From: Cryobacterium shii
Lineage (GTDB): Bacteria > Actinomycetota > Actinomycetes > Actinomycetales > Microbacteriaceae
Assembly: GCF_004402595.1 (NCBI RefSeq)
Contig: NZ_SOFY01000056.1
Span: 23,285-81,539, forward strand
DNA length: 58,255 nt
Direction: 5' to 3'
Within the stretch, counting starts at the first letter, position 1. Each line of letters begins with the position of its first letter. The notes beneath the pieces are model-generated. The model was not told where the DNA came from. It searched no databases and was given only the letters and a program-made list of their open reading frames with translations. Below, one piece after another: positions 1 to 58,255 of the stretch. The position numbers were made by a program, and so were the translations under genes.

Positions 1-60
1 CCCCCCCCCCCCCCCCCCCCCCCCCGTCCCCGTCCCCGTCCCGAGCGTCCCCGTCCCCCG
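1..60. repeat. C-rich low-complexity tract
   Basis: The window opens with 25 consecutive C residues followed by several GTCCCC units. No reading frame or site is recognisable. A homopolymer of this length at the very edge may be a genuine slippery tract or an assembly or sequencing artefact. Confidence 0.8.
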
Positions 61-65
61 TCGTT

Positions 66-152
66 GAACCAATTCGACGGAGATATTCATCTAAAAATGT
101 CTATCCGGCCTGTTTCGGGCACTTTCGGGCAAAATCTCCGTCGAATTGGTTC
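66..152. repeat. 19-bp perfect inverted repeat with about 49-nt loop
   Basis: The left arm GAACCAATTCGACGGAGAT (66-84) is the exact reverse complement of the right arm at 134-152. The loop and right flank also carry three copies of TTCGGGCA (114, 124, 150). No T-run follows, so it does not look like a standard Rho-independent terminator. A small non-autonomous element or a structured intergenic repeat are alternatives. It lies upstream of the VOC gene. Confidence 0.8.
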
Positions 153-318
153 GGGCACCCCGCGGGAGCAACCGCTCGGAACCGCGGATCCGCGCCCCGC
201 GTCGACCGTTCCGCGAGGACTCATTTGCCTAGCGGGAGTCACCGGGCCGCGGCTACAGTGATCGCCGTGGACATCTCCACGACCAGATGACCGCGCCACA
301 CCGACGTCAGGAGGCACC

Positions 319-675
319 ATGACCACCTCTTCCACCCAGGGGATCAAGACCGTGCTGCATCCCGTTTCCGACCTGGCGCGGGCCAAGGCGGTGTACGCCG
401 CCCTGCTCGGCGTCGAACCGCAGACCGACGGGCCCTACTACGTCGGGTTCGAGGCGGAGGGGCAGCAGATCGGGCTGGTCCCGGGCGGGGGACCGCAGGG
501 CCTGACCTCACCCGTCGCCTACTGGCACGTGCCCGACATCGAGGTGAAGCTGGCCGAGGTGACCAAAGCGGGCGCCACCGTCACAGAACCCGCGCACGAC
601 GTGGGCGCCGGCCGCCTGGTAGCCGCGTTCTCCGACCCCGACGGCAACGTGCTCGGGCTCATCCAGGACCATTGA
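319..675 (+). CDS. VOC family (glyoxalase/bleomycin-resistance fold) protein
   Basis: A 118-residue protein of the size usual for single-domain vicinal-oxygen-chelate proteins. It shows the typical order: an N-terminal HPVSDLARAKAVYAALLG helix entry, a central beta segment with YYVGF and VAYWHV, and a C-terminal FSDPDGNVLGLIQ strand. VOC proteins bind a metal through paired beta-alpha-beta-beta-beta units and act as glyoxalases, dioxygenases or drug-binding proteins; the substrate here cannot be told from sequence. The ATG is preceded by GTCAGGAGGCACC, a strong ribosome-binding site at proper spacing. It stands alone ahead of the UvrA-like gene on the same strand. Confidence 0.9.
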   Translation: MTTSSTQGIKTVLHPVSDLARAKAVYAALLGVEPQTDGPYYVGFEAEGQQIGLVPGGGPQGLTSPVAYWHVPDIEVKLAEVTKAGATVTEPAHDVGAGRLVAAFSDPDGNVLGLIQDH

Positions 676-858
676 TCCAGGACCACTGACAGCCGGCGGA
701 TACCCAGATCACCGGATCAGGGGCGGCAACCGTTGTCGCGCCCGCGCCGATACGGGAGAATCGGGTGAACCGCTGGTAGCCGGCCAGATTGCCCGGCAGA
801 ACCGCCCGGTAGCAAAGCGCCCGGCAGGTGACCCTCCGGCAGAACACAGGGAGAACCG

Positions 859-3225
<2,367 letters not shown>

Positions 3226-3283
3226 GACGAGACGCCCACGCACCGGGTTCTGGATTGCGCGTGGCGAGCGTACTCTGGGTCCG

Positions 3284-4162
3284 ATGACGGATGTTTCGCT
3301 CATCGGTCCGGTGACCGCCCCCGACCTGCACGTGATGACTTACAACATCCGTCGACGCATGCCCCGGATGCAGCCGGGCAGTCCCGACCGGTGGGTGACA
3401 CGGAAGCCTCTGCTACGACGTATCCTGCGCGCCGAGCAGCCCACGCTCCTCGGCGTGCAGGAAGCCCTGGCCGATCAGGTCGAATTCGTCGCGGATTCCC
3501 TCGGAGAGGACTACGGCTGGGTCGGCCGCGGCCGCAATGCCGCCGGAGCTGACGAGCACTGCGCGGTGTTCTACGACTCGCGGCGGCTGGAACTGACGGG
3601 TTGGCGGCAACAGGCCCTGTCCGCGACTCCGGAGACGCCGGGCTCCCGGTCGTGGGGAAACCTGGTGCGGCGCATCGTCGTGTCGGCCGAATTCACCGAT
3701 ACGGCGACCGGAGCACGGTTGCTCGCCTTCAACACCCATCTCGACTTCCTCTCCTGGCGCTCGAGACTGGAGTCGGCGAAGTACATCCTGGACCTCGTGC
3801 GGTCCGCGCGCGCCGCGGAGCCCGGCGCCGCGATCGTGCTGACCGGCGACTTCAACGCCGACGAGGGCTCGGCCGTGTACCGCAGGCTGATAGCCGACGG
3901 GGCGCTCCTGGACTCCTGGGAGGTCGCAGTCGAGCGGCTGACGCCGCAGTGGGGGACCTTTTCGAACTACCGACGCCGTCGCCCCGGCGGCAAGCGCATC
4001 GACCTCATCCTGGTGGGGCACGGAGTCGACGTGCTCAGTGTGGGCATCAACGCGGCCCGGTTCGACGGCCGGGCGGCATCCGACCATGAACCCGTGCAGG
4101 CCGTTGTGCGGTGCGGGGGCCGCTCGGCCGGGACATCCGAACCCTTTGAGGTGCTGCCATGA
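3284..4162 (+). CDS. Endonuclease/exonuclease/phosphatase family protein
   Basis: A 292-residue protein with the EEP-fold landmarks: TYNIRRR near the N-terminus, the metal ligand Glu in GVQEAL, the TGDFNADEGS motif (catalytic Asp and Asn), and a C-terminal SDHEPV motif carrying the Asp-His pair. Members hydrolyse phosphodiester or phosphate-ester bonds (DNA, inositol phosphates, sphingomyelin); the substrate is not predictable here. No signal peptide is seen, so it is probably cytoplasmic. Its stop overlaps the ATG of the next gene (ATGA), which suggests translational coupling with the membrane protein downstream. Confidence 0.92.
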   Translation: MTDVSLIGPVTAPDLHVMTYNIRRRMPRMQPGSPDRWVTRKPLLRRILRAEQPTLLGVQEALADQVEFVADSLGEDYGWVGRGRNAAGADEHCAVFYDSRRLELTGWRQQALSATPETPGSRSWGNLVRRIVVSAEFTDTATGARLLAFNTHLDFLSWRSRLESAKYILDLVRSARAAEPGAAIVLTGDFNADEGSAVYRRLIADGALLDSWEVAVERLTPQWGTFSNYRRRRPGGKRIDLILVGHGVDVLSVGINAARFDGRAASDHEPVQAVVRCGGRSAGTSEPFEVLP

Positions 4163-4764
4163 TCCGTTCACTCCTGCGCACACCGTCGGGAGCGGCCGAG
4201 ACGGTCGCCGACGGGCTGCGGGTGCTGGCCCTGATCGGCATCGTTATCGCAGCCCTCGGCTGGGGCACGATCGCGGGGCTGAGCCTCGCGGTCGTGTTCG
4301 TCGGAATGTTCTTTCCCCGGGTGATCGGCGTCCGGCCGAGCGTCGACATCGCCTTCGGCACGGTGGTTCTCATCGCCGTGTGGAGCAGCGTGCTACAGAT
4401 CTACATCTCGACTCGGTGGTGGGACCTCCCGGTTCACCTTGTCACCAACGGGCTCAGCGCCGCACTGTGCTACCTCCTGTTCGTGAGGTTGGGAGTCCTG
4501 GCCGACACCGGGACGCTGCGGCGACCGACGATTTCGGCCATCGTGATGACCACCGCACTGGGGCTGTCGCTCGGAGTGCTGTGGGAGGTCTTCGAGTGGT
4601 TCGGGCACACGTTCATCGACAGTGAGATCTTCGTCGGCTACGTCGATACCATTGGGGACCTGGTCTGGGGCGGCATCGGCGCCCTGCTCGCGGGGTGCTG
4701 CATGCCGTTCCTGACCGGTCGATCCGCCGACCTGGACCGTTCGCCCAGGTCGGTGCGCGGCTGA
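4159..4764 (+). CDS. Multi-pass membrane protein, DUF2238-like
   Basis: A 201-residue protein with about five or six hydrophobic segments. It carries a WDLPVHLVTNG segment, then a LWEVFEWFGH helix and a DTIGDLVWGGIGALLAG helix. That order of a D..H motif, a glutamate-rich helix and a final D..D motif resembles the DUF2238/YjdF-type family of unknown function. It overlaps the preceding phosphodiesterase-type gene by four bases and is probably co-transcribed with it. No catalytic function can be proposed. Start choice rests on the ATGA overlap. Confidence 0.8.
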   Translation: MIRSLLRTPSGAAETVADGLRVLALIGIVIAALGWGTIAGLSLAVVFVGMFFPRVIGVRPSVDIAFGTVVLIAVWSSVLQIYISTRWWDLPVHLVTNGLSAALCYLLFVRLGVLADTGTLRRPTISAIVMTTALGLSLGVLWEVFEWFGHTFIDSEIFVGYVDTIGDLVWGGIGALLAGCCMPFLTGRSADLDRSPRSVRG

Positions 4765-4774
4765 GCCGTCAGGG

Positions 4775-5446
4775 CTATATCCCCCCGGCACCGATCGCGC
4801 GTCGCAGATCTTCGGCCAGCCGCGCGATATCGGCATCCGGCACCGCGCGCAGCCAGTTGCCGCGGCTCCTCATCGGGGTGACCGGCAGCACCAAGGTTCG
4901 CTCGGATGAGGCCACCTCGACCTCGATGGTGGCCATGATGCGCATCCCGATCTGCACGGATCCGACAGTGAAGCTCCGAACCAGGTTCGAGGGGAAGGCC
5001 GCCGCAGGGCTCCCGGTGGCACGGCCCGACAGGAATTGCACGCTCTGGTCGTCGACGACAAGGGTCGCGTATCTGGTCGGATTCACCCGCGACGGTGCGA
5101 GCCCCAGGGCGGTCGTCAGCGCCGACAGCTCCTGAGCCAGGAGCGGTGCCACGAGGACCGGGACGATCCAAGCCGAAGGAAACGCTCGTTGTGCTCGATC
5201 GATCCGGCGCGCATTCGAGACACCGAAGTAGAGCAGCAAAGCACCGACCATCCCACCGGCGATGACCAGGGCCAGGACGATCGGCCCGCTGCCGCCGTTG
5301 TCGTACGAACGGATGCCGCGGATCGCCAACAACACGACGGCCACGACCGCAACGGCGATTCTCAGCCAAAAACCCGGGCCCCGCAGTCTCTTTCCGTCCG
5401 TCTGCTCCGCGGATTCCGCAATCGAACTCTCATCGTGAATTGGCAT
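4775..5446 (-). CDS. Membrane protein with C-terminal PH-like domain
   Basis: A 223-residue protein. A short polar N-terminus (MPIHDESSIAESAEQ) is followed by two transmembrane helices (about residues 28-47 and 53-75), a third more weakly hydrophobic stretch (AWIVPVLVAPLLAQELSAL), and a soluble C-terminal half with alternating beta-type segments resembling bacterial PH-like membrane-associated domains. The ATG is placed where a G-rich ribosome-binding site (GACTGGGGGG) precedes it. A longer frame extends upstream but its translation is low-complexity and unlike protein. It converges with the preceding gene. Function unknown. Confidence 0.7.
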   Translation of the reverse strand: MPIHDESSIAESAEQTDGKRLRGPGFWLRIAVAVVAVVLLAIRGIRSYDNGGSGPIVLALVIAGGMVGALLLYFGVSNARRIDRAQRAFPSAWIVPVLVAPLLAQELSALTTALGLAPSRVNPTRYATLVVDDQSVQFLSGRATGSPAAAFPSNLVRSFTVGSVQIGMRIMATIEVEVASSERTLVLPVTPMRSRGNWLRAVPDADIARLAEDLRRAIGAGGI

Positions 5447-5593
5447 AAGCCCCCCCAGTCTCATCGGCTGGGCCCAGCGTAGTCGGTGGATCGTGAGCCA
5501 ACCACCGGACCTCCACAGCCGTGGACCTGGGTAAACGGGCCACAGATGCAGTGGGCCCTGGGGTGACGGCGCCGCCGCACCTAACCTCCACAG

Positions 5594-6400
5594 ATGGAGT
5601 CCACGACAGGGATCGACCTGCGCCTGGTCGTGCCGGCGGCGACGGCGTGGCTGGCCGCCGGCGTCCTCGTGGGAGCACCCGGCGGCGTTCCCGCTTCTGC
5701 CGCCGTTGGGCTCTGGTTGGGGGCGGGCCTGTTCGTCGTGGCCGCGGTGTTCGACCGACGTGCCCGGTGGCGTCCACTCTGGGCCACCGTCGGGGTGAGC
5801 CTCGCGGTCTCCGCCCTGGTCGCTTCGGTCGTATTGGTCTCGGGGCCGGCCCGGCTGCCGGCGGACGTGCGTGCCGCGGCGAGTCGTCATGCGAACGCCT
5901 CTGCGCTCATCACGGTGTGGTCCGTGCCGGTGGAGACCGCGTCTCCGGGCGGATTCGGCACCGGGGGAACGGGAGCCCGGGTCAGATTCCGCGGCACGGT
6001 CACCGAGCTGACCGAGGGCAAGCGCTCGTCGCGAGTCTCCGTGCCCGTGCTGGTCTTCGCCGAGTCCTCCGGCCGGGGAACCGCGAGCCTGCAGATCGGC
6101 TCGGTCGTGCGTTTGGACGGATCCCTTCGGGCCACGGACCCGGGGGATTCCGCTGCGGCGCTGTTCTTCGGTCGGAGCCGGGCAGAGTCCGTGGCGGCAC
6201 CCCCATGGTGGTTGGCCTGGGCGAACGCACTCAGAACCCGTTTCGTCGAGGCGGCCCGGGAATTGCCGGGCGACGGGGGTGACTTGCTGCCCGGACTCGC
6301 GATCGGTGACACCAGCCAGGTGAGCGCGGATCTGGACCTATCGATGAAGGCGAGTTCGCTCAGTCACCTCACCGCGGTGTCCGGAGTGAAAATTGGTTAG
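5594..6400 (+). pseudogene. comEC: comEC, N-terminal fragment (DNA-uptake channel), truncated
   Basis: The 268 residues match the N-terminal third of ComEC/Rec2: several TM helices, then the DUF4131 beta-rich extracellular domain, then the beginning of the Competence domain (LLPGLAIGDTSQVSADLDLS, then SLSHLTAVSG). The family continues VSGAN into a large multi-helix channel and usually a metallo-beta-lactamase domain, for about 700-800 residues in total. Here VSG is followed by VKIG and a stop. The remainder is not found in the window, so natural transformation through this copy is very likely lost. The break coincides with a drop in GC and the start of accessory genes, so it is probably an island insertion point. 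Confidence 0.85.
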
Positions 6401-6483
6401 TAAGGTGGGTGTCAGAGCATTACAGCTCTTGAGATATTTCGGGCAGTATCGTGCCGCTGGTCGCTGCCGTCGAGAATGAAACC

Positions 6484-7914
6484 ATGTCTCGATCAATCCC
6501 ATTGAACCCGCGTCAGCTGGAGATCCTGGCGTGGGTGCGCAACGGTGCTCCAGAAGATACCTACGACGACTACCGCCCTCGCATCATCGCCCGTGCCCTC
6601 CACAACAGGGGACTGGTGACGGTCTCCGGCCACGGTAAGAGCTGGAGCGTGTCCCTGACCGATGACGGGGCCTTCTATCTCGACAACGGCGAGTACGCAC
6701 TTGAGCCAGATCAGCCGGGGCCGGCGTCATCGTCACAGGCGCCCCAGTTTGCTGCCCAGCAAAAGCCCAGGCCCGCCTCGAGGCCACGTGTGCCAAAGGC
6801 GCCGCGCGTGGGTCCGACCGACGCGATGATGGCGGCTCTCGCAGCAGCGGAGGGCCATCGGATCGAAATCGAGTACGACGAGTACGGGCGTTACGAGAAC
6901 CTTGCGCGGACCGCCGAGCGCTTCAAGAAGATCCCCGAGGGCATGCGGGTCACAGTTGGCCACGACTACCGCACACGCGCGGCCCACGTCACCCTGCACC
7001 CATTGCCCGAGTGGCGCACGCGAGTGCTCGCGCCGATCCCAGTGCCCGGTGCGCTCCGCGGAGCGTCCGACGTGGTGAACGTGCTGCAGACGCGCGAGGA
7101 CTTCGAGATCCGATCGAGCGAGAAGAGCCGAGCGCTTCGCCTCGCGCAGGCGCTCGTCTCTGAGGCTGAGCGCCGCGAGTACAAGGTCGCTGCCACCAAG
7201 GCGCGTAGGAAGAACCAGTGGGGCTACTTCGACCGCAACGACGATGACCCTGGGCACTTCAAGCTCGTGCTCGGCATCGACGAGTACAGGCTCAGCATCT
7301 TCCAGATCACCGAGAAGCGCGAGCACGTAGCTACCAAGAGCGAGCTCGCTCGGGCTGGCCGAGGCTATGCGCTGCCGAAGTGGGACGTCGCCCCGACGGG
7401 GAAGCTCGGCATCCGCATCGATAACTCCGGAGCCAGCTTCTGGGGCGGCTCGTGGACCGACCGCGACGACCGCCCCCTCGAAGCCGTGCTCGCCCAGATC
7501 ATGCAGGAGCTGGAGCTCCGGCACGACGCCGCGGTCGACCGCCGTCTCGAGGAGGAGCGTCAGCGCATCGAGCGCAAGCGCCAGTGGGAGATCGCCCGCG
7601 AGAAAGCTGTCCAGGAACTGACCGACAGCCACCGCGCCGAGCTGCTCGCAGGCCAAGTAGACAAGTGGCGAGAGGTTGCTGCCATCCGCGCCTACGCGGG
7701 GGAGTTGGAGCAGAGAGCCCTTGCCGAGGTGGACGACGATAACCGCACAGCAACGCTCGAGTGGGTGCAATGGGCACGGGACTACGCGGACCGCATCGAC
7801 CCGCTCCAGCGACCGGTTCGTGTGCCTTCACTGCCCGAGCCGACCTACGCGGCACTGCAGCCGTTCATGGGCTCATGGAGCGCCTACGGCCCGGAGTCGG
7901 CCTCGCGATGGTAA
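6484..7914 (+). CDS. Conserved hypothetical protein, winged-helix-like N-terminus and coiled-coil C-terminus
   Basis: About 476 residues. The N-terminus (SIPLNPRQLEILAWV, then ALHNRGLVTVSGHGKSW and LTDDGAFYL) has the layout of a small winged-helix domain. A Pro/Ala-rich linker follows, then a mixed region (IEIEYDEYGRYENLARTAER) and a charged coiled coil (RLEEERQRIERKRQWEIARE). I do not recognise a named family; I believe similar proteins occur as accessory genes in Microbacteriaceae. The ATG at 6484 is chosen over an upstream in-frame ATG because the sequence becomes protein-like only from MSRSIPLN. It is the first gene after the comEC break. Confidence 0.75.
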   Translation: MSRSIPLNPRQLEILAWVRNGAPEDTYDDYRPRIIARALHNRGLVTVSGHGKSWSVSLTDDGAFYLDNGEYALEPDQPGPASSSQAPQFAAQQKPRPASRPRVPKAPRVGPTDAMMAALAAAEGHRIEIEYDEYGRYENLARTAERFKKIPEGMRVTVGHDYRTRAAHVTLHPLPEWRTRVLAPIPVPGALRGASDVVNVLQTREDFEIRSSEKSRALRLAQALVSEAERREYKVAATKARRKNQWGYFDRNDDDPGHFKLVLGIDEYRLSIFQITEKREHVATKSELARAGRGYALPKWDVAPTGKLGIRIDNSGASFWGGSWTDRDDRPLEAVLAQIMQELELRHDAAVDRRLEEERQRIERKRQWEIAREKAVQELTDSHRAELLAGQVDKWREVAAIRAYAGELEQRALAEVDDDNRTATLEWVQWARDYADRIDPLQRPVRVPSLPEPTYAALQPFMGSWSAYGPESASRW

Positions 7915-7924
7915 TCACCGCTGG

Positions 7925-8089
7925 CTACCGTTCGCCCTCGAACGGGTCGATGACAGAGTGCACGCCACGCTCCGCGCACACGAACGTGACCCTGAGCCCC
8001 TCGTCCGCCTCGAACGGCTCGGGTAAGCAGTCCCGCCGACACTGCGTACATGTGCCGTACTCCCCGTCGGGGTCCGGCTCGAACGTCAT
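7925..8089 (-). CDS. Zinc-finger-like microprotein (54 aa)
   Basis: A 54-residue frame beginning MTFEPDPDGEYGTCTQCRRD and ending DPFEGER. It carries CTQC, a further Cys four residues later and a fourth Cys at residue 38, a plausible zinc site. It lies 25 bp downstream of the DUF1643 gene on the same strand. A decayed second copy with the same CAE.G...PFEGER ending sits upstream of the second DUF1643 copy at 9.86 kb, which argues that this is a real conserved gene partnered with DUF1643. Function unknown. Confidence 0.6.
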   Translation of the reverse strand: MTFEPDPDGEYGTCTQCRRDCLPEPFEADEGLRVTFVCAERGVHSVIDPFEGER

Positions 8090-8114
8090 GACGTCTTCTT
8101 TTCTTCGAGGTAGT

Positions 8115-8651
8115 TCAGGTCAAGTAGCGCTTCGGACCGAGCATCGGTAGCGGCCCTGTCCTCGGTGTCGGGTGTCGTGGATCGCCGCCAGCAGTGGGCT
8201 CGTCGAACGAGAACAGCCTCACCCCGAGCCTGGCGAGCGTGTCCAGAACGTCGCGCTTGCCACGACGCAGTGAGGCGTGTTTCAGCCCGCCCCATGCCCC
8301 GAGCACTTCGGTCGCGCCGTGTTGCGTGAGTACCCGCTCGATCGCGGCGCAGTTCGCAGATGAGAGCGCGGGGTCGAACTCCGAGAGCATTGATGGGTCC
8401 GTTGAGCGCTCGGGGTAGAGGTTCACCATCAGCCACCCGCCGTAGCCGTGCTCGACGCTCGCGCGGATAAGCCGGTTCACGGTCTTATCGGCCTGGCCGT
8501 GGTCTGCGTGTGAGGGGTTCATGCAGACCGCGATCAGCGGGGGAGCGTTCGGCGACGCTCGGCTCGTGTTGCCGAGGACGAAGCGATGGGCCACCTCCTC
8601 GGGATCGGGCTGCCAGATTGTCGGCTCATGACCGACCGGGTACGCAATCAC
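8115..8651 (-). CDS. DUF1643 family protein
   Basis: A 178-residue protein with the DUF1643 hallmarks: IAVCMNPSHAD, then DKTVNRLIR, HGYGGWLMVNLYPERS, SSANCAAIER and a C-terminal GPLPMLGPKRYL. DUF1643 is widespread on phages and mobile DNA; its biochemical role is not established. The start is a GTG with GGAGG nine bases upstream. This GTG overlaps the TGA of a short upstream HTH frame (GTGA), a coupled arrangement. It is followed by a zinc microprotein. A frameshifted paralogue lies 0.8 kb to the right. Confidence 0.88.
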   Translation of the reverse strand: MIAYPVGHEPTIWQPDPEEVAHRFVLGNTSRASPNAPPLIAVCMNPSHADHGQADKTVNRLIRASVEHGYGGWLMVNLYPERSTDPSMLSEFDPALSSANCAAIERVLTQHGATEVLGAWGGLKHASLRRGKRDVLDTLARLGVRLFSFDEPTAGGDPRHPTPRTGPLPMLGPKRYLT

Positions 8652-8806
8652 GATGCGAGCGCCTCCGCCTTCGCAGTCTCTTCGGTGAGCACGGTGTGCA
8701 CTGTGCCGACCGACACATCGAGTACCCGGGCGATGACCCAGATGGACTCGCCCTTCTCTCGCCAAGCGAGGATCACCGCGCGGGACCAACGAACGTGGAG
8801 GAGCAA
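8648..8806 (-). pseudogene. HTH fragment, resolvase-like C-terminal DNA-binding segment
   Basis: A 52-codon frame reads WSRAVILAWREKGES, then IWVIARVLDVSVGTVHTVL, a good helix-turn-helix like those ending serine resolvases or found in small phage regulators. It has no clear start (TTG or GTG possible, weak ribosome-binding site) and a stop immediately upstream in frame, so it looks like the tail of a lost longer gene. Its TGA overlaps the GTG of the DUF1643 gene, so it may still be translated ahead of it. It could alternatively be a genuine small regulator. Confidence 0.45.
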
Positions 8807-8826
8807 TTGTGCCCGTCAGCGTCCAA

Positions 8827-9003
8827 CTAGCCTTCCCTGGTCGCTGGCGTGAACCCTGGCATAAGCAATGAACTCTCGAATGAGGCGCCGCCATCGCCGT
8901 AAACGAGAGTCTCCGTCTCCCAGTCGATCAAGACGTCGTCGACGCCCTTTGACCGCAAGACGAAGTCGTAGTTCTTCAGCGCGATCCGTGTCTCTTCTTC
9001 CAT
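8827..9003 (-). CDS. Small hypothetical protein (58 aa)
   Basis: Encodes MEEETRIALKNYDFVLRSKG, then DDVLIDWETETLVYGDGG, with balanced composition and no membrane segment. The frame stays open upstream, but only from this ATG does it read as protein. The ribosome-binding site is weak (AATGGGGTC). Family unknown. It lies between a zinc-ribbon microprotein and the DUF1643 cassette on the same strand and may be part of the same transcript. Confidence 0.45.
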   Translation of the reverse strand: MEEETRIALKNYDFVLRSKGVDDVLIDWETETLVYGDGGASFESSLLMPGFTPATREG

Positions 9004-9095
9004 GACCCCATTATGGCGCCAGGTGATCTCAAGGTCGGCTTCCAGGTTTGGCCAGTCGGACCACGGTGCTCGCTCGCGGCTGACGACCTCCCGGG

Positions 9096-9224
9096 TTATG
9101 CATCCGGCAGAACATTGATGACTTCTCCGCACTCGTCGCAGATGTACCCATGCGCCGAGAACGCATCGAAACGTCTGAGCGCGTGGGTGGGATCGTTTGG
9201 GCATTCTTGGGTTGTCTTCATCAT
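9096..9224 (-). CDS. Zinc-ribbon microprotein (42 aa)
   Basis: A 42-residue frame, MMKTTQECPNDPTHALRRFD followed by AFSAHGYICDECGEVINVLPDA. The spacing C-x5-H ... C-x2-C fits a minimal zinc ribbon. No strong ribosome-binding site is seen before either of the two consecutive ATGs. It sits in a stretch of small minus-strand genes. Probably a real microprotein because the Cys/His arrangement is clean, but the function is unknown. Confidence 0.5.
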   Translation of the reverse strand: MMKTTQECPNDPTHALRRFDAFSAHGYICDECGEVINVLPDA

Positions 9225-9475
9225 GGAGGCTAGTTTTCGCTCCAGCGTCCAGATAATCAGTCGGCACGCCGTGTTCTATAACGAGAACGAAGCGAATGTC
9301 CTAACGAGGACTCCTTAGCGCAGTGTGTGCGCTTACACGGATCGCCGCGACCCCTGCCATGGTCAGTGATCGCGATGCAGCGGAGGCGAAAGCTGCGTCA
9401 GCGGGGGAAATCTTCGTCCGTCGGTGTTGGCCACATCTCGGGATGTTTATGTTTGGGAATCAGCGCTTCGCCTAG

Positions 9476-9845
9476 CTAGGACATCGCCTCTCTCATCTCC
9501 TGCCAGTCTCCGTTGGCGACGACGACCCGTTCGATCGCAGCGCAGTTCGCTGCCGAAAGTGCGTGGTCGAAGAGCGACAGATCTCTCGTCGACGTCGCTC
9601 GCTCCGGATACAAGTTGAGCATGATCCACCCCGAATAGACTTGATCAACGCTCAGCTTGGCTGATCCGCTTGCCAGTCTTGTCCGAAGCGTGCTCGTCCG
9701 CATAAGTGGGGTTCATCCCGATGGCGACGAGCGGGGGATCGGTCAGCGAAGCATGAGTCGTGCATCCCAGCCCGAATCTGTATGTCATCGCACTGGGGTT
9801 GGGGTCCCAGAACGTGGGCGTCTGTCCCGGGGAATAGTCAGTCAT
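9476..9845 (-). pseudogene. DUF1643 paralogue, frameshifted and truncated
   Basis: The N-terminal half reads MTDYSPGQTPTFWDPNPSAM with VAIGMNPTYADEHASDKTGK in frame, and then runs into a stop. The continuation (VYSGWIMLNLYPERAT, then SAANCAAIERVV) lies one base out of frame, so a single frameshift occurs near 9655-9665. The C-terminal third present in the intact copy (GPLPMLGPKRYL end) is missing. It is clearly a decayed duplicate of the gene at 8115-8651. Confidence 0.8.
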
Positions 9846-9861
9846 GGCTCGTAGTCCCCCA

Positions 9862-9960
9862 CTAACGCTCGCCCTCGAACGGAGCCAGGACGCCGGGTAT
9901 GTGCCGTGCTCAGCGCAGGCGAATGCGAAATTACTTAGGCCGGGACCCAGTGCCCGGGAA
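9862..9960 (-). pseudogene. Decayed copy of the zinc microprotein
   Basis: The minus strand reads SNFAFACAEHGTYP and, one frame over, GVLAPFEGER then TAG, matching the end of the intact microprotein (CAERGVHSVIDPFEGER). A one-base frameshift lies near 9898 and the CxxC N-terminus is not recognisable. It ends 17 bp before the start of the decayed DUF1643 copy, so microprotein and DUF1643 genes were duplicated as neighbours, though in a different order. Confidence 0.6.
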
Positions 9961-9992
9961 TGGCCGATGACGACGTGATCGCCGGCTCGAGG

Positions 9993-10292
9993 TCATCGGA
10001 TATGGCCGCGTGGTGGATACTGAGGCGTCAGTACCTCGTTGACATACCGCTCCTTCGCTGCGACCGCCTCGTGAGCGTAGCTCATCGGTTCACGGCCCTG
10101 CCCCACCATGCGGAACCCTGTGACCTGGCCAGCTTCATCGGAATCCAGCACGAGGGCGAAGCCGTGCAGGTGGAATGCCTCTCGGTTGATCCAGTAGAGC
10201 AGGCCAGAGTCGATCAGGTACTCGAGGGGCTGACTCTCCTCGGAGAACCGGATGCCCGAGATGATCTGCGCGATGCTCGGTTTCTCTGTCAT
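9993..10292 (-). CDS. Hypothetical protein (99 aa)
   Basis: Starts MTEKPSIAQIISGIRFSEES and continues as a soluble, mixed alpha/beta-type protein (LLYWINREAFHLHGFALVLD, then RMVGQGREPMSYAHEAVAAK). No catalytic motif, signal peptide or membrane segment is seen. I do not recognise the family. It lies upstream of the decayed microprotein/DUF1643 pair on the same strand. Start chosen at the first internal ATG with protein-like sequence; the frame remains open further upstream. Confidence 0.6.
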   Translation of the reverse strand: MTEKPSIAQIISGIRFSEESQPLEYLIDSGLLYWINREAFHLHGFALVLDSDEAGQVTGFRMVGQGREPMSYAHEAVAAKERYVNEVLTPQYPPRGHIR

Positions 10293-10592
10293 GGCGCCCA
10301 GCGTAGCGAAGTGGCTCAGCAGTCCTGCTGCAACGTATACCAATAACGGAAGGAGACTGCGAGCGTTTCACCCGCTGCAGTGCATCAGCGATTCAATCTT
10401 TGATGCGCATTCTGGATTGGCCTTGCTCATCACCCAGTTCTGCTGATGCAAGTGATCCAAATCTGTTTCGTGTCCTCCGCGCGATCAGGATTTTGACGGT
10501 TCAACATCTGGGCAATCTCGGTAATCGAGGTCGTTCACTGAGCCGGGTGCAGGTGGCAAGCTGGCTTCCATGGCAATTGATGCAGAAGTAAC
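10293..10592. other. 300-bp intergenic stretch without recognised content
   Basis: Between divergently transcribed hypothetical genes. No convincing reading frame, repeat or hairpin was found. It probably holds the promoters of both neighbours, but no specific -10/-35 pair stands out. Confidence 0.5.
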
Positions 10593-11411
10593 GTGAGCCG
10601 CGACAGCGGTGCCACCCGCTTGGTCCGAATGGCCGCACAGGTTCCGGGGTCAGTCTTCGGGGCAGCCTTGGGTTTAACCTTTGCGGGCCCCACCGGCGCG
10701 ATACTGGGCGCGGTGAGCGGCACGGTCTTGTCACAAGTAGGTGCTGACATTGCAGACAGGACGTTGTCTCCTCGCCAAGAGCTTCGTGTCGGGGCGGTAT
10801 TCCTTTCAGCCGCATCGGCGATCACTGTCAAACAACTCGAGGGCCACACCCTTCGCGATGACGGCTTCTTTGACGGGACGGACTCCAACGGAGCTGAATT
10901 TGTGGAAGGGGTAATGCTCGCCGCCATGGATGCGTACGAGGAACGGAAAGTGCCCTATCTGGGTAACCTCATTGCCAACGTCTCATTCGCCGAACACATC
11001 GACGCCCCGTCGGCGCATGCGGCATTGCGGCGAGCGGACGACCTCTCGTGGCTTGAATTGAGGATCCTCGGCATCTTCGATGATGGCGAAAGCTATCCAA
11101 TGCCGGCTCGTCCCATCCCGAAGTCTTCCGACTGGCCAACTTGGACCGTAGCCAAGGCCTTACAAGAGTTGATCAATCCGCCGAAATCACTCCTGAAGAA
11201 CGCGCGATCAACAGGTTCGCGCGGCCAGATGGGGTACGACTTGAATCTGGACGCGATCAGCATGCAATCTGGAGGCACGTTAATTTGCGGACTGATGGAG
11301 CTCGGTTCGATCCCGAAGTCCGACCGTAGCCCTATCTTCGAGATGCTCAGTAGGGACCAAGAGCCCGAAGAGCACGAGGCAGCTGAGTTCGGCAGCGCTC
11401 AACGAGCCTGA
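10593..11411 (+). CDS. Hypothetical protein with glycine-rich hydrophobic N-terminal segment
   Basis: About 272 residues from a GTG start; an ATG 12 codons later is an alternative. Residues about 15-55 (GSVFGAALGLTFAGPTGAIL, then GAVSGTVLSQVGADIADRTL) form a glycine-zipper-like hydrophobic hairpin of the type that inserts into or associates with membranes. The rest is soluble and helical, with VEGVMLAAMDAYEERKVPYL and LSWLELRILGIF. The layout resembles DUF4393-like accessory proteins, but I cannot assign a family. It is an isolated single gene in the island. Confidence 0.6.
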   Translation: MSRDSGATRLVRMAAQVPGSVFGAALGLTFAGPTGAILGAVSGTVLSQVGADIADRTLSPRQELRVGAVFLSAASAITVKQLEGHTLRDDGFFDGTDSNGAEFVEGVMLAAMDAYEERKVPYLGNLIANVSFAEHIDAPSAHAALRRADDLSWLELRILGIFDDGESYPMPARPIPKSSDWPTWTVAKALQELINPPKSLLKNARSTGSRGQMGYDLNLDAISMQSGGTLICGLMELGSIPKSDRSPIFEMLSRDQEPEEHEAAEFGSAQRA

Positions 11412-11572
11412 CTTGAGGGAGAACTTCCGGCTGGCCACGAAAGCCCGATACGGGTGCGCTCCGTGACCAGGCTGTACACCAGAGGGTTCCGTCGAGCGGC
11501 TGCAGGGGAGAATGGCTCGGTGATCTGTGGTCGTTCCGTGCGTGGCGCTCGTGCTCCCGCGCTGGTGCGTCT

Positions 11573-12577
11573 TCAGCGCTTTCCAGTGCGCAACTGTTCC
11601 AGCTCGGCACGCAGCAGGGCGATTTGCTGCTCGTAGGCGGCGCGCACGTCGGTGACGCGCTGCTCGACGTAGGAACGCTCCCTCGCAGCCTCGGCTACGG
11701 CGCCGTCACGTTCGGTGCAGACCGTTGCCAGGCGCCCGGTGAGCACGAGCGCTTCGGCCCGCGCGCTTTCGCGTTCGGTCCGGACCTGGTCAAGCTGGCC
11801 GCGGGTGCTCACAGCCTCTGCCTCGGCGCGTTCGGCGCGCGCCGCGGCGGCGTCCGCCCGTACGGCAGCGTCCCGCGCGGTCGCCAGGGCCTCGTCCTTG
11901 GCCGCTGCGGTCGTTGTGAGGGTCTCCTGGGCCTCGAGGAGCTGCGCGGTCGTGGCTGTGTTCTCGTCGCTCAGCGCGGCTACCCGCTCGGTCAGGGCGG
12001 CGATCTCTGCGGAGGCCCGCACTGCGTCCTCACTCGCCTTGACCAGATCCTTCTCCAGGGTGGCAGCGCGTTGCTCGAGCGCCTCGAGGGCGGCGCTGAG
12101 GTCGTCGACCTGGGCGGCGGACTCCTCAGCGGCCGCATCGGCCTCGGCGCGATCGACTTCGGCCTCACGCATAGCGGTCTCGGCCCGGTTGGCGCGGGCG
12201 ACCGCGGACGCGACCTGCTCGGCTGCGCCAGCAGTCACGGCCTCGATCTGCACCGCGGCGGCGTCGGGGTCCGCGATCGTCTGCAGGTCGTCGACGAGGA
12301 GTACGAGCTGCTGCTGCAGGTGCTCGACCAGGTCAGTGACCTGGGCCGTCCGCAAGCTGGCGCGCTGACGGGCGGCATCGATGGGGAACTTCTCGTCCTC
12401 GACCGTGCGCTCGACCCGACCGGCTTCAGCGCGGCGTGCTCGCCATGCGGCGGCCCGGTTGTGAGCGGGGTCGGTGCAATAGCCGGGAGGCCGACCAACG
12501 CTAGGTGCGGCGTCCACGGGCTCGTCGCAGCCGGGGAAACTGCAGGTGCGCACGTCGGTGGCTTCGGGGATGCTCAT
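11573..12577 (-). CDS. Coiled-coil DNA-binding-type protein (KfrA-like)
   Basis: A 334-residue protein. The N-terminus has a compact Cys/His region (CSFPGCDEPV, GRPPGYCTDPAHNRAAAWRA) followed by over 200 residues of Ala/Glu-rich heptads (AAEQVASAVARANRAETAMR and similar). This architecture, a small DNA-binding head plus a long alanine-rich coiled coil, recalls KfrA-type plasmid or ICE proteins that autoregulate and aid segregation. The start is the ATG of MSIPEATDV. A palindromic element lies just upstream and may be its own operator. The long plus-strand frame across this gene is an antisense artefact of its Ala/Glu codons. Confidence 0.7.
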   Translation of the reverse strand: MSIPEATDVRTCSFPGCDEPVDAAPSVGRPPGYCTDPAHNRAAAWRARRAEAGRVERTVEDEKFPIDAARQRASLRTAQVTDLVEHLQQQLVLLVDDLQTIADPDAAAVQIEAVTAGAAEQVASAVARANRAETAMREAEVDRAEADAAAEESAAQVDDLSAALEALEQRAATLEKDLVKASEDAVRASAEIAALTERVAALSDENTATTAQLLEAQETLTTTAAAKDEALATARDAAVRADAAAARAERAEAEAVSTRGQLDQVRTERESARAEALVLTGRLATVCTERDGAVAEAARERSYVEQRVTDVRAAYEQQIALLRAELEQLRTGKR

Positions 12578-12584
12578 GTCTATA

Positions 12585-12609
12585 ACGTATCGAAAAGAAC
12601 GCAATACGT
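12585..12609. promoter_or_regulatory. Candidate operator, ACGTAT...ATACGT inverted repeat
   Basis: Six-base arms ACGTAT (12585-12590) and ATACGT (12604-12609) flank a 13-bp spacer just upstream of the coiled-coil gene. Further AATACG-type units follow to about 12620. The position and AT-rich character in GC-rich DNA fit a promoter/operator, possibly autoregulatory. Confidence 0.4.
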
Positions 12610-12736
12610 AAACGAAATACGGAAAACGAATCACGAAATGGCCCGTCACGATGGCAGCGGAAGCGGCTTCGGCCAGGTGCCGCGCCCTGCTGGCGCATCT
12701 CGAGGCCAAGCAAGGGGCACGCGTAGTGTGTCCGAC

Positions 12737-12856
12737 ATGGACGACGACCTGGGTGTGCCGAACTGCGAACGATGCTTGGTGCCCATGGTGATCGAGGGCA
12801 CCGATGAAGGCCCGTACTGGTGCTGCCCCGAGTGCCGCATCGTTCGCCTCGCCTGA
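12737..12856 (+). CDS. Zinc-ribbon microprotein (39 aa)
   Basis: MDDDLGVPNCERCLVPMVIE followed by GTDEGPYWCCPECRIVRLA: two CxxC knuckles (CERC and CPEC) spaced as in a classic zinc ribbon. The frame stays open upstream only because it runs antisense through the coiled-coil gene; the ATG at 12737 is the sensible start. It is divergent from the coiled-coil gene and precedes the SRAP gene by 82 bp. Function unknown. Confidence 0.55.
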   Translation: MDDDLGVPNCERCLVPMVIEGTDEGPYWCCPECRIVRLA

Positions 12857-12938
12857 CGACCCTCTCCCTGATGGTGTTCAGAAGATGACGGGACGATCCC
12901 GTTGCTGACCAGGTCGGTGGAGAGCTAGTTTCAACTGC

Positions 12939-13634
12939 ATGTGCGGCAGATACGTGGTCCCCAATACGACAGACGAGTTGCTGAGCCTCTTTGACGCCAC
13001 CGGCGCCAACGCCGCCGACTGGAAGCCCTCGTACAGTGTCGCCCCCACGGACCCGGCACCCATCGTGCGCGAATGGATCCATGACGAAACAGTGCAGCGG
13101 GATCTGGACCTGGCGTCGTGGGGATTGAAGCCAGGTTGGGCGAAGCCGGGTGGCCCGGCACCCATCAACGCTCGCCTGGAATCGGTGGCCAGTAACGGCA
13201 TGTTCCGCAGCGCGTTCGCAAGCCAACGGTGCCTGGTGCCTATGGCCGGCTACTACGAGTGGAAGCAGATGGAAGACGGCAAGCAGCCCTACTTCCTCCA
13301 CGGAGATGGCGATGTGCTGGCTGCGGCCGGCCTCTACGCGGCTCGTCAGGACGATGACGTGTGGAAGATCTCCTTCACGATCATCACGCGCGCAGCTCGA
13401 GACGCGTCCGGTGAGATCCACGACCGCATGCCCGTGTTCTTGACCCCGGACGCGTGGGAGCAGTGGCTGAGCCCGGAGAAGATCAGCGACAAGGAAGAGG
13501 CGCTCTCAATGTTGGACCGCAGCTCCGTTGCGGTCGCCAAGACCGTGACGGCGTATCCGGTGGCCCGGGTGGTGAACAACGTCCGCACCCTTTACAGCGA
13601 GGACCCGCGACTGATCGAACCGATTCGCTCGTAG
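12939..13634 (+). CDS. SRAP-domain protein (YedK/HMCES-type abasic-site DNA-protein crosslinker)
   Basis: A 231-residue protein with the complete SRAP signature: MCGRYVV at the N-terminus (Cys2 is the nucleophile after Met removal), INARLES, the AGYYEWK motif with the catalytic Glu, and IHDRMPVFLTPDAWEQWL carrying the conserved His. Family members (E. coli YedK, human HMCES) bind single-stranded DNA and form a thiazolidine crosslink with abasic sites, protecting them during replication. Length and motifs are normal, so it should be active. No LexA box was seen directly upstream. Confidence 0.95.
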   Translation: MCGRYVVPNTTDELLSLFDATGANAADWKPSYSVAPTDPAPIVREWIHDETVQRDLDLASWGLKPGWAKPGGPAPINARLESVASNGMFRSAFASQRCLVPMAGYYEWKQMEDGKQPYFLHGDGDVLAAAGLYAARQDDDVWKISFTIITRAARDASGEIHDRMPVFLTPDAWEQWLSPEKISDKEEALSMLDRSSVAVAKTVTAYPVARVVNNVRTLYSEDPRLIEPIRS

Positions 13635-13687
13635 TGCCACAGCCGACGGGGAATCCATCGTTGCGGACCACCAGGGGATCCTGGCCT

Positions 13688-14476
13688 TCAGCCGACAGAG
13701 GCGTCGTGGGTCCGAAGGCCGGCAAGGAATTCGCGTCGCTGGAGCAGTTGTTCAATCGAGTGCAGTGCCTTGAGAACGAAATACAACGCCATCTGGTCGG
13801 AATTCGTCAGTCGCAAGACGACGTTGTCGTCGTCGCCCGACGGAAGCTCTTCACGCTCCAGAACTCCCATGCTCGCCCACGACCGGCCGTGAGCGAAGCC
13901 AGACGCAAGACGCCACTCAAACTCAGCCGCCTCGCGGCCAGCTTCCTTCAGCTCTTTGAAGACGGACGTGATCGTGAAGTTGCTGATCGCCGAGCTCGCC
14001 GAGATACCCCTGCCTTCAGCGATGCCGCCCAGACGTTCAAGTTTCCCGGCGAGGTCTCCGGCGCTGAAATGTGCTGTAGCCCGGTGTTGATCGCGGGCAT
14101 CCTGTGCATACCAGCGCAAACTCCGACTGATGCGTTCATTACGACTAGCGGGCGAGATCACCCACAACCCCGTTACCGCGTTCTCAATTGCGCTGCGCGC
14201 AAGTGTGGCCGGCGCTGACGTGTGTAGCAGCCGGGCGTCCCAAACAAGGGCCTTCAAAGCATGAAGGTGGTCAATCGCGGAGGAAAGGCACGCGTTGGCG
14301 ACGTACGTCACCGAATATGGAGCCGCTCCTCGATCGTCACCTGTGAAGGCACTGCCAGTGGCGACCGGGAAAGGCTCCGATTCTCCAATCCGGGTGGCCA
14401 GAACATCGATGAGCGGGGCTATCTCTCGCCACTTCGAATGAAGAACCTCGTCGGGGATTCGGGCTAATTGCTCCAT
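13688..14476 (-). CDS. Hypothetical helical protein (262 aa)
   Basis: A mostly alpha-helical soluble protein with recognisable patches TLARSAIENAVTGLWVISPA, RSLRWYAQDARDQHRATAHF and WRLASGFAHGRSWASMG. The pattern of an Arg-x3-Glu helix followed by paired helices and a late His resembles DUF5677/HEPN-like proteins, but no diagnostic R-x4-6-H motif is convincing. No signal peptide. It converges with the SRAP gene. No strong ribosome-binding site precedes the ATG; it could be leaderless. Confidence 0.6.
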   Translation of the reverse strand: MEQLARIPDEVLHSKWREIAPLIDVLATRIGESEPFPVATGSAFTGDDRGAAPYSVTYVANACLSSAIDHLHALKALVWDARLLHTSAPATLARSAIENAVTGLWVISPASRNERISRSLRWYAQDARDQHRATAHFSAGDLAGKLERLGGIAEGRGISASSAISNFTITSVFKELKEAGREAAEFEWRLASGFAHGRSWASMGVLEREELPSGDDDNVVLRLTNSDQMALYFVLKALHSIEQLLQRREFLAGLRTHDASVG

Positions 14477-14731
14477 TACGCGACAGTAGCGCGCTCACCG
14501 AAGTTTCAGCGACGAAGGAGATCCGCGACATCCGCTCCGGCTGCGACTCCGCGCGGCTGGGGGGACAAGATCGAGACTTTCACCTACACGGCAGAACCGT
14601 CCGTGCTGCTTCAGCCGGTGCGGATGGGTTAGGTCTCGACGCCTGAGACAATCGGTGCCGCCAGCGATACCGGCTGATACGTTGTAGCGCACGTCCAGGC
14701 GCGTCGCGACCTGACGGACTGAAACGAGGCA

Positions 14732-15127
14732 ATGGTGACGAACGCAGCAGCAGGTTGGTACGACGACGGTTCGGGTCACCAGCGACGGTGGGACGGCGAG
14801 CAGTGGACGAATGTCTGGCAAGAGGAGGCGCCGGTGAACAGTCCCGCCGCGCTCATCGACCACATCAAGTCGGAGTCCGTCGCGATAGGTCGACCACGCC
14901 CAGCGCAAAACGGGCAGAGCTACGTCGTGTTGCAGGTGGTGCTGAAGGAGAAACTATTCGGTACCGGATCTGGCAACCTCACCGAGCTAGAACAGTCCAT
15001 CAACGCGCAAGCCGCCCTCGGCTATCGACTGCACACCATCACGACGTCAGCCTCAGGCAGTAAGGGCCTCGGGGGCGGCGACCGCATCCAGGCCACGCTG
15101 GTCTTCGAGCGACTGGGGATCAGCTGA
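14732..15127 (+). CDS. DUF2510-DUF4177 domain protein
   Basis: A 131-residue protein. Residues about 7-28 (AGWYDDGSGHQRRWDGEQWT) are a textbook DUF2510 motif common in actinobacterial envelope-associated proteins. Residues about 60-128 (YVVLQVVLKEK, LNELEQ-like helix, ALGYRLHTITTS, ATLVFER) match the small beta-alpha-beta-beta DUF4177 fold. It has no membrane segment. Its 3' end overlaps the aberrant extended tail of the convergent GNAT gene, supporting the idea that the GNAT tail is a frameshift product. Confidence 0.85.
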   Translation: MVTNAAAGWYDDGSGHQRRWDGEQWTNVWQEEAPVNSPAALIDHIKSESVAIGRPRPAQNGQSYVVLQVVLKEKLFGTGSGNLTELEQSINAQAALGYRLHTITTSASGSKGLGGGDRIQATLVFERLGIS

Positions 15128-15630
15128 CGTCTATCGGCACCCGATCGGACCTCAGGCACCCACTGACCGCCCGTGAGCCGGAGCCTTCGAGCGCTACGGG
15201 CGGCGCAGGAGAAAGTGTGTTGCTGTCTCTCCGAAGGGCTGAATCCTTCGCGCTCATAGAGTCGCTTCGCGTCTCGGTTCACCCGGTGGACCTGCAGCAA
15301 AGTACCCTGCCCTTGGCTCGCCGCCTGATCAGCGACAAGTCCAAGCGCCGCTGATCCGACGCCCAGGTTTTGCGCGGCGGGAGCCACCTCGATCAGTTCC
15401 AGCCAAGTGTCTTGATCCCTGGTGCCGAGATACACAGCGCCAACGCTCCTGCCGTCGGCTTCTAGGATCTGGATGTCGTGTTCGCTGACCAGCGACGCAA
15501 AGAATCCGATCTGTTGTTCATGATCCCAGGGCCCGTAAGCCTGTTCGACGAGGGCGCGATGCGCGCTCTCGTGGAGATCGAAAAGCCAGGAGTGATCGGC
15601 GGAGGTGGCCTGCCGCATGGTGATCTTCAT
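15022..15630 (-). CDS. GNAT acetyltransferase with frameshifted C-terminus
   Basis: Residues 1-120 are a good GNAT domain: MRQATSADHSWLFDLHE, the acetyl-CoA loop region VAPAAQNLGVGSAALGLVAD, and DAKRLYEREGF. Just after GF the natural continuation (QPFGETATHFLLRRP then stop at 15194) is present one base out of frame. A one-base loss near 15241 instead sends the reading into an Arg-rich tail that overlaps the DUF2510 gene. Either the gene is a recent pseudogene with an altered end or this is a base-call error. The acetyl acceptor is unknown. Confidence 0.7.
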   Translation of the reverse strand: MKITMRQATSADHSWLFDLHESAHRALVEQAYGPWDHEQQIGFFASLVSEHDIQILEADGRSVGAVYLGTRDQDTWLELIEVAPAAQNLGVGSAALGLVADQAASQGQGTLLQVHRVNRDAKRLYEREGFSPSERQQHTFSCAARSARRLRLTGGQWVPEVRSGADRRQLIPSRSKTSVAWMRSPPPRPLLPEADVVMVCSR

Positions 15631-15749
15631 ACGGAATGCTTGCACAGCGGCGCTATCCGCCGCGATAGGCGCACAGCGACGCAAAAGGAACCCTCAGCGG
15701 GCGACTTTCGCCATGCTGCACCTGCCGATGGCGCATCTTCCGCTGGGGC

Positions 15750-17159
15750 TTATCGCTCGCCGCTGGCGGATCGTGGCTCGGCCCATTCCGGCTGGTCTGC
15801 TCCCCATGGGCGGCCGATCCACCTATAGCCTTTCGTGCCGCCGTTGATGCTGATCGCGGGTGCGGCACAGGTGACGGTTCCTTCCGGCGTTTCCGCGTTC
15901 ACGGTTTGGATCTCGTATCGGCCGGCTTCGGTCGGCGGGGAATGAGGCCGGGCGAGTAGCTCCTGAGCGACCCGGGCCAGTGAAATGTCCACGGTCCACC
16001 CGCGCCCGTCGAGGTGCCGATGTCGAAGTGCTGACATGATCCCGGCGGCAAGTAGGTAACCGGCGGAGTGATCCAGAGCTTGGGCTGGCAAAGCACCTGG
16101 TCTGCCGGTGCCGTCAGCGTGGATCTGGGCGATGCCGCTAGCCGCTTGGACGATACTGTCGAATCCACGACGCTCGGCCCAAGGTCCGCTTTGCCCCCAC
16201 GCGCTCACCCGGCCGATAACGAGCCCCGGATGACGGTTGTGGAGTTCGACCGGCGAGAGGCCGAACCGGTCGAGGCTGTTCGGCCTGTAGCCCGTGACAA
16301 TAACGTCGGCATCCGTCAGTAGCTGTTCGAGACAGTCTCGATCCCGTTTGCGGCGGAGGTCAAGGAGCGCGGAACGCTTCCCTTGCCCGGTATCGAGGTA
16401 CTGCCAGGGGAGTTCCGGCATGCCAGGGCTGTCGATGCGCAGGACATCTGCCCCGAAGAACGCGAGACTGCGAGTGGCCACCGGCCCGGCTATGACCCGG
16501 GTCAAATCGAGCACCCGAACCCCCTCCAGCGGCGCGTGACTGTCGGCCGACCCCAGGCTATGGAGGCCGAAGTCTCCTGCCTGCTGCTTCAAGCTGATGA
16601 AGGGATCTGCTTCCAGGGTTTGGGCCTGAGGATGTCCTCTCCAACTGCTCGGGCTGCGAACCGCGCTGATGACCGCATTCGACTCTGCGGCGTCATCCTC
16701 CAAATCATGGGCGCTGCGGCGCAAAATCGCGTGAGCGACAGTCTCGGCGGTGGCGGAACCGTCCAATCTCAGCAATGAGCGCAAAGCCGCTTCGTGGTGG
16801 GGGTAGTTGGCGTGAGTGCGAACCCAGCCGTCGCTCGAGGCAAAGAATCCGGACAGGGGAGCCCACGCCGGCGCAGGGTTCCCGTTCCACCGGAATAGTT
16901 GGTCGCTCCGGTAGGCCCCGGCAACAAGTTGCGGCGCAATGCTCACCTGCGGAACATCGCTCGCCTTCGGATCCCGCACTCCCGTGCGGACAAGGTACAG
17001 CAGCGAGGCCATGAGCTTGGTCGCCGCGATGCTGTCCGCGGCAAGATCCCCGACAGGCAATGGCGACGAGAGCGGCACCGGCCCGGACGAACGAACACGA
17101 TCGGCTAGCTCCGGGAGCTCCGCGGAATCGGAGAGAAATTTACTGAGGAAGGTGCCCAT
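15750..17159 (-). CDS. CaiB/BaiF (family III) CoA-transferase
   Basis: A 469-residue protein. The C-terminal part carries the family III CoA-transferase core: LEGVRVLDLTRVIAGPVATR, the LRIDSPG loop, GQGKRSALLDL, DADVIVTGYRPNSLDRFGL, and RGFDSIVQAASGIA with the expected catalytic Asp. The N-terminal 190 residues are extra and helical. Such enzymes move CoA between acyl groups (carnitine, bile acid, formyl, succinyl); the substrate is not predictable. The ATG follows GGGAGG at good spacing. It is a lone metabolic gene in the accessory zone. Confidence 0.88.
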   Translation of the reverse strand: MGTFLSKFLSDSAELPELADRVRSSGPVPLSSPLPVGDLAADSIAATKLMASLLYLVRTGVRDPKASDVPQVSIAPQLVAGAYRSDQLFRWNGNPAPAWAPLSGFFASSDGWVRTHANYPHHEAALRSLLRLDGSATAETVAHAILRRSAHDLEDDAAESNAVISAVRSPSSWRGHPQAQTLEADPFISLKQQAGDFGLHSLGSADSHAPLEGVRVLDLTRVIAGPVATRSLAFFGADVLRIDSPGMPELPWQYLDTGQGKRSALLDLRRKRDRDCLEQLLTDADVIVTGYRPNSLDRFGLSPVELHNRHPGLVIGRVSAWGQSGPWAERRGFDSIVQAASGIAQIHADGTGRPGALPAQALDHSAGYLLAAGIMSALRHRHLDGRGWTVDISLARVAQELLARPHSPPTEAGRYEIQTVNAETPEGTVTCAAPAISINGGTKGYRWIGRPWGADQPEWAEPRSASGER

Positions 17160-17416
17160 CGGTTGCCTCCCACGCCGTCGACCGTTCACACCTGGGCGTG
17201 AAACCAGGCGATCATCGGTGGCCCCCACTTTATCCCCACGACACAGATTTCAATTGATGTCCTGAGGGGCAGAGCAATCGCGGAACGGAATCAAAATGGG
17301 CGAGAACCGGCGCTTCTTGCCATGCCAGGCGAGGAACCCCGTACGGGCGATGACGCGCAGGTGGCGCAGCTCGGGGGAGTGGTCAGCGGGGAGGTGCTGA
17401 CGGTTAGCATCGATGG

Positions 17417-17959
17417 ATGTCCTACTCCGTTGAGCTTTCAGACGATGCCACTCTTCGACTGCTCACCGAGCGAGACATTGGACCAGTTCTCGATGCCTAT
17501 AAGCGAAACCGCGAACATCTTGCTCCATGGGATCCGGCCCGTGCGGATTCCTTCTTCACCACCACCGAACAGACTCGGATCCTGACGGGCCAGATTGGAC
17601 AGCTGGAAGCCGGAGCCGGCTACCCGCTTGTCATCGTGAACGGTGCGACTGTCATAGGCCGAGTCACGCTCTCCGGAATTGTTCGTGGGCCCTTCCAGAG
17701 CGCGAGCATCGGGTACTGGGTCGACAAGGAACACACCGGACAGGGCCTCGCCTCCGCGGCCCTGCGAAGCGTTGTCCAGCACTGCCTTGAGGATCTCGGT
17801 CTGCACCGGATCGAAGCAGGCACGCTGCTGCACAACCTTGGATCCCAGAAGGTACTGAGCAAGGCTGGATTCGCGCCCATCGGTATTGCCGAGAAGTATC
17901 TCAAAATTGCCGGAACATGGCAGGACCATTTGCTCTTCCAACGCATCCTGAGTCAGTAA
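17417..17959 (+). CDS. GNAT acetyltransferase, RimJ/RimL-like
   Basis: A 180-residue protein with the RimJ/RimL order: LRLLTERDIGPVLDAYKRNR, HLAPWDPAR, GRVTLSGIVRGPFQSASIGY, WVDKEHTGQGLASAALR (acetyl-CoA binding), LHRIEAGTLLHNLGSQKVL and KAGFAPIGIAEKYLKIAGTW. RimJ/RimL-type enzymes acetylate N-terminal amines of ribosomal proteins, and relatives modify antibiotics or toxins. Start at the ATG of MSYSVELSD. It is the first gene of the cassette-like series. Confidence 0.92.
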   Translation: MSYSVELSDDATLRLLTERDIGPVLDAYKRNREHLAPWDPARADSFFTTTEQTRILTGQIGQLEAGAGYPLVIVNGATVIGRVTLSGIVRGPFQSASIGYWVDKEHTGQGLASAALRSVVQHCLEDLGLHRIEAGTLLHNLGSQKVLSKAGFAPIGIAEKYLKIAGTWQDHLLFQRILSQ

Positions 17960-18011
17960 TGCACCCCGTACCTCTGGAACCACCAGTGACCAAGGTCAAC
18001 AGAGATTGCAA

Positions 18012-18431
18012 TCAGCCTTTTCCAGACCCACAGAGTTCATTGAGGCGAGCCATCGCCTCCCGCATGGCATCTACGGCTTCGATATCTGAGTCACTAACAT
18101 CAAGGTCCCCGCCCACAAGGCGTCGGGCAACAATCTTGGCTGATTCAGCCCTCGTTCTGAGCTCAGCGAATTGCGAAGCAGCCAGGGCGTCCACACTCTT
18201 GAGACCTGTTGTGACTCGGTTTGCGACGGCAATGTAGCGATCGAGGCCTTTCTCCACGGACAGAAAGTACTTGCTCGTAAACTCGACGTCTCCGTTGGGA
18301 TATACCGCCGCCGCATCTTTGTACTGGGAACACGCGTCGGCAAGTGAGACTTCGGAAGTCGGTGAGGCTCCACCGCACCCAGACAGCATCAGTGCCGTGG
18401 CGACTGCTATCAGCACCCGTTGTACCCTCAT
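18012..18431 (-). CDS. Lipoprotein, function unknown
   Basis: A 139-residue protein with a lipoprotein signal: basic MRVQR, hydrophobic VLIAVATALML, lipobox LSGC with Cys19 as the predicted lipidated residue. The mature part is short and helical (SLADACSQYKDAAAVYPNGD, then AAMREAMARL-type helix) with two Cys that could pair. It should be anchored on the outer face of the membrane. It converges with the RimJ/RimL-like gene. No enzymatic motif. Confidence 0.85.
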   Translation of the reverse strand: MRVQRVLIAVATALMLSGCGGASPTSEVSLADACSQYKDAAAVYPNGDVEFTSKYFLSVEKGLDRYIAVANRVTTGLKSVDALAASQFAELRTRAESAKIVARRLVGGDLDVSDSDIEAVDAMREAMARLNELCGSGKG

Positions 18432-18439
18432 GTTCCTGA

Positions 18440-18664
18440 AGATATCGGAAGGCCCACACGCAGGATAGGGTGTGGCTGCCTTGAACTGACGCGGAGAGGC
18501 GTAGACCGTTTCGCGGTGATGCCATATTTTCGAGCCAGAGCCGCCTTCGAGATCCCGGCTGCGGCCTTCTCTCGGATTTCGGCGGCCTGATCTAGCCGGC
18601 GTTCGACCGCGCCCCAGCTCTGGGCAAAGGTGATCCCCTTGCGTTCATGTTCGCGGATCGACAC
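18440..18664 (-). pseudogene. Serine resolvase C-terminal remnant
   Basis: Reads MSIREHERKGITFAQSWGAV, then AAEIREKAAAGISKAALARK and YGIT, and after a one-base shift RETVYASPRQ. This is the resolvase tail order REREGI...AEIREKAAAG.SKAALAREYGISRETVY. The catalytic N-terminal domain is missing. The shifted frame runs into the downstream lipoprotein gene. A full-length resolvase is at 40.2 kb and another HTH remnant at 8.65 kb. Confidence 0.65.
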
Positions 18665-18980
18665 TGGAGTTCATTGGAAACCGTTTGAAGACCACAACGA
18701 TCCTCCCCTAACGAGACGAATTCCTGCGCCACAGCGCGGACGGCGGGCGTTGCGCCTTCTGTTTCAGAAGTGAACCCGATGCGGGCAGGTCTGGTGCTGC
18801 CCAAGCTCACAAGAAAGAGAGCCCCTCACAAGCGCATGGCCGTGCGGACAAGCTCCGCAACGACCGACTCGCAGCCGATGGAGGGCTTCATCCTCACCGT
18901 CAACCAGGTATGTCATCTCAAACCCGGTGAGAAGGCGTCCCGTAGTCTTGACCGACGACACTCGGGTAGCGGGGGATGCA
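18665..18980. other. 316-bp region with no clear gene
   Basis: Lies between the resolvase remnant and a membrane-protein gene. A minus-strand stretch reads ARIGFTSETEGATPAVRAVA and could be part of another decayed gene, but it is not assignable. No repeat or terminator stands out. Confidence 0.4.
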
Positions 18981-19478
18981 ATGCAGCGAGTTCTTGATAT
19001 CCGCATCACCAGTTGGTACTTCAAGCTCCTGTACGTCGTCGGAGCATGGCTAATCGGATTCCTAGCCCCAGGCCTCCTCACTGCACTGAACGCACCCGCG
19101 TTGGTCGGCAGCTTGCTAAGTACGGCGATCACTCTGGGAAGCGTCATCGTCGGTGCGAGGTTGTTCCGTGGCCGTGGGGAGCCGGTCGCTCCCCGGCGGC
19201 CTTGGTGGAAGATGACGGCCAGGCCGCTGCTCAGCCGCGTGCTCGGCATCATCTTCGTGCTGTTTCTGGCGTCAACATTGTTCCTCGTCGTTACCGCGAC
19301 TCTCGGGGTCGGCCGGTCAGTAGAGTCACTGGGGCGCATGACAATCCTCGACACGACAATCAGCGTCGTTCTCGCGGCAGTGCTGGCGTTCCTGTATCTG
19401 AATTCCGCTTTTCGCTTGGCGAAGATGCCTGCCCCAGTCCGAGAACCTAAGTTCAAACCGCGGCTGAAACTCAAATAG
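18981..19478 (+). CDS. Four-helix membrane protein, unknown function
   Basis: A 165-residue protein with hydrophobic segments at roughly residues 13-32, 37-57, 80-104 and 116-138 and a basic tail (EPKFKPRLKLK). The second loop carries RGRGEPVAPRRPWWK. The start is ATG MQRVLDIRI, preceded by GCGGGGG at good spacing; an upstream in-frame GTG would add 18 residues without a better site. Family not recognised. It probably sits in the cytoplasmic membrane. Confidence 0.7.
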   Translation: MQRVLDIRITSWYFKLLYVVGAWLIGFLAPGLLTALNAPALVGSLLSTAITLGSVIVGARLFRGRGEPVAPRRPWWKMTARPLLSRVLGIIFVLFLASTLFLVVTATLGVGRSVESLGRMTILDTTISVVLAAVLAFLYLNSAFRLAKMPAPVREPKFKPRLKLK

Positions 19479-19538
19479 ATAGGGTGGCATCAAGAATCGC
19501 CCGTGACCGATTAGCTGGATGTCTACAGACGGCAGATT

Positions 19539-19591
19539 CGGCGCGAATTTGCCGTGGTTCCGAAGTCTTGGGGGAGAGGCGCTTGGGAACG
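19539..19591. repeat. 53-bp dispersed hairpin repeat, copy 1
   Basis: Begins CGGCGCGAATTTGCCG and ends TTGGGAACG. It aligns without gaps to copies at 31870 and 34830. It contains CGGC/GCCG arms and a longer pairing GGTTCC with the terminal GGAAC. It is located between the four-helix membrane gene and the ASCH gene. Confidence 0.85.
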
Positions 19592-19635
19592 CCCTACGGC
19601 ACAGAGTCGCGAGCCTCGGCACCTAAAATCACCTC

Positions 19636-20073
19636 ATGACTAACCACGGCGAATTCCAGATTGCTGAGTTCGGTTTCGCGGGCCCACTTCGGGAGCGGCT
19701 GATCGCCGCAATCCTGGCCGGCACGAAGACCTCCACAAGTTCGACCCTCGTGGAGTACTCGATTGAGGACGAACAGTTGCCGACCATCGGGAACAAGCAG
19801 ACGGTCGTGGATTCCAACGAGGCCGCGGTAGCGATCATCCAGACGGTTGCGGTCGAGATTGTCCGGCTTGCTGACGTCGGCCTCGAGCATGTCCGCGACG
19901 AGGGCGAAGGATTCGACTCCGTAGCCGCCTGGCGCCGCGGTCACGAAGCCTTCTGGCACAGCACGGAGATGCGGGCCTTCCTCAACAGCCCAACCTTCAC
20001 AGTCGATGACGACACGCTCGTCGTGCTGGAGCGGTTCCAATTGATTGAGGCGCTCGGCCAAACAAACCGATAG
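19636..20073 (+). CDS. ASCH domain protein
   Basis: A 145-residue protein of ASCH type (a PUA-like beta-barrel thought to bind RNA or nucleic-acid bases). Family signs are LIAAILAGTKTSTSSTL near the N-terminus (the G-x-K loop), LPTIGNKQTVVDS, the AIIQTVAVEIVRLADV strand-helix, and the late WHSTEMRAF segment. Related E. coli YqfB is an amidohydrolase acting on N4-acetylcytidine, so a nucleoside role is possible. It is a single-gene cassette following the hairpin repeat. Confidence 0.85.
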   Translation: MTNHGEFQIAEFGFAGPLRERLIAAILAGTKTSTSSTLVEYSIEDEQLPTIGNKQTVVDSNEAAVAIIQTVAVEIVRLADVGLEHVRDEGEGFDSVAAWRRGHEAFWHSTEMRAFLNSPTFTVDDDTLVVLERFQLIEALGQTNR

Positions 20074-20107
20074 CCCTCAAACCGGCAGCCCGACGCCGTG
20101 CGGGCGA

Positions 20108-20644
20108 TTACTCGTGAACGTTGGCTTCTGGTGCGCTGAGTTTGCTCACGGTTCGGATCAGCGCCACGCGCGGCCAGGCTTCGAGCCCTCGCGCAGCTTC
20201 TGAATTCATTCGAGCGCTCATCGCCGGGCCCCATTCACGTGGCAAGAAAGCACGGAAGCCGAGGCGCTCGTAGTATGGCGCGTTCCACGGAACGTCTCGG
20301 AATGTGGTCAGCGTCACGGCGGGGAGTTCGCGTTCCCGTGCCCACGAGTCAGCCACGGCAATCAGTTGCGCTCCGATGCCCTGACGCGCGTGCTCCGGGT
20401 GGACCGTGACCTGCTCAATATGGGCAGCTCCGTCAACCTGCTCGAGGAGCACGTAGGCGACGATCACATCGTCGACCAGCCATACAAACGCTCCATGGTT
20501 CGTGACGAAGTGCTGGAAATCCTGCCTGCTGATCGGTTGATCATCGGCGATTATCGCCATGTTGATGTTGCGGAACATTTCGCCAGCAGCTCGCTCGATC
20601 TCGGTGATCCGGAAGTGGTCCTCGAGACTGGAAAGACGTCGCAC
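20108..20644 (-). CDS. GNAT acetyltransferase
   Basis: A 178-residue GNAT: ITEIERAAGEMFR at the N-terminus, IEQVTVHPEHARQGIGAQLI (acetyl-CoA loop), LTTFRDVPWNAPYYERLGF near the C-terminus. The GTG start follows GGGAGG with suitable spacing. The TFRDVPWNAPYYERLGF signature recurs in the GNAT at 31290-31811, so the two are related. The 3' end of this gene has a decayed relative just after the CAT-like gene (21.4 kb). The substrate is unknown; neighbours are resistance-like enzymes. Confidence 0.9.
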   Translation of the reverse strand: MRRLSSLEDHFRITEIERAAGEMFRNINMAIIADDQPISRQDFQHFVTNHGAFVWLVDDVIVAYVLLEQVDGAAHIEQVTVHPEHARQGIGAQLIAVADSWARERELPAVTLTTFRDVPWNAPYYERLGFRAFLPREWGPAMSARMNSEAARGLEAWPRVALIRTVSKLSAPEANVHE

Positions 20645-20740
20645 CGTTCGATCCTCCCACTCCAGCTCAGGACCTACCCGTAGGTCGAACGTTCACTGGG
20701 CTGACCGATGGGGAGGGGGGCCAGCCTTAGGCTCGTGGGC

Positions 20741-21397
20741 ATGACAGAAGCGCGCGCGATCGATCTGGACAAGTGGCCTCGGCGGGAGCACTTCGAGCAC
20801 TACCTCACGCGCGTCGAGTGCACTTACGCCATCACGGTGGAACTCGACGTCACGGAGATGGTGGCGGCGCTCCGCGTCGTTCCGTGGAAAAGTTATATCG
20901 CGCAGATCTGGGCCATTGCCTCAGTAGTGAATCGTCACGTCGAGTTTCGGATGACCCTCACTGGCGAGAAGGTCCCGGCGACCTGGGATGTTGTGCACCC
21001 TGCGTTCACCGTTTTCAACCCCGAGCGAGAGACGTTTGCCAACGTCTGGTCTCCCTTCCACGCTGACTTCTCGACCTTCCACCAGCAGGCGGTCGACGTC
21101 TTGGCTAGATACCGTAATGCCACGTCGTTTCAGCCGCAGCCGGATATGCCCGCAAATGTGTTTGACATATCGAGCATCCCGTGGACGTCATTCACTGGGT
21201 TCAGTTTGCAGATACGCGACGGCTGGAAGCATCTCTTGCCTATATTCACCCTGGGTCGGTACCGGGAGACTGGGGGGCGAACCGTGATGCCTGTCGCCAT
21301 TCAGGTGCACCATGCGGCGGCTGACGGTTTCCATACGGCTCGCCTTGTTCAAGAATTGCAAGCGCTCTTTTCCGACCCGTCGTGGCTCTCCAAATAA
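20741..21397 (+). CDS. CatA-like O-acetyltransferase (chloramphenicol acetyltransferase family)
   Basis: A 218-residue protein, the normal CAT length. The catalytic motif QVHHAAADGFH is intact, with His191 as general base and Asp195. N-terminal DLDKWPRREHFEHYLTRVEC matches the CAT start (W.R..HF..Y). CAT transfers acetyl from acetyl-CoA to chloramphenicol as a cytoplasmic trimer. Whether this divergent member accepts chloramphenicol cannot be told from sequence. Start at ATG MTEARAID. No attenuator-type leader was seen. Confidence 0.88.
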   Translation: MTEARAIDLDKWPRREHFEHYLTRVECTYAITVELDVTEMVAALRVVPWKSYIAQIWAIASVVNRHVEFRMTLTGEKVPATWDVVHPAFTVFNPERETFANVWSPFHADFSTFHQQAVDVLARYRNATSFQPQPDMPANVFDISSIPWTSFTGFSLQIRDGWKHLLPIFTLGRYRETGGRTVMPVAIQVHHAAADGFHTARLVQELQALFSDPSWLSK

Positions 21398-21407
21398 CGA
21401 ACCCTCA

Positions 21408-21477
21408 GCGGGCGATTATCAGTGAACGTCGACTTATGCTGTGCCGAGTTTCCTCGCGGGTCGGTTCATCGTCACAG
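21408..21477. repeat. Relic of a GNAT 3' end (duplicate of 20100-20170)
   Basis: The segment starting GCGGGCGATTATCAGTGAAC aligns with GCGGGCGATTACTCGTGAAC at the 3' end of the minus-strand GNAT gene 1.3 kb to the left. Similarity continues through the coding region (GAGTTT.CTC.CGG, then TCGG.TCA.CG.CAC). It is a leftover gene end next to the GAACCCTCAGCGGG boundary motif. Confidence 0.6.
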
Positions 21478-21561
21478 GGAAGCTACAGGCGGACGTTCGC
21501 AGGCAGCAGTTGCTCTTCCGACTGCCAAGTCCTCCCATAGCCGGTGCCCCCTCGCTTGTTG

Positions 21562-21578
21562 CTTAACTTGTGGTTAAG
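21562..21578. promoter_or_regulatory. Candidate operator CTTAAC-N5-GTTAAG
   Basis: A perfect 6-bp inverted repeat centred about 25 bp upstream of the ATG of the first membrane-protein/winged-helix operon, in AT-richer DNA. It probably overlaps the promoter and is a good candidate binding site for the operon's own regulator. Confidence 0.5.
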
Positions 21579-21594
21579 TGAAATGCTCAACTGC

Positions 21595-22062
21595 ATGGAA
21601 AGTAATTCGATCGAGCACGAGACTCCGGCTGTGGCGCAAGCCTCCCTTGACGCAATAGTTGCCGATCGGCAGAAGCTGGCTAGCCGAACTCAAGCTCCTG
21701 CTTGGTACTACCCGGTGCTCGGGCTCGTGACTGCTGCGATCGTTGGCTCCCCGGCCATCAATAGTCCGGTTTGGAGAGCCACTGTCATCGCTGGCGCTTG
21801 CGCCGTGATCGTGTTCCTGGAAGTCGCGCACAGGAAGAGCACAGGACTTTCCACGAACCGTATCCCTGGCCCCCGAAGCTTGCTCGTCCTGATCGGTATC
21901 GGAGTTCTGGTGCTGGTCATGCTCTTCGTCTCCGCCCTGCTCACTGTCGCTGGACAGCACGCGTGGATCGTGGCCACGGCCACCTTCGGCTTCCTCACGA
22001 TGTTTCCAAGCGGCCTGTTCTACGACCGGATCTATGGCGCGGAGCTCCGACGTGGGCTCTGA
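21595..22062 (+). CDS. Membrane protein of duplicated membrane/winged-helix operon, copy 1
   Basis: A 155-residue protein: a soluble N-terminal helix (SLDAIVADRQKLASRTQAPA), then four hydrophobic segments (YYPVLGLVTAAIVGSP, WRATVIAGACAVIVFLEVA, LLVLIGIGVLVLVMLFVSAL, WIVATATFGFLTMFPSGLF). It is paralogous in layout and in its first residues (MESNS versus MENNL) to the gene at 22474. Its last 11 bases overlap the following regulator gene. Probably a small integral-membrane partner whose expression is set by that regulator; function unknown. Confidence 0.75.
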   Translation: MESNSIEHETPAVAQASLDAIVADRQKLASRTQAPAWYYPVLGLVTAAIVGSPAINSPVWRATVIAGACAVIVFLEVAHRKSTGLSTNRIPGPRSLLVLIGIGVLVLVMLFVSALLTVAGQHAWIVATATFGFLTMFPSGLFYDRIYGAELRRGL

Positions 22063-22393
22063 CGCGCACTTCGACGAGTCAATCCATGCGCCGACTCGGC
22101 TGCGGCTGTGCGCCATGCTCCGGCCCGTCGACTCCGCTGAATTCGCCACCCTGACCTCTGCCCTCGGAGTCAGCGAAGCGAACCTCTCCAAAACCATCCG
22201 GAATCTCGTGGAGCTCGGCTACATCACCACCTCCAAACACTCATCACCTGACCGGAGTGACTTCCGCCGGCGGACGAATGTGTCTCTCACCAGTCGTGGG
22301 CGACAGGCTTTTGATCAGCACCTCGCGGCACTCCAAGAAATCGCCAACTCGGCACGCTCTGCCCAGACCCCCATCGCGCCGACGGGCGGGTAA
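22052..22393 (+). CDS. Winged-helix transcriptional regulator, copy 1
   Basis: A 113-residue DNA-binding protein with a MarR/HTH_34-like winged helix: HAPTRLRLCAMLR, FATLTSALGVSEANLSKTIR (recognition helix region), NLVELGYITTSKHS, and a wing RTNVSLTSRGRQAFDQHL. The GTG at 22052 is chosen because the resulting overlap with the upstream gene is 11 bp, exactly as in the paralogous pair, and GGAG lies upstream; an ATG at 22034 is possible. Likely an autoregulator of the operon. Confidence 0.82.
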   Translation: MGSDAHFDESIHAPTRLRLCAMLRPVDSAEFATLTSALGVSEANLSKTIRNLVELGYITTSKHSSPDRSDFRRRTNVSLTSRGRQAFDQHLAALQEIANSARSAQTPIAPTGG

Positions 22394-22428
22394 CGGATTC
22401 AGTCGAGGACCCTTGGCACTGTCTAGCC

Positions 22429-22459
22429 CAAGTCACTTGCAGTTGCGGAAAATGACTTG
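22429..22459. promoter_or_regulatory. Candidate operator CAAGTCA-N17-TGACTTG with promoter
   Basis: Perfect 7-bp inverted arms sit directly upstream of the second membrane/winged-helix operon. A TTGCAG (22437) and TAGACT (22461) pair 18 bp apart overlaps the right arm and could be the -35/-10. The transcript would then start only a few bases before the ATG at 22474. Confidence 0.5.
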
Positions 22460-22473
22460 ATAGACTTACCGTT

Positions 22474-22944
22474 ATGGAAAACAACTTGACGCCGAAAGGG
22501 CCAGATGACGCCCGAGTCGTATCCGGGCTCCTTGAGGAACTCCAAGCTGACCGGGCCCGTCTTGTTGAGAGGGTCCGGGCCCCGAAATGGCTCGCACCTG
22601 GATTCGGACTCATCGCAGCCAGCTACGTGATGACACCCGCGTTCCCCGGTGAAGGCGCCGGGGACTTCGTACTGAGCACGGCTCTTGTTGCCGGAATTCT
22701 GTTGGTGGCCCTGTCGTACCGGGTCACAGGCATCAAATTCACGCGGTTTGGGGTGCAGGCGTGGGCGGCATTCGCCGCCGCAGTGGTGGGCACGCTCGCC
22801 CTCTTCAGCGTCTCCCTGGGGCTCGCCGCCACAGGCTTGATCTGGTGGATTGCGGTTCCGGCAGTCGTGGCCTTTGTATGGGTCTTCTGGCTCGCGAGCC
22901 TGATCTTCTCGTCGATGCGAGAGCGTCTTCGCCATGTCCGCTGA
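22474..22944 (+). CDS. Membrane protein of duplicated membrane/winged-helix operon, copy 2
   Basis: A 156-residue protein with the same plan as its neighbour: a helical soluble N-terminus (SGLLEELQADRARLVERVRA), then four transmembrane segments ending with a basic tail (SSMRERLRHVR). Sequence similarity to copy 1 is modest but collinear (AP.W..P..GL..A). It ends with an 11-bp overlap into the next regulator gene. The pair probably arose by tandem duplication followed by divergence. Confidence 0.75.
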   Translation: MENNLTPKGPDDARVVSGLLEELQADRARLVERVRAPKWLAPGFGLIAASYVMTPAFPGEGAGDFVLSTALVAGILLVALSYRVTGIKFTRFGVQAWAAFAAAVVGTLALFSVSLGLAATGLIWWIAVPAVVAFVWVFWLASLIFSSMRERLRHVR

Positions 22945-23263
22945 TGGTATTTTCAACGAGATCATTCATGCACCCCTGCGATTGCGGATATGCGGACTCC
23001 TCCGCTCGGTCGATGAGCTGGACTTCGCCGTACTCCGCGACACGCTCGGCGTCAGCGACGCCACGCTCTCGAAGCAATCGAAGGCACTCATTGACGCCGG
23101 CTTCGTCAGCGTCACCAAGAAGACGTCAGCATCGCGCGACGACTCCCGCCGCATCACCTGGCTTCGCCTCACCGCAACAGGTAGAAGCGCGTTCGACGAC
23201 CACGTTCGTGCGTTGAGGAAGATTGCAGTTGGCTTCGAGCACCTCGACAACGCGAACTCTTGA
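22934..23263 (+). CDS. Winged-helix transcriptional regulator, copy 2
   Basis: A 109-residue protein: FNEIIHAPLRLRICGLLRSV, then LDFAVLRDTLGVSDATLSKQ and SKALIDAGFVSVTKKTSA, with the wing RRITWLRLTATGRSAFDDHV. It is clearly paralogous to the regulator at 22052 (HAP.RLR.C..LR, LGVS.A.LSK, T..GR.AFD.H). It probably binds the CAAGTCA/TGACTTG operator upstream of its operon. No effector-binding domain is present; regulation may come through the membrane partner. Confidence 0.85.
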   Translation: MSADGIFNEIIHAPLRLRICGLLRSVDELDFAVLRDTLGVSDATLSKQSKALIDAGFVSVTKKTSASRDDSRRITWLRLTATGRSAFDDHVRALRKIAVGFEHLDNANS

Positions 23264-23332
23264 TCCTGAGGCGCCCTGCTGAAGGCTTTAGACCTCTGAT
23301 CCTTTGCGGAACCCCCTGCGGGACTGGGATGC

Positions 23333-24115
23333 ATGCAGCGTCATGCGAAGCTTGGCGACGTGAGTGAAAAGCTGGATGGCGGATTCGATGGCGGCGCGCT
23401 TCTAATAGATGGAACCGTGCGCCGGGTTCCTGGCCCGTGGACCCCGGCCGTGAACGCCCTCTTGCAACATTTGGCCGACAAAGGGTTTATCGGGGCACCG
23501 CGCCCGCTTGGGACCGACGCACAGGGTCGGACTGTCGTTAGCTTTCTCGAGGGTAGGACCGTGGGTAACGTCCGCCCGTGGCCGCAGTGGACGCACAGCG
23601 AAGAGGCGCTCCTGGACGTCGGCGACTGGCTCAGGCGCTACCACTCGGCGGTCGCCGACTTCGTCCCGCCCGCAGGCTCGATGTGGCGCGAGGGCCAAGT
23701 CTGGGAGCCTGGCCTGATCATCGGTCACAACGACGCGGCGCCCTACAACTCAGTCTGGGATGAAGACGGACTGGTGGGTTTTGTGGACTGGGACATGGCC
23801 GGCCCGACCACGTACGCCGGGGACCTTGCCTGGGTCGCATTCTCCTGGGTGCCGCTCCACGCTCGACAGCTCGTGCTGGAGGAAGGATTCACTGCCTTCG
23901 GCGAGCGTCGGGCACGCCTCGAGTCCTTCCTTCGGGCCTACAAGTGGGATGGTACTGCCAACGATGTTCTGGAGCTCATCCGTCAACGAGTACAGAGGCA
24001 ACTCGACATCATCCGCTCAGTGGCGGCTGATGGCGATGTGACATACCAGCGGATGCTCGCCCACGGAGTCGACCGGAATCTCGAAGCCGCGTTGGGCGAT
24101 CTCAGCACTGTTTGA
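23333..24115 (+). CDS. Phosphotransferase, aminoglycoside phosphotransferase (APH) fold
   Basis: A 260-residue APH/choline-kinase-type protein. The Brenner motif is GHNDAAPYNSVW (catalytic Asp, metal-binding Asn) and the DFG-equivalent is GFVDWDMAGP, followed by DLAWVAFSWVPL. These enzymes transfer ATP gamma-phosphate to antibiotics or small alcohols in the cytoplasm. The N-lobe is short and the Lys in it is not obvious. A GTG nine codons downstream is an alternative start. The resistance-like setting (CAT, APH, GNATs) is suggestive, but the substrate is unknown. Confidence 0.88.
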   Translation: MQRHAKLGDVSEKLDGGFDGGALLIDGTVRRVPGPWTPAVNALLQHLADKGFIGAPRPLGTDAQGRTVVSFLEGRTVGNVRPWPQWTHSEEALLDVGDWLRRYHSAVADFVPPAGSMWREGQVWEPGLIIGHNDAAPYNSVWDEDGLVGFVDWDMAGPTTYAGDLAWVAFSWVPLHARQLVLEEGFTAFGERRARLESFLRAYKWDGTANDVLELIRQRVQRQLDIIRSVAADGDVTYQRMLAHGVDRNLEAALGDLSTV

Positions 24116-24181
24116 CACCTCGTCACAAATCCAGGCTCATTAAGGAAATCCTGATGGGTTGGGCGGAATAGGATCGTCGGC

Positions 24182-24643
24182 ATGACCCGTGTTGTCTTCA
24201 TGTGTGGCCCAGCCGGTTCAGGCAAGTCCACGGTTGCACGCGAGCTTGAGTCTGGCGGCATGGCGCGGCTGTCCTTCGACGAGGAAGCCTGGCTGCGGGG
24301 TATTCAATCCCAACCCTTGGCCGAGAAAGTCCGGCTCGAGATTGAAAGCCACCTGCGCCAGAGACTTCTCGACCTTGTGATGAAACAGACCGATGTGGTG
24401 CTGGACTACTCCTTCTGTTCCCGACGCATGCGCGAGGACTACCGCGCCATCCTCCGGCCGCTGGGAGTCGAGCCGGAGACGATCTATCTGGCGACTCCGC
24501 GAAAGGTGGCCTTGGCTCGTGTCCGCGCGCGGGCGGGGCAGGAGCCGAATGACGTCCAACTGCCCGATGATCTGGCGGCCGCTTACTTCGATCACTTTGA
24601 GGTTCCCACCCCTGATGAGGGCCCCTTGACCGTGGTCGCATAG
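24182..24643 (+). CDS. P-loop kinase-type ATPase
   Basis: A 153-residue AAA_33/zeta-toxin-like kinase. Walker A is GPAGSGKST (residues 9-17); RLSFDEEAWLRG carries a likely catalytic Asp; VVLDYSFCSRRMREDYR resembles the D.SF..R substrate motif; ATPRKVALARVRARAGQEPN gives the LID Arg residues. It probably phosphorylates a small molecule such as an antibiotic or sugar. It is a single-gene cassette directly after the APH-like kinase. Confidence 0.85.
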   Translation: MTRVVFMCGPAGSGKSTVARELESGGMARLSFDEEAWLRGIQSQPLAEKVRLEIESHLRQRLLDLVMKQTDVVLDYSFCSRRMREDYRAILRPLGVEPETIYLATPRKVALARVRARAGQEPNDVQLPDDLAAAYFDHFEVPTPDEGPLTVVA

Positions 24644-24679
24644 GCTCGGCGCTTCACCCGGGATGCCATTGGGGAACCC

Positions 24680-25441
24680 TCAGTGCGTCATTTTGGGTAC
24701 CCGGTTACACGTTGCTTCGCCAACTCGTGCCGCAGCCCTGTTGGCTTCGTTGAGCCCCGGGGATTCGAGGAGCGCGACCAAGTCGAGGCCGAGAAGTGCG
24801 GAGCGAAATGCTCCCTCTGTTGTCGTGCCGTAGGTCTGACACAGCGCCTCAATCTCGGGTTCGGCGTTGTTCCGATTCGATGTTGCCGCTCGAAGATCGG
24901 CCAGTCTGACTGTTTCAAGATAATCGTCGACGATGGCGTCCGGTTCCGTGTCAATGGCAGCGAGGAGCAGCATCGCGATGAGTCCGGATCTATCTCGTCC
25001 GCCCATGCAATGAAAGAGAACGCCGCCTTCTGGCGCGCTGGCCAACGCGGACAGGACAGCGACGCTACGCTCGGGCATCGCCTCAAGATGCGGCAAGAAG
25101 TACAGGGCCGTGCCGCTGAGCCCATTGCTCCAGAAGTCCTTCCAGAAAACGGCATCATCGAGGCCGTCCAGATCGACTGGGAGAGTAGTCAGCCACTCGG
25201 TCCACGGCTGGGTGTCCCGCGCCCGTTCTCCTGCCTGGCGGAGGTCGACGATGGTGCGGATGCCGGCTTCATGCACTTGGCCCCACCCCGCCGGGGTAAC
25301 CCAGTCAACATTCTCGGAACGGAAGAAAACGTTTCTGGGAGTCAGTGCTCCATTTTGACGGGGGAGGCCACCGAGATCGCGTGCGTTCACCAAACCTTCG
25401 ACCCGAAGAGCCCGGCCCTCATGTTCCGCCTCGTTGACCAT
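24680..25441 (-). CDS. Tyrosine/dual-specificity protein phosphatase (Y_phosphatase3 type)
   Basis: A 253-residue protein with N-terminal VNARDLGGLPRQNGALTPRN and FRSENV (the family's NFRD.GG and RS motifs), TIVDLRQAGERA, and the P-loop HCMGGRDRSG with nucleophile Cys145 and Arg151 (HCx5R). Such phosphatases act on phosphotyrosine, phosphoinositides or small phosphates, and relatives are secreted by mycobacteria. No signal peptide is seen here. The boundary motif GGGGAACCCTCAG lies just beyond its stop. Confidence 0.92.
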   Translation of the reverse strand: MVNEAEHEGRALRVEGLVNARDLGGLPRQNGALTPRNVFFRSENVDWVTPAGWGQVHEAGIRTIVDLRQAGERARDTQPWTEWLTTLPVDLDGLDDAVFWKDFWSNGLSGTALYFLPHLEAMPERSVAVLSALASAPEGGVLFHCMGGRDRSGLIAMLLLAAIDTEPDAIVDDYLETVRLADLRAATSNRNNAEPEIEALCQTYGTTTEGAFRSALLGLDLVALLESPGLNEANRAAARVGEATCNRVPKMTH

Positions 25442-25526
25442 GGGCTCAGCTTAGGAGCGAAAGGACGCTCGAGTTATCGCGCAATAGTCATTGCGCAATA
25501 ACTGTTGTTCTTATAGGGTCAGCAGT

Positions 25527-26114
25527 ATGACCCCCCGCGACTCCTCACGCACCACGCTCAGCTCGGCCGCCTCCATGCGGGTCCTCGCGCATCCGACCCG
25601 GCTGCGTCTGCTCGGCCTGCTGCGCGAACGCGGCCCGTTGACCGCTGCCCAGCTTGGCGACGTCGTCGATGAGGCTCCCGGTACCATCAGCTACCACCTC
25701 GGCAAGCTTGCCTCCATTGCCCTGATCGAGCCCGCCGAGGCCCAGAGCACTGACCACCGCGAACGCTGGTGGAAGGCCACGACCCTGCTGACCAGCTGGG
25801 AGCCCGCCGATCTGCTCGACGACCCCGACAAACTCGCGGCGTCATCCGTTCTGCAGAAGTCGATTGCCCAGGCCTACGCCGCCCGGTTCACCGACTACAT
25901 CGACGCGACGCCTGCCCTGCCCCGCGAGTGGGTCGCGGCGGGCGCGAGCGGGGACCGCAGCCTGCGTCTAACGGTCGAAGAACTGGGCACCATGCGTACC
26001 GAGCTCGAAGCCTTGGTCACCCGGTGGGTCGACGCGAGCGCCGCTCACGACCCGGCGACGGCCGATGGCGCCGAGCCTGTGGTGCTGGTCTACCAGGCCT
26101 ATCGCCGCCCCTGA
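25527..26114 (+). CDS. ArsR-type HTH transcriptional regulator
   Basis: A 195-residue protein. The winged helix is LAHPTRLRLLGLLRERGPLT, then AAQLGDVVDEAPGTISYHLG and KLASIALIEP. A C-terminal helical region of over 100 residues (QKSIAQAYAARFTDYIDATP, VEELGTMRTELEALVTRWVD) probably serves dimerisation or ligand sensing. Start at ATG MTPRDSSRT. It is followed after 12 bp by an MFS exporter gene; this regulator-transporter order indicates control of the exporter. The AT-rich segment around 25480-25510 likely holds the promoter. Confidence 0.9.
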   Translation: MTPRDSSRTTLSSAASMRVLAHPTRLRLLGLLRERGPLTAAQLGDVVDEAPGTISYHLGKLASIALIEPAEAQSTDHRERWWKATTLLTSWEPADLLDDPDKLAASSVLQKSIAQAYAARFTDYIDATPALPREWVAAGASGDRSLRLTVEELGTMRTELEALVTRWVDASAAHDPATADGAEPVVLVYQAYRRP

Positions 26115-26126
26115 GTCAGACCGCCG

Positions 26127-27410
26127 ATGAGAAAGAAGATGGGGGAGGCGCTGCCTCGCGACCGCCGCGCAGCCGGTGCCCTCTCGGCCCTGCTGGCTGC
26201 GCACGCGATCTCGCAAACGGGCAACGTGATCACGGCCTTCGCCATCCCCTTCTATGTCCTCGGTCTCGGCGGGTCGGGCGTCGAGGTGGGAATAGCGGCA
26301 TTCTTCGCTACCGCCCCGGTTGTGGTCGGCGGGGCGCTCGGCGGGGTTGTCGTGGACCGGGTTGGTCACCGCAGAGCGGCGATCGTTGCGGACCTCGTGA
26401 GTGGTGCCACCGTGCTGGCCATGCCGGTACTGGCGCTGTCCGTCGGGCTGCCATTCTGGGCCCTGCTCATCCTGGTATTCGCGGGTGGTCTGCTCGACAC
26501 CCCCGGGCAGACTGCGCGGCGCGTCATGCTGCCCGGGTTGACCGTAAGGGCCGGCGTGCGGATCGAGCAGAGTGTCGGGCTGTTGGATGGCTCTGAGCGC
26601 TTCGCCAAGCTGATCGGCGCCTCGATCACCGGCCTGCTCGTCGCGCTCCTGGGGCCGATCGCAGCCCTCTTCGTCAACGCGGCAACGTTCGCGGTCTCAG
26701 CACTGCTGACCTGGACGTTCGTGGCAGCCGTCCCTGCCACCGTCAGGCTGAGCGGCGACAGCGTTGACACTCCCCGTACCTCCTATTGGGCCGACCTGGC
26801 CGAAGGCTTCCGCTTCGTCATCCACGACCCGCTGATGCGGTTGGTCGTCGGCCTCGTCCTGGTCACGAATCTGCTCGACGCCGCCCGCGGCGCGACCCTG
26901 ATGCCCCTCTACGCGAATGATCGTCTGGGAGGCGCGGCCGCTCTCGGCCTGCTGGTGGCGGTCATGGGCGGATGCGCCCTAGTGGGCAACGTGGCCTTCG
27001 GCTTCGTCGCTCACCGGGTGCCCCGCCGTGTGACCCTGGCGGTTTGCTTCGCCCTGGCCGGCGGCCCGTCGAGCGCTGCCTTCGCCGTCGGTGCACCGCT
27101 TCCCGTGCTAGTCGCAATGACCGCGCTCTCCGGCCTGGCGGCTGGGGCGATCAACCCGATACTCGGCACGGTGGAACTCGAACGCGTTCCCGAACACATG
27201 CGCGGCCGGGTGTTCGGCCTGATCAACGCCGGTGCGTGGGCGGGTGTGCCGTTCGGCGCCCTGCTCGGCGGCATCGCCGCCGACACGATCGGCCTGTCGC
27301 TCGCCTTCGGAATCGTCGCAGTCGTCTACACGCTCGTCACACTAAGCCCACTGGCCGGAGGAGCCTGGCGGGAAATGGAGCGGCGTCCGGTCGTGATGGC
27401 CGCGAACTGA
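26127..27410 (+). CDS. MFS transporter (multidrug-exporter type)
   Basis: A 427-residue protein with about twelve transmembrane helices and a cytoplasmic loop at mid-length (VRLSGDSVDTPRTSYWADLA). The N-terminal RRAAGALSALLAAHAISQTG and the GGVVVDRVGHRRAAIVADL loop (the MFS motif A region G...DR.GHRR) fit the MFS_3/enterobactin-exporter-like group, as does EGFRFVIHDPLMRLVVGL. It is co-transcribed with the ArsR regulator. Likely substrates are drugs or siderophores; not resolvable from sequence. Confidence 0.92.
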   Translation: MRKKMGEALPRDRRAAGALSALLAAHAISQTGNVITAFAIPFYVLGLGGSGVEVGIAAFFATAPVVVGGALGGVVVDRVGHRRAAIVADLVSGATVLAMPVLALSVGLPFWALLILVFAGGLLDTPGQTARRVMLPGLTVRAGVRIEQSVGLLDGSERFAKLIGASITGLLVALLGPIAALFVNAATFAVSALLTWTFVAAVPATVRLSGDSVDTPRTSYWADLAEGFRFVIHDPLMRLVVGLVLVTNLLDAARGATLMPLYANDRLGGAAALGLLVAVMGGCALVGNVAFGFVAHRVPRRVTLAVCFALAGGPSSAAFAVGAPLPVLVAMTALSGLAAGAINPILGTVELERVPEHMRGRVFGLINAGAWAGVPFGALLGGIAADTIGLSLAFGIVAVVYTLVTLSPLAGGAWREMERRPVVMAAN

Positions 27411-27463
27411 ATGCCCCGAACGCTCGCCCATCCACGCTGACAACCTGAGCCCCGATAGTTCGG

Positions 27464-27484
27464 CGCTTCCACCAACCGGAAGCG
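27464..27484 (+). terminator. Hairpin CGCTTCC-N7-GGAAGCG, terminator or cassette relic
   Basis: A perfect 7-bp stem with a 7-nt loop 54 bp after the MFS gene. No T-run follows. It is embedded in TTCGGCGCTTCC...GGAAGCGGAACGC, which resembles the boundary element at 24650-24680 (CGGCGCTTCACCC then GGGGAACCC), so it may be a cassette-boundary relic rather than a terminator. Confidence 0.4.
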
Positions 27485-27608
27485 GAACGCTAAGAGTGAC
27501 AGATCTAGGCCAGGGCCTTATCGAATAGTTCATGCCCTCCGGCCCGTCCCCGCTCTGCGCTGGAATCCGTCGGTGAAACCCGACGGCTCGGCCTGGAAGA
27601 ATTGAGAG

Positions 27609-28079
27609 GTGACCTTAACCCTTCAGCGAATCCTCGCCAGCGATTTCCCGACGTGGATTGAGCAAAGCTGCGCGGAGTACGTCGGTGATTTATTTGTCCA
27701 GGGTCGATCACACGACGAAGCTCGGCGCATAGCGGTCGAGAGCATGGCTCGTTCGTTTCCGGAGGGTACTCAGAGCCCCGGCAATGAGGTCTTTCACGTT
27801 ATGAACGAGGTTGGTACGGCAGTGGGATATCTGTGGATCGGGCAGGATGTCACCACCGATCCGGGGGCGTGGTGGGTCTGGGACGTTTTCATCAACGCTG
27901 ACCAGCGGGGCCAGGGTCATGGGAGAACAACGATGCTGCTCGGCGAGGAATATGCCCGCTTGCACGGTGCGCGCTCTCTCGGCCTCAGCGTCTTCGGATT
28001 CAACATCGGCGCAAGGGGACTTTACGATTCCCTCGGTTACGAGACAACCTCGGTGAAGATGCTCAAGAAGCTCGACTGA
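27609..28079 (+). CDS. GNAT acetyltransferase
   Basis: A 156-residue GNAT from a GTG start. Motifs: VGYLWIGQDV, VWDVFINADQRGQGHGRTTM (acetyl-CoA loop), and LSVFGFNIGARGLYDSLGYE, the N..A..LY...G signature. It is closest in style to small GNATs of unknown acceptor specificity. A G-containing purine stretch (GGAAGAATTGAGAG) precedes the start. It stands as a single-gene unit. Confidence 0.9.
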   Translation: MTLTLQRILASDFPTWIEQSCAEYVGDLFVQGRSHDEARRIAVESMARSFPEGTQSPGNEVFHVMNEVGTAVGYLWIGQDVTTDPGAWWVWDVFINADQRGQGHGRTTMLLGEEYARLHGARSLGLSVFGFNIGARGLYDSLGYETTSVKMLKKLD

Positions 28080-28168
28080 GCCTTTTCTTCGCTATCGCTG
28101 GTTGGCGTCACCGCAGGGCGGCGCCGAGATGGACACCCGTAAGTGGAACCCCCTCCGGGCCATTTTGC

Positions 28169-28405
28169 CTAGCTATCAGCCTGGTCGGGAACTTTCACGA
28201 GCAGTTGGCCGACCTCGCAGTCGAGCGCGACGCAGATCGCTTGAAGCGTGGAGAAGCGAATTGCGCGTGCACGATCATTTTTCAGGACCGACAGGTTCAC
28301 GATACTTAGCCCGACCAGTTCACTCAGCCGGGTGAGCGTCATCTGGCGCTCCTCCAACAGTTCGTCAAGCCGGCAATGGATGCTACTGGATAACTCGTCC
28401 GCCAT
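28169..28405 (-). CDS. XRE-family regulator (YozG-like)
   Basis: A 78-residue Cro/C1-type HTH: RLDELLEERQMTLTRLSELV, GLSIVNLSVLKNDRARAIRF and STLQAICVALDCEVGQLLVK. This is the short one-domain type that accompanies DUF2975 membrane proteins (the B. subtilis YoaS-YozG pair). It lies 5 bp downstream of the DUF2975 gene on the same strand, so it is an operon partner and probable autorepressor. Confidence 0.88.
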   Translation of the reverse strand: MADELSSSIHCRLDELLEERQMTLTRLSELVGLSIVNLSVLKNDRARAIRFSTLQAICVALDCEVGQLLVKVPDQADS

Positions 28406-28410
28406 CCCGG

Positions 28411-29043
28411 CTAGACCAATCCTTCTGTCTCGCGCTGCAGGCTGGCGCCGGCGCGGAAGACGCTGGCGATGATGCCCAGGGTCAGACCGACAAAGACGGG
28501 CGTCCAATCGAACGCAGGCGCACCTAACCAGCCGGCCAGAAAGGGCGTGTCAGACAGCAGCTCCCATCGGGCCTGGCTCGTGCCGAAATTAACGAGCAGT
28601 TGATTCGCGCTCCCAATGATGGCGATAGTCAGGGCGGAAATCGTCATTCCTGAAATGACGGGCCCGGCGAAGGGCTGTCCGCTGCGAACATTTCGGGCGA
28701 GCACCATGATGGCCAGGGCCACGACTCCCTGCGCAAGAGGGGTGAGCGCCCTCGGCGCGTAGTAGAGCAGCGAAGTGCTGAGGCTGAGATCCTGGGCGGT
28801 GAACTCGACCTCGGTGAAATGCGCATCGGGCGACCGCGGATTGGCGTCAAGGGTTGAAAGCTGTGTCGCCGGGCTGGCGCCAACCGGCAGGGCGATGGCT
28901 GAACCGCCGCCGGCCAGTCCCGAGCTGAGCACAGCAAAAAGCATGAAAGCGGCGAAAACGAAGGCGCCCGTCGCGTAGATACCTGCCGCGACCTGCACGG
29001 CTACCAGGGTTCGTGCTTGTCGATTTGAAGTCGATGTCTGCAT
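28411..29043 (-). CDS. DUF2975 membrane protein (YoaS-like)
   Basis: A 210-residue protein with four hydrophobic segments: VAAGIYATGAFVFAAFMLFA, LTPLAQGVVALAIMVLARNV, ISGMTISALTIAIIGSANQL and WTPVFVGLTLGIIASVF. The SGQPFAGPVI loop between helices 2 and 3 and the late FRAGA.L..ETEGLV tail are typical of DUF2975. Function unknown; consistently paired with a small XRE regulator, as here. Start at ATG MQTSTSNRQ. Confidence 0.85.
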   Translation of the reverse strand: MQTSTSNRQARTLVAVQVAAGIYATGAFVFAAFMLFAVLSSGLAGGGSAIALPVGASPATQLSTLDANPRSPDAHFTEVEFTAQDLSLSTSLLYYAPRALTPLAQGVVALAIMVLARNVRSGQPFAGPVISGMTISALTIAIIGSANQLLVNFGTSQARWELLSDTPFLAGWLGAPAFDWTPVFVGLTLGIIASVFRAGASLQRETEGLV

Positions 29044-29207
29044 AGTGCCCCCATGGCTACTTAACGATTGTCGATAATCTAGCCGAGACTGCCTTGGACT
29101 GCCAAGACCCGAGAAAGCAATCCGCACTCGGAACCCTTTCCGGGGCAGACTTTTTCTCGTGCGTCGTCAGAACACCGCCGCGGTTGCAGAGCGGGTCCGG
29201 ATGTGGT

Positions 29208-29238
29208 TCTATCTAGATACATTTTCGACCTAGATAGA
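29208..29238. promoter_or_regulatory. Candidate PadR operator, TCTATCTAG...CTAGATAGA
   Basis: Perfect 9-bp inverted arms separated by 13 bp lie just upstream of the membrane-protein/PadR operon. The left arm extends into the palindrome TATCTAGATA. PadR-family dimers bind such dyads in their own promoters, so this is a strong autoregulatory-site candidate. Confidence 0.7.
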
Positions 29239-29249
29239 GGATGAGAATC

Positions 29250-30254
29250 ATGGCGGATACAAAGACGTGGCCGACGAGGGACCAGAAGTGGGTGGCGCGC
29301 TACCGGGCATCGATGGCAACCAAGTGCGTATCGGTGACCGCTCGCGAGGAACGGGAGCAGGAGTTGCTCCATGCGGTCCGCGAAGCCGGACTGTCTGCGG
29401 CCGAGATCTTCGGCGACGCTCACACACTCGCGGAGGAGGATGCCGCCGAGCTCGCGACTGTGGATGAGGCGGTGCGGACATCCAAAGGCGGTGGGCTGCG
29501 GCCGGCACTCCGGGAAGTGGGCGGCACTCTGGTGGGGATGGGCGGTGTCTCGATCGTGCTCATGGTCTTACGCGGCGGCTGGTCCGTTGACCTCAACATC
29601 GCGCACATCATGGTCGCGGCAAGCGTGGTTGTCGCTTTCGTAGGCTGGGTCGTCTCTCGAGCATTTTTCTCCGCCGGGCGTTCGGTCGCGGTGGCTGGAA
29701 CGCTCGTCACGGCCGGAGCTGTCGCCCTTGCGGGCATTGCCTCGGCCGCAACATTGGGACCCGGCCACATTGTGGCCAGCGATGTGCCCGTTCTCCCCTT
29801 GGGTCTTGCACTGCTCGCCCCGGGCGTCGTCACACTCGGAGTCTCGATCCGGATGCCGCAGCAGACCCTTCGCGAGAGCTGGGACGACACCGAATGGCTG
29901 TCACGCTTCCGGGGTGGCCTTCGGGCTCGGCTCGTGCCCGCGGCTACTGCCCGGGGCCACGTCGCGGAGATCAAGCAGTCGTTGGGAGCCGGGGGCGCGT
30001 CGGCCTACGCGGAATACGGTCACCCGCTGGGACTGGCTCGCGAGCTTGCCGAGGCGGATCGGACTGCGCGTGCACGACGCTGGTGGGTGTCCACCCTCGC
30101 TGGCACAGTCACGCCGCTCGTTATCGCCACACTGATCTTCACGATGCAGAGCTGGGGAGTTCTGACAATCCCGGTCGTGATCTTTCTCCTGCTTAGTGCC
30201 CTCGTCACCCCGGGAGTCGGCTGGGCCGATCGACCGTGGGCGAAGGAACAGTGA
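29250..30254 (+). CDS. Membrane protein with N-terminal HAAS-like domain
   Basis: A 334-residue protein. The first 90 residues are soluble and helical (LLHAVREAGLSAAEIFGDAH, TLAEEDAAELATVDEA), resembling the HAAS/DUF1700-type helical domain often coupled to PadR regulators. About seven transmembrane helices follow, with a second soluble piece between them (AYAEYGHPLGLARELAEADR). Start at ATG MADTKTWP after GAGG; an ATG three codons earlier lacks room for it. It overlaps the PadR gene by 4 bp (GTGA). It is probably the membrane target regulated by PadR. Confidence 0.78.
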   Translation: MADTKTWPTRDQKWVARYRASMATKCVSVTAREEREQELLHAVREAGLSAAEIFGDAHTLAEEDAAELATVDEAVRTSKGGGLRPALREVGGTLVGMGGVSIVLMVLRGGWSVDLNIAHIMVAASVVVAFVGWVVSRAFFSAGRSVAVAGTLVTAGAVALAGIASAATLGPGHIVASDVPVLPLGLALLAPGVVTLGVSIRMPQQTLRESWDDTEWLSRFRGGLRARLVPAATARGHVAEIKQSLGAGGASAYAEYGHPLGLARELAEADRTARARRWWVSTLAGTVTPLVIATLIFTMQSWGVLTIPVVIFLLLSALVTPGVGWADRPWAKEQ

Positions 30255-30571
30255 GTACCGACGCATGGCAGCGGGCATCACTGCCGATGCTCATCCTCAG
30301 CGTGCTCACGGTCGCGCCATGCCACGGGTACGGCATATCTCAGTCCCTCGTTTCAGCAGGACTCCAGCCGATCAAGGGCGCTCAGCTATACCCCGCGCTC
30401 GTGCGTCTCGAGAATGAGGGAGCAATCGTCGCCCAGTGGGAACAAAGCGAGTCGGGTCCCGCGCGCAAGGTCTACGAACTGACCGCCACTGGGCGTGCGC
30501 AACGGGAGGCATTGCATTCCCAGTGGTGTGCGTTCATCAAAGCGGCCGAAGCCGTCGGCCACGCCGAATGA
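30251..30571 (+). CDS. PadR-family transcriptional regulator
   Basis: A 106-residue PadR protein: LPMLILSVLTVAPCHGYGIS, KGAQLYPALVRLENEGAIVA and the wing RKVYELTATGRAQREALH. The Y/LYPAL..LE..G motif is diagnostic. The GTG start overlaps the TGA of the membrane-protein gene, implying coupled translation. It lacks a long C-terminal domain (PadR-s2 size). Likely represses its own operon through the 9-bp dyad upstream. Confidence 0.92.
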   Translation: MSTDAWQRASLPMLILSVLTVAPCHGYGISQSLVSAGLQPIKGAQLYPALVRLENEGAIVAQWEQSESGPARKVYELTATGRAQREALHSQWCAFIKAAEAVGHAE

Positions 30572-30601
30572 GCCGCGATCTACCAACCCTCACCGGGCAA
30601 G

Positions 30602-31204
30602 CTAATTGCGGCGGCGGGCGATAATCGCCGCATGCGGCCGCTGGCCAGGATCGGCTCTTGTGTGCGTTTCGACTATGTCGAAGCCAGCAGCAGCCAGCTC
30701 ATCATGCATCACCCAAACCGGCCAGTAGTAGGCCGTGACGATTGCATGATCGAACGCTTCGATCTGTTCACCTTCGAAGAATCCGAGAAGCAGTGTTCCG
30801 TCAGGCCGGATGCAGCGGGCGAACTCGTTGAGGACCGCCGGCACATCATGGGGCGGGGTGTGGATGATCGAGTACCAAGAGAGCACCGCGGCGAGTGTGC
30901 CGTCGACGGCTGGTAGAGCTTCGAGCGTTGCCACTCGAAATGGAACCTCAGGGAATCGGGCAGAGGCGCTTTCGATGAACTCATTCACCATGTCAATACC
31001 GTCGACGGCCACACCGTGATCGTGCAGAAGCTTTGTCCAATGGCCGGGGCCGCATCCGGCGTCGATCATTGGGCCGCCGATATGGCGAGCCCAGACAGAG
31101 ATCAGTTTCTGATCTTCTGGCGGCATCGCAGTGAGCGTTCCGAGTGCTTCCGTGTACTCGCCAGCTCTTGCCCCGTATGCGCGTCGCACTGAATCAGTCA
31201 ACAT
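30602..31204 (-). CDS. Class I SAM-dependent methyltransferase
   Basis: A 200-residue protein with motif I MIDAGCGPGHWTKLLHDHG, acidic loop VDGIDMVNEFIESA, motif II region LAAVLSWYSIIHTPP, and post-motif FARCIRPDGTLLLGFF. This is the Methyltransf_11/25 fold used on small molecules. The C-terminal ADPGQRPHAAIIARRR strand is normal. The acceptor substrate is unknown. It converges with the PadR gene; the boundary relic CCAACCCTCACCGGG lies between them. Confidence 0.92.
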   Translation of the reverse strand: MLTDSVRRAYGARAGEYTEALGTLTAMPPEDQKLISVWARHIGGPMIDAGCGPGHWTKLLHDHGVAVDGIDMVNEFIESASARFPEVPFRVATLEALPAVDGTLAAVLSWYSIIHTPPHDVPAVLNEFARCIRPDGTLLLGFFEGEQIEAFDHAIVTAYYWPVWVMHDELAAAGFDIVETHTRADPGQRPHAAIIARRRN

Positions 31205-31289
31205 GCAACCAACCTATCTGTGGGGACTGTCTGAGACCGATGGGCCCTCGATCTCGGTGCGAAACGAATCGTCTCTCCCCGGGAAACGG

Positions 31290-31811
31290 TTATCGGGGTA
31301 ACTCATCAGTCAGGTCGAAGTTCATTTGAACACGCCGGCCGTATCCGAGTCCTCGCTGTTGCTCTGTCACTAGCAGATCTCGAAAAAAACCAGAATCGGG
31401 ATCACGCTCGATGAAGCCACAGCTCAAGTAGAAGGGAGCGTTCCACGGAACGTCCGCGAACGTTCGCAGGGTGACCCGTTTGCGTCCGCGCAGTCTTGAT
31501 TCGCTCTTGACTGCTTCGACGAGCGCACGCCCATGCCCGCGGTGCGCCGCTGACGGCCTGACCGATAGCTGCTCCAAATGACCGCTGCCACGGACTTCGA
31601 GGACGTGGGCAAACCCGATCGCATCCGATCCTGGCCTGTCGCTGGCTACGAGGATGAAGCCATTCTGCTGTGATGGCTTCGAATAAGACGGAGCAGGCCG
31701 CCACCCGTCTATCGAGAACACGGTCGCGAACAGCGCGTCAGCTTCATTCTCGATCGCTTCAAGAAGTTCCAGATCGTCGGCCCTCGCTTGTCGAACAAAT
31801 GTCTTCAACAT
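31290..31811 (-). CDS. GNAT acetyltransferase
   Basis: A 173-residue GNAT starting MLKTFVRQARADDLELLEAI. The acetyl-CoA loop is LSVRPSAAHRGHGRALVEAV; near the C-terminus VTLRTFADVPWNAPFYLSCG is shared with the GNAT at 20108-20644, showing they are relatives. The upstream frame is open but not protein-like. Divergent from the next GNAT, with the 53-bp hairpin repeat copy 2 in the shared intergenic region. Confidence 0.9.
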   Translation of the reverse strand: MLKTFVRQARADDLELLEAIENEADALFATVFSIDGWRPAPSYSKPSQQNGFILVASDRPGSDAIGFAHVLEVRGSGHLEQLSVRPSAAHRGHGRALVEAVKSESRLRGRKRVTLRTFADVPWNAPFYLSCGFIERDPDSGFFRDLLVTEQQRGLGYGRRVQMNFDLTDELPR

Positions 31812-31869
31812 GACTCCGAGAGTAGCTTGATGAAGGGTGGCGCGAACTCGACGTTTTGGGGCGCACATC

Positions 31870-31922
31870 CGGCGCAAATTCGCCGAAGTTCCGAAGTCTC
31901 GGGGGAGTGACGTTTGGGAACC
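31870..31922. repeat. 53-bp dispersed hairpin repeat, copy 2
   Basis: Begins CGGCGCAAATTCGCCG (a perfect 5-bp stem with 6-nt loop) and ends TTTGGGAACC. Inside lie CCGAAGTCTCGG, a second small hairpin, and GTTCC, which can pair with the terminal GGAAC. Gap-free alignment with copies at 19539 and 34830. Confidence 0.88.
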
Positions 31923-31994
31923 TCCTCCGGGTTCAGTGTTGCTGCGCATACCGACCGAAACGCCCTAGCTTTCCGGGTGCCATAGTGTCGGACC

Positions 31995-32600
31995 ATGGAC
32001 CTCTTTGAATCGCCCACGCTCTCAGGATCGCGCGTAACCCTTGAGCCCCTGTCATTCGATCACGTAGCCGAGCTCCGTGACGCTGCCAACGAAGGCGAAC
32101 TCTGGCGTGCGTGGTACACCTCAATCCCGCACCCCGAGTCGATGACCGCGGAAGTTGAGCGCCGACTCAGTCTCCACGAGCAGGGAAAGATGCTGCCGTG
32201 GGCCACTCGGCTTGAATCAACCGGGCGGATCGTTGGCATGACGACCTTTATGAACCCGAGTACCGATGCGCCGCGATTAGAAATCGGCTCTACCTGGCTG
32301 GCGAGAAGCGCTCAAGGTACGGGCGCGAACCGAGAGGCCAAGCTCCTCCAACTGACGCACGCCTTCGACGTTTTGGAGTGCATTGCCGTCGAGTTTCGCA
32401 CTCACTGGCACAACCGCCAATCACGACAGGCAATAGCCGCTTTGGGCGCAAAGGAAGATGGAGTGCTGCGCAGTCACTCAGTTGGACCGGACGGCGCACT
32501 CCGCGACACCGTCATTTTCTCTATTACAGCCAGTGAATGGCCTGCCGTGCGTGTGGGCCTTCGGCACTCCTTGGCCACGCGGGAATTCTCCCTCCAGTAA
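31995..32600 (+). CDS. GNAT acetyltransferase, RimJ/RimL-like
   Basis: A 201-residue protein: SGSRVTLEPLSFDHVAELRD, IPHPESMTAEVERRL, GRIVGMTTFMNPSTDAPRLE, IGSTWLARSAQGTGANREAK (acetyl-CoA region), and FDVLECIAVEFRTHWHNRQS, then QAIAALGAKEDGVLR. The motif set, especially G.T W.......G, V.FRT...N..S..AI..LGA, is typical of RimJ/RimL-type N-acetyltransferases. Acceptor unknown. Start at ATG MDLFESP. Confidence 0.92.
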   Translation: MDLFESPTLSGSRVTLEPLSFDHVAELRDAANEGELWRAWYTSIPHPESMTAEVERRLSLHEQGKMLPWATRLESTGRIVGMTTFMNPSTDAPRLEIGSTWLARSAQGTGANREAKLLQLTHAFDVLECIAVEFRTHWHNRQSRQAIAALGAKEDGVLRSHSVGPDGALRDTVIFSITASEWPAVRVGLRHSLATREFSLQ

Positions 32601-32667
32601 TTGCGTCGTTTTCCCGGCTCGGCCGCTTGATTTCGTTCCGGGATACAAACCCGTGACGGGCTTAATC

Positions 32668-33468
32668 TCAGCGTGGCTGATCCTGGCGTAGGAACGCATG
32701 CAGGATCTCAATCCATCGGTCGAACGCGTCCAGATGCGCATCATGGGAGGCATCAGGGATCTCGATGAGCTGGGCTCGTTGGCCCCGGCGCACGAACTCT
32801 GCCTTGTCTTCCTCGCTAAAAATGCCACCGCTGGCGAAGACGACAAGCACCGGGGCCGAGACGCTCTCCCATTCCTTCCATCTCTGGACTGCAACCGCGT
32901 CGAGGGTTTGGACCATCACTTCTGGATCGAACCGAGGGTAGAGGCCGTCGTGTAGAGGCTCCAAGTCGGCAATCCATGCTTGCTCGAGCGGCCCATTGCC
33001 CAAGTACTCGCGCGCGGCGGTCTTGTCGACGAACGGAAGCGGCCACGATCGAAGATGGTCGCCCATCGTGGCGTTCTCGGCCGGGTTGCTTGATCCCGCT
33101 CCGCTTTCGAGTAAAACGAGGCGTTCCACGAGGTCCGGGCGAGCAGCGGCTACCATCATCGCCGTATGAGCGCCCATCGACTGACCCACTAGCGCCACAG
33201 CACCGTCGACCTCCGCCTCGATGACTCGCACGACGTCGGCGACGAAGGCAGCGCGGGAGGAGTCTGCGGGAACGCGGGTACTGTGCCCATGCCCACGTTG
33301 GTCGACGAGGAGCACCCGAAAATCGGAAAGCGATTCGGCAGTGGGAGTGAATTCGGTGGCGCTGCCAGCGAGTCCGTGAAGGATAACAACCGCCGACCCC
33401 ACGCGACCCGAATCAAGATAGCTGATCGTGACACCCTCACTCTGAACGGAGCGTCGCAAGAAAGTCAT
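32668..33468 (-). CDS. Alpha/beta hydrolase
   Basis: A 266-residue alpha/beta-hydrolase fold protein. The oxyanion region is VVILHGLAGSATEF, then LLVDQRGHGHST, the nucleophile elbow VALVGQSMGAHTAM (Ser), and the catalytic His in DASHDAHLDAF. The acid is probably in the strand-7 turn after VLVVFASGG. Substrate unknown (esterase, lactonase and epoxide-hydrolase roles are all possible). The ATG of MTFLRR has GGAGG unusually close, so ATG four codons earlier (MPAWRMTF) is an alternative. Confidence 0.9.
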   Translation of the reverse strand: MTFLRRSVQSEGVTISYLDSGRVGSAVVILHGLAGSATEFTPTAESLSDFRVLLVDQRGHGHSTRVPADSSRAAFVADVVRVIEAEVDGAVALVGQSMGAHTAMMVAAARPDLVERLVLLESGAGSSNPAENATMGDHLRSWPLPFVDKTAAREYLGNGPLEQAWIADLEPLHDGLYPRFDPEVMVQTLDAVAVQRWKEWESVSAPVLVVFASGGIFSEEDKAEFVRRGQRAQLIEIPDASHDAHLDAFDRWIEILHAFLRQDQPR

Positions 33469-33563
33469 CCTCCATGCTGGCATGCCGCACTGCCGGCGCC
33501 GTGGCGATCCGATGTCTATCCAAGGGGAACCCCTGAGCGACCGACTTGGCTGGTTCCTCCGCC

Positions 33564-34094
33564 TCAAGGTCGCGTGGTGGCTAACTCCCCGAGGATGAAG
33601 GATGCAACTTCGGCTGGTGTGCGACTGGTTGTGTCGATGGCTGTGGTTTCTTCGTCAAGCCAAGGCAGGGCTTTCTGAAAGTCCGGGATTCTTGAGAGAC
33701 GCCAGTCCGCCGCGTCGGGCTCATTCAGGTCCTGAAGGATTCGTCGTTCGTGTTCCTCGGGGTGAACCGTGAGGGTGAATGCGCGCATTGCCAATTCCGC
33801 GGAAGCGAATCCGGTGGTCAGCTCGTTCCAGTAGGCGTGAGCCAACACGGATTGTGGGATCACGAGATCGCACTCAAGGTCAGCCACCAACTCGATTGCA
33901 GTGGCGACGACCAGGGTGCGCCAGGCCGGCCAGTCCTGAAAGTCATTGACCGGACGCCTGACGTCGAGCGCGTGACGCAGCATCTGCCCGACTGCCTCGG
34001 TATCGAAGAGAACGAAGGACTCATCACGTTCGCAAAGTTCTTGAGCGACAGTCGTCTTGCCGCCGCCGAACGGTCCGTTGAGCCAGATGATCAC
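33564..34094 (-). CDS. TmrB-like P-loop ATPase
   Basis: A 176-residue protein starting MIIWLNGPFGGGKTTVAQEL, with Walker A at residues 7-15. This N-terminus matches TmrB, the tunicamycin-resistance ATP-binding protein of Bacillus (MIIWINGAFG.GKT). FVLFDTEAVGQMLRHALD, LVIPQSVLAHAYWNEL and VHPEEHERRILQD follow the family layout. TmrB probably binds or modifies tunicamycin at the membrane; this homologue may protect against a related compound. It adds to the resistance-like content of the cassette series. Confidence 0.85.
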   Translation of the reverse strand: MIIWLNGPFGGGKTTVAQELCERDESFVLFDTEAVGQMLRHALDVRRPVNDFQDWPAWRTLVVATAIELVADLECDLVIPQSVLAHAYWNELTTGFASAELAMRAFTLTVHPEEHERRILQDLNEPDAADWRLSRIPDFQKALPWLDEETTAIDTTSRTPAEVASFILGELATTRP

Positions 34095-34219
34095 GTTCAG
34101 ACTCTATAGCTGTAGGACTCCACGGCCGGAAGGGGAACGTTGAGGGGCGTAGAGCCGCGCCTGATCCGCAAGCCTTGCATCCCACGGGACATCAATTGTC
34201 CTGCAGCTCAAGGTCTCAG

Positions 34220-34714
34220 CTAGAAACTAATCCACCGGCCATCTGGAGCCGGCGAGACCGCTTTCACGGAACTGCTTGAAGCGTGCCTCTCCGCATAGGA
34301 AACCAATACCGCGGCAGCAATCGCCGCCACGACCTCCAGCACGAAAGTAATCCCGACGATGATCACCAGCCAGGAGGCGGATCCTTGCACCGAATCCACT
34401 ATTCCTGCAAGGGATCCCAGCAGCATGGTTCCTGCGGCTGCCCCTGCGGCGGCCAACGAAACGCGCATGCTTGGCCGTCTCTCAAACCGCCGGTCGAATA
34501 GCGCTACGGAGGCCCAACCTCCGACGACGGCTGCCGCCGCGACGAGCAATCCGATCAACCCGTACGAGACCGTCGATCTCAGGACATCCTCAACAGTTAG
34601 GTAACCACGCCAATCCGGGTTCCCAGAGACGGCCGTTATGCCGAAGAGCGCAGCACCCAAGAGAAAGCCGACCCCCAGCCCAATGACCGCGACACGCCAA
34701 TACCGCTTGACCAT
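34220..34714 (-). CDS. Four-helix membrane protein
   Basis: A 164-residue protein, MVKRYWRVAVIGLGVGFLLG, with four transmembrane helices: residues about 6-26, 43-66, 84-106 and 114-140 (WLVIIVGITFVLEVVAAIAA). The tail is polar (HASSSSVKAVSPAPDGRW). No conserved functional motif. The start is chosen at MVKRYW because a basic N-terminus precedes the first helix; an upstream in-frame start would add ten residues. Confidence 0.7.
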   Translation of the reverse strand: MVKRYWRVAVIGLGVGFLLGAALFGITAVSGNPDWRGYLTVEDVLRSTVSYGLIGLLVAAAAVVGGWASVALFDRRFERRPSMRVSLAAAGAAAGTMLLGSLAGIVDSVQGSASWLVIIVGITFVLEVVAAIAAAVLVSYAERHASSSSVKAVSPAPDGRWISF

Positions 34715-34829
34715 GCCTCGAGCATATGCGCGCACGGCGCGCAAACTCGGTATCGATCGGAGTCTGTGCGATGCCCGGGCCCTTCATTAGCGCCGTCGCC
34801 CGTAACCCGGACCTCGACGGACTCAGATA

Positions 34830-34882
34830 CGGCGCCAAGTTGCCGAGGTCCCGGAGTTTCGGGGGAGTGGCGTTTGGGAACC
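34830..34882. repeat. 53-bp dispersed hairpin repeat, copy 3
   Basis: Begins CGGCGCCAAGTTGCCG and ends TTTGGGAACC, running directly into CTCAGCGGG. It contains CCCGGAGTTTCGGGG and the pair GGTCCC/GGGAACC with one bulged A. Gap-free alignment with copies at 19539 and 31870. It abuts the stop codon of the LRV-like gene. Confidence 0.88.
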
Positions 34883-34883
34883 C

Positions 34884-35369
34884 TCAGCGGGAGATGGTTT
34901 GCATCAGGGCGTCCAGTGTGAGGGATCCGTTGTCGGACGTCTTGGGGATGGAACGAAATACGCGTGCTCGGTCTGTGTCGGCTCCGGTCCCGGTGAGATA
35001 CCGGTCAATGTCGTTGGGGGAGGCAAAGTTGAAAGGCTTCAATCGCAGTGCGGTGAGTGGTGCGTTGATCTGGAAGGCGATCTTGGGAGCATCCTCGGGA
35101 TGTTGATCGAGCACCGCTTCCAGGAGGTCCGAGGGGATGTTTCTGTGGAGGTTGTAGAGCATGTGTCTTACTGTCGCCTCGGAATCATGAACGAGCAGTG
35201 CGATGACGTCCGGTGCGAGGTTCACCTGAAGCGCGACCCGAGCACGATCCTCCCAGACCAGACTGACGGCCATCTCCTGGTGCATGTCAGCCGGGAGCGA
35301 GTCGCTGGGGACCTCGCACATGAACACCTTGACCGGATTCAGTTCATCGTTTTCCACTTGATCAGTCAA
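34884..35369 (-). CDS. LRV/HEAT-like repeat protein
   Basis: A 161-residue protein with at least three consecutive helical repeats of the leucine-rich-variant type: DRARVALQVNLAPDVIALLV, HDSEATVRHMLYNLHRNIPS and DLLEAVLDQHPEDAPKIAFQ. Such repeats form a curved scaffold for protein or nucleic-acid binding. The C-terminal 50 residues (NDIDRYLTGTGADTDRARVF) are separate. No signal peptide. Its stop lies within the boundary motif next to the 53-bp repeat. Confidence 0.7.
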   Translation of the reverse strand: MTDQVENDELNPVKVFMCEVPSDSLPADMHQEMAVSLVWEDRARVALQVNLAPDVIALLVHDSEATVRHMLYNLHRNIPSDLLEAVLDQHPEDAPKIAFQINAPLTALRLKPFNFASPNDIDRYLTGTGADTDRARVFRSIPKTSDNGSLTLDALMQTISR

Positions 35370-36157
35370 TCATCGCCGCTGTCGGTTCGTCGAGGCTTGC
35401 CTCGGGTCGAGTAGTACTCCGTGGCGTGGTTTCTAACGGATTGAGGCTGAATTGATCAGCTCTGGGGGCGCGCAGGACGAAGGTCCAGGACGCCAGCCAG
35501 CTGCCGAAGTTCCTCGGTCTGGGTCATTAGCCGAATTCGCTGAGGCGGTGTTGGTCGTTTACGGTCGATGCTCTTTGGGCGGCGGCGATGTTGGCAGGTC
35601 GCCTGGCGCAGCTCGGCCTCCGAAAGTCATGGTGGCGATCGAGGACAGCCCGGCACCGAGGCCCTTGGCGAGGAACGACAGGATTGCCCCAAGTACTTGC
35701 CATAGCCCAGCATGGCCACGTGACTGAGTCATGCCGTACCTCGATCTCCAGGTCGTGTGCGTCTCGGCATCGAAAGCCTGCACGATCGCGCAGCTACTTT
35801 CGGCGCGTGCTTGCCGCTCTTCGAGGGTGACCGACGTGTGACCAGTAGGCACAAGTACAAGATCGTCTGTACGTCTCCCCGGCGCCACCAGCAGCTAAAT
35901 GAGCGTGACATCCTGCCGTCACGCGTGGGCTCATCCGCTGTCCCGTAAGCCGGACCCTCATGGCACAGAGCCAAGGTCTGCGGAGGCGTGAATGAGCTGT
36001 GCATGCGCGTGCGGAATTTGTGCTGCCGGGTATGGAAATCGACACGAAACGGCCATGGAGCTTCTGCTGAAGGGACCGTCCCGTTTGCTCCGCCCGGGAG
36101 AATTCGCAGTCAGGCGCGTCTAAAGGAACGTCCGTCCCGTGAATAGCGTCGGTGACT
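35370..36157. other. Poorly coding stretch of about 0.8 kb
   Basis: Apart from the doubtful minus-strand frame listed separately, no reading frame here looks like protein. It separates the cassette series from dnaE2 and may contain decayed genes. No repeat matching the 53-bp element was found in it. Confidence 0.4.
35559..35888 (-). CDS. Doubtful hypothetical protein
   Basis: A frame from a GTG with no clear ribosome-binding site. The middle (MTQSRGHAGLWQVLGAILSF, then LAKGLGAGLSSIATMTFGG) would form one hydrophobic helix with a GxxxG pattern; the N-terminus is polar. A shorter product from the internal ATG is possible. No family recognised. It may be spurious. Confidence 0.3.
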   Translation of the reverse strand: MAPGRRTDDLVLVPTGHTSVTLEERQARAESSCAIVQAFDAETHTTWRSRYGMTQSRGHAGLWQVLGAILSFLAKGLGAGLSSIATMTFGGRAAPGDLPTSPPPKEHRP

Positions 36158-39100
36158 TCACGCTCTCCGCCGCCACATCTGAATGACGTTGTCCGCAGCC
36201 TCCGCCGCGACCACAACCCGCTCCCTCTCGGCAGCGTGGCGCGCCCGCACCTTCCCTGCCACGTCGAGCAGGTCCCACATCTGCTCGCCGGTCACTGAGA
36301 CTCCGCGGGCACCGGTCCTCCGGGTCCGGCCGCGGATCAGCGCATAGTGAGTGCGGAACACAGGTGCCCCGATCGCAGCCTGTGCGTCGTGGAAGAACAC
36401 CACGTTGGACACCGGCCCGCTGCCGTCGTCGAGGGAGAGGAACACGACACGTTTGCCGCTTCGCATCGGGGGAGTGTGGGTGGCGCGGCGGACCCCGGCG
36501 ACCAGGACTTCAGTGCCGCCCGGCAGGTTCACGAGCTCCGACGCGGGCGTGACCCCGAGTTCCTTGAAGAGTGGGTAGAACCGGGTCATTTGGTGGTGGC
36601 TGACGGCGAGGCCGAGGTCTCGGAGTTCCACGTCTGTTTGGGTGCGGCCGCGCAGGTCGAGGGCCGTGACCGAGCGGTCGAAGTCGGGCAGCGGTAGTTC
36701 AATGTCGAAGGCCAGTTGGTCGGGGCCGACGGGGAGGGCCTTGCCGCCGAGGCCTTGGATGTGGGCAAGAAGGTCGCCGCGGCGGGCCCGGTCGTAGCCG
36801 ATGAACGAGTCCAGGGCGCCGACCCGGGCGAACGCTGCGAACGTGCGCCGGCGCGGCCGCACCCTGTCCCGGAAGTCCTGCAATGAGGAGAACGGTTGAT
36901 GTTCCGCGATCCGCTGCCGCTCGAGCGCGCTGGATCCGGCGAGTTCTGGCAGGGCGAGGCGGATGGCGAGCTGCCCGTCGCCCAGTTGCTCGACCCGGTA
37001 GTCCAACGCCGACTTCTGGACGTCGAGGCCGAGGACTGGGACGCCGAGGTTGCGGGCTTCGGCGATGATCAGGTCCTTGGGCCACATGCCGGGATCGTGG
37101 GTGAGCAGCCCGGCGAAGAACGTCGCCGGGTGATGCGTTTTCAGCCACGCGCTCTCATACGTGGTCCGGGCGAACGCGGCCCCGTGCGCTTTGGCGAACC
37201 CAAAGCTGCCGAACCCGGACAGCACCTTCCACGCCCGATCCACGACAGGCTGGTTGAACCCGCGGCCGGCGGCCTGTTTCCGCACGTACGCTTCGATCTC
37301 GGCGAGGTCATCGGACTTCCCGAGGTGCCGGCGGAACACATCGGCTTTGCCCATCCCGCAGCCGGTCAGCTCGTCGAAGAGGCGCATGACCTGTTCGTGG
37401 AAGACGACGACACCGTTGGTTTCGGCGAGGAACGGTTTGAACCGTGGATGCATGTGGTCGGGTGCGACCTCCCCGTGCCGCGCCTTCAGATACTGGAGGG
37501 GCATGTTCGCTTGCATGGGGCCGGGGCGGAACAAGCTGATCTCCACGGTCAGGTCGTTGAACACTTCCGGTTGGAGCTTCCCGATCAGCTCCATCTGCCC
37601 GGGCGACTCGAGTTGGAAGACGCCGAGGGTGCGGGTGGTGCGGAGCATCTCGTAGGTGGGTTCATCGTCGAGGGGGACCCGGTCCAGGTCGATGGTCTCG
37701 CCGGTGAGTCGACGGTGCTCCTCGATCGCGTAGGCCATCGCGCTCTGCATTCGGACACCCAGGATGTCGAGTTTGATCAGACCCAATGGATCCATGTCGT
37801 GCTTGTCGTACTGCGACATCGGCAGCCCCATGCCCGAGCGTTGCACCGGAGTGCGGTCAAGGAGAGAGGTGTCGGAGAGGATGACGCCGCACGGGTGCAC
37901 GCTAATGTGGCGGGGGAGCCGGTCGAGCTTCGCGGTCAGGTCCACCAGCTGGTCCAGCTGCTGCGACTCGCGCACCTGCGCGGCAAGTTCCGCGAGCTCC
38001 GGCTTCTCCTCGAGCGCCCGGCGGAAGTCGCGAGCGTTGAACCGCCACATCTGCTTCGCGATCGCCGCGACCTGGTCCTCGGGCATGCCGAGCGCGAGCC
38101 CGGCGTCCCGGACGGCGCCCCGCCCCCGGTAGGCGTTGGTCATCGACATCAGTGACACCCGGTCGGCACCGAACACCTGGAACACTTCCCGATAGATGTC
38201 GTGACGCCGGGCGGATTCGACGTCGATGTCGATGTCGGGGAGGGTCTGGCGTTCGGGGGAGAGGAACCGTTCCCAGATGAGGCCGTTCTCGATCGGTTCG
38301 ACCGAGGAGGTGCGGAGCGCGTAGTTGAGGACCGAACCGACACCGGAACCCCGGGCCTGCACCCGAACGCCCATGCCCCGGATCAGGTCGGCGACCCGGG
38401 CGACGGTCAAGAAGTACGCGGCGAACCCGAGGTGCTCGACCGTCTCCATCTCATGCGCGAGCTCCAGGTGCGCGGCGCGGGCGAGGGTGGTGCCGGCGTA
38501 GCGGTCGTCGATGCCGTGCCGGGCCCGCCGCCACAGCTCAGCCACCGGGTCACCAACGACGCCGATGATCGCGGCCTCCGGCATCCGTGGTGTGCCAAGT
38601 CCGATGTCTCCGGCTGGGTCCAGGGCGCACCGGTCCGCCAGCTCGTGCGTGGTGCGGAGCAGTTGGTCGAGGGCGTCGGGGTTTCGGGCGCCGGCGTCGA
38701 CGACCATTCGGGCCACCTGGCGCATGTATGACCCGTCTTTCAGCCATGCCTGCCCGTTCGCCTGCGGTTCCTCGAGCTGGGCGAGCGGGGTGAGGAGCCG
38801 GGTAGCGTCGGCGAGGTCTGCGGTCGCCCCGTCACCAGGCTCCCCGTACCGGACCGCGTTGGAGAGGATGGCGGGGGTCCCTGTGTCCTCTGCGAGGCCC
38901 AGCATCCGGGTGGCTGCGGCCACGGAACCGCGCTGGCCGGCAGGTGCGAGATGGCAGACGACCTCGAGCGTGACGGACCCGATCGGCATGACCCGGAGCC
39001 ACGCGCGCAACCCCGCGACGGACTCTAGGTTGTCCCGGCGTTCCACCGCGAGCCCCACATCAGAGAGCGGGCCGAGGAGCACGGTCAGGGTACGACCCTC

Positions 39101-39466
39101 CGCCCAGGTGGCCAGTCGGCGCCGGTCGATGCTCGGCACCCGGCCTGCTTCGTGGGCGGAGCTCACGGCCCGGCAGAGAGCGGCGTAGCCGCGACCGTCC
39201 CGGCCGTGGGCTAGCAGGGTCACCCGGCCAAGCGGACGATGCTCATCATCGTGGACGGCTAGATCCGCGCCGAGGCCCGCCCGGATCCCGGCGGCCGCGC
39301 ACGCCCGCACGTGCTTCACTGCCCCGTACAGCCCATCCCGGTCAGTGAGAGCGAGGAAGTCAGCGCCGGCGGCTGCCGCCTGGTCGACGAGGGCCTCGGG
39401 CATGGTCACCCCGTAATGCGGGGAGTACGCGGAGGCAACGTGGAGGTGCGGGAAGCTCTGTCCCAT
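36158..39466 (-). CDS. dnaE2: Error-prone DNA polymerase III alpha subunit DnaE2
   Basis: An 1102-residue C-family polymerase. The N-terminal PHP domain is HLHVASAYSPHYGVTMPEAL, LALTDRDGLYGAVKH. Catalytic aspartates lie in LPDIDIDVESARRHDIY (about 405-409) and GLIKLDILG (about 566). Finger/thumb signatures include LFRPGPMQANMPLQYLKARH and GFAKAHGAAFARTTYESAWL; a C-terminal OB domain follows. DnaE2 performs translesion synthesis in the SOS mutasome with ImuA' and ImuB. Neither partner is in this window. The ATG follows GGAGG, and a LexA-type dyad sits 20 bp upstream. Length and motifs suggest an active enzyme. Confidence 0.95.
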   Translation of the reverse strand: MGQSFPHLHVASAYSPHYGVTMPEALVDQAAAAGADFLALTDRDGLYGAVKHVRACAAAGIRAGLGADLAVHDDEHRPLGRVTLLAHGRDGRGYAALCRAVSSAHEAGRVPSIDRRRLATWAEGRTLTVLLGPLSDVGLAVERRDNLESVAGLRAWLRVMPIGSVTLEVVCHLAPAGQRGSVAAATRMLGLAEDTGTPAILSNAVRYGEPGDGATADLADATRLLTPLAQLEEPQANGQAWLKDGSYMRQVARMVVDAGARNPDALDQLLRTTHELADRCALDPAGDIGLGTPRMPEAAIIGVVGDPVAELWRRARHGIDDRYAGTTLARAAHLELAHEMETVEHLGFAAYFLTVARVADLIRGMGVRVQARGSGVGSVLNYALRTSSVEPIENGLIWERFLSPERQTLPDIDIDVESARRHDIYREVFQVFGADRVSLMSMTNAYRGRGAVRDAGLALGMPEDQVAAIAKQMWRFNARDFRRALEEKPELAELAAQVRESQQLDQLVDLTAKLDRLPRHISVHPCGVILSDTSLLDRTPVQRSGMGLPMSQYDKHDMDPLGLIKLDILGVRMQSAMAYAIEEHRRLTGETIDLDRVPLDDEPTYEMLRTTRTLGVFQLESPGQMELIGKLQPEVFNDLTVEISLFRPGPMQANMPLQYLKARHGEVAPDHMHPRFKPFLAETNGVVVFHEQVMRLFDELTGCGMGKADVFRRHLGKSDDLAEIEAYVRKQAAGRGFNQPVVDRAWKVLSGFGSFGFAKAHGAAFARTTYESAWLKTHHPATFFAGLLTHDPGMWPKDLIIAEARNLGVPVLGLDVQKSALDYRVEQLGDGQLAIRLALPELAGSSALERQRIAEHQPFSSLQDFRDRVRPRRRTFAAFARVGALDSFIGYDRARRGDLLAHIQGLGGKALPVGPDQLAFDIELPLPDFDRSVTALDLRGRTQTDVELRDLGLAVSHHQMTRFYPLFKELGVTPASELVNLPGGTEVLVAGVRRATHTPPMRSGKRVVFLSLDDGSGPVSNVVFFHDAQAAIGAPVFRTHYALIRGRTRRTGARGVSVTGEQMWDLLDVAGKVRARHAAERERVVVAAEAADNVIQMWRRRA

Positions 39467-39485
39467 CCGTACCTCCAACCCCTGC

Positions 39486-39505
39486 TATCGAACGTTTATT
39501 CGATA
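39486..39505 (-). promoter_or_regulatory. LexA/SOS box upstream of dnaE2
   Basis: TATCGAA-N6-TTCGATA is a perfect dyad. Read on the dnaE2 strand it contains CGAATAAACGTTCG, one mismatch from the actinobacterial/Gram-positive LexA consensus CGAAC-N4-GTTCG. The position just upstream of the dnaE2 start fits SOS induction. Confidence 0.8.
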
Positions 39506-39608
39506 TGGGGAGTGTAGGTCTGGGCTCTGACACTGACAAGGTCTGGCGTGTACGATTCCGGTGAGATGGCCAGCTTCAAGCCGTGAATTGACCGTCGCCG
39601 CGTCATTG

Positions 39609-40217
39609 ATGTCCTACCGGGAAAATGGAGCTCAATTGTCGAGCAGCGATGCAACTGGCCCGTGGCATTCAGGACGACGGTTGATTGGGGGCGCTCTCGC
39701 TTTGTGCCTGATTTTGACTCTTTCGGCCTGCTCTGATTTGCAAGCGCACGTCCGAGAGCAAGCTCTGGCGAATGCTCGCATCACCATCGAGAAGGTCTCC
39801 GCCCTCGCTGTCGAAAACGCTATTGGCCTCGACATCGACAGCTACGTGGCTGCGGTGACCGCGGGAGAGGCCTGGCCCAAGCCCGTGTTCGCCACAGTCC
39901 GCCAGGACATGGGTCAAGAACTCCCCGCTTGGGCGAGAGGAGCGTCCTTCGGCGCAGTCATCGACCAGTCGGGTTCCTACCCGGTAGTGCGGACTAACTA
40001 CGCTGCGCAGGGGCAAGCTTCCGCCGGAAGTGGATTCAATTCCAGGATCGCCCGCGTGCTGGTCTGTGTGAGCATCGGCGTCGGGTACTTAGGAGGGCGA
40101 GTCGATGTGAATATGCCCCCGTCTATTCTTGCCGTGGAATGCCCTGCTGACGTGCAGAGGTATTACGGCGCGGACGAACTAGTCACGCTGGACGAGGTGC
40201 TCGCTGCACCGCTGTGA
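39609..40217 (+). CDS. Putative lipoprotein
   Basis: A 202-residue protein. A polar N-region of about 25 residues is followed by RRLIGGALALCLILTLSAC, a lipobox with Cys41 as predicted lipid anchor. The mature part is soluble (ARITIEKVSALAVENAIGLD, VRTNYAAQGQASAGSGFNSR, CVSIGVGYLGGRVDVNMPPS). The n-region is long for a lipoprotein, so the true start may be a later TTG. Family unknown. It is divergent from dnaE2. Confidence 0.7.
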   Translation: MSYRENGAQLSSSDATGPWHSGRRLIGGALALCLILTLSACSDLQAHVREQALANARITIEKVSALAVENAIGLDIDSYVAAVTAGEAWPKPVFATVRQDMGQELPAWARGASFGAVIDQSGSYPVVRTNYAAQGQASAGSGFNSRIARVLVCVSIGVGYLGGRVDVNMPPSILAVECPADVQRYYGADELVTLDEVLAAPL

Positions 40218-40238
40218 CCTCGCACCTCCGGCTCTGCC

Positions 40239-40817
40239 CTACTTGGCGTACTTCCCTGAGCCGTTGAGCGCCGCGTAGAGTGTCTGCCGCGACACTCCGA
40301 GATCCCGGGCGATCTTTGCCTTTGGCACGTCCTGAGCGATCCGCTCGCTAGCTTGCTGGACCTGCTCGGGGGTGAGTTTCGGAGCTTTCTCGTACTTCCC
40401 GTCCCGCTTGGCGATCGCTATGCCCTCGGCCTGCCGTTCCCGGATGGTCTTGCGCTCCAGCTGCGCGATGGCAGCGAGAACCGTGAGCATGAACTCGCCT
40501 TGGGGGGTATCCGTATTCAGGGCCGGGTTGTCGACGAACTCCAACGCGACGCCCTTCGCCTTGAGCTGTTCGACGAGCGCGAGAAGATCAGTCGTCGACC
40601 GTGCAAGTCGGTCCGGTGACTTCACCCGAACCTTGTCCCCATCGCGCACGTAGGTGAGCATCTCCTGGAGCTTGGCTCGGTCTTCGGTGTTCTTGCCCGA
40701 AACCTTCTCGGAGAACATCTTGTCCACCGTGCCGAGCGCTTCAAACTGCCGCGCTTCGTTCTGGTCGGCGGCGCTAACGCGCACGTAGCCGACCACCTGC
40801 CCTTTATGTCCAGACAT
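40239..40817 (-). CDS. Serine recombinase (resolvase/invertase family)
   Basis: A 192-residue small serine recombinase. The catalytic domain starts VVGYVRVSAADQNEARQFEA with Ser15 as nucleophile, then VRVKSPDRLARSTTDLLALV and FMLTVLAAIAQLERKTIRER. A C-terminal HTH (KAKIARDLGVSRQTLYAAL) follows. Such enzymes resolve cointegrates or invert DNA at res/gix sites. The ATG follows a GGGGGG ribosome-binding site. Paired direct repeats lie upstream. It is the only complete recombinase in the window and could have moved part of this island. Confidence 0.92.
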   Translation of the reverse strand: MSGHKGQVVGYVRVSAADQNEARQFEALGTVDKMFSEKVSGKNTEDRAKLQEMLTYVRDGDKVRVKSPDRLARSTTDLLALVEQLKAKGVALEFVDNPALNTDTPQGEFMLTVLAAIAQLERKTIRERQAEGIAIAKRDGKYEKAPKLTPEQVQQASERIAQDVPKAKIARDLGVSRQTLYAALNGSGKYAK

Positions 40818-40860
40818 GTCTAAGACCCCCCGTCGCTTCTGTCCAACAGTACCGAACACC

Positions 40861-40924
40861 CACCCTGATTGACGTGACTTTCGAGCGATCTGGAACTGCT
40901 CAGTGGGGTACACCCTGATGGACG
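40861..40924. repeat. Direct repeat pair, candidate res site
   Basis: CACCCTGATTGACG (40861) and CACCCTGATGGACG (40911) are direct repeats differing at one base, 50 bp apart, just upstream of the resolvase start. Resolvases act at and autoregulate from sites in this position, so these may be recombination subsites. Confidence 0.45.
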
Positions 40925-40947
40925 ATCACGCCACTCGCGTCTATGCG

Positions 40948-42273
40948 TCAGGTCGCACGCGACTGGCTGTAAATGAGTCCTGAGTCGACGCGTCGCGTAT
41001 TGATGTGTTCTTGCAGAATCCAAGCAGCTCCCGCGGTGGGCGTCGTCGCCTCGAAGATCCCGAGAGGCATGTGCACTTCCTTGCGGTCATCCCAGTCGAG
41101 CACTGAAACGTTTGCGTGGGCGAGCGCCACGACTACTTCCACACCAAGATCCCGCACTGCTAGACAGAGATCGAGGAACTCCCGCCTGCGGAGGTCCGAC
41201 ACGTTAGTCGGGGTCCAGCGAGGATCCTCGGGAGTTGGATTTACTCCACCACCGCGGTGAATAAGCAGCACATCGACGCCGCTCAGTCTCTCGGGTCTGT
41301 AAAGCACGCGTTCTAGCCGAGACACGAACGCGAGCAACGGGTCCGTCGTGTTCGTGGCAGTGTTTGACGAAACTAAAATCGGGTCACCGTGGTGGATCTG
41401 TGCCCCCGCATGGTCCAGTACTCCTCGCACGACGTCAAGAGCTGTTGATCCCGACTTCGTGGTCATCTGCCTGAGGCTCAACTGATCTCGCTCAGTGTCG
41501 ACCTCGCCCCAGTAGCCGACGTCGAGGCTGCTGGCGGGGTCCGCGTTGCCACCTTCCAAGACGGTGGACCAATGGCTCAGCGTGTGCACCAGGTAATTTA
41601 AAAGATGATTCTCCTGCGATGCCCACCGCTCAGTCGTAGCGGTGGTCCAGAACGCATAGTTGAGTTGTGCACCTTCCGCCCCAAAGTCCTGCCCAAGGCG
41701 ATAGCGGAGGCGGCGAAGGAGGATTCTGACCTCTGCCGGGCGTTTCGCCAGAGTCCGCCAAGCGGAGTTCCCACTTTTGGCTTCGAGTGCTTCGAGGACT
41801 TCGGCCGTCAGATATCGATCGAGCCGCAAACCAGTCCCGCCGCGCTGGTACGGGCGTATAAGTCCGAGCCAAGTTCCGTTGTCTTGGTCCAGGTCCTCCA
41901 TTTTGTCTTGAGGCGTTTTGTCTTTGAGTTGTTTGAGGTCGAGTTGAACGGCGCCGCGCCACAGGCCCATCGCCTGTCCGATGGCCAAAGCGACCTCTTT
42001 GCGAGCGGTGCCCACGGTTGCTCGATCCGCCTCGCAATAGAAGCGCAACGCAACACGTACGCCTTGAGTATCCGTCTCGCGCTTGCCCTCGGGCAGTCGG
42101 TCGAGGCCGACCGCCTCGCAGCACCGTAGAGAGCATCCGGCGTCGCGCTCAGCCCGATTACTCGACGCGGCCAGGGCTTCGGCGGCCTGCGCGACAGCCC
42201 AATTCACGGAGAGTTGGATACCTGCCATGAGAGCCACCCTAACGGCGAGACCGGTGCTCCGTCTTGCATCCAT
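40948..42273 (-). CDS. Exonuclease VII large-subunit-like protein (divergent XseA catalytic domain)
   Basis: About 441 residues. The C-terminal part follows the order of XseA: LSLRQMTTKSGSTALDVVRG (compare the GVITS.TGAA..D motif), DVLLIHRGGGV (RGGGS motif, residues about 340-343), VEVVVALAHANVSVLD where XseA has PVVSA.GHETD, and FEATTPTAGAAWILQEHI (compare the R.PTP.AAAELV motif). The conserved HE-D of true XseA is replaced, and no xseB is nearby, so this is not the housekeeping enzyme. The N-terminal 230 residues are not assigned. It is divergent from the type I R-M operon, suggesting a defence-linked nuclease. ATG at 42228 is an alternative start. Confidence 0.6.
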   Translation of the reverse strand: MDARRSTGLAVRVALMAGIQLSVNWAVAQAAEALAASSNRAERDAGCSLRCCEAVGLDRLPEGKRETDTQGVRVALRFYCEADRATVGTARKEVALAIGQAMGLWRGAVQLDLKQLKDKTPQDKMEDLDQDNGTWLGLIRPYQRGGTGLRLDRYLTAEVLEALEAKSGNSAWRTLAKRPAEVRILLRRLRYRLGQDFGAEGAQLNYAFWTTATTERWASQENHLLNYLVHTLSHWSTVLEGGNADPASSLDVGYWGEVDTERDQLSLRQMTTKSGSTALDVVRGVLDHAGAQIHHGDPILVSSNTATNTTDPLLAFVSRLERVLYRPERLSGVDVLLIHRGGGVNPTPEDPRWTPTNVSDLRRREFLDLCLAVRDLGVEVVVALAHANVSVLDWDDRKEVHMPLGIFEATTPTAGAAWILQEHINTRRVDSGLIYSQSRAT

Positions 42274-42392
42274 GAGTCGCACCTGTCGCCGCCGGCGGCT
42301 CAGATGCGTGTCGAAGACGCCCCACACCGACCAAGGAGGAGAGCGGTGCACCCACAGGGACAGGGCGAGCCGGGCGTGTCAATTTGGCGTTT

Positions 42393-42410
42393 CTCATACA
42401 CTCGAATGAG
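42393..42410 (+). promoter_or_regulatory. Candidate regulatory dyad upstream of hsdM
   Basis: CTCAT-N8-ATGAG forms a perfect 5-bp inverted repeat 30 bp before the hsdM start, in the intergenic region shared with the divergent XseA-like gene. It may be an operator or part of the promoter; the evidence is only positional. Confidence 0.3.
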
Positions 42411-42439
42411 GTAACAAACAGGACTAGGACTGAGTGGGC

Positions 42440-44392
42440 ATGACAGACACAGCAATGATTTCCGCAAGCTCAACAACGACAGCGCGAATCGTCTGGGACA
42501 CGGCCGACAAGTTCCTCCGCGACGTGGTCGAGGAGGAGGACTACGGCGACTACATCCTCCCGTTCACTGTCCTGCGTCGCTTGGAAGGCATGCTGGCCGA
42601 CTCCAAGGACGAGGTCGTCCAGTTCGTGCAAGGACTCGGCGCGCTGCCGCCCCACCTCATCGACATCGCGGTCAAGGACAAGTTCGGCCTGAGCTTCTAC
42701 AACGTATCCCCGTTGGACCTAGCAACCATCGCCTCGGTCGACGACAACGTCGACAAATCCCTTCTGAGCTACGTCTCCGGGTTCTCTAACAACATCGGCG
42801 ACATCTGGACCGCCTTCGATTTTCCGAGGCGGGTCGCGACCCTGGCTTCGGCGAACCGTCTGCACGCGGTCATCAAGCACTTTTCTAACCTGGATCTGAA
42901 TCCTTCAGGCGTCGCCAACACGGCAATGGGCGACATCTTTGAGGATGTCATGTATCGGGCCTTCAACAAGAAAGGAAAGGCTGCCGGCGCTTTTTACACC
43001 CCACGCGATGCCATCCGGCTCATGGTGGACATCCTGTTCGCCGCCGACGAGGACTCTCTAGTCGGGGAGAGCACGCTGCGCTCTATCTATGATCCGACCG
43101 CGGGATCTGGCGGTATGCTGATCGTCGCTCAGGACGCCCTGCGCGATCTGAACCCGGATATCAAGGTCACGCTCTTCGGGCAGGAGCTCATGGATTCGGC
43201 CTTCGGGCTCGGCAAGGCCGACCTGGTCATTCAGGGAGGCCGCCCGGATGCCATCAGGCAGGGGAACACGCTCGTAAGCGACCTTTACGATGGCCAGACC
43301 TTCGACTACGTCCTTTCGAACCCTCCCTTTGGCAAGGACTGGTCGGCAGACCAGAAGACGGTCCGTGAACAGGCGAAGGTGCCGGACTCCCGGTTCAGTC
43401 ACGGCCTGCCGAGCACCAGCGACGGACAGATGCTGTTCCTTGCGCACTGCGCCTCAAAACTCAGTCCAGCCGACAAGAAAGGCCACGGCGGCCGCGCGGC
43501 TGTCGTCTCCAACGCCTCACCGCTGTCCAGTAGCGACAAGGGCCCGAACGCGATCCGCCAGTGGCTGCTCGAGGAGGACCTCATCGACGCGATTGTCGCG
43601 CTGCCCGCGGACATGTTTTACGGCACCGGAATCGCGACCTACGTCTGGATCCTCGACGCGAACAAGGATCTCGAACGGAAGGGAAAGATCCAGCTCATCG
43701 ACGGCTCCGGCGGATGGGAGCCGATGCGGAAGCCAATGGGCGACAAGCGCAGGGAGATGAGCAAGGATAATCGACGCGTGGTGCTCGAAGCGTATAAGGC
43801 GTTCGAGGATGCGGACTCGATGATCTCGCGCGTGATGACTCCTGAGGACCTCATGTTCCGGGACGTGCCGGTCTACAGGCAGGCTCGGTTCGCGACCCGC
43901 TTCAGCGAGCAGGCGGTCGACGAGCTCCGCAGTCGCAGTGACTTCACCGATGCGCACGTCGAGGTGCTGCGCTCTCTCGACGGCACGCCCTGGAGCGAGT
44001 TGCCGAATACGTTCCCGCAAGCTGCGGGGGTCGCTGGGCTGAAGGCTCCCCTCGGCCTCGTCGACGCTGTCATGTTGGCCTTGGCGGTGGCGGACGACTC
44101 TGCGCCTCTGGCCGTAGACCGAAAGGGCAAGCCCGTCGTTAATGACGGCTGGAAGATCACCGAGCGCGTGCCGCTGAGTGAAGACGTTGCCGAACATTTG
44201 GAGCGCGAGGTGCTGCCGTTCGCTCCGGACGCCCAATGGGACGAAAGCAAAGCCAAATATGGCACCGAGATTCCGTTCACCCGGATCTTCTTCGTGCCTA
44301 AGGAACCGCGCCCACTGGTCGATATTGATGCGGACGTGCAGATGATCATGGGTGAGCTTGCCGAGATGTTCAAGGTGGTGAGCGAAGAGTGA
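42440..44392 (+). CDS. hsdM: Type I restriction-modification methyltransferase subunit HsdM
   Basis: A 650-residue N6-adenine methyltransferase. The N-terminal HsdM helical domain (WDTADKFLRDVVEEEDYGDY) is followed by the SAM-binding motif YDPTAGSGGML (about 217) and the catalytic NPPFGKDW motif (about 294). GIATYVWILDANKDLERKGK and GDKRREMSKDNRR are typical type I segments, followed by a C-terminal tail that contacts HsdS. It methylates the recognition site to protect self DNA. It is first of three genes joined by 4-bp stop/start overlaps. Start at ATG MTDTAMISA; a GTG six bases upstream is also in frame. Confidence 0.97.
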   Translation: MTDTAMISASSTTTARIVWDTADKFLRDVVEEEDYGDYILPFTVLRRLEGMLADSKDEVVQFVQGLGALPPHLIDIAVKDKFGLSFYNVSPLDLATIASVDDNVDKSLLSYVSGFSNNIGDIWTAFDFPRRVATLASANRLHAVIKHFSNLDLNPSGVANTAMGDIFEDVMYRAFNKKGKAAGAFYTPRDAIRLMVDILFAADEDSLVGESTLRSIYDPTAGSGGMLIVAQDALRDLNPDIKVTLFGQELMDSAFGLGKADLVIQGGRPDAIRQGNTLVSDLYDGQTFDYVLSNPPFGKDWSADQKTVREQAKVPDSRFSHGLPSTSDGQMLFLAHCASKLSPADKKGHGGRAAVVSNASPLSSSDKGPNAIRQWLLEEDLIDAIVALPADMFYGTGIATYVWILDANKDLERKGKIQLIDGSGGWEPMRKPMGDKRREMSKDNRRVVLEAYKAFEDADSMISRVMTPEDLMFRDVPVYRQARFATRFSEQAVDELRSRSDFTDAHVEVLRSLDGTPWSELPNTFPQAAGVAGLKAPLGLVDAVMLALAVADDSAPLAVDRKGKPVVNDGWKITERVPLSEDVAEHLEREVLPFAPDAQWDESKAKYGTEIPFTRIFFVPKEPRPLVDIDADVQMIMGELAEMFKVVSEE

Positions 44393-45561
44393 TCAGTCAC
44401 ACAGTGCACAAGTCTGGACTTGAAAGCACGTTGTTTCCCATGGCTCCCATCGGCTCACTAGTTGTCGAACGCAGCGAGAAAGTCAGTGCGACCGATTTCC
44501 CCGCATTATCTGTAGGGAAACGTGGAGTTACTCCACAGCTTGAAGGAGTTGCCAAGACTCAAACCGATGGTGACCGTAAGCTCGTGCGAGCTGGTGATCT
44601 GGTCATCAATTCTCGCTCTGACCGCCGTGGGGCTGCGGGCCTAGCGAGGCAAGACGGAAGTGTCTCGCTGGTTTACTCTGTCATGACGCCGAAACCTGGA
44701 GTTCTGCTTGCTGAGTACGGGCATCACCTCCTGAGGAGTACTGCCTTCCAAGAAGAGTTCTTCCGTTGGGGTACGGGGATTGTCGATGATCTATGGTCAA
44801 CAAATTTCACAAGGATGTCTCGCATACACATTCCTCTGCCACCACCAGGAGTACAGCGCTCAATCGCGGATCACCTCGACCAGGTCGATGCGATGATCGG
44901 CAAGCTTGACGATCTCACCGAGCAGTTGACCGCACACCGTAGGACGAATCTCGTCACCCTAGGTCGCCAGCTCGTCGCACCTGGCGAGCGGACGCGAGTC
45001 GGCTTGCTATTGACAAAACAGTCCCTCGACGCACGCCCGGGCGATGGTGTCGTGACCGCGTTCAGGGACGGACAGGTGACGCTTCGTTCTCGTCGGCGCG
45101 AAGAGGGTTTCACCATGTCATTCATTGAGGCTGGGTACCAAGGAGTCGAACCGGGGGACTTCGTGTTTCACGGACTCGACGGTTTCGCCGGAGCGGTGGG
45201 GGTCTCGGAAGACAGGGGGAAAGTCAGTCCTGTGTACCACGTGTGCAATGCGACACCCTTGGCGTCGGAGAGGTTCATGGCATGGGCGCTCAGAGCGTTG
45301 GCTGCCAACGGATTCCTTGAGGCCTACGCTTCCTCCGTGCGGCAACGGTCAGTTGACTTCCGAAACTGGACGACATTTGCCGGGCTGCCGATCACATACT
45401 TGCCACTGGACGAACAGCAACGCATCGCTAACCACCTCGACGAGGTCTTCGGCAAAATCAACGCCATGCTGGCGAGTGTCGCCAAGCTAAAAGAGCTTCT
45501 CGTTGAGCGGAGTTCCGCGTTCATCACCGCTGTTGTTACAGGGAAGAAGGAAGTCGCATGA
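44389..45561 (+). CDS. hsdS: Type I restriction-modification specificity subunit HsdS
   Basis: A 390-residue HsdS with two target-recognition domains separated and followed by conserved coiled-coil spacers. TRD1 spans about residues 10-155; the central repeat is RSIADHLDQVDAMIGKLDDL; TRD2 spans about 200-345; the distal repeat is RIANHLDEVFGKINAMLASV. The DNA sequence recognised cannot be read from the TRDs. The GTG start overlaps the hsdM stop (GTGA) and its end overlaps the hsdR start (ATGA), indicating tight coupling. Confidence 0.95.
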   Translation: MISHTVHKSGLESTLFPMAPIGSLVVERSEKVSATDFPALSVGKRGVTPQLEGVAKTQTDGDRKLVRAGDLVINSRSDRRGAAGLARQDGSVSLVYSVMTPKPGVLLAEYGHHLLRSTAFQEEFFRWGTGIVDDLWSTNFTRMSRIHIPLPPPGVQRSIADHLDQVDAMIGKLDDLTEQLTAHRRTNLVTLGRQLVAPGERTRVGLLLTKQSLDARPGDGVVTAFRDGQVTLRSRRREEGFTMSFIEAGYQGVEPGDFVFHGLDGFAGAVGVSEDRGKVSPVYHVCNATPLASERFMAWALRALAANGFLEAYASSVRQRSVDFRNWTTFAGLPITYLPLDEQQRIANHLDEVFGKINAMLASVAKLKELLVERSSAFITAVVTGKKEVA

Positions 45562-48500
45562 GCCACGCGCAGTTGATGGAGTTGGAGTTTGAGACCAACC
45601 TCTGTGACGAGCTCTCCGGACGAGGCTGGCTCTACGAGAATTTCGGAAAACCGACTGGCTGGGACGCAGGCTTGGCGATGATCCCCAGCGACGTGCTTGC
45701 CTGGCTGAGCACCCAGTACCCCGACGAATTCGTCAAGGCGGTGCCTGACGACCTCGTCAACGGTGCCAAGGACGCCTCCGAGCGCAAGCTCCTCCAGCAC
45801 CTCACCAGGGAGCTTGCGAAGGCGACAAGGACGGACACTACGACGGGCCACCCCGTTGGCGGTCTGTTGGGCGTGCTTCGGCGCGGCTTCAGCTACGCCC
45901 AGGTCGGGCGGCCCACCGCCAAGTTCGGGCCGATGATGACGTTCCCCCCGGCCAACCCGAGCCTCACCGAGGTGCTTGAGGCATCCGGCGCCGTTCGCCT
46001 TCGCATCCTTCGCCAAGTGCGTTTCGACACCGAGACCAACGACTCCATCGACGTCGTTCTGACCGCAAATGGCATCCCCGTAGTGACGATGGAACTGAAG
46101 ACCGATAACACCCAAACGGTCAACCACGCCATCCGCCAGTACAAACAGGACCGCAAGCCCGGCAAGACCCGAGCGCTGCTAGGAGCCGGCCGTGTGTTGG
46201 TCCACTTCGCCGTATCCAACGACCTCGTGTTCATGACCACGAAACTCCAAGGCGAGGACACTGTTTTCCTGCCGTTCAACCGAGGCAACGACGGGCACGA
46301 GGGCAACCCGCCGTCCGACGGCTCCTCAACGAACTACCTCTGGAGAGACATCCTGGCCCGCCCGACCTTCATGCGCATCCTCAAGGACTTTGCGCTCTGG
46401 GAGCCGAGCAAGACCGGCAAGAAGGGCGAGGGGCGGCTCATCTTCCCGCGCTTCCACCAGCTGCGGGCCGTTGAGCGAGTGGTCAACGACATCGAGGTCA
46501 ACGGCCCCGGTGGGCGCTACCTGATCTGGCACTCCGCGGGTTCCGGCAAGACAAAGACCATCGCATGGCTGAGTCACCGCCTCATCCGCCACATGAGTGC
46601 TGGCTCAAAGTCGACCTTCGATTCGGTGATCGTAGTCACTGATCGGACAGTGCTGGACGAAAACATCCGCGATGACATGAATCTGGTCCAGTCCAGCAAG
46701 GGTCTCGTGTTCACGGTCGGCGAGAAGTCCGGCGCGAAGTCTCCGCAGTTGAAGAAGGCCCTAGTTGAGGGCGACCACATCATCACCTGCACCTTGCAGA
46801 CTTTCCCCGAGGTGATGAAGCTGATCGAAGATACCAGCGAGCTGCGAGGCAGGCGCTGGGCGGTCATCGCGGACGAGGCGCACTCGTCCCAGTCAGGCTC
46901 CACGGCGCGTGACCTTAAGGCGCTACTGGTCGATGTGGACCTCGGCGACGAGGAGGACATCAGCGCCGACGACCTGTTGCGGGCTAAGGACTCGGCCATC
47001 GCAGCGTCCAGCAACATCACGTTCGTCGCCCTGACTGCGACACCGAAAGGTAAGACGCTGCGGCTATTCGGCACCGAGCGCGACGGTAAGTGGGAAGCCT
47101 TCGACACCTACACCATGGCCCAGGCCATCGAGGAAGGCTTCATCCTGGACGTGCTGTCTAACTACTCGACCTACGATATGTTCCTCCGCGTCAAGAACAA
47201 ATTGACTGAAGAAGCAGAGATCCAGGTGCGTACCGGTGAAGCGGTGACCAACATCGTCCGCTTCGCTCGGCTGCACCCGACCGCGATCGCCCAGAAAGTA
47301 AGGGTCGTGGTCGAGCACTTCCGACGAAACGTCATGCACGTTCTGGACGGCACCGCGAAGGCGATGGTCGTCACCACCACGCGCATCGAGGCATACCACT
47401 GGTCGATGAAGATGAACGAGTACATTGCGTCCCAGGGATACACCGACATGCGCACCCTCGTCGCGTTCTCAGGCACGCTCACCCCCGATGGGACGGACGG
47501 TGTGACCGAGGTGGGGCTGAACCAGCGCAGTGACACAGCCAAGGCATTTCGCGAAGAAGGTGAGTACCGCGTGCTCATCGTCGCGAACAAGTTCCAGACT
47601 GGCTTCGATGAGCCGCGCCTGGTGGCGATGTACGTCGACAAGAAGCTCTCTGGCGTCGCCACCGTCCAGACGCTCTCGCGCCTCAACCGCACCTATCCCG
47701 GCAAGCCCGCGCCGATGGTGGTGGACTTCCGAAACTCCCCTCAGAACATTCAGGACGACTTCAAGATCTACTACTCGGATGCCCACGTGACCGGAGACGT
47801 GGACCCCAACGTGATCTACACCATCTCTGACCGTTTGGACACCGCTGGCCTCTACAGCAGCGACGAGATGGTCGCAGTCGCGAAGGCATATTTGGAGAGC
47901 GAGAATGGCGAGGTGCTGGCAAAGACCCTCGGTCCCATCAAGGATCGTTGGAATGGACAGTGGAAGCAGGCCAACCTCAAGAAGGACAAGGCTAAACGTG
48001 AGGAACTGGAGAGCTTCCGGGCTGACGTGATCGGCTACAGGAACGCTTGGCAGTTCCTCAGCCAGATCGTCGACTACCAGGATCTGGACCTCCATCGCCG
48101 GGCCATCCTGACGACATTGTTGGCACGAAACTTGCACGTTGACGATCGCCAATATGACGACAGTTACCTAGAGGGTGTCCAGCTCTCTGGATTGAAGTTC
48201 ATGCCTTCCGCAATCAACGCGGATCATTCGTTGACCGAGGGCAGCAGCGAAGGGATTAATCTGCCTGTGTTCGAGGGCGAACACAAGTCTGAGGGTGCTC
48301 CGAGTCGGGGTCCTCTCGATGAGGCGATCGAGCGCGTGAACGAGATGTTCCAGGCTAAGGGCGTCGATGTCAGCACAGCGAGCGTTGCTGGCTTCCTCAC
48401 CACCTTCTGGGGATTCTTGGACGCCAACGCTGAAGCCGTCGCGATGGCTAAGAATAACTCCGTCGCACAACTCAAGGCGTCTGAGGGCTTTGGGGGAGCC

Positions 48501-48668
48501 GTTGGGCTGGCAGTGCTCAAGACTTTCCAGGAGACGCAGGAGATCCAGTCGTATATGACAGATCCTGGGTTCTTGGCGGAAGTTACGGAGGTCAGCGCCG
48601 ACGCCCTTCACGCGCAGCACAATGCAGCGCCCTCGTCCGACCCTGCCGTGGATTACTTATTGGCATGA
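45558..48668 (+). CDS. hsdR: Type I restriction endonuclease subunit HsdR
   Basis: A 1036-residue protein. An N-terminal PD-(D/E)xK nuclease is seen as SIDVVLTANGIPVVTMELKT (about 163-181), the SF2 translocase has Walker A HSAGSGKTKT (about 325-334) and the DEAH box IADEAHSSQSG (about 437), and the second RecA-like domain includes VANKFQTGFDEPRLVAMYVD. The C-terminal helical part binds the methylase. It cleaves unmodified DNA after ATP-driven translocation. All key motifs are intact, so the R-M system should be functional. Confidence 0.97.
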   Translation: MSHAQLMELEFETNLCDELSGRGWLYENFGKPTGWDAGLAMIPSDVLAWLSTQYPDEFVKAVPDDLVNGAKDASERKLLQHLTRELAKATRTDTTTGHPVGGLLGVLRRGFSYAQVGRPTAKFGPMMTFPPANPSLTEVLEASGAVRLRILRQVRFDTETNDSIDVVLTANGIPVVTMELKTDNTQTVNHAIRQYKQDRKPGKTRALLGAGRVLVHFAVSNDLVFMTTKLQGEDTVFLPFNRGNDGHEGNPPSDGSSTNYLWRDILARPTFMRILKDFALWEPSKTGKKGEGRLIFPRFHQLRAVERVVNDIEVNGPGGRYLIWHSAGSGKTKTIAWLSHRLIRHMSAGSKSTFDSVIVVTDRTVLDENIRDDMNLVQSSKGLVFTVGEKSGAKSPQLKKALVEGDHIITCTLQTFPEVMKLIEDTSELRGRRWAVIADEAHSSQSGSTARDLKALLVDVDLGDEEDISADDLLRAKDSAIAASSNITFVALTATPKGKTLRLFGTERDGKWEAFDTYTMAQAIEEGFILDVLSNYSTYDMFLRVKNKLTEEAEIQVRTGEAVTNIVRFARLHPTAIAQKVRVVVEHFRRNVMHVLDGTAKAMVVTTTRIEAYHWSMKMNEYIASQGYTDMRTLVAFSGTLTPDGTDGVTEVGLNQRSDTAKAFREEGEYRVLIVANKFQTGFDEPRLVAMYVDKKLSGVATVQTLSRLNRTYPGKPAPMVVDFRNSPQNIQDDFKIYYSDAHVTGDVDPNVIYTISDRLDTAGLYSSDEMVAVAKAYLESENGEVLAKTLGPIKDRWNGQWKQANLKKDKAKREELESFRADVIGYRNAWQFLSQIVDYQDLDLHRRAILTTLLARNLHVDDRQYDDSYLEGVQLSGLKFMPSAINADHSLTEGSSEGINLPVFEGEHKSEGAPSRGPLDEAIERVNEMFQAKGVDVSTASVAGFLTTFWGFLDANAEAVAMAKNNSVAQLKASEGFGGAVGLAVLKTFQETQEIQSYMTDPGFLAEVTEVSADALHAQHNAAPSSDPAVDYLLA

Positions 48669-48809
48669 CGACAATTCTCCAACGGCTGTGAGTCGGGGTT
48701 GATCTATGTGCCATGCTCGACGCCAGCGCGCCCGGTCGCAGGCCACGCTTGGCGAGCACGCGGGCGGTCGTGGCGCAGGCCGACTCACAGAGCAGGGCAC
48801 GTTTGGAGC

Positions 48810-49040
48810 ATGGACCATTCTGATCAAGGCCCCGCTGCCGAGGTCCGAATTGGCGACCTGATCACGGTCTGGGACGGCACTGGTTACCGGGTCCGAGAGG
48901 TCACTCCTTCCGCCTCCAGCAAGATCATTGAGATCGAGGCAATCGTGGAAGTTGTTGCCCCTGGTGGACCTGAACTCGGTCGCCGGTTCAGGCTCCGCAA
49001 GCGAGCCGGGACGATGCTGATAGTCGAGCGTGTTGGCTGA
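48810..49040 (+). CDS. Small hypothetical protein (76 aa)
   Basis: MDHSDQGPAAEVRIGDLITV followed by WDGTGYRVREVTPSASSKII and a basic end (RRFRLRKRAGTMLIVERVG). The pattern of short beta strands suggests a small barrel. It begins 141 bp after hsdR on the same strand; the ATG is preceded by GGAG at short spacing. The upstream in-frame extension is Arg-rich and not protein-like. Family unknown. Confidence 0.5.
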   Translation: MDHSDQGPAAEVRIGDLITVWDGTGYRVREVTPSASSKIIEIEAIVEVVAPGGPELGRRFRLRKRAGTMLIVERVG

Positions 49041-49052
49041 AACGGCATGGGG

Positions 49053-50123
49053 TCACGGCCCAGGCTGACCTGGGAGATTTGCCAACGATATTCGGTGCGC
49101 AGGCCATAGCCCTGTGGGCCCGTAAGGGGCTGTGAAGATGACATCGTGATCGGCTGCCACATTGGGTGATCCGAATTGGTCGCAGATGGTCGAGAACGTC
49201 ATGCCTTCCCGGTACACCGCCTCGAGCGGAACCCCCCAAAGATGCGACAGCGTCTGAGCGTATTCCTCGAGGACGAAGCTCCCGACGAAGGCACCAGGAT
49301 CGCCTGCAATCACCAGCGCCTTGTCATCACCACCGATAATCATGTGTTTCTTGTCTTTCCAAGACACTTTCGTCATGTAGCTAAGCCGTGCGTAAACCTC
49401 CCTGAACTGCGTCGGATGCAGTTTCATCCCGCGTGCGGCGTTGAGTTGAAGCTGCTGAACACCCTCCGAGCGGCCCCAATCCTGAAGAATGCACACGACC
49501 CCGATCCTTCCCATGCGAAGGCCGATTATTGGTACGTAGATGTCATCCATGTAGTCAAAGCGTCGTCCTGGCTCGTCATCGTCCAAGCACTCGAAGAAGT
49601 GGAAGCTGGCGGGTCCGGGCCCCTCCGGCTCCCAGCTGACGAACCCACCGGCTGATTGGAGGAGAAAATGGTGGAATGAAACGCTCTGGAGCTGTGACTC
49701 TGGAACTAGACGTTCGCCAGCTTGCTCTTTTACAAACCTTGGGCGGAGGCTCTCCTTGTAGAGAAGACCGTAGTAGATCTTCCCAAGCCAGATGAAAAGG
49801 TCCCGTCGGTCCAAGGTGCTGAAAGCTTCGATGCCAGCTAAGAACGCCGCTTTGACACGAGCCTCCACTGCGCTCAGGTCGCGCCCGTTGCAGATCAGGC
49901 AACAAGGCACAGTGAGCTGGCGGTATTGAAGCAACTCGTCGTTGAGCTGATGAACAGTGCCATTCCACAGATTCAATTCGTGCAGAAGCCATTTGGGGAA
50001 CACATGTTCCACCGTGCGAAGCGGGGACCCTTCCGGGACGTGACATCCGCAGATGAAACAACGATCAGGCCCAAACTCCTGCGACCGAGCCTTCAGGAAA
50101 TGATGATGGATGTCCGTAGGCAT
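49053..50123 (-). CDS. HNH-type nuclease-like protein (356 aa)
   Basis: The N-terminus carries a zinc-HNH arrangement: CFICGCHVPEGSPLRTVEHV, FPKWLLHELN, then VPCCLICNGRDLSAVEARV. That is CxxC, the EHV.P histidine, CxxC and an Asn, as in HNH endonucleases of accessory genomes. The remaining 270 residues are unassigned and mixed alpha/beta. Converging on the hsdR end of the R-M locus, it could be a modification-dependent or accessory restriction enzyme, but only the HNH-like head is supported. Confidence 0.65.
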   Translation of the reverse strand: MPTDIHHHFLKARSQEFGPDRCFICGCHVPEGSPLRTVEHVFPKWLLHELNLWNGTVHQLNDELLQYRQLTVPCCLICNGRDLSAVEARVKAAFLAGIEAFSTLDRRDLFIWLGKIYYGLLYKESLRPRFVKEQAGERLVPESQLQSVSFHHFLLQSAGGFVSWEPEGPGPASFHFFECLDDDEPGRRFDYMDDIYVPIIGLRMGRIGVVCILQDWGRSEGVQQLQLNAARGMKLHPTQFREVYARLSYMTKVSWKDKKHMIIGGDDKALVIAGDPGAFVGSFVLEEYAQTLSHLWGVPLEAVYREGMTFSTICDQFGSPNVAADHDVIFTAPYGPTGLWPAHRISLANLPGQPGP

Positions 50124-50416
50124 TTGCCCCCCAAGTCACGCGGCCGAGATGTTGGCGACACCGAGGCGAAGTTTTAGGTCAAACCTCACGGCTCAGACTA
50201 TTCGCTCCATTCTTGCCCGGGACGACCTGGACTCGCCGACACCCGGTATGACGACTGCCCAGCTGCACACCTGTGTCGCAGAGCTTCCAACCGATTTCGA
50301 GAACGCCTCCTCCGGTTCGGCCATCGCTGTGGCGCTCCAATCGTCGTCGCCCTCTGCTGCGCCGCATCGCCGCAGTGCCAAGCCGCCTGCCGCCACCGCC
50401 ACCAGCCGCCACCGCG

Positions 50417-50767
50417 GCCTGGCTGGCCAACTCCACCGCCGACGGCCAGATCCTCGCGTTCTGGCAAGCCTTCGCTGAGCTGTTCGCCTGTGACTTCTTG
50501 CCCGTCGATTTCCTGCACGCGCTCTACGCAGACTGGATGAGCCAGGAGTTCCCCACGGACACGCCTCTCTTGAAGAAGGCGTTCACCCGGCGCATCAAGA
50601 CGGTCGCCACGGCGTCCGGCGAGTGGCTCTACACACGCTCGCGCCCCGGCTCGATGATGGACGCACCGGAGCCGCTCACGGCCCGTGCGCACGGCTGGGC
50701 CCGGGACAGATCCGAGAAGCCACAGTATGGCTTGCGCCGGAGCAAGTCCGCGACGATTACCCGCTGA
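50417..50767 (+). pseudogene. Phage/plasmid primase-helicase C-terminal remnant
   Basis: Reads WLANSTADGQILAFWQAFAE, LPVDFLHALYADWMSQEF, TPLLKKAFTRRIKTVATASG. The pattern DFLHALYADWM...P..KKAFTRRI matches the winged-helix end of D5/P4-type primase-helicases (LY..W.......L..R.F...L). No ATPase domain is present upstream; the preceding 150 bases are low-complexity Pro/Arg. It is best seen as a truncated remnant of a replication gene from a mobile element. Confidence 0.5.
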
Positions 50768-51007
50768 GTGCGCGGCAGCTGCCAGACTCTGTGGTTCCTG
50801 CCCGAAGCGCCCTGCTTGTTCATAGAATTAATAAAGATTAATAGAAGTTAAGAGCCGTGCCTGAGCCGTTCGACCACGCCTTCCTCAAGCGCCGGCACCT
50901 GTTGGGCACAGAGAACAGAACGCTGCACCGCACCCAAACCAAGTTGCCTGATAAAGTTATCAGCGTGGAGCATAAATGCGACAGCAAGCGGGCTATGTAG
51001 CGTTCTC

Positions 51008-51041
51008 GCAACATATCGAGATATAGTTGCGTATATGCAAC
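51008..51041. promoter_or_regulatory. Candidate operator, GCAAC/GTTGC units at the antitoxin start
   Basis: Three alternating half-sites GCAAC (51008), GTTGC (51026) and GCAAC (51037) surround and overlap the ATG at 51035, forming two overlapping inverted repeats. The placement on the translation start suggests autoregulation by the HTH antitoxin-like protein. Confidence 0.5.
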
Positions 51042-51829
51042 GCATCATCGACCAGATCATCGAGGGGTCCGGGCTGTCCAAGTCCGCCCTCGCGGCGCGG
51101 TCTGGGCTCGCGAGGTCGACGCAGTACCGGATACGCGATGGCCTCGTCGACCCAGCCATTGGCACCGTCCGCGAGCTTGCCCTGGCCGCAGGCTTTGAGC
51201 TCGTGCTCTCCCTGGCGCCGCTGTCAGACCCGGATGCGGCACGGGCAGCTCGGGTGATCCTTGATCCGCTGTACGAGGCTTCATACCTTCTGACCACAGG
51301 GACGACCGGAGAGGCGAAGAAAGTCGACGAATGGGTCGAGCGTCTTCGCCGGTGGGTGCCAGACGGCAACCCGGTGGACATCGTTTCGCAGGCCGGGCAG
51401 AGCTCGAGCCTGCTGCACCGACCCGGCACTGTGTTTCTGCGCGGCCACGTTACTGAGCTCAAGCTCGCCTCGGCTGGCGACTTCTCCCAGCAAGAATGGC
51501 TGATTTCCGGCGCTGCTGTCATCGACCGAATCGGCGTGCCGGATGACGAGGGGGCCCTGTACGGCGGTGCTCTGCCAGGCACCAGTGCCTGCCCGTACAT
51601 CGTGCACACCGCAGATACTCACCGCTTCGCGCGACTCCTGGACAACATGGAGACGGTTCGCCCCAACAAGGCGAACGTCATCATCGCCGAGTACACCGCC
51701 GGCGTCGAGGTCGACTCGTGGGAGGACGGCAAGATCAAGCTCGCGGCTCCGATCCAGGGTCTGCTCGACGCCTTCGGCATCAGAGGCGCCCTCGGAATAG
51801 CCGCAGAGCGCATCGCCCGGAGCTGGTGA
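51035..51829 (+). CDS. HTH antitoxin-like protein (AbiEi-like C-terminus), partner of Fic
   Basis: A 264-residue protein. N-terminal XRE-like HTH: SGLSKSALAARSGLARSTQY, RIRDGLVDPAIGTVRELALA. The middle holds LYEASYLLTTGT and a beta-rich segment RPGTVFLRGHVTELKLASAG. The end, SWEDGKIKLAAPIQGLLDAF, resembles the aspIQ..LD segment of AbiEi-type antitoxins. It sits 4 bp ahead of a Fic-domain gene, the usual antitoxin-toxin order. Its promoter carries GCAAC/GTTGC dyads. The antitoxin role is inferred from context. Confidence 0.7.
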   Translation: MQRIIDQIIEGSGLSKSALAARSGLARSTQYRIRDGLVDPAIGTVRELALAAGFELVLSLAPLSDPDAARAARVILDPLYEASYLLTTGTTGEAKKVDEWVERLRRWVPDGNPVDIVSQAGQSSSLLHRPGTVFLRGHVTELKLASAGDFSQQEWLISGAAVIDRIGVPDDEGALYGGALPGTSACPYIVHTADTHRFARLLDNMETVRPNKANVIIAEYTAGVEVDSWEDGKIKLAAPIQGLLDAFGIRGALGIAAERIARSW

Positions 51830-51832
51830 AGC

Positions 51833-52732
51833 ATGGATGAGACCAGCAAGCCTCAGAACAGCCCGGATAAATACAGAGCCTGGGCCGTCAGCGCTGACCG
51901 CTTCGTGAAGCAGCCGAGACCGAAGCCGGCCAGCGCTACCGGCCGGCCGCCGGCGCCCCGTACCTCTCTCAGTTCCTCGGCAACGCAGGTCCAGCTCGAG
52001 GAGACCGGCATCACCTGGGATCGGTCCGTCGTCGATTGGTCGCTTCTCGAGCGCTCAACTGTGGACCGCGCGCGCAGCCGGTTCCGCGCCTCCCTGCCGG
52101 AGTACATCTGGGACGCTGCCGCGCTGGAAGGCAACCCGTACACGCTCCCTGAGGTGCAGACCCTCCTCGAAGGCATCACCGTCACCGGGCACCGCATCGC
52201 GGACCAGGACCAGATTCTCGCCCTCAACGACGGGTTCAACCTCACCGACGAGCTTGTTGGTACCAGCAAGTTCTACCTCGACAAGGCAACGAGCGATGAG
52301 ATCCATGCAAAGGTCGCCGTTTATGAGGCGATCGAATCGGGTCACTTCCGCGGCGAGGGCTCAGCCGGCGGTGGCGGACACGTCAGTATCGGCGCCCTCG
52401 GAACCTTCCACGCCTCCGAGCCCGGCGAGAATGGCACGACCCTCAAGCGAGAATTCTCTCGCTTGAGGGCCTATCTCCTCGAAGACGTTGAAGACCCACG
52501 TGAACAAGCCATCGCGTACTTCTGCGCCGCGACGAGGCGACAGTTCTACTTCGACGGCAACAAGCGCACCGCGAAGCTGATGATGGCCGGGCACCTGATG
52601 CAGAACAGCTACGACGCGATCTCCATCTCGGCCAGACGCCAGCTGGAGTTCAACCAGCTCCTCGCCCCCCTGTTCGACACCGGCGAGGCCACCGCGATGA
52701 TGCAGTTCATCATCGACTCGCGTCCCGCGTAA
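51833..52732 (+). CDS. Fic-domain protein with non-canonical active site (His to Gln)
   Basis: A 299-residue Fic/DOC-fold protein. The active loop is RQFYFDGNKRTAKLMM (residues 236-251), where the canonical HPFxDGN(G/K)R would have His at 237; here it is Gln, while Asp241, Gly242, Asn243 and Arg245 are kept. The upstream helix WDAAALEGNPYTLPEV (about 93-108) resembles the inhibitory [ST]xxxE[GN] motif with Glu99, Gly100. Fic enzymes transfer AMP or other phosphates to proteins. Loss of the His suggests altered chemistry or a non-catalytic role. Co-transcribed with the HTH/AbiEi-like gene. Confidence 0.85.
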   Translation: MDETSKPQNSPDKYRAWAVSADRFVKQPRPKPASATGRPPAPRTSLSSSATQVQLEETGITWDRSVVDWSLLERSTVDRARSRFRASLPEYIWDAAALEGNPYTLPEVQTLLEGITVTGHRIADQDQILALNDGFNLTDELVGTSKFYLDKATSDEIHAKVAVYEAIESGHFRGEGSAGGGGHVSIGALGTFHASEPGENGTTLKREFSRLRAYLLEDVEDPREQAIAYFCAATRRQFYFDGNKRTAKLMMAGHLMQNSYDAISISARRQLEFNQLLAPLFDTGEATAMMQFIIDSRPA

Positions 52733-52801
52733 CGCAGCAGGTCACCGAGCCGGAGCGCGGCGCCGCACGACGCACGCGAACACCCGCACCACGCGACACA
52801 G

Positions 52802-52895
52802 CACCACCTCGCCAGCCAATACGCTGAGCGAGCACCATCACATTCTTCTGGGGGGGAACCACCATGACCACATTCCGAAGCACCATCCTGGGCGC
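52802..52895 (+). repeat. Leader/start repeat of lipoprotein pair, copy 1
   Basis: Contains GCCAGCCAATACGCTGAGCG, GGGGGGAACCACC and the first codons of the lipoprotein. It is about 85 percent identical to 53642-53735, showing that promoter, ribosome-binding region and signal-peptide start were duplicated together. Confidence 0.8.
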
Positions 52896-53493
52896 GAGCG
52901 TCGCGCTCGTACTCGCTACGGGCCTCACCGCAGGCCTCACCGGCTGCGCCAGCGGTACCAGCGCTCTGGGCGCCCTGGTGCCGACCGCAGCTGCTGAGGC
53001 ACCCGCTGGAACACAGACCGCAGCCGCAGCCGCAGCAGTGACCGGCGACATCGTCGACGCCGCTCAGGCGGACGTGCTCCTCAAAGCCGGTGCGGGCCAG
53101 CGCGCGTACCCGATGGCCGACGGCACCTTCGTCGTCGTGACCAAGACGGAACCGCTGCCTGCTGCTGTGCAGGCTGACATGAACGCGAAGACCTCCGATG
53201 TTGTCGCAGCGAACCGCGACATCTCAGAAAACATGAACGCCGGCACCGCCGCCCTCCTCTCCGACGCTGGCAAGTCGGCAGCCGGTACGGGCAAGCGCAT
53301 CATCTCCGTCTGGGGGCTCTTCGGTTACCCGGACATGGACGCTGAGACCAAGGTCTCCTACTGGACTATCAACGGCGGCCCGGCCGGCAGCGGCAAGCAG
53401 TTCTCGTCCCGTGCCGAGGCCGAGACGTTCGTGAACGCTTGGCTCACACAGCAGGACAACGCGAACGAATACGCGGTCGTCTACGGCGACTAA
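52864..53493 (+). CDS. Lipoprotein, copy 1 of tandem pair
   Basis: A 209-residue protein with signal MTTFRSTILGASVALVLATG and lipobox LTGC (Cys28). An Ala-rich linker precedes a mature domain: QADVLLKAGAGQRAYPMADG, ISVWGLFGYPDMDAETKVSY, and a C-terminal helix AEAETFVNAWLTQQDNANEY. It shares its leader DNA, start (MT.FR.TIL) and the YPMADG/YTMPDG and EPLPA/RPLPA segments with the next gene. A surface-anchored protein of unknown function. Strong ribosome-binding site GGGGGGGAACC. Confidence 0.85.
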   Translation: MTTFRSTILGASVALVLATGLTAGLTGCASGTSALGALVPTAAAEAPAGTQTAAAAAAVTGDIVDAAQADVLLKAGAGQRAYPMADGTFVVVTKTEPLPAAVQADMNAKTSDVVAANRDISENMNAGTAALLSDAGKSAAGTGKRIISVWGLFGYPDMDAETKVSYWTINGGPAGSGKQFSSRAEAETFVNAWLTQQDNANEYAVVYGD

Positions 53494-53641
53494 ATTGGCG
53501 GGTTCCGTGTGACGGACGTAGCACTGCTCTCGACAGACGACGCCTGGCCCACTGATCTACCTGCTCCCGCGGAGTCGCGGCCATCTCCGCGGGATGAAGC
53601 TACGAAGGCAACCGCCTGCCCTTGCAAGGCTCGCCCGCAAT

Positions 53642-53735
53642 CACCACCCCGCCAGCCAATACGCTGAGCGGGCACCGACACATCCCTTGGGGGGAACCAG
53701 CCATGACCGCATTCCGACGCACCATCCTCACCGGC
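53642..53735 (+). repeat. Leader/start repeat of lipoprotein pair, copy 2
   Basis: Second copy of the element at 52802-52895, with the conserved block GCCAGCCAATACGCTGAGCG, a GGGGGGAACC ribosome-binding region and the first coding triplets of the second lipoprotein. Confidence 0.8.
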
Positions 53736-54320
53736 AGCGCAGCACTGCTGCTCGCCGCCCTCCTCACCGGGTGCAGTCCCGCCAGCGGTGACGCCACCGG
53801 ACTCATCCCGAGTGCTGGCCAGGGGTTGGCCAGTGAGACAGCGACTCCCACGCCGACCGCGATCCCCGGCGACCGCGACGGCAACGGCACGCTCTCCGAG
53901 TTCGAGAAGCAGATCCTGGCCAAGAGCGCCGTGCACGACTACACGATGCCCGACGGCAGCGTCGTCGCGATCGACCCGACACGGCCGCTGCCTGCTGAGG
54001 TGGCCGAGGTGGTCAAGAATGAAGCCGCACCGGATGCAGCCGCGCTCGGCACCGCCACGGGCAAGGAGCGGGAAGTCCAGCTCGGCAACGTCATGAGTCG
54101 GGCCGATGCAATTGCTGACGCGACCGGCAAGGACGTCATCTTCGTTTACCCCACCATCAGCGCGACCGATTCGCTCGGCGGTTACGAGAACGTGTGGGCC
54201 ACCACGGCTTCGCATAAGGACTCAACCGGAATCGCCGCGGTTCAGAGCCGGGACGCTGTGCTGGCGGACGCTCAGAAGTGGGCTGCCAGTCGCGGATACG
54301 AAGTGATCATCTTCGAGTAG
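53703..54320 (+). CDS. Lipoprotein with EF-hand-like loop, copy 2 of tandem pair
   Basis: A 205-residue protein: signal MTAFRRTILTGSAALLLAAL, lipobox LTGC (Cys24). Residues 57-68 DRDGNGTLSEFE fit a complete EF-hand calcium loop (positions 1, 3, 5 and 12 acidic or Asn, Gly at 6, Leu at 8), absent from copy 1. Then comes HDYTMPDGSVVAIDPTRPLP and a C-terminal VLADAQKWAASRGYEVIIFE. Probably a calcium-binding surface lipoprotein derived by duplication; function unknown. Confidence 0.85.
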   Translation: MTAFRRTILTGSAALLLAALLTGCSPASGDATGLIPSAGQGLASETATPTPTAIPGDRDGNGTLSEFEKQILAKSAVHDYTMPDGSVVAIDPTRPLPAEVAEVVKNEAAPDAAALGTATGKEREVQLGNVMSRADAIADATGKDVIFVYPTISATDSLGGYENVWATTASHKDSTGIAAVQSRDAVLADAQKWAASRGYEVIIFE

Positions 54321-54462
54321 AACGTCTTCGAGTAGAACGCCGCGGCCGAGCCGCTGACCAGTTGCGCGTCAGAGGTGCCATGCAAGATCGAGATACAGCG
54401 CTTATGCGGCGCTGCACCAGCCAACTATCCGGGGGGAATAGACCAATGGGGAACAAGACCGC

Positions 54463-55014
54463 ATGCTGATCCTGATGTACGCCTCGAAAGAGGAGATCGC
54501 CCGAGCACACCACGCGTATCTGGACGGGATCGGCGATGCGCAGGGCCGCATCCGCGAGCACCTCCGGGAGACCGGCGGCCCCGAGGCGGACGGCAGCATA
54601 GAGAGCCTCCGTGGCATCGGCCAGTGGTTCTTGGAGCACCTCCCGGAAACCGCCGAGCCGATGCCGACGTCCTGGATTCCGGCCTGGTGGAATCCCCAGT
54701 CTCCGCCCTCTGGAGACGGCGTCGACACGCACTCGCCCGTCACCCGGCAACAGCTGCGCCTGATCGACGAGGTCCACGCCTACGTCGCGGAAGTCGTCAT
54801 GACCCACGCCAACAAGGCGCAATGGGTCGTGTACAAGGGCCGCCGGAAGAACATCCGTTTCGGAACGACGGTCATCCAGCTGACTAAGCGGCGCCAGTTC
54901 TATCCGAAATCTCTTGTCTACAAGGCAGCTCTCAACGAGGTGCTGCTCGACAAGCCGGTGGAGGCTGCGCTCTTCTACGATGTCGTCCGGCAGTACATCA
55001 GCGACGCGGGCTGA
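54463..55014 (+). CDS. Hypothetical protein (183 aa)
   Basis: A soluble protein: MLILMYASKEEIARAHHAYL, RGIGQWFLEHLPETAEPMPT, WVVYKGRRKNIRFGTTVIQL, LDKPVEAALFYDVVRQYISD. No signal or catalytic motif recognised. The ATG is embedded in a seven-codon frame (MGNKTAC, 54446-54469) that has the strong GGGGGG ribosome-binding site and whose TGA overlaps the gene's start; translation may be coupled through this mini-frame. Follows the lipoprotein pair on the same strand. Confidence 0.65.
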   Translation: MLILMYASKEEIARAHHAYLDGIGDAQGRIREHLRETGGPEADGSIESLRGIGQWFLEHLPETAEPMPTSWIPAWWNPQSPPSGDGVDTHSPVTRQQLRLIDEVHAYVAEVVMTHANKAQWVVYKGRRKNIRFGTTVIQLTKRRQFYPKSLVYKAALNEVLLDKPVEAALFYDVVRQYISDAG

Positions 55015-55056
55015 CACGTCACTACCTCACACACGTCCTACGAAGGGTGCAACGCC

Positions 55057-55368
55057 ATGTCGAATGCCGCAACAACCGAGGAACCCCAGAGCGCCACGCA
55101 CCTCTGCCCCGCCTGCGGGACCTGGCTCTGCGACGACTGCGGCGCCCAGCGACCCTACGCCAGCAGATTCTCAGCCCAGGCGCAGCACTGCGCGAGCTGC
55201 CGAAGCCTGAGCGGGCACATGACGCCGGCACGTCATCGCACACGCCGCGCAGACGATCACGAGGCTTCGTATCAGTCGTGCATCGCCGACGGTCTCGCGC
55301 TGCGTTATCCGCTGGAGGACGCCCGTGGCGTCAATCAGCAACAGAACCGGGACGATGCTGCTGGTTGA
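55057..55368 (+). CDS. Small Cys-rich zinc-ribbon-like protein (103 aa)
   Basis: The N-terminal 55 residues contain CPAC, CDDC and CASC motifs (THLCPACGTWLCDDCGAQRP, QAQHCASCRSLSGH), enough for one or two zinc sites. The remainder is polar and probably disordered (HRTRRADDHEAS). GAAGGG precedes the ATG at suitable distance. It lies 42 bp after the preceding hypothetical gene. Function unknown; could bind nucleic acid. Confidence 0.55.
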   Translation: MSNAATTEEPQSATHLCPACGTWLCDDCGAQRPYASRFSAQAQHCASCRSLSGHMTPARHRTRRADDHEASYQSCIADGLALRYPLEDARGVNQQQNRDDAAG

Positions 55369-55410
55369 GCGCGGCACGTTCACCCAGACAAGCAGAAGAA
55401 GGACGCGACA

Positions 55411-55518
55411 ATGAACACCTCAAGCATCGACCTCGGCGCCCGCGTTGGACTCATCGGATATGTTCACGGCAACCTCCCGTTTCTCCGCGGTAGGCCGGAC
55501 TGGCCTGTGACCGCATAG
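55411..55518 (+). CDS. Possible 35-residue peptide
   Basis: MNTSSIDLGARVGLIGYVHG followed by NLPFLRGRPDWPVTA, with GAAGGA at good distance before the ATG. No family recognised. It could be a truncated gene start or a genuine small peptide in the operon of the Cys-rich protein. Low certainty. Confidence 0.3.
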   Translation: MNTSSIDLGARVGLIGYVHGNLPFLRGRPDWPVTA

Positions 55519-55597
55519 CTGTTGAATTCTCTGCGGACAGCGCGCGAAGTGCTGACCAAGGTGAACTCCCGTGCTCTAGCCGAAGCTGATAGCGGTC

Positions 55598-55632
55598 GTT
55601 GCAACAATGCACAGAGATGTGTACAGTTGCAA
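55598..55632. promoter_or_regulatory. Candidate operator of the Phd/RelE-like module
   Basis: Two copies of GTTGCAA (55598 and 55626) bracket an imperfect TGCACA...TGTGTA dyad directly before the antitoxin ATG at 55635. The location fits autoregulation by the antitoxin. Confidence 0.4.
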
Positions 55633-55634
55633 GC

Positions 55635-55961
55635 ATGACAGCGCTGCGCATGCCCGTATCCACCGCCGCCCGCAAGGGGATCTCTGCGGTTGCCGCCGAT
55701 GCGGCCCAGCAGCGTATCGTGCTCACGCGAATGGGTCATGACGTTGCTGTGATCGACTCGGCAGAGCGCCTCGACGAAACAGTGCGCGTGCTCAGAGACA
55801 CATCGCGTGAGGTTCTGGGGGCATACGCGAATCTCGCCGAAGCTCGAGGCGGTCAGAACTCCTTGGCTGACGTGTGCGCCCGACTGGGTCTCAACGAGAC
55901 CGTCGTTCGTGAGCGAGCTGTGCGGTTGCAGGCTGCGCAGATTCCTGCTGCACGCTATTGA
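55635..55961 (+). CDS. Phd/YefM-like antitoxin
   Basis: A 108-residue protein. MPVSTAARKGISAVAADAAQ, RIVLTRMGHDVAVIDSAERL matches the start of Phd/YefM antitoxins (S....R...S.....A.....v.lTr.G..vAVi.). The C-terminal half (SREVLGAYANLAEA, LADVCARLGLNETVVRERAV) is an added helix-turn-helix-like region rather than the usual short toxin-binding tail. Its stop overlaps the TTG of the toxin gene (TTGA). Probably a DNA-binding antitoxin. Confidence 0.7.
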   Translation: MTALRMPVSTAARKGISAVAADAAQQRIVLTRMGHDVAVIDSAERLDETVRVLRDTSREVLGAYANLAEARGGQNSLADVCARLGLNETVVRERAVRLQAAQIPAARY

Positions 55962-56698
55962 AGCCTGGCAACCGTCTTCCCGACGACCAGGCCGAGATCG
56001 TCTTCTCCGACGTGTTCGTCGAGCAGCTGGAAGCCTGCTCCAGCGTAGAACGCCTCGAGATCATGACGACCGTGGTCGCCCTGTGCTCTGATCCTGGCGG
56101 AAGCCACACACTCAGTGCCCGGGGCAACGACCGCATGCTCGTCGGTTGGAACACCGTAGCCGTCGTAGAAAAGACGAAACGAGTTGTCTATCGCGTCGAC
56201 GAGAACGTAGCGAGCATCTACGTGCTTTGCGTCGGACCTCGACGAAACGACGAGGTCTATGACCTGGCCACAAGCCTTGCCTCCTCCGGACTGTTGACCG
56301 ACGAGGAGGTCACTCAGCTCTGGGAAGCGCTGAGCCTGCTCGACGTCGCCGCCGAGTCAGTAGGTCTCGATGGCTGGGACTACCTCCCCGAGGCTGCGCC
56401 GGATGGACAGCAGCGCGCTGCTGTAGCGGCCGGGCTGCTGTCCGAGTCCATGGCAGCGCTTCTGTCGAAGGATGAGATCTCAGCCGCTCTGGAGCGCGGC
56501 TGGGGCGAGAACGGGCCCGACAAGACCAAAGCGCTCCTCGCTGCGTTGCAACGTGCCCGCGGCGGCGCACACTTCGACTCAGCCGAGTGGGTAATGACCA
56601 ATCGTCAAGAAGACCGGTGCAGCAAGCAGATGCCTCGAGCGGGCCGCAAGTGCATCCGCAAGGCCGGCCACCCCGGACCGCATCGCGCCAGCGCCTAG
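55958..56698 (+). CDS. RelE/ParE-like toxin with long C-terminal extension
   Basis: A 246-residue protein from a TTG start coupled to the antitoxin. Residues about 10-95 are RelE-like: AEIVFSDVFVEQLEACSSVE, SARGNDRMLVGWNTVAVVEK, and RVVYRVDENVASIYVLCVGP, ending with the (R)R...VY.L segment. Typical RelE proteins are 85-100 residues; here about 130 more follow (TDEEVTQLWEALSLLDVAAE, QRAAVAAGLLSESMAALLSK) with a Cys/His tail RCSKQMPRAGRKCIRKAGHP. The extension is unassigned. RelE relatives cleave mRNA on the ribosome. Confidence 0.65.
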   Translation: MKPGNRLPDDQAEIVFSDVFVEQLEACSSVERLEIMTTVVALCSDPGGSHTLSARGNDRMLVGWNTVAVVEKTKRVVYRVDENVASIYVLCVGPRRNDEVYDLATSLASSGLLTDEEVTQLWEALSLLDVAAESVGLDGWDYLPEAAPDGQQRAAVAAGLLSESMAALLSKDEISAALERGWGENGPDKTKALLAALQRARGGAHFDSAEWVMTNRQEDRCSKQMPRAGRKCIRKAGHPGPHRASA

Positions 56699-56998
56699 CA
56701 AAGGACAGTTCACGATCGCGCATGTCGGCGCCCTGGCACTCCCGGCGCCCTCAGACCCCGTTTTCTGCGCAGCCTCATGTCGGTTCAAGGGGGTGGTTTT
56801 TTACCCGTGATAATCGCACTTATCCCTACTATCGGCGCTAAGTTTCGCCTGCCGGAAGCGGACGCGATGGGGGGAAATCCTTTGCACCGTCAGCGTGAGC
56901 AAGTACACCAAGCAGTTTCGCTTTTCACATAGTTTCTTGAATCGCGTTGGCCGGCTGTTGGAGCCCGGCGAGGCCAACTGCAAAGGCCGTGTGCGCTT
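56699..56998 (-). ncRNA. 3' flank of tnpB, candidate omega-RNA/right-end region
   Basis: Non-coding DNA immediately downstream of tnpB on the minus strand. It includes a structured segment at 56946-56978: GTTGGCC pairs with GGCCAAC, and inside GGCTGTTGGAGCC forms a second stem. TnpB guide RNAs typically span the 3' end of the gene and the element's right end, so this is where one would be. A short plus-strand frame (GTG 56895 to TAG 57002, SKYTKQFRFSHSFLNRVGRL) also crosses it. The exact boundary and existence of the RNA are inferred. Confidence 0.35.
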
Positions 56999-58192
56999 TT
57001 AGACGCGGGTCGAAGAGGGTTCTCGGCGCCGAGTTAGCCCAGTCGGAGGTGAACCCCAGTGCTGGGTGAATTGAGCGTCGATGATCTTCTTGACCGTCCC
57101 CCGATACATCCAGAGTTGAACAGAATCATTGTGGGAACGTCCCAAAATTGTTCGTGCTCCGTTGATGTCAGCGTGGGATTTTCGTCCGCAGAACCGGCAG
57201 CGGAAGAGTTCTCCGCTCCTGTTGCGGAAGTCTATGTTGGTGCAGCTCGCGCACTGCTGGCTCGTGTACGCAGGGTTCTCATACGTCACCGCGATGCCGG
57301 CCACTTCCGTGAGAGAGGTGAGTTTCGCTTTGACGGTAGCCCTCGCGGATCTGCTCAGTAGATGGTTCATGCGCGGACTCATGCCGCCGCCGCGAAAGTC
57401 GAGTCTCTCGACCACGATCGCTCGAATACTGCGCCGGGACAGCTGGTTCAGGATTCGGTTGACTTCGTTCACCGTGTGTTCGCGGATGCGGCGGGTCAGC
57501 GCCCGGTAACGCCGTGATGCGTTCAGCTTGATGCCTTGCTTCTGTAAGGCGCGCGTCAGCGCGAGACGTTCCGCGTCACGCTCTTTCAACCAAGGGAAAA
57601 TGGTGTTGCCGAGCAGTTGCCCGTCCGACGTCGCAAACATGTGCAACAGGCCCCAATCCAGCCCTACCACTGCGCCGTCCTCGCGCAGCGGTGCGAGAGC
57701 GTTCTTCCGCAGCAAGCTGACGCTCACCTGGTTGTCCGTGTCGATGCGCACTTGCGCATAATGCAACACCCGACCGGGCGCAGTTTCCATGTGCTTATAC
57801 GACGACAACGGAATCATGACGGGGTGGCCTCGATCCAGGGTGGAAATCTTCACCCAGTAATCGAAGGTCTTTGCGCGCGAACGCTCCACGTTCGCAATCA
57901 AGCTGTCCATCAGCATCGTGCGAATTGAGCCCAGACGCGGGCGCGGGTGCGACCGAGTCACCTGCTTGATCATTTGGCGCGACAACCGATACGCGGCTGC
58001 CGGTGGTGCCTCCTCATCTGTTGGGAGGAGAAGGGAACCGTCTTTGAGCCACCATGCCCGGAAGGCGTTCACCCGATACAGCCAGAATTGGGTGTTCTTC
58101 GGTAATTTTGACCCGCGAATTAGGGCCGCAACGCGCAGCTTCGCTATCTCTTCCCAGGTCACGTCCCGCTGAGTGGTGGAGTTTCTCGACAC
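56999..58192 (-). CDS. tnpB: TnpB family RNA-guided nuclease (IS605/IS607-type OrfB)
   Basis: A 397-residue protein with the split RuvC of TnpB: AVVGLDWGLLHMFATSDG (Asp179), IRAIVVERLDF (Glu262), a zinc ribbon CASC (314-317) and CRFC (332-335), and KSHADINGARTIL (Asp342). The N-terminal WED/REC-like half (LPKNTQFWLYRVNAFRAWWL) is of normal size. TnpB cuts DNA guided by an omega-RNA from the element end and promotes element retention. No tnpA is seen, although the element could continue past the window. All catalytic residues are intact. Start is a GTG; an in-frame stop lies just upstream. Confidence 0.9.
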   Translation of the reverse strand: MSRNSTTQRDVTWEEIAKLRVAALIRGSKLPKNTQFWLYRVNAFRAWWLKDGSLLLPTDEEAPPAAAYRLSRQMIKQVTRSHPRPRLGSIRTMLMDSLIANVERSRAKTFDYWVKISTLDRGHPVMIPLSSYKHMETAPGRVLHYAQVRIDTDNQVSVSLLRKNALAPLREDGAVVGLDWGLLHMFATSDGQLLGNTIFPWLKERDAERLALTRALQKQGIKLNASRRYRALTRRIREHTVNEVNRILNQLSRRSIRAIVVERLDFRGGGMSPRMNHLLSRSARATVKAKLTSLTEVAGIAVTYENPAYTSQQCASCTNIDFRNRSGELFRCRFCGRKSHADINGARTILGRSHNDSVQLWMYRGTVKKIIDAQFTQHWGSPPTGLTRRREPSSTRV

Positions 58193-58255
58193 CGTGCGGG
58201 TCAGTTGATTTGATTATGCAGCAATGAGCTCGGGAATGGGAATCACCCCCGTCAG

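What the first reader, a model, noticed from the sequence alone, without database searches (positions are those of the whole stretch)
40948..44392. XseA-like nuclease divergent from a type I restriction-modification operon
The gene shows the order of exonuclease VII large-subunit catalytic motifs (TS.GA..D-like, DVLLIHRGGG, a VVVALAH replacement of VVSA.GHETD, ATTPTAGAAW for R.PTP.AAAE). The HE-D residues are changed, the N-terminal OB-type domain is not evident, and xseB is missing. Its divergent promoter with hsdM suggests co-inheritance with the R-M system. I know of no described defence system built on an ExoVII-like protein of this form, so it may be a new restriction-associated effector.
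Basis: partly seen in the sequence, partly recalled or inferred. Interest (0 to 1): 0.75.

Follow-up and report, generated by a model that had tools for sequence, protein, structure and literature searches.

The report
Stand-alone ExoVII-like nuclease beside restriction operon
A rare bacterial gene lying next to an intact type I restriction operon keeps three of the four key residues of the DNA-repair enzyme exonuclease VII but lacks its partner-binding tail and, as predicted, its usual DNA-binding domain, and it likely makes a stand-alone nuclease that may help destroy foreign DNA.

The parts
40948..42228 (-). ExoVII-like gene, 426 aa, ATG start at 42228
   Evidence: start supported by P0001 (426 aa, 98% identical) and by several relatives that start at the same point
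41905..42225 (-). N-terminal region, residues 1-107: predicted helix-helix-strand-strand-helix-helix-strand, read as KH-like
41506..41823 (-). Middle region, residues 135-240, with R171, R172, R174, D180, W193 and W201 invariant in 30 of 30 ungapped members
   Evidence: models; no assigned fold
40999..41490 (-). XseA-type catalytic domain, residues 246-409
41434..41436 (-). D264, counterpart of E. coli XseA D155 (25 Asp, 6 Glu of 31)
   Evidence: D155A is called a catalytic-domain mutant of XseA in PMC11077951 (passages)
41254..41256 (-). R324, counterpart of E. coli R205 (30 of 30 ungapped)
41116..41118 (-). H370, counterpart of E. coli H238 (29 of 30 ungapped); the D241 position, three residues on, is Val here
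   Evidence: 8txr is the H238A mutant
41050..41052 (-). E392, in the place of E. coli R252 (28 of 30 ungapped)
40239..40817 (-). Serine recombinase (resolvase), downstream in the same direction
   Evidence: PF00239 E 2.2e-37; 33% identical to the recombinase beside the G877 homologue
42229..42439 (.). 211-bp divergent intergenic region between the ExoVII-like gene and hsdM
   Evidence: no sigma-70 consensus found
42440..44392 (+). hsdM, type I methyltransferase, 650 aa
   Evidence: PADLOC MTase_I E 1.6e-199; Pfam N6_Mtase and HsdM_N
44389..45561 (+). hsdS, type I specificity subunit, 390 aa
   Evidence: PADLOC Specificity_I E 1e-41
45558..48668 (+). hsdR, type I restriction subunit, 1036 aa
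   Evidence: TIGR00348 E 9e-50, 169.9 bits, under its cut-off of 284.55; Pfam HSDR_N, SWI2_SNF2, T1R_D3-like over their cut-offs

Best explanation
The gene encodes a protein with a remote exonuclease VII-type catalytic domain, without the XseB-binding tail or a neighbouring xseB, and it is predicted to act as a stand-alone DNA-cutting enzyme that likely serves as an accessory defence gene carried by mobile elements. Shown: the family relation; retention of the D155, R205 and H238 counterparts; loss of D241; absence of the tail and of xseB nearby; the host's own xseA-xseB elsewhere; rarity and patchy distribution; a serine recombinase next to it in two loci. Predicted: a KH-like N-terminus in place of the OB domain. 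Inferred: that D264, R324 and H370, with E392 perhaps standing in for the lost acid, still hydrolyse phosphodiester bonds; that the N-terminal region and the Arg/Trp-rich middle bind DNA in place of the OB domain; that the substrate is incoming phage or conjugative DNA, possibly ends or single strands left by restriction. It is treated as exchangeable cargo in the position divergent from hsdM, not as a subunit of the R-M enzyme.
Confidence: 0.45

Rival explanations
1. An element-maintenance protein: the ExoVII-like enzyme processes single-stranded or recombination intermediates of the mobile element that carries it, together with the serine recombinase or conjugation genes, and has no defence role.
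For: Serine recombinase next to it in the window and within 176 bp, divergent, in G877; type IV coupling protein and TrwC-type relaxase 12-15 kb away in G877; a helicase-like fragment follows the L032 homologue; ExoVII acts on ssDNA (PMC9699676, passages).
Against: Recombinases also sit near related R-M operons that lack the gene (L059, L060, L066), so they may mark the hosting elements and not this gene. No homologue in 72,556 plasmid or 50,697 phage records.
Confidence: 0.25
2. A catalytically dead or remodelled ExoVII relative that binds DNA and regulates, senses or recruits without cutting.
For: Loss of D241, replacement of R252 by Glu, and loss of H370 in L032.
Against: D/E264, R324 and H370 are kept in 31 of 31, 30 of 30 and 29 of 30 ungapped members, and further acidic and His residues are near-invariant, which suits an active enzyme.
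Confidence: 0.18
3. A dedicated fourth subunit of this type I R-M system, co-inherited with hsdRMS.
For: Divergent from hsdM with 211 bp between the start codons.
Against: 0 of 10 related hsdM loci carry it, among them one with M 86.6%, S 89.0% and R 87.0% identical; no plasmid match at all; no type I operon seen beside the G877 homologue.
Confidence: 0.07

Closest known systems
Exonuclease VII large subunit XseA (Pfam PF02601; E. coli structure 8txr)
   Same: Fold and motif order of the catalytic domain; counterparts of D155, R205 and H238
   Different: No XseB-binding tail, no xseB nearby; D241 lost, R252 to Glu; N-terminus predicted KH-like, not OB; below the Pfam gathering score
PADLOC candidates PDC-S11 and PDC-S14 (PDC = phage defence candidate, recalled)
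   Same: In two related loci these genes lie divergent and directly upstream of hsdM, as this gene does
   Different: Other families (NucS_C-like; DUF4357); this gene matches no PADLOC model
Type I restriction-modification (hsdMSR)
   Same: Neighbour, complete
   Different: The ExoVII-like gene accompanies none of 10 related hsdM loci
XseA-like protein in genome G199 (L034:877-2313, -)
   Same: PF02601 domain with RGGG and a non-canonical AIGHARN motif
   Different: Different architecture, hydrophobic stretches near the C-terminus by eye; it matched the family profile only at E 1e-3 over 58 positions

Membership tests
Exonuclease VII large subunit (XseA) | Catalytic-domain fold and colinear motifs | tested here: met
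Exonuclease VII large subunit (XseA) | Counterparts of D155, R205 and H238 | tested here: met
   D264, R324 and H370: 31 of 31 (Asp or Glu), 30 of 30 and 29 of 30 ungapped. That R205 and H238 are functional residues is recalled; D155 is from PMC11077951 (passages)
Exonuclease VII large subunit (XseA) | Counterpart of D241 (recalled as functional) | tested here: not met
   Val in the window; Asp in 1 of 30 ungapped members
Exonuclease VII large subunit (XseA) | N-terminal OB domain | tested here: not met
   By prediction: no OB-domain match in Pfam scans of the window and 18 members, and predicted secondary structure of residues 1-107 is two helices, two strands, two helices, one strand. The fold list alone would be inconclusive
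Exonuclease VII large subunit (XseA) | C-terminal XseB-binding part and an xseB gene | tested here: not met
   28 residues follow TPT. A motif scan of ORFs of 45-120 aa in 39400-49200 found none like XseB (the motif does match the host XseB); tblastn of host XseB on the window: best E 0.41. Host xseB beside host xseA: PF02609 E 4.1e-16
Exonuclease VII large subunit (XseA) | Score over the PF02601 gathering cut-off | tested here: not met
   Window: no match; best member P0020 26.9 bits against 35.9
Exonuclease VII large subunit (XseA) | Exonuclease activity on ssDNA in both directions | not testable with these tools
   Needs biochemistry; the activity of ExoVII is stated in PMC9699676 (passages)
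Known anti-phage defence systems (PADLOC) | Match to a PADLOC model | tested here: not met
   Window protein at E<=1, relatives P0020 and P0027 at E<=0.01: 0 families
Type I restriction-modification, co-inherited part | Present with related hsdMSR operons | tested here: not met
   0 of 10 related hsdM loci by tblastn and no match in the plasmid collection
Type I restriction-modification (the neighbour) | Complete hsdM, hsdS and hsdR | tested here: met

The most novel reading that the evidence does not exclude
A new class of stand-alone ExoVII-type immune nucleases: a KH-like DNA-sensing front end and a remodelled ExoVII active site that destroy invading DNA, carried as an interchangeable module in a 'nuclease slot' divergent from mobile type I restriction operons.
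Probability: 0.25. Interest if true: 0.72.

Novelty: new variant of a known kind. Interest (0 to 1): 0.5.

Why it matters
Canonical ExoVII is a two-subunit housekeeping enzyme. A lineage that has dropped its partner subunit and, as predicted, its OB domain, reshaped the active site and moved onto mobile DNA would show how the ExoVII fold can work alone, and would make testable which residues it truly needs. If protective, it would add an ExoVII-type effector to bacterial immunity; the rows listed by the paper searches named in the report (capped lists, open-licence library) describe none.

Tried and rejected
Rejected: obligate co-inheritance with the R-M operon. All 10 related hsdM loci that I fetched (L057-L066) were checked by local tblastn at E<=1e-3, 0 of 10 with the gene (six of them also). 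They are the best 8 of 32 plasmid records and 2 of the 14 congeners other than the host; L062 is only an hsdM fragment. The two congeners were also searched whole without a match.

Rejected: the weak genome-search hits L035 (LacI-type regulator frame) and L036 (HTH protein) as chance, judged by eye. L034 is a real PF02601 protein but of another kind.

Rejected: a Piwi relation (one member, E 0.038).

Inconclusive: the empty-site test. In five dnaE2 stretches from four congeners the match to the window stops at 39544-39547 (four stretches) or 39458 (the more distant fifth); beyond it the window has no match in them apart from two short pieces near 53.6 and 56.8 kb, so the element borders could not be set. 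No clear end repeats were seen. GC3 is 0.664 against 0.80 for hsdM and hsdR but 0.613 for hsdS, so it tells nothing.

Choices made: of 30 xseA loci 10 did not show my motif pattern and 15 of the remaining 20 were aligned, so the XseA side is of canonical members; A4 holds 15 of the 31 family sequences.

No relatives in viral contigs, plasmids or phages. Plain Foldseek lists for the full and N-terminal models are weak; that OB folds are not listed is no evidence by itself. In the large genome surveys 4 candidates at most per genome were scored, so rarity may be overstated. The genera of the Curtobacterium relatives (P0020, P0026) could not be singled out, and protein hits come without neighbourhoods.

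Full report
What is there. The gene at window 40948-42228 (-) is an intact 426-aa frame; the likely start is ATG 42228, with GGGTGG just upstream. Residue numbers here are for the 425-residue translation window:40951-42225, which lacks the Met (add 1 for Met-counted numbers). Upstream and divergent, 211 bp away, begins a complete hsdM (42440-44392), then hsdS (44389-45561) and hsdR (45558-48668). Downstream, in the same direction, is a serine recombinase (40239-40817; PF00239). The protein itself has no match in Pfam, NCBIfam or PADLOC at E<=1 and none better than E 0.47 in PHROGs.

Relatives. Three protein searches gave 28 distinct proteins at E<=1e-3 (20; 2 more; 6 more); in each search only about 8,000 candidates were scored, and none of the hits shows a functional name. 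Named sources include Microbacterium gorillae (P0021, a 206-aa C-terminal part), Curtobacterium (P0020, P0026) and an unclassified actinobacterium (P0012). In genome contigs one locus was found, a 31% identical copy in an Aeromicrobium MAG (L032). Genome surveys: 1 of 57 genomes of the genus, the host itself; family set 398, the host plus one partial hit to another PF02601 protein, L034; order set 396, the host plus G877 full length at E 1.5e-158; class set 394, the host plus two hits that look like chance; phylum set 396, the host only; two other genera of the same family 0 of 60 and 0 of 99 (no known positive in those sets). The sets overlap, and in the four large ones at most 4 candidates per genome were scored. 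No relatives in plasmids, phages or viral contigs.

Active site. E. coli numbers come from the phmmer alignment of the host XseA to 8txr joined to the hhalign alignments. Over 31 family sequences (window, 28 proteins, G877, L032; fragments and the near-duplicate P0001 included; P0017 is a shorter form of the G877 protein) the D155 counterpart is Asp in 25 and Glu in 6; R205 is Arg in 30 of 30 ungapped; H238 is His in 29 of 30 (L032 has Asp); D241 is Asp in 1 of 30; R252 is Glu in 28 of 30, the two exceptions being truncated or shifted ends. H323 (28 of 30), E363 (30 of 30), E406 and H407 (28 of 28 each) are also conserved. [quoted passage not shown] The roles of R205, H238 and D241 are recalled, not from a call; the two papers I hoped to read are not held. 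So the site is recognisably ExoVII-like but remodelled; whether it cuts is inferred.

Link to the R-M operon. Related HsdM proteins occur in 15 of 57 genomes of the genus including the host at E<=1e-60 and in 32 plasmid records at E<=1e-100. I fetched 10 of these loci: eight plasmids (L057-L060, L063-L066) and two congeners (L061, L062). None has the ExoVII-like gene (tblastn). In Arthrobacter sulfonylureivorans plasmid p1 M, S and R are 86.6, 89.0 and 87.0% identical to the window's, without it. L062 is only an hsdM fragment. What precedes hsdM differs: a SAP/DUF6434 gene (L057), a divergent NucS_C-like gene that PADLOC calls PDC-S11, E 1.1e-147 (L058), ligase-like ORFs by eye (L059), a recombinase (L060), a divergent DUF4357 gene that PADLOC calls PDC-S14, E 4.7e-120 (L061), a small ORF after gyrase A (L062), a relaxase (L063), an integrase (L064), a HigBA pair at some distance (L065), two recombinases (L066). 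So the position upstream of hsdM is variable, and in 2 of 10 it holds another divergent defence candidate. This is suggestive and not statistically tested.

Other loci of the family. G877 (complete genome): the homologue lies 176 bp from a divergent serine recombinase (33% identical to the window's), 12 kb from a type IV coupling protein and about 15 kb from a TrwC-type relaxase, and 6.5 kb from an MmeI-like type IIG methyltransferase/nuclease, helicase and T5orf172 cassette. L032: the homologue is followed by a helicase-like fragment. Three loci are too few to fix a neighbourhood rule.

Reading. The best-supported account is a mobile, XseB-independent ExoVII-type nuclease, likely an accessory defence gene and exchangeable cargo beside the R-M operon. 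Rivals are an element-maintenance nuclease and a non-cutting relative. Literature: in the rows listed by searches (20 of 34; 12 of 12; 20 of 251; 5 of 5; 10 of 36; 10 of 414; 6 of 6; 1 of 1; 8 of 19) no title or abstract start describes an ExoVII-like defence protein; only listings were seen apart from passages of PMC11077951, PMC12004951 and PMC9699676.

Noticed in passing
L034:877-2313 (-), genome G199: A second non-canonical PF02601 protein (479 aa, E 5.4e-20) with RGGG and AIGHARN motifs and hydrophobic, TM-like stretches near the C-terminus by eye; no PADLOC match at E<=0.01.
   Followed up: partly
L058:4632-5747 (-) and L061:4563-5510 (-): Directly upstream of and divergent from related hsdM genes lie PADLOC candidates PDC-S11 (NucS_C-like) and PDC-S14 (DUF4357): a possible exchangeable slot of type I operons.
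   Followed up: partly
window 48669-49052: Six of the seven related plasmid operons whose stretch runs past hsdR have a short HTH gene right after it (L057-L060, L063, L064; not L065; L066 is cut). The window shows no evident counterpart among ORFs of 30 aa or more there, judged by eye.
   Followed up: partly
window 51035-52732: Protein with weak HTH matches followed by a Fic-like protein (E 0.0046) with a weak PDC-S04 match (E 2.6e-4).
   Followed up: no
window 56999-58192 (-): TnpB-like protein with a Cas12f1-like TNB domain (E 1.2e-12).
   Followed up: no
window 36158-39545: A DnaE2-type polymerase gene (name by recall; Pfam DNA polymerase III alpha domains) 90-91% identical in DNA to copies in three congeners and 81% in a fourth; the match stops just upstream of the gene, at 39544-39547 in four copies and 39458 in the fifth, and the host has another copy (76% identical protein) elsewhere.
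   Followed up: partly
window 49053-50123 (-): 356-aa protein with a CxxC...H...CxxC pattern resembling an HNH nuclease by eye; only a weak PtuB match (E 0.054).
   Followed up: no
L062 (genome G007), around 6164-7642: A lone hsdM fragment (72% identical, 461 residues) about 1 kb after gyrase A, with no hsdS or hsdR match in the fetched 14 kb.
   Followed up: no
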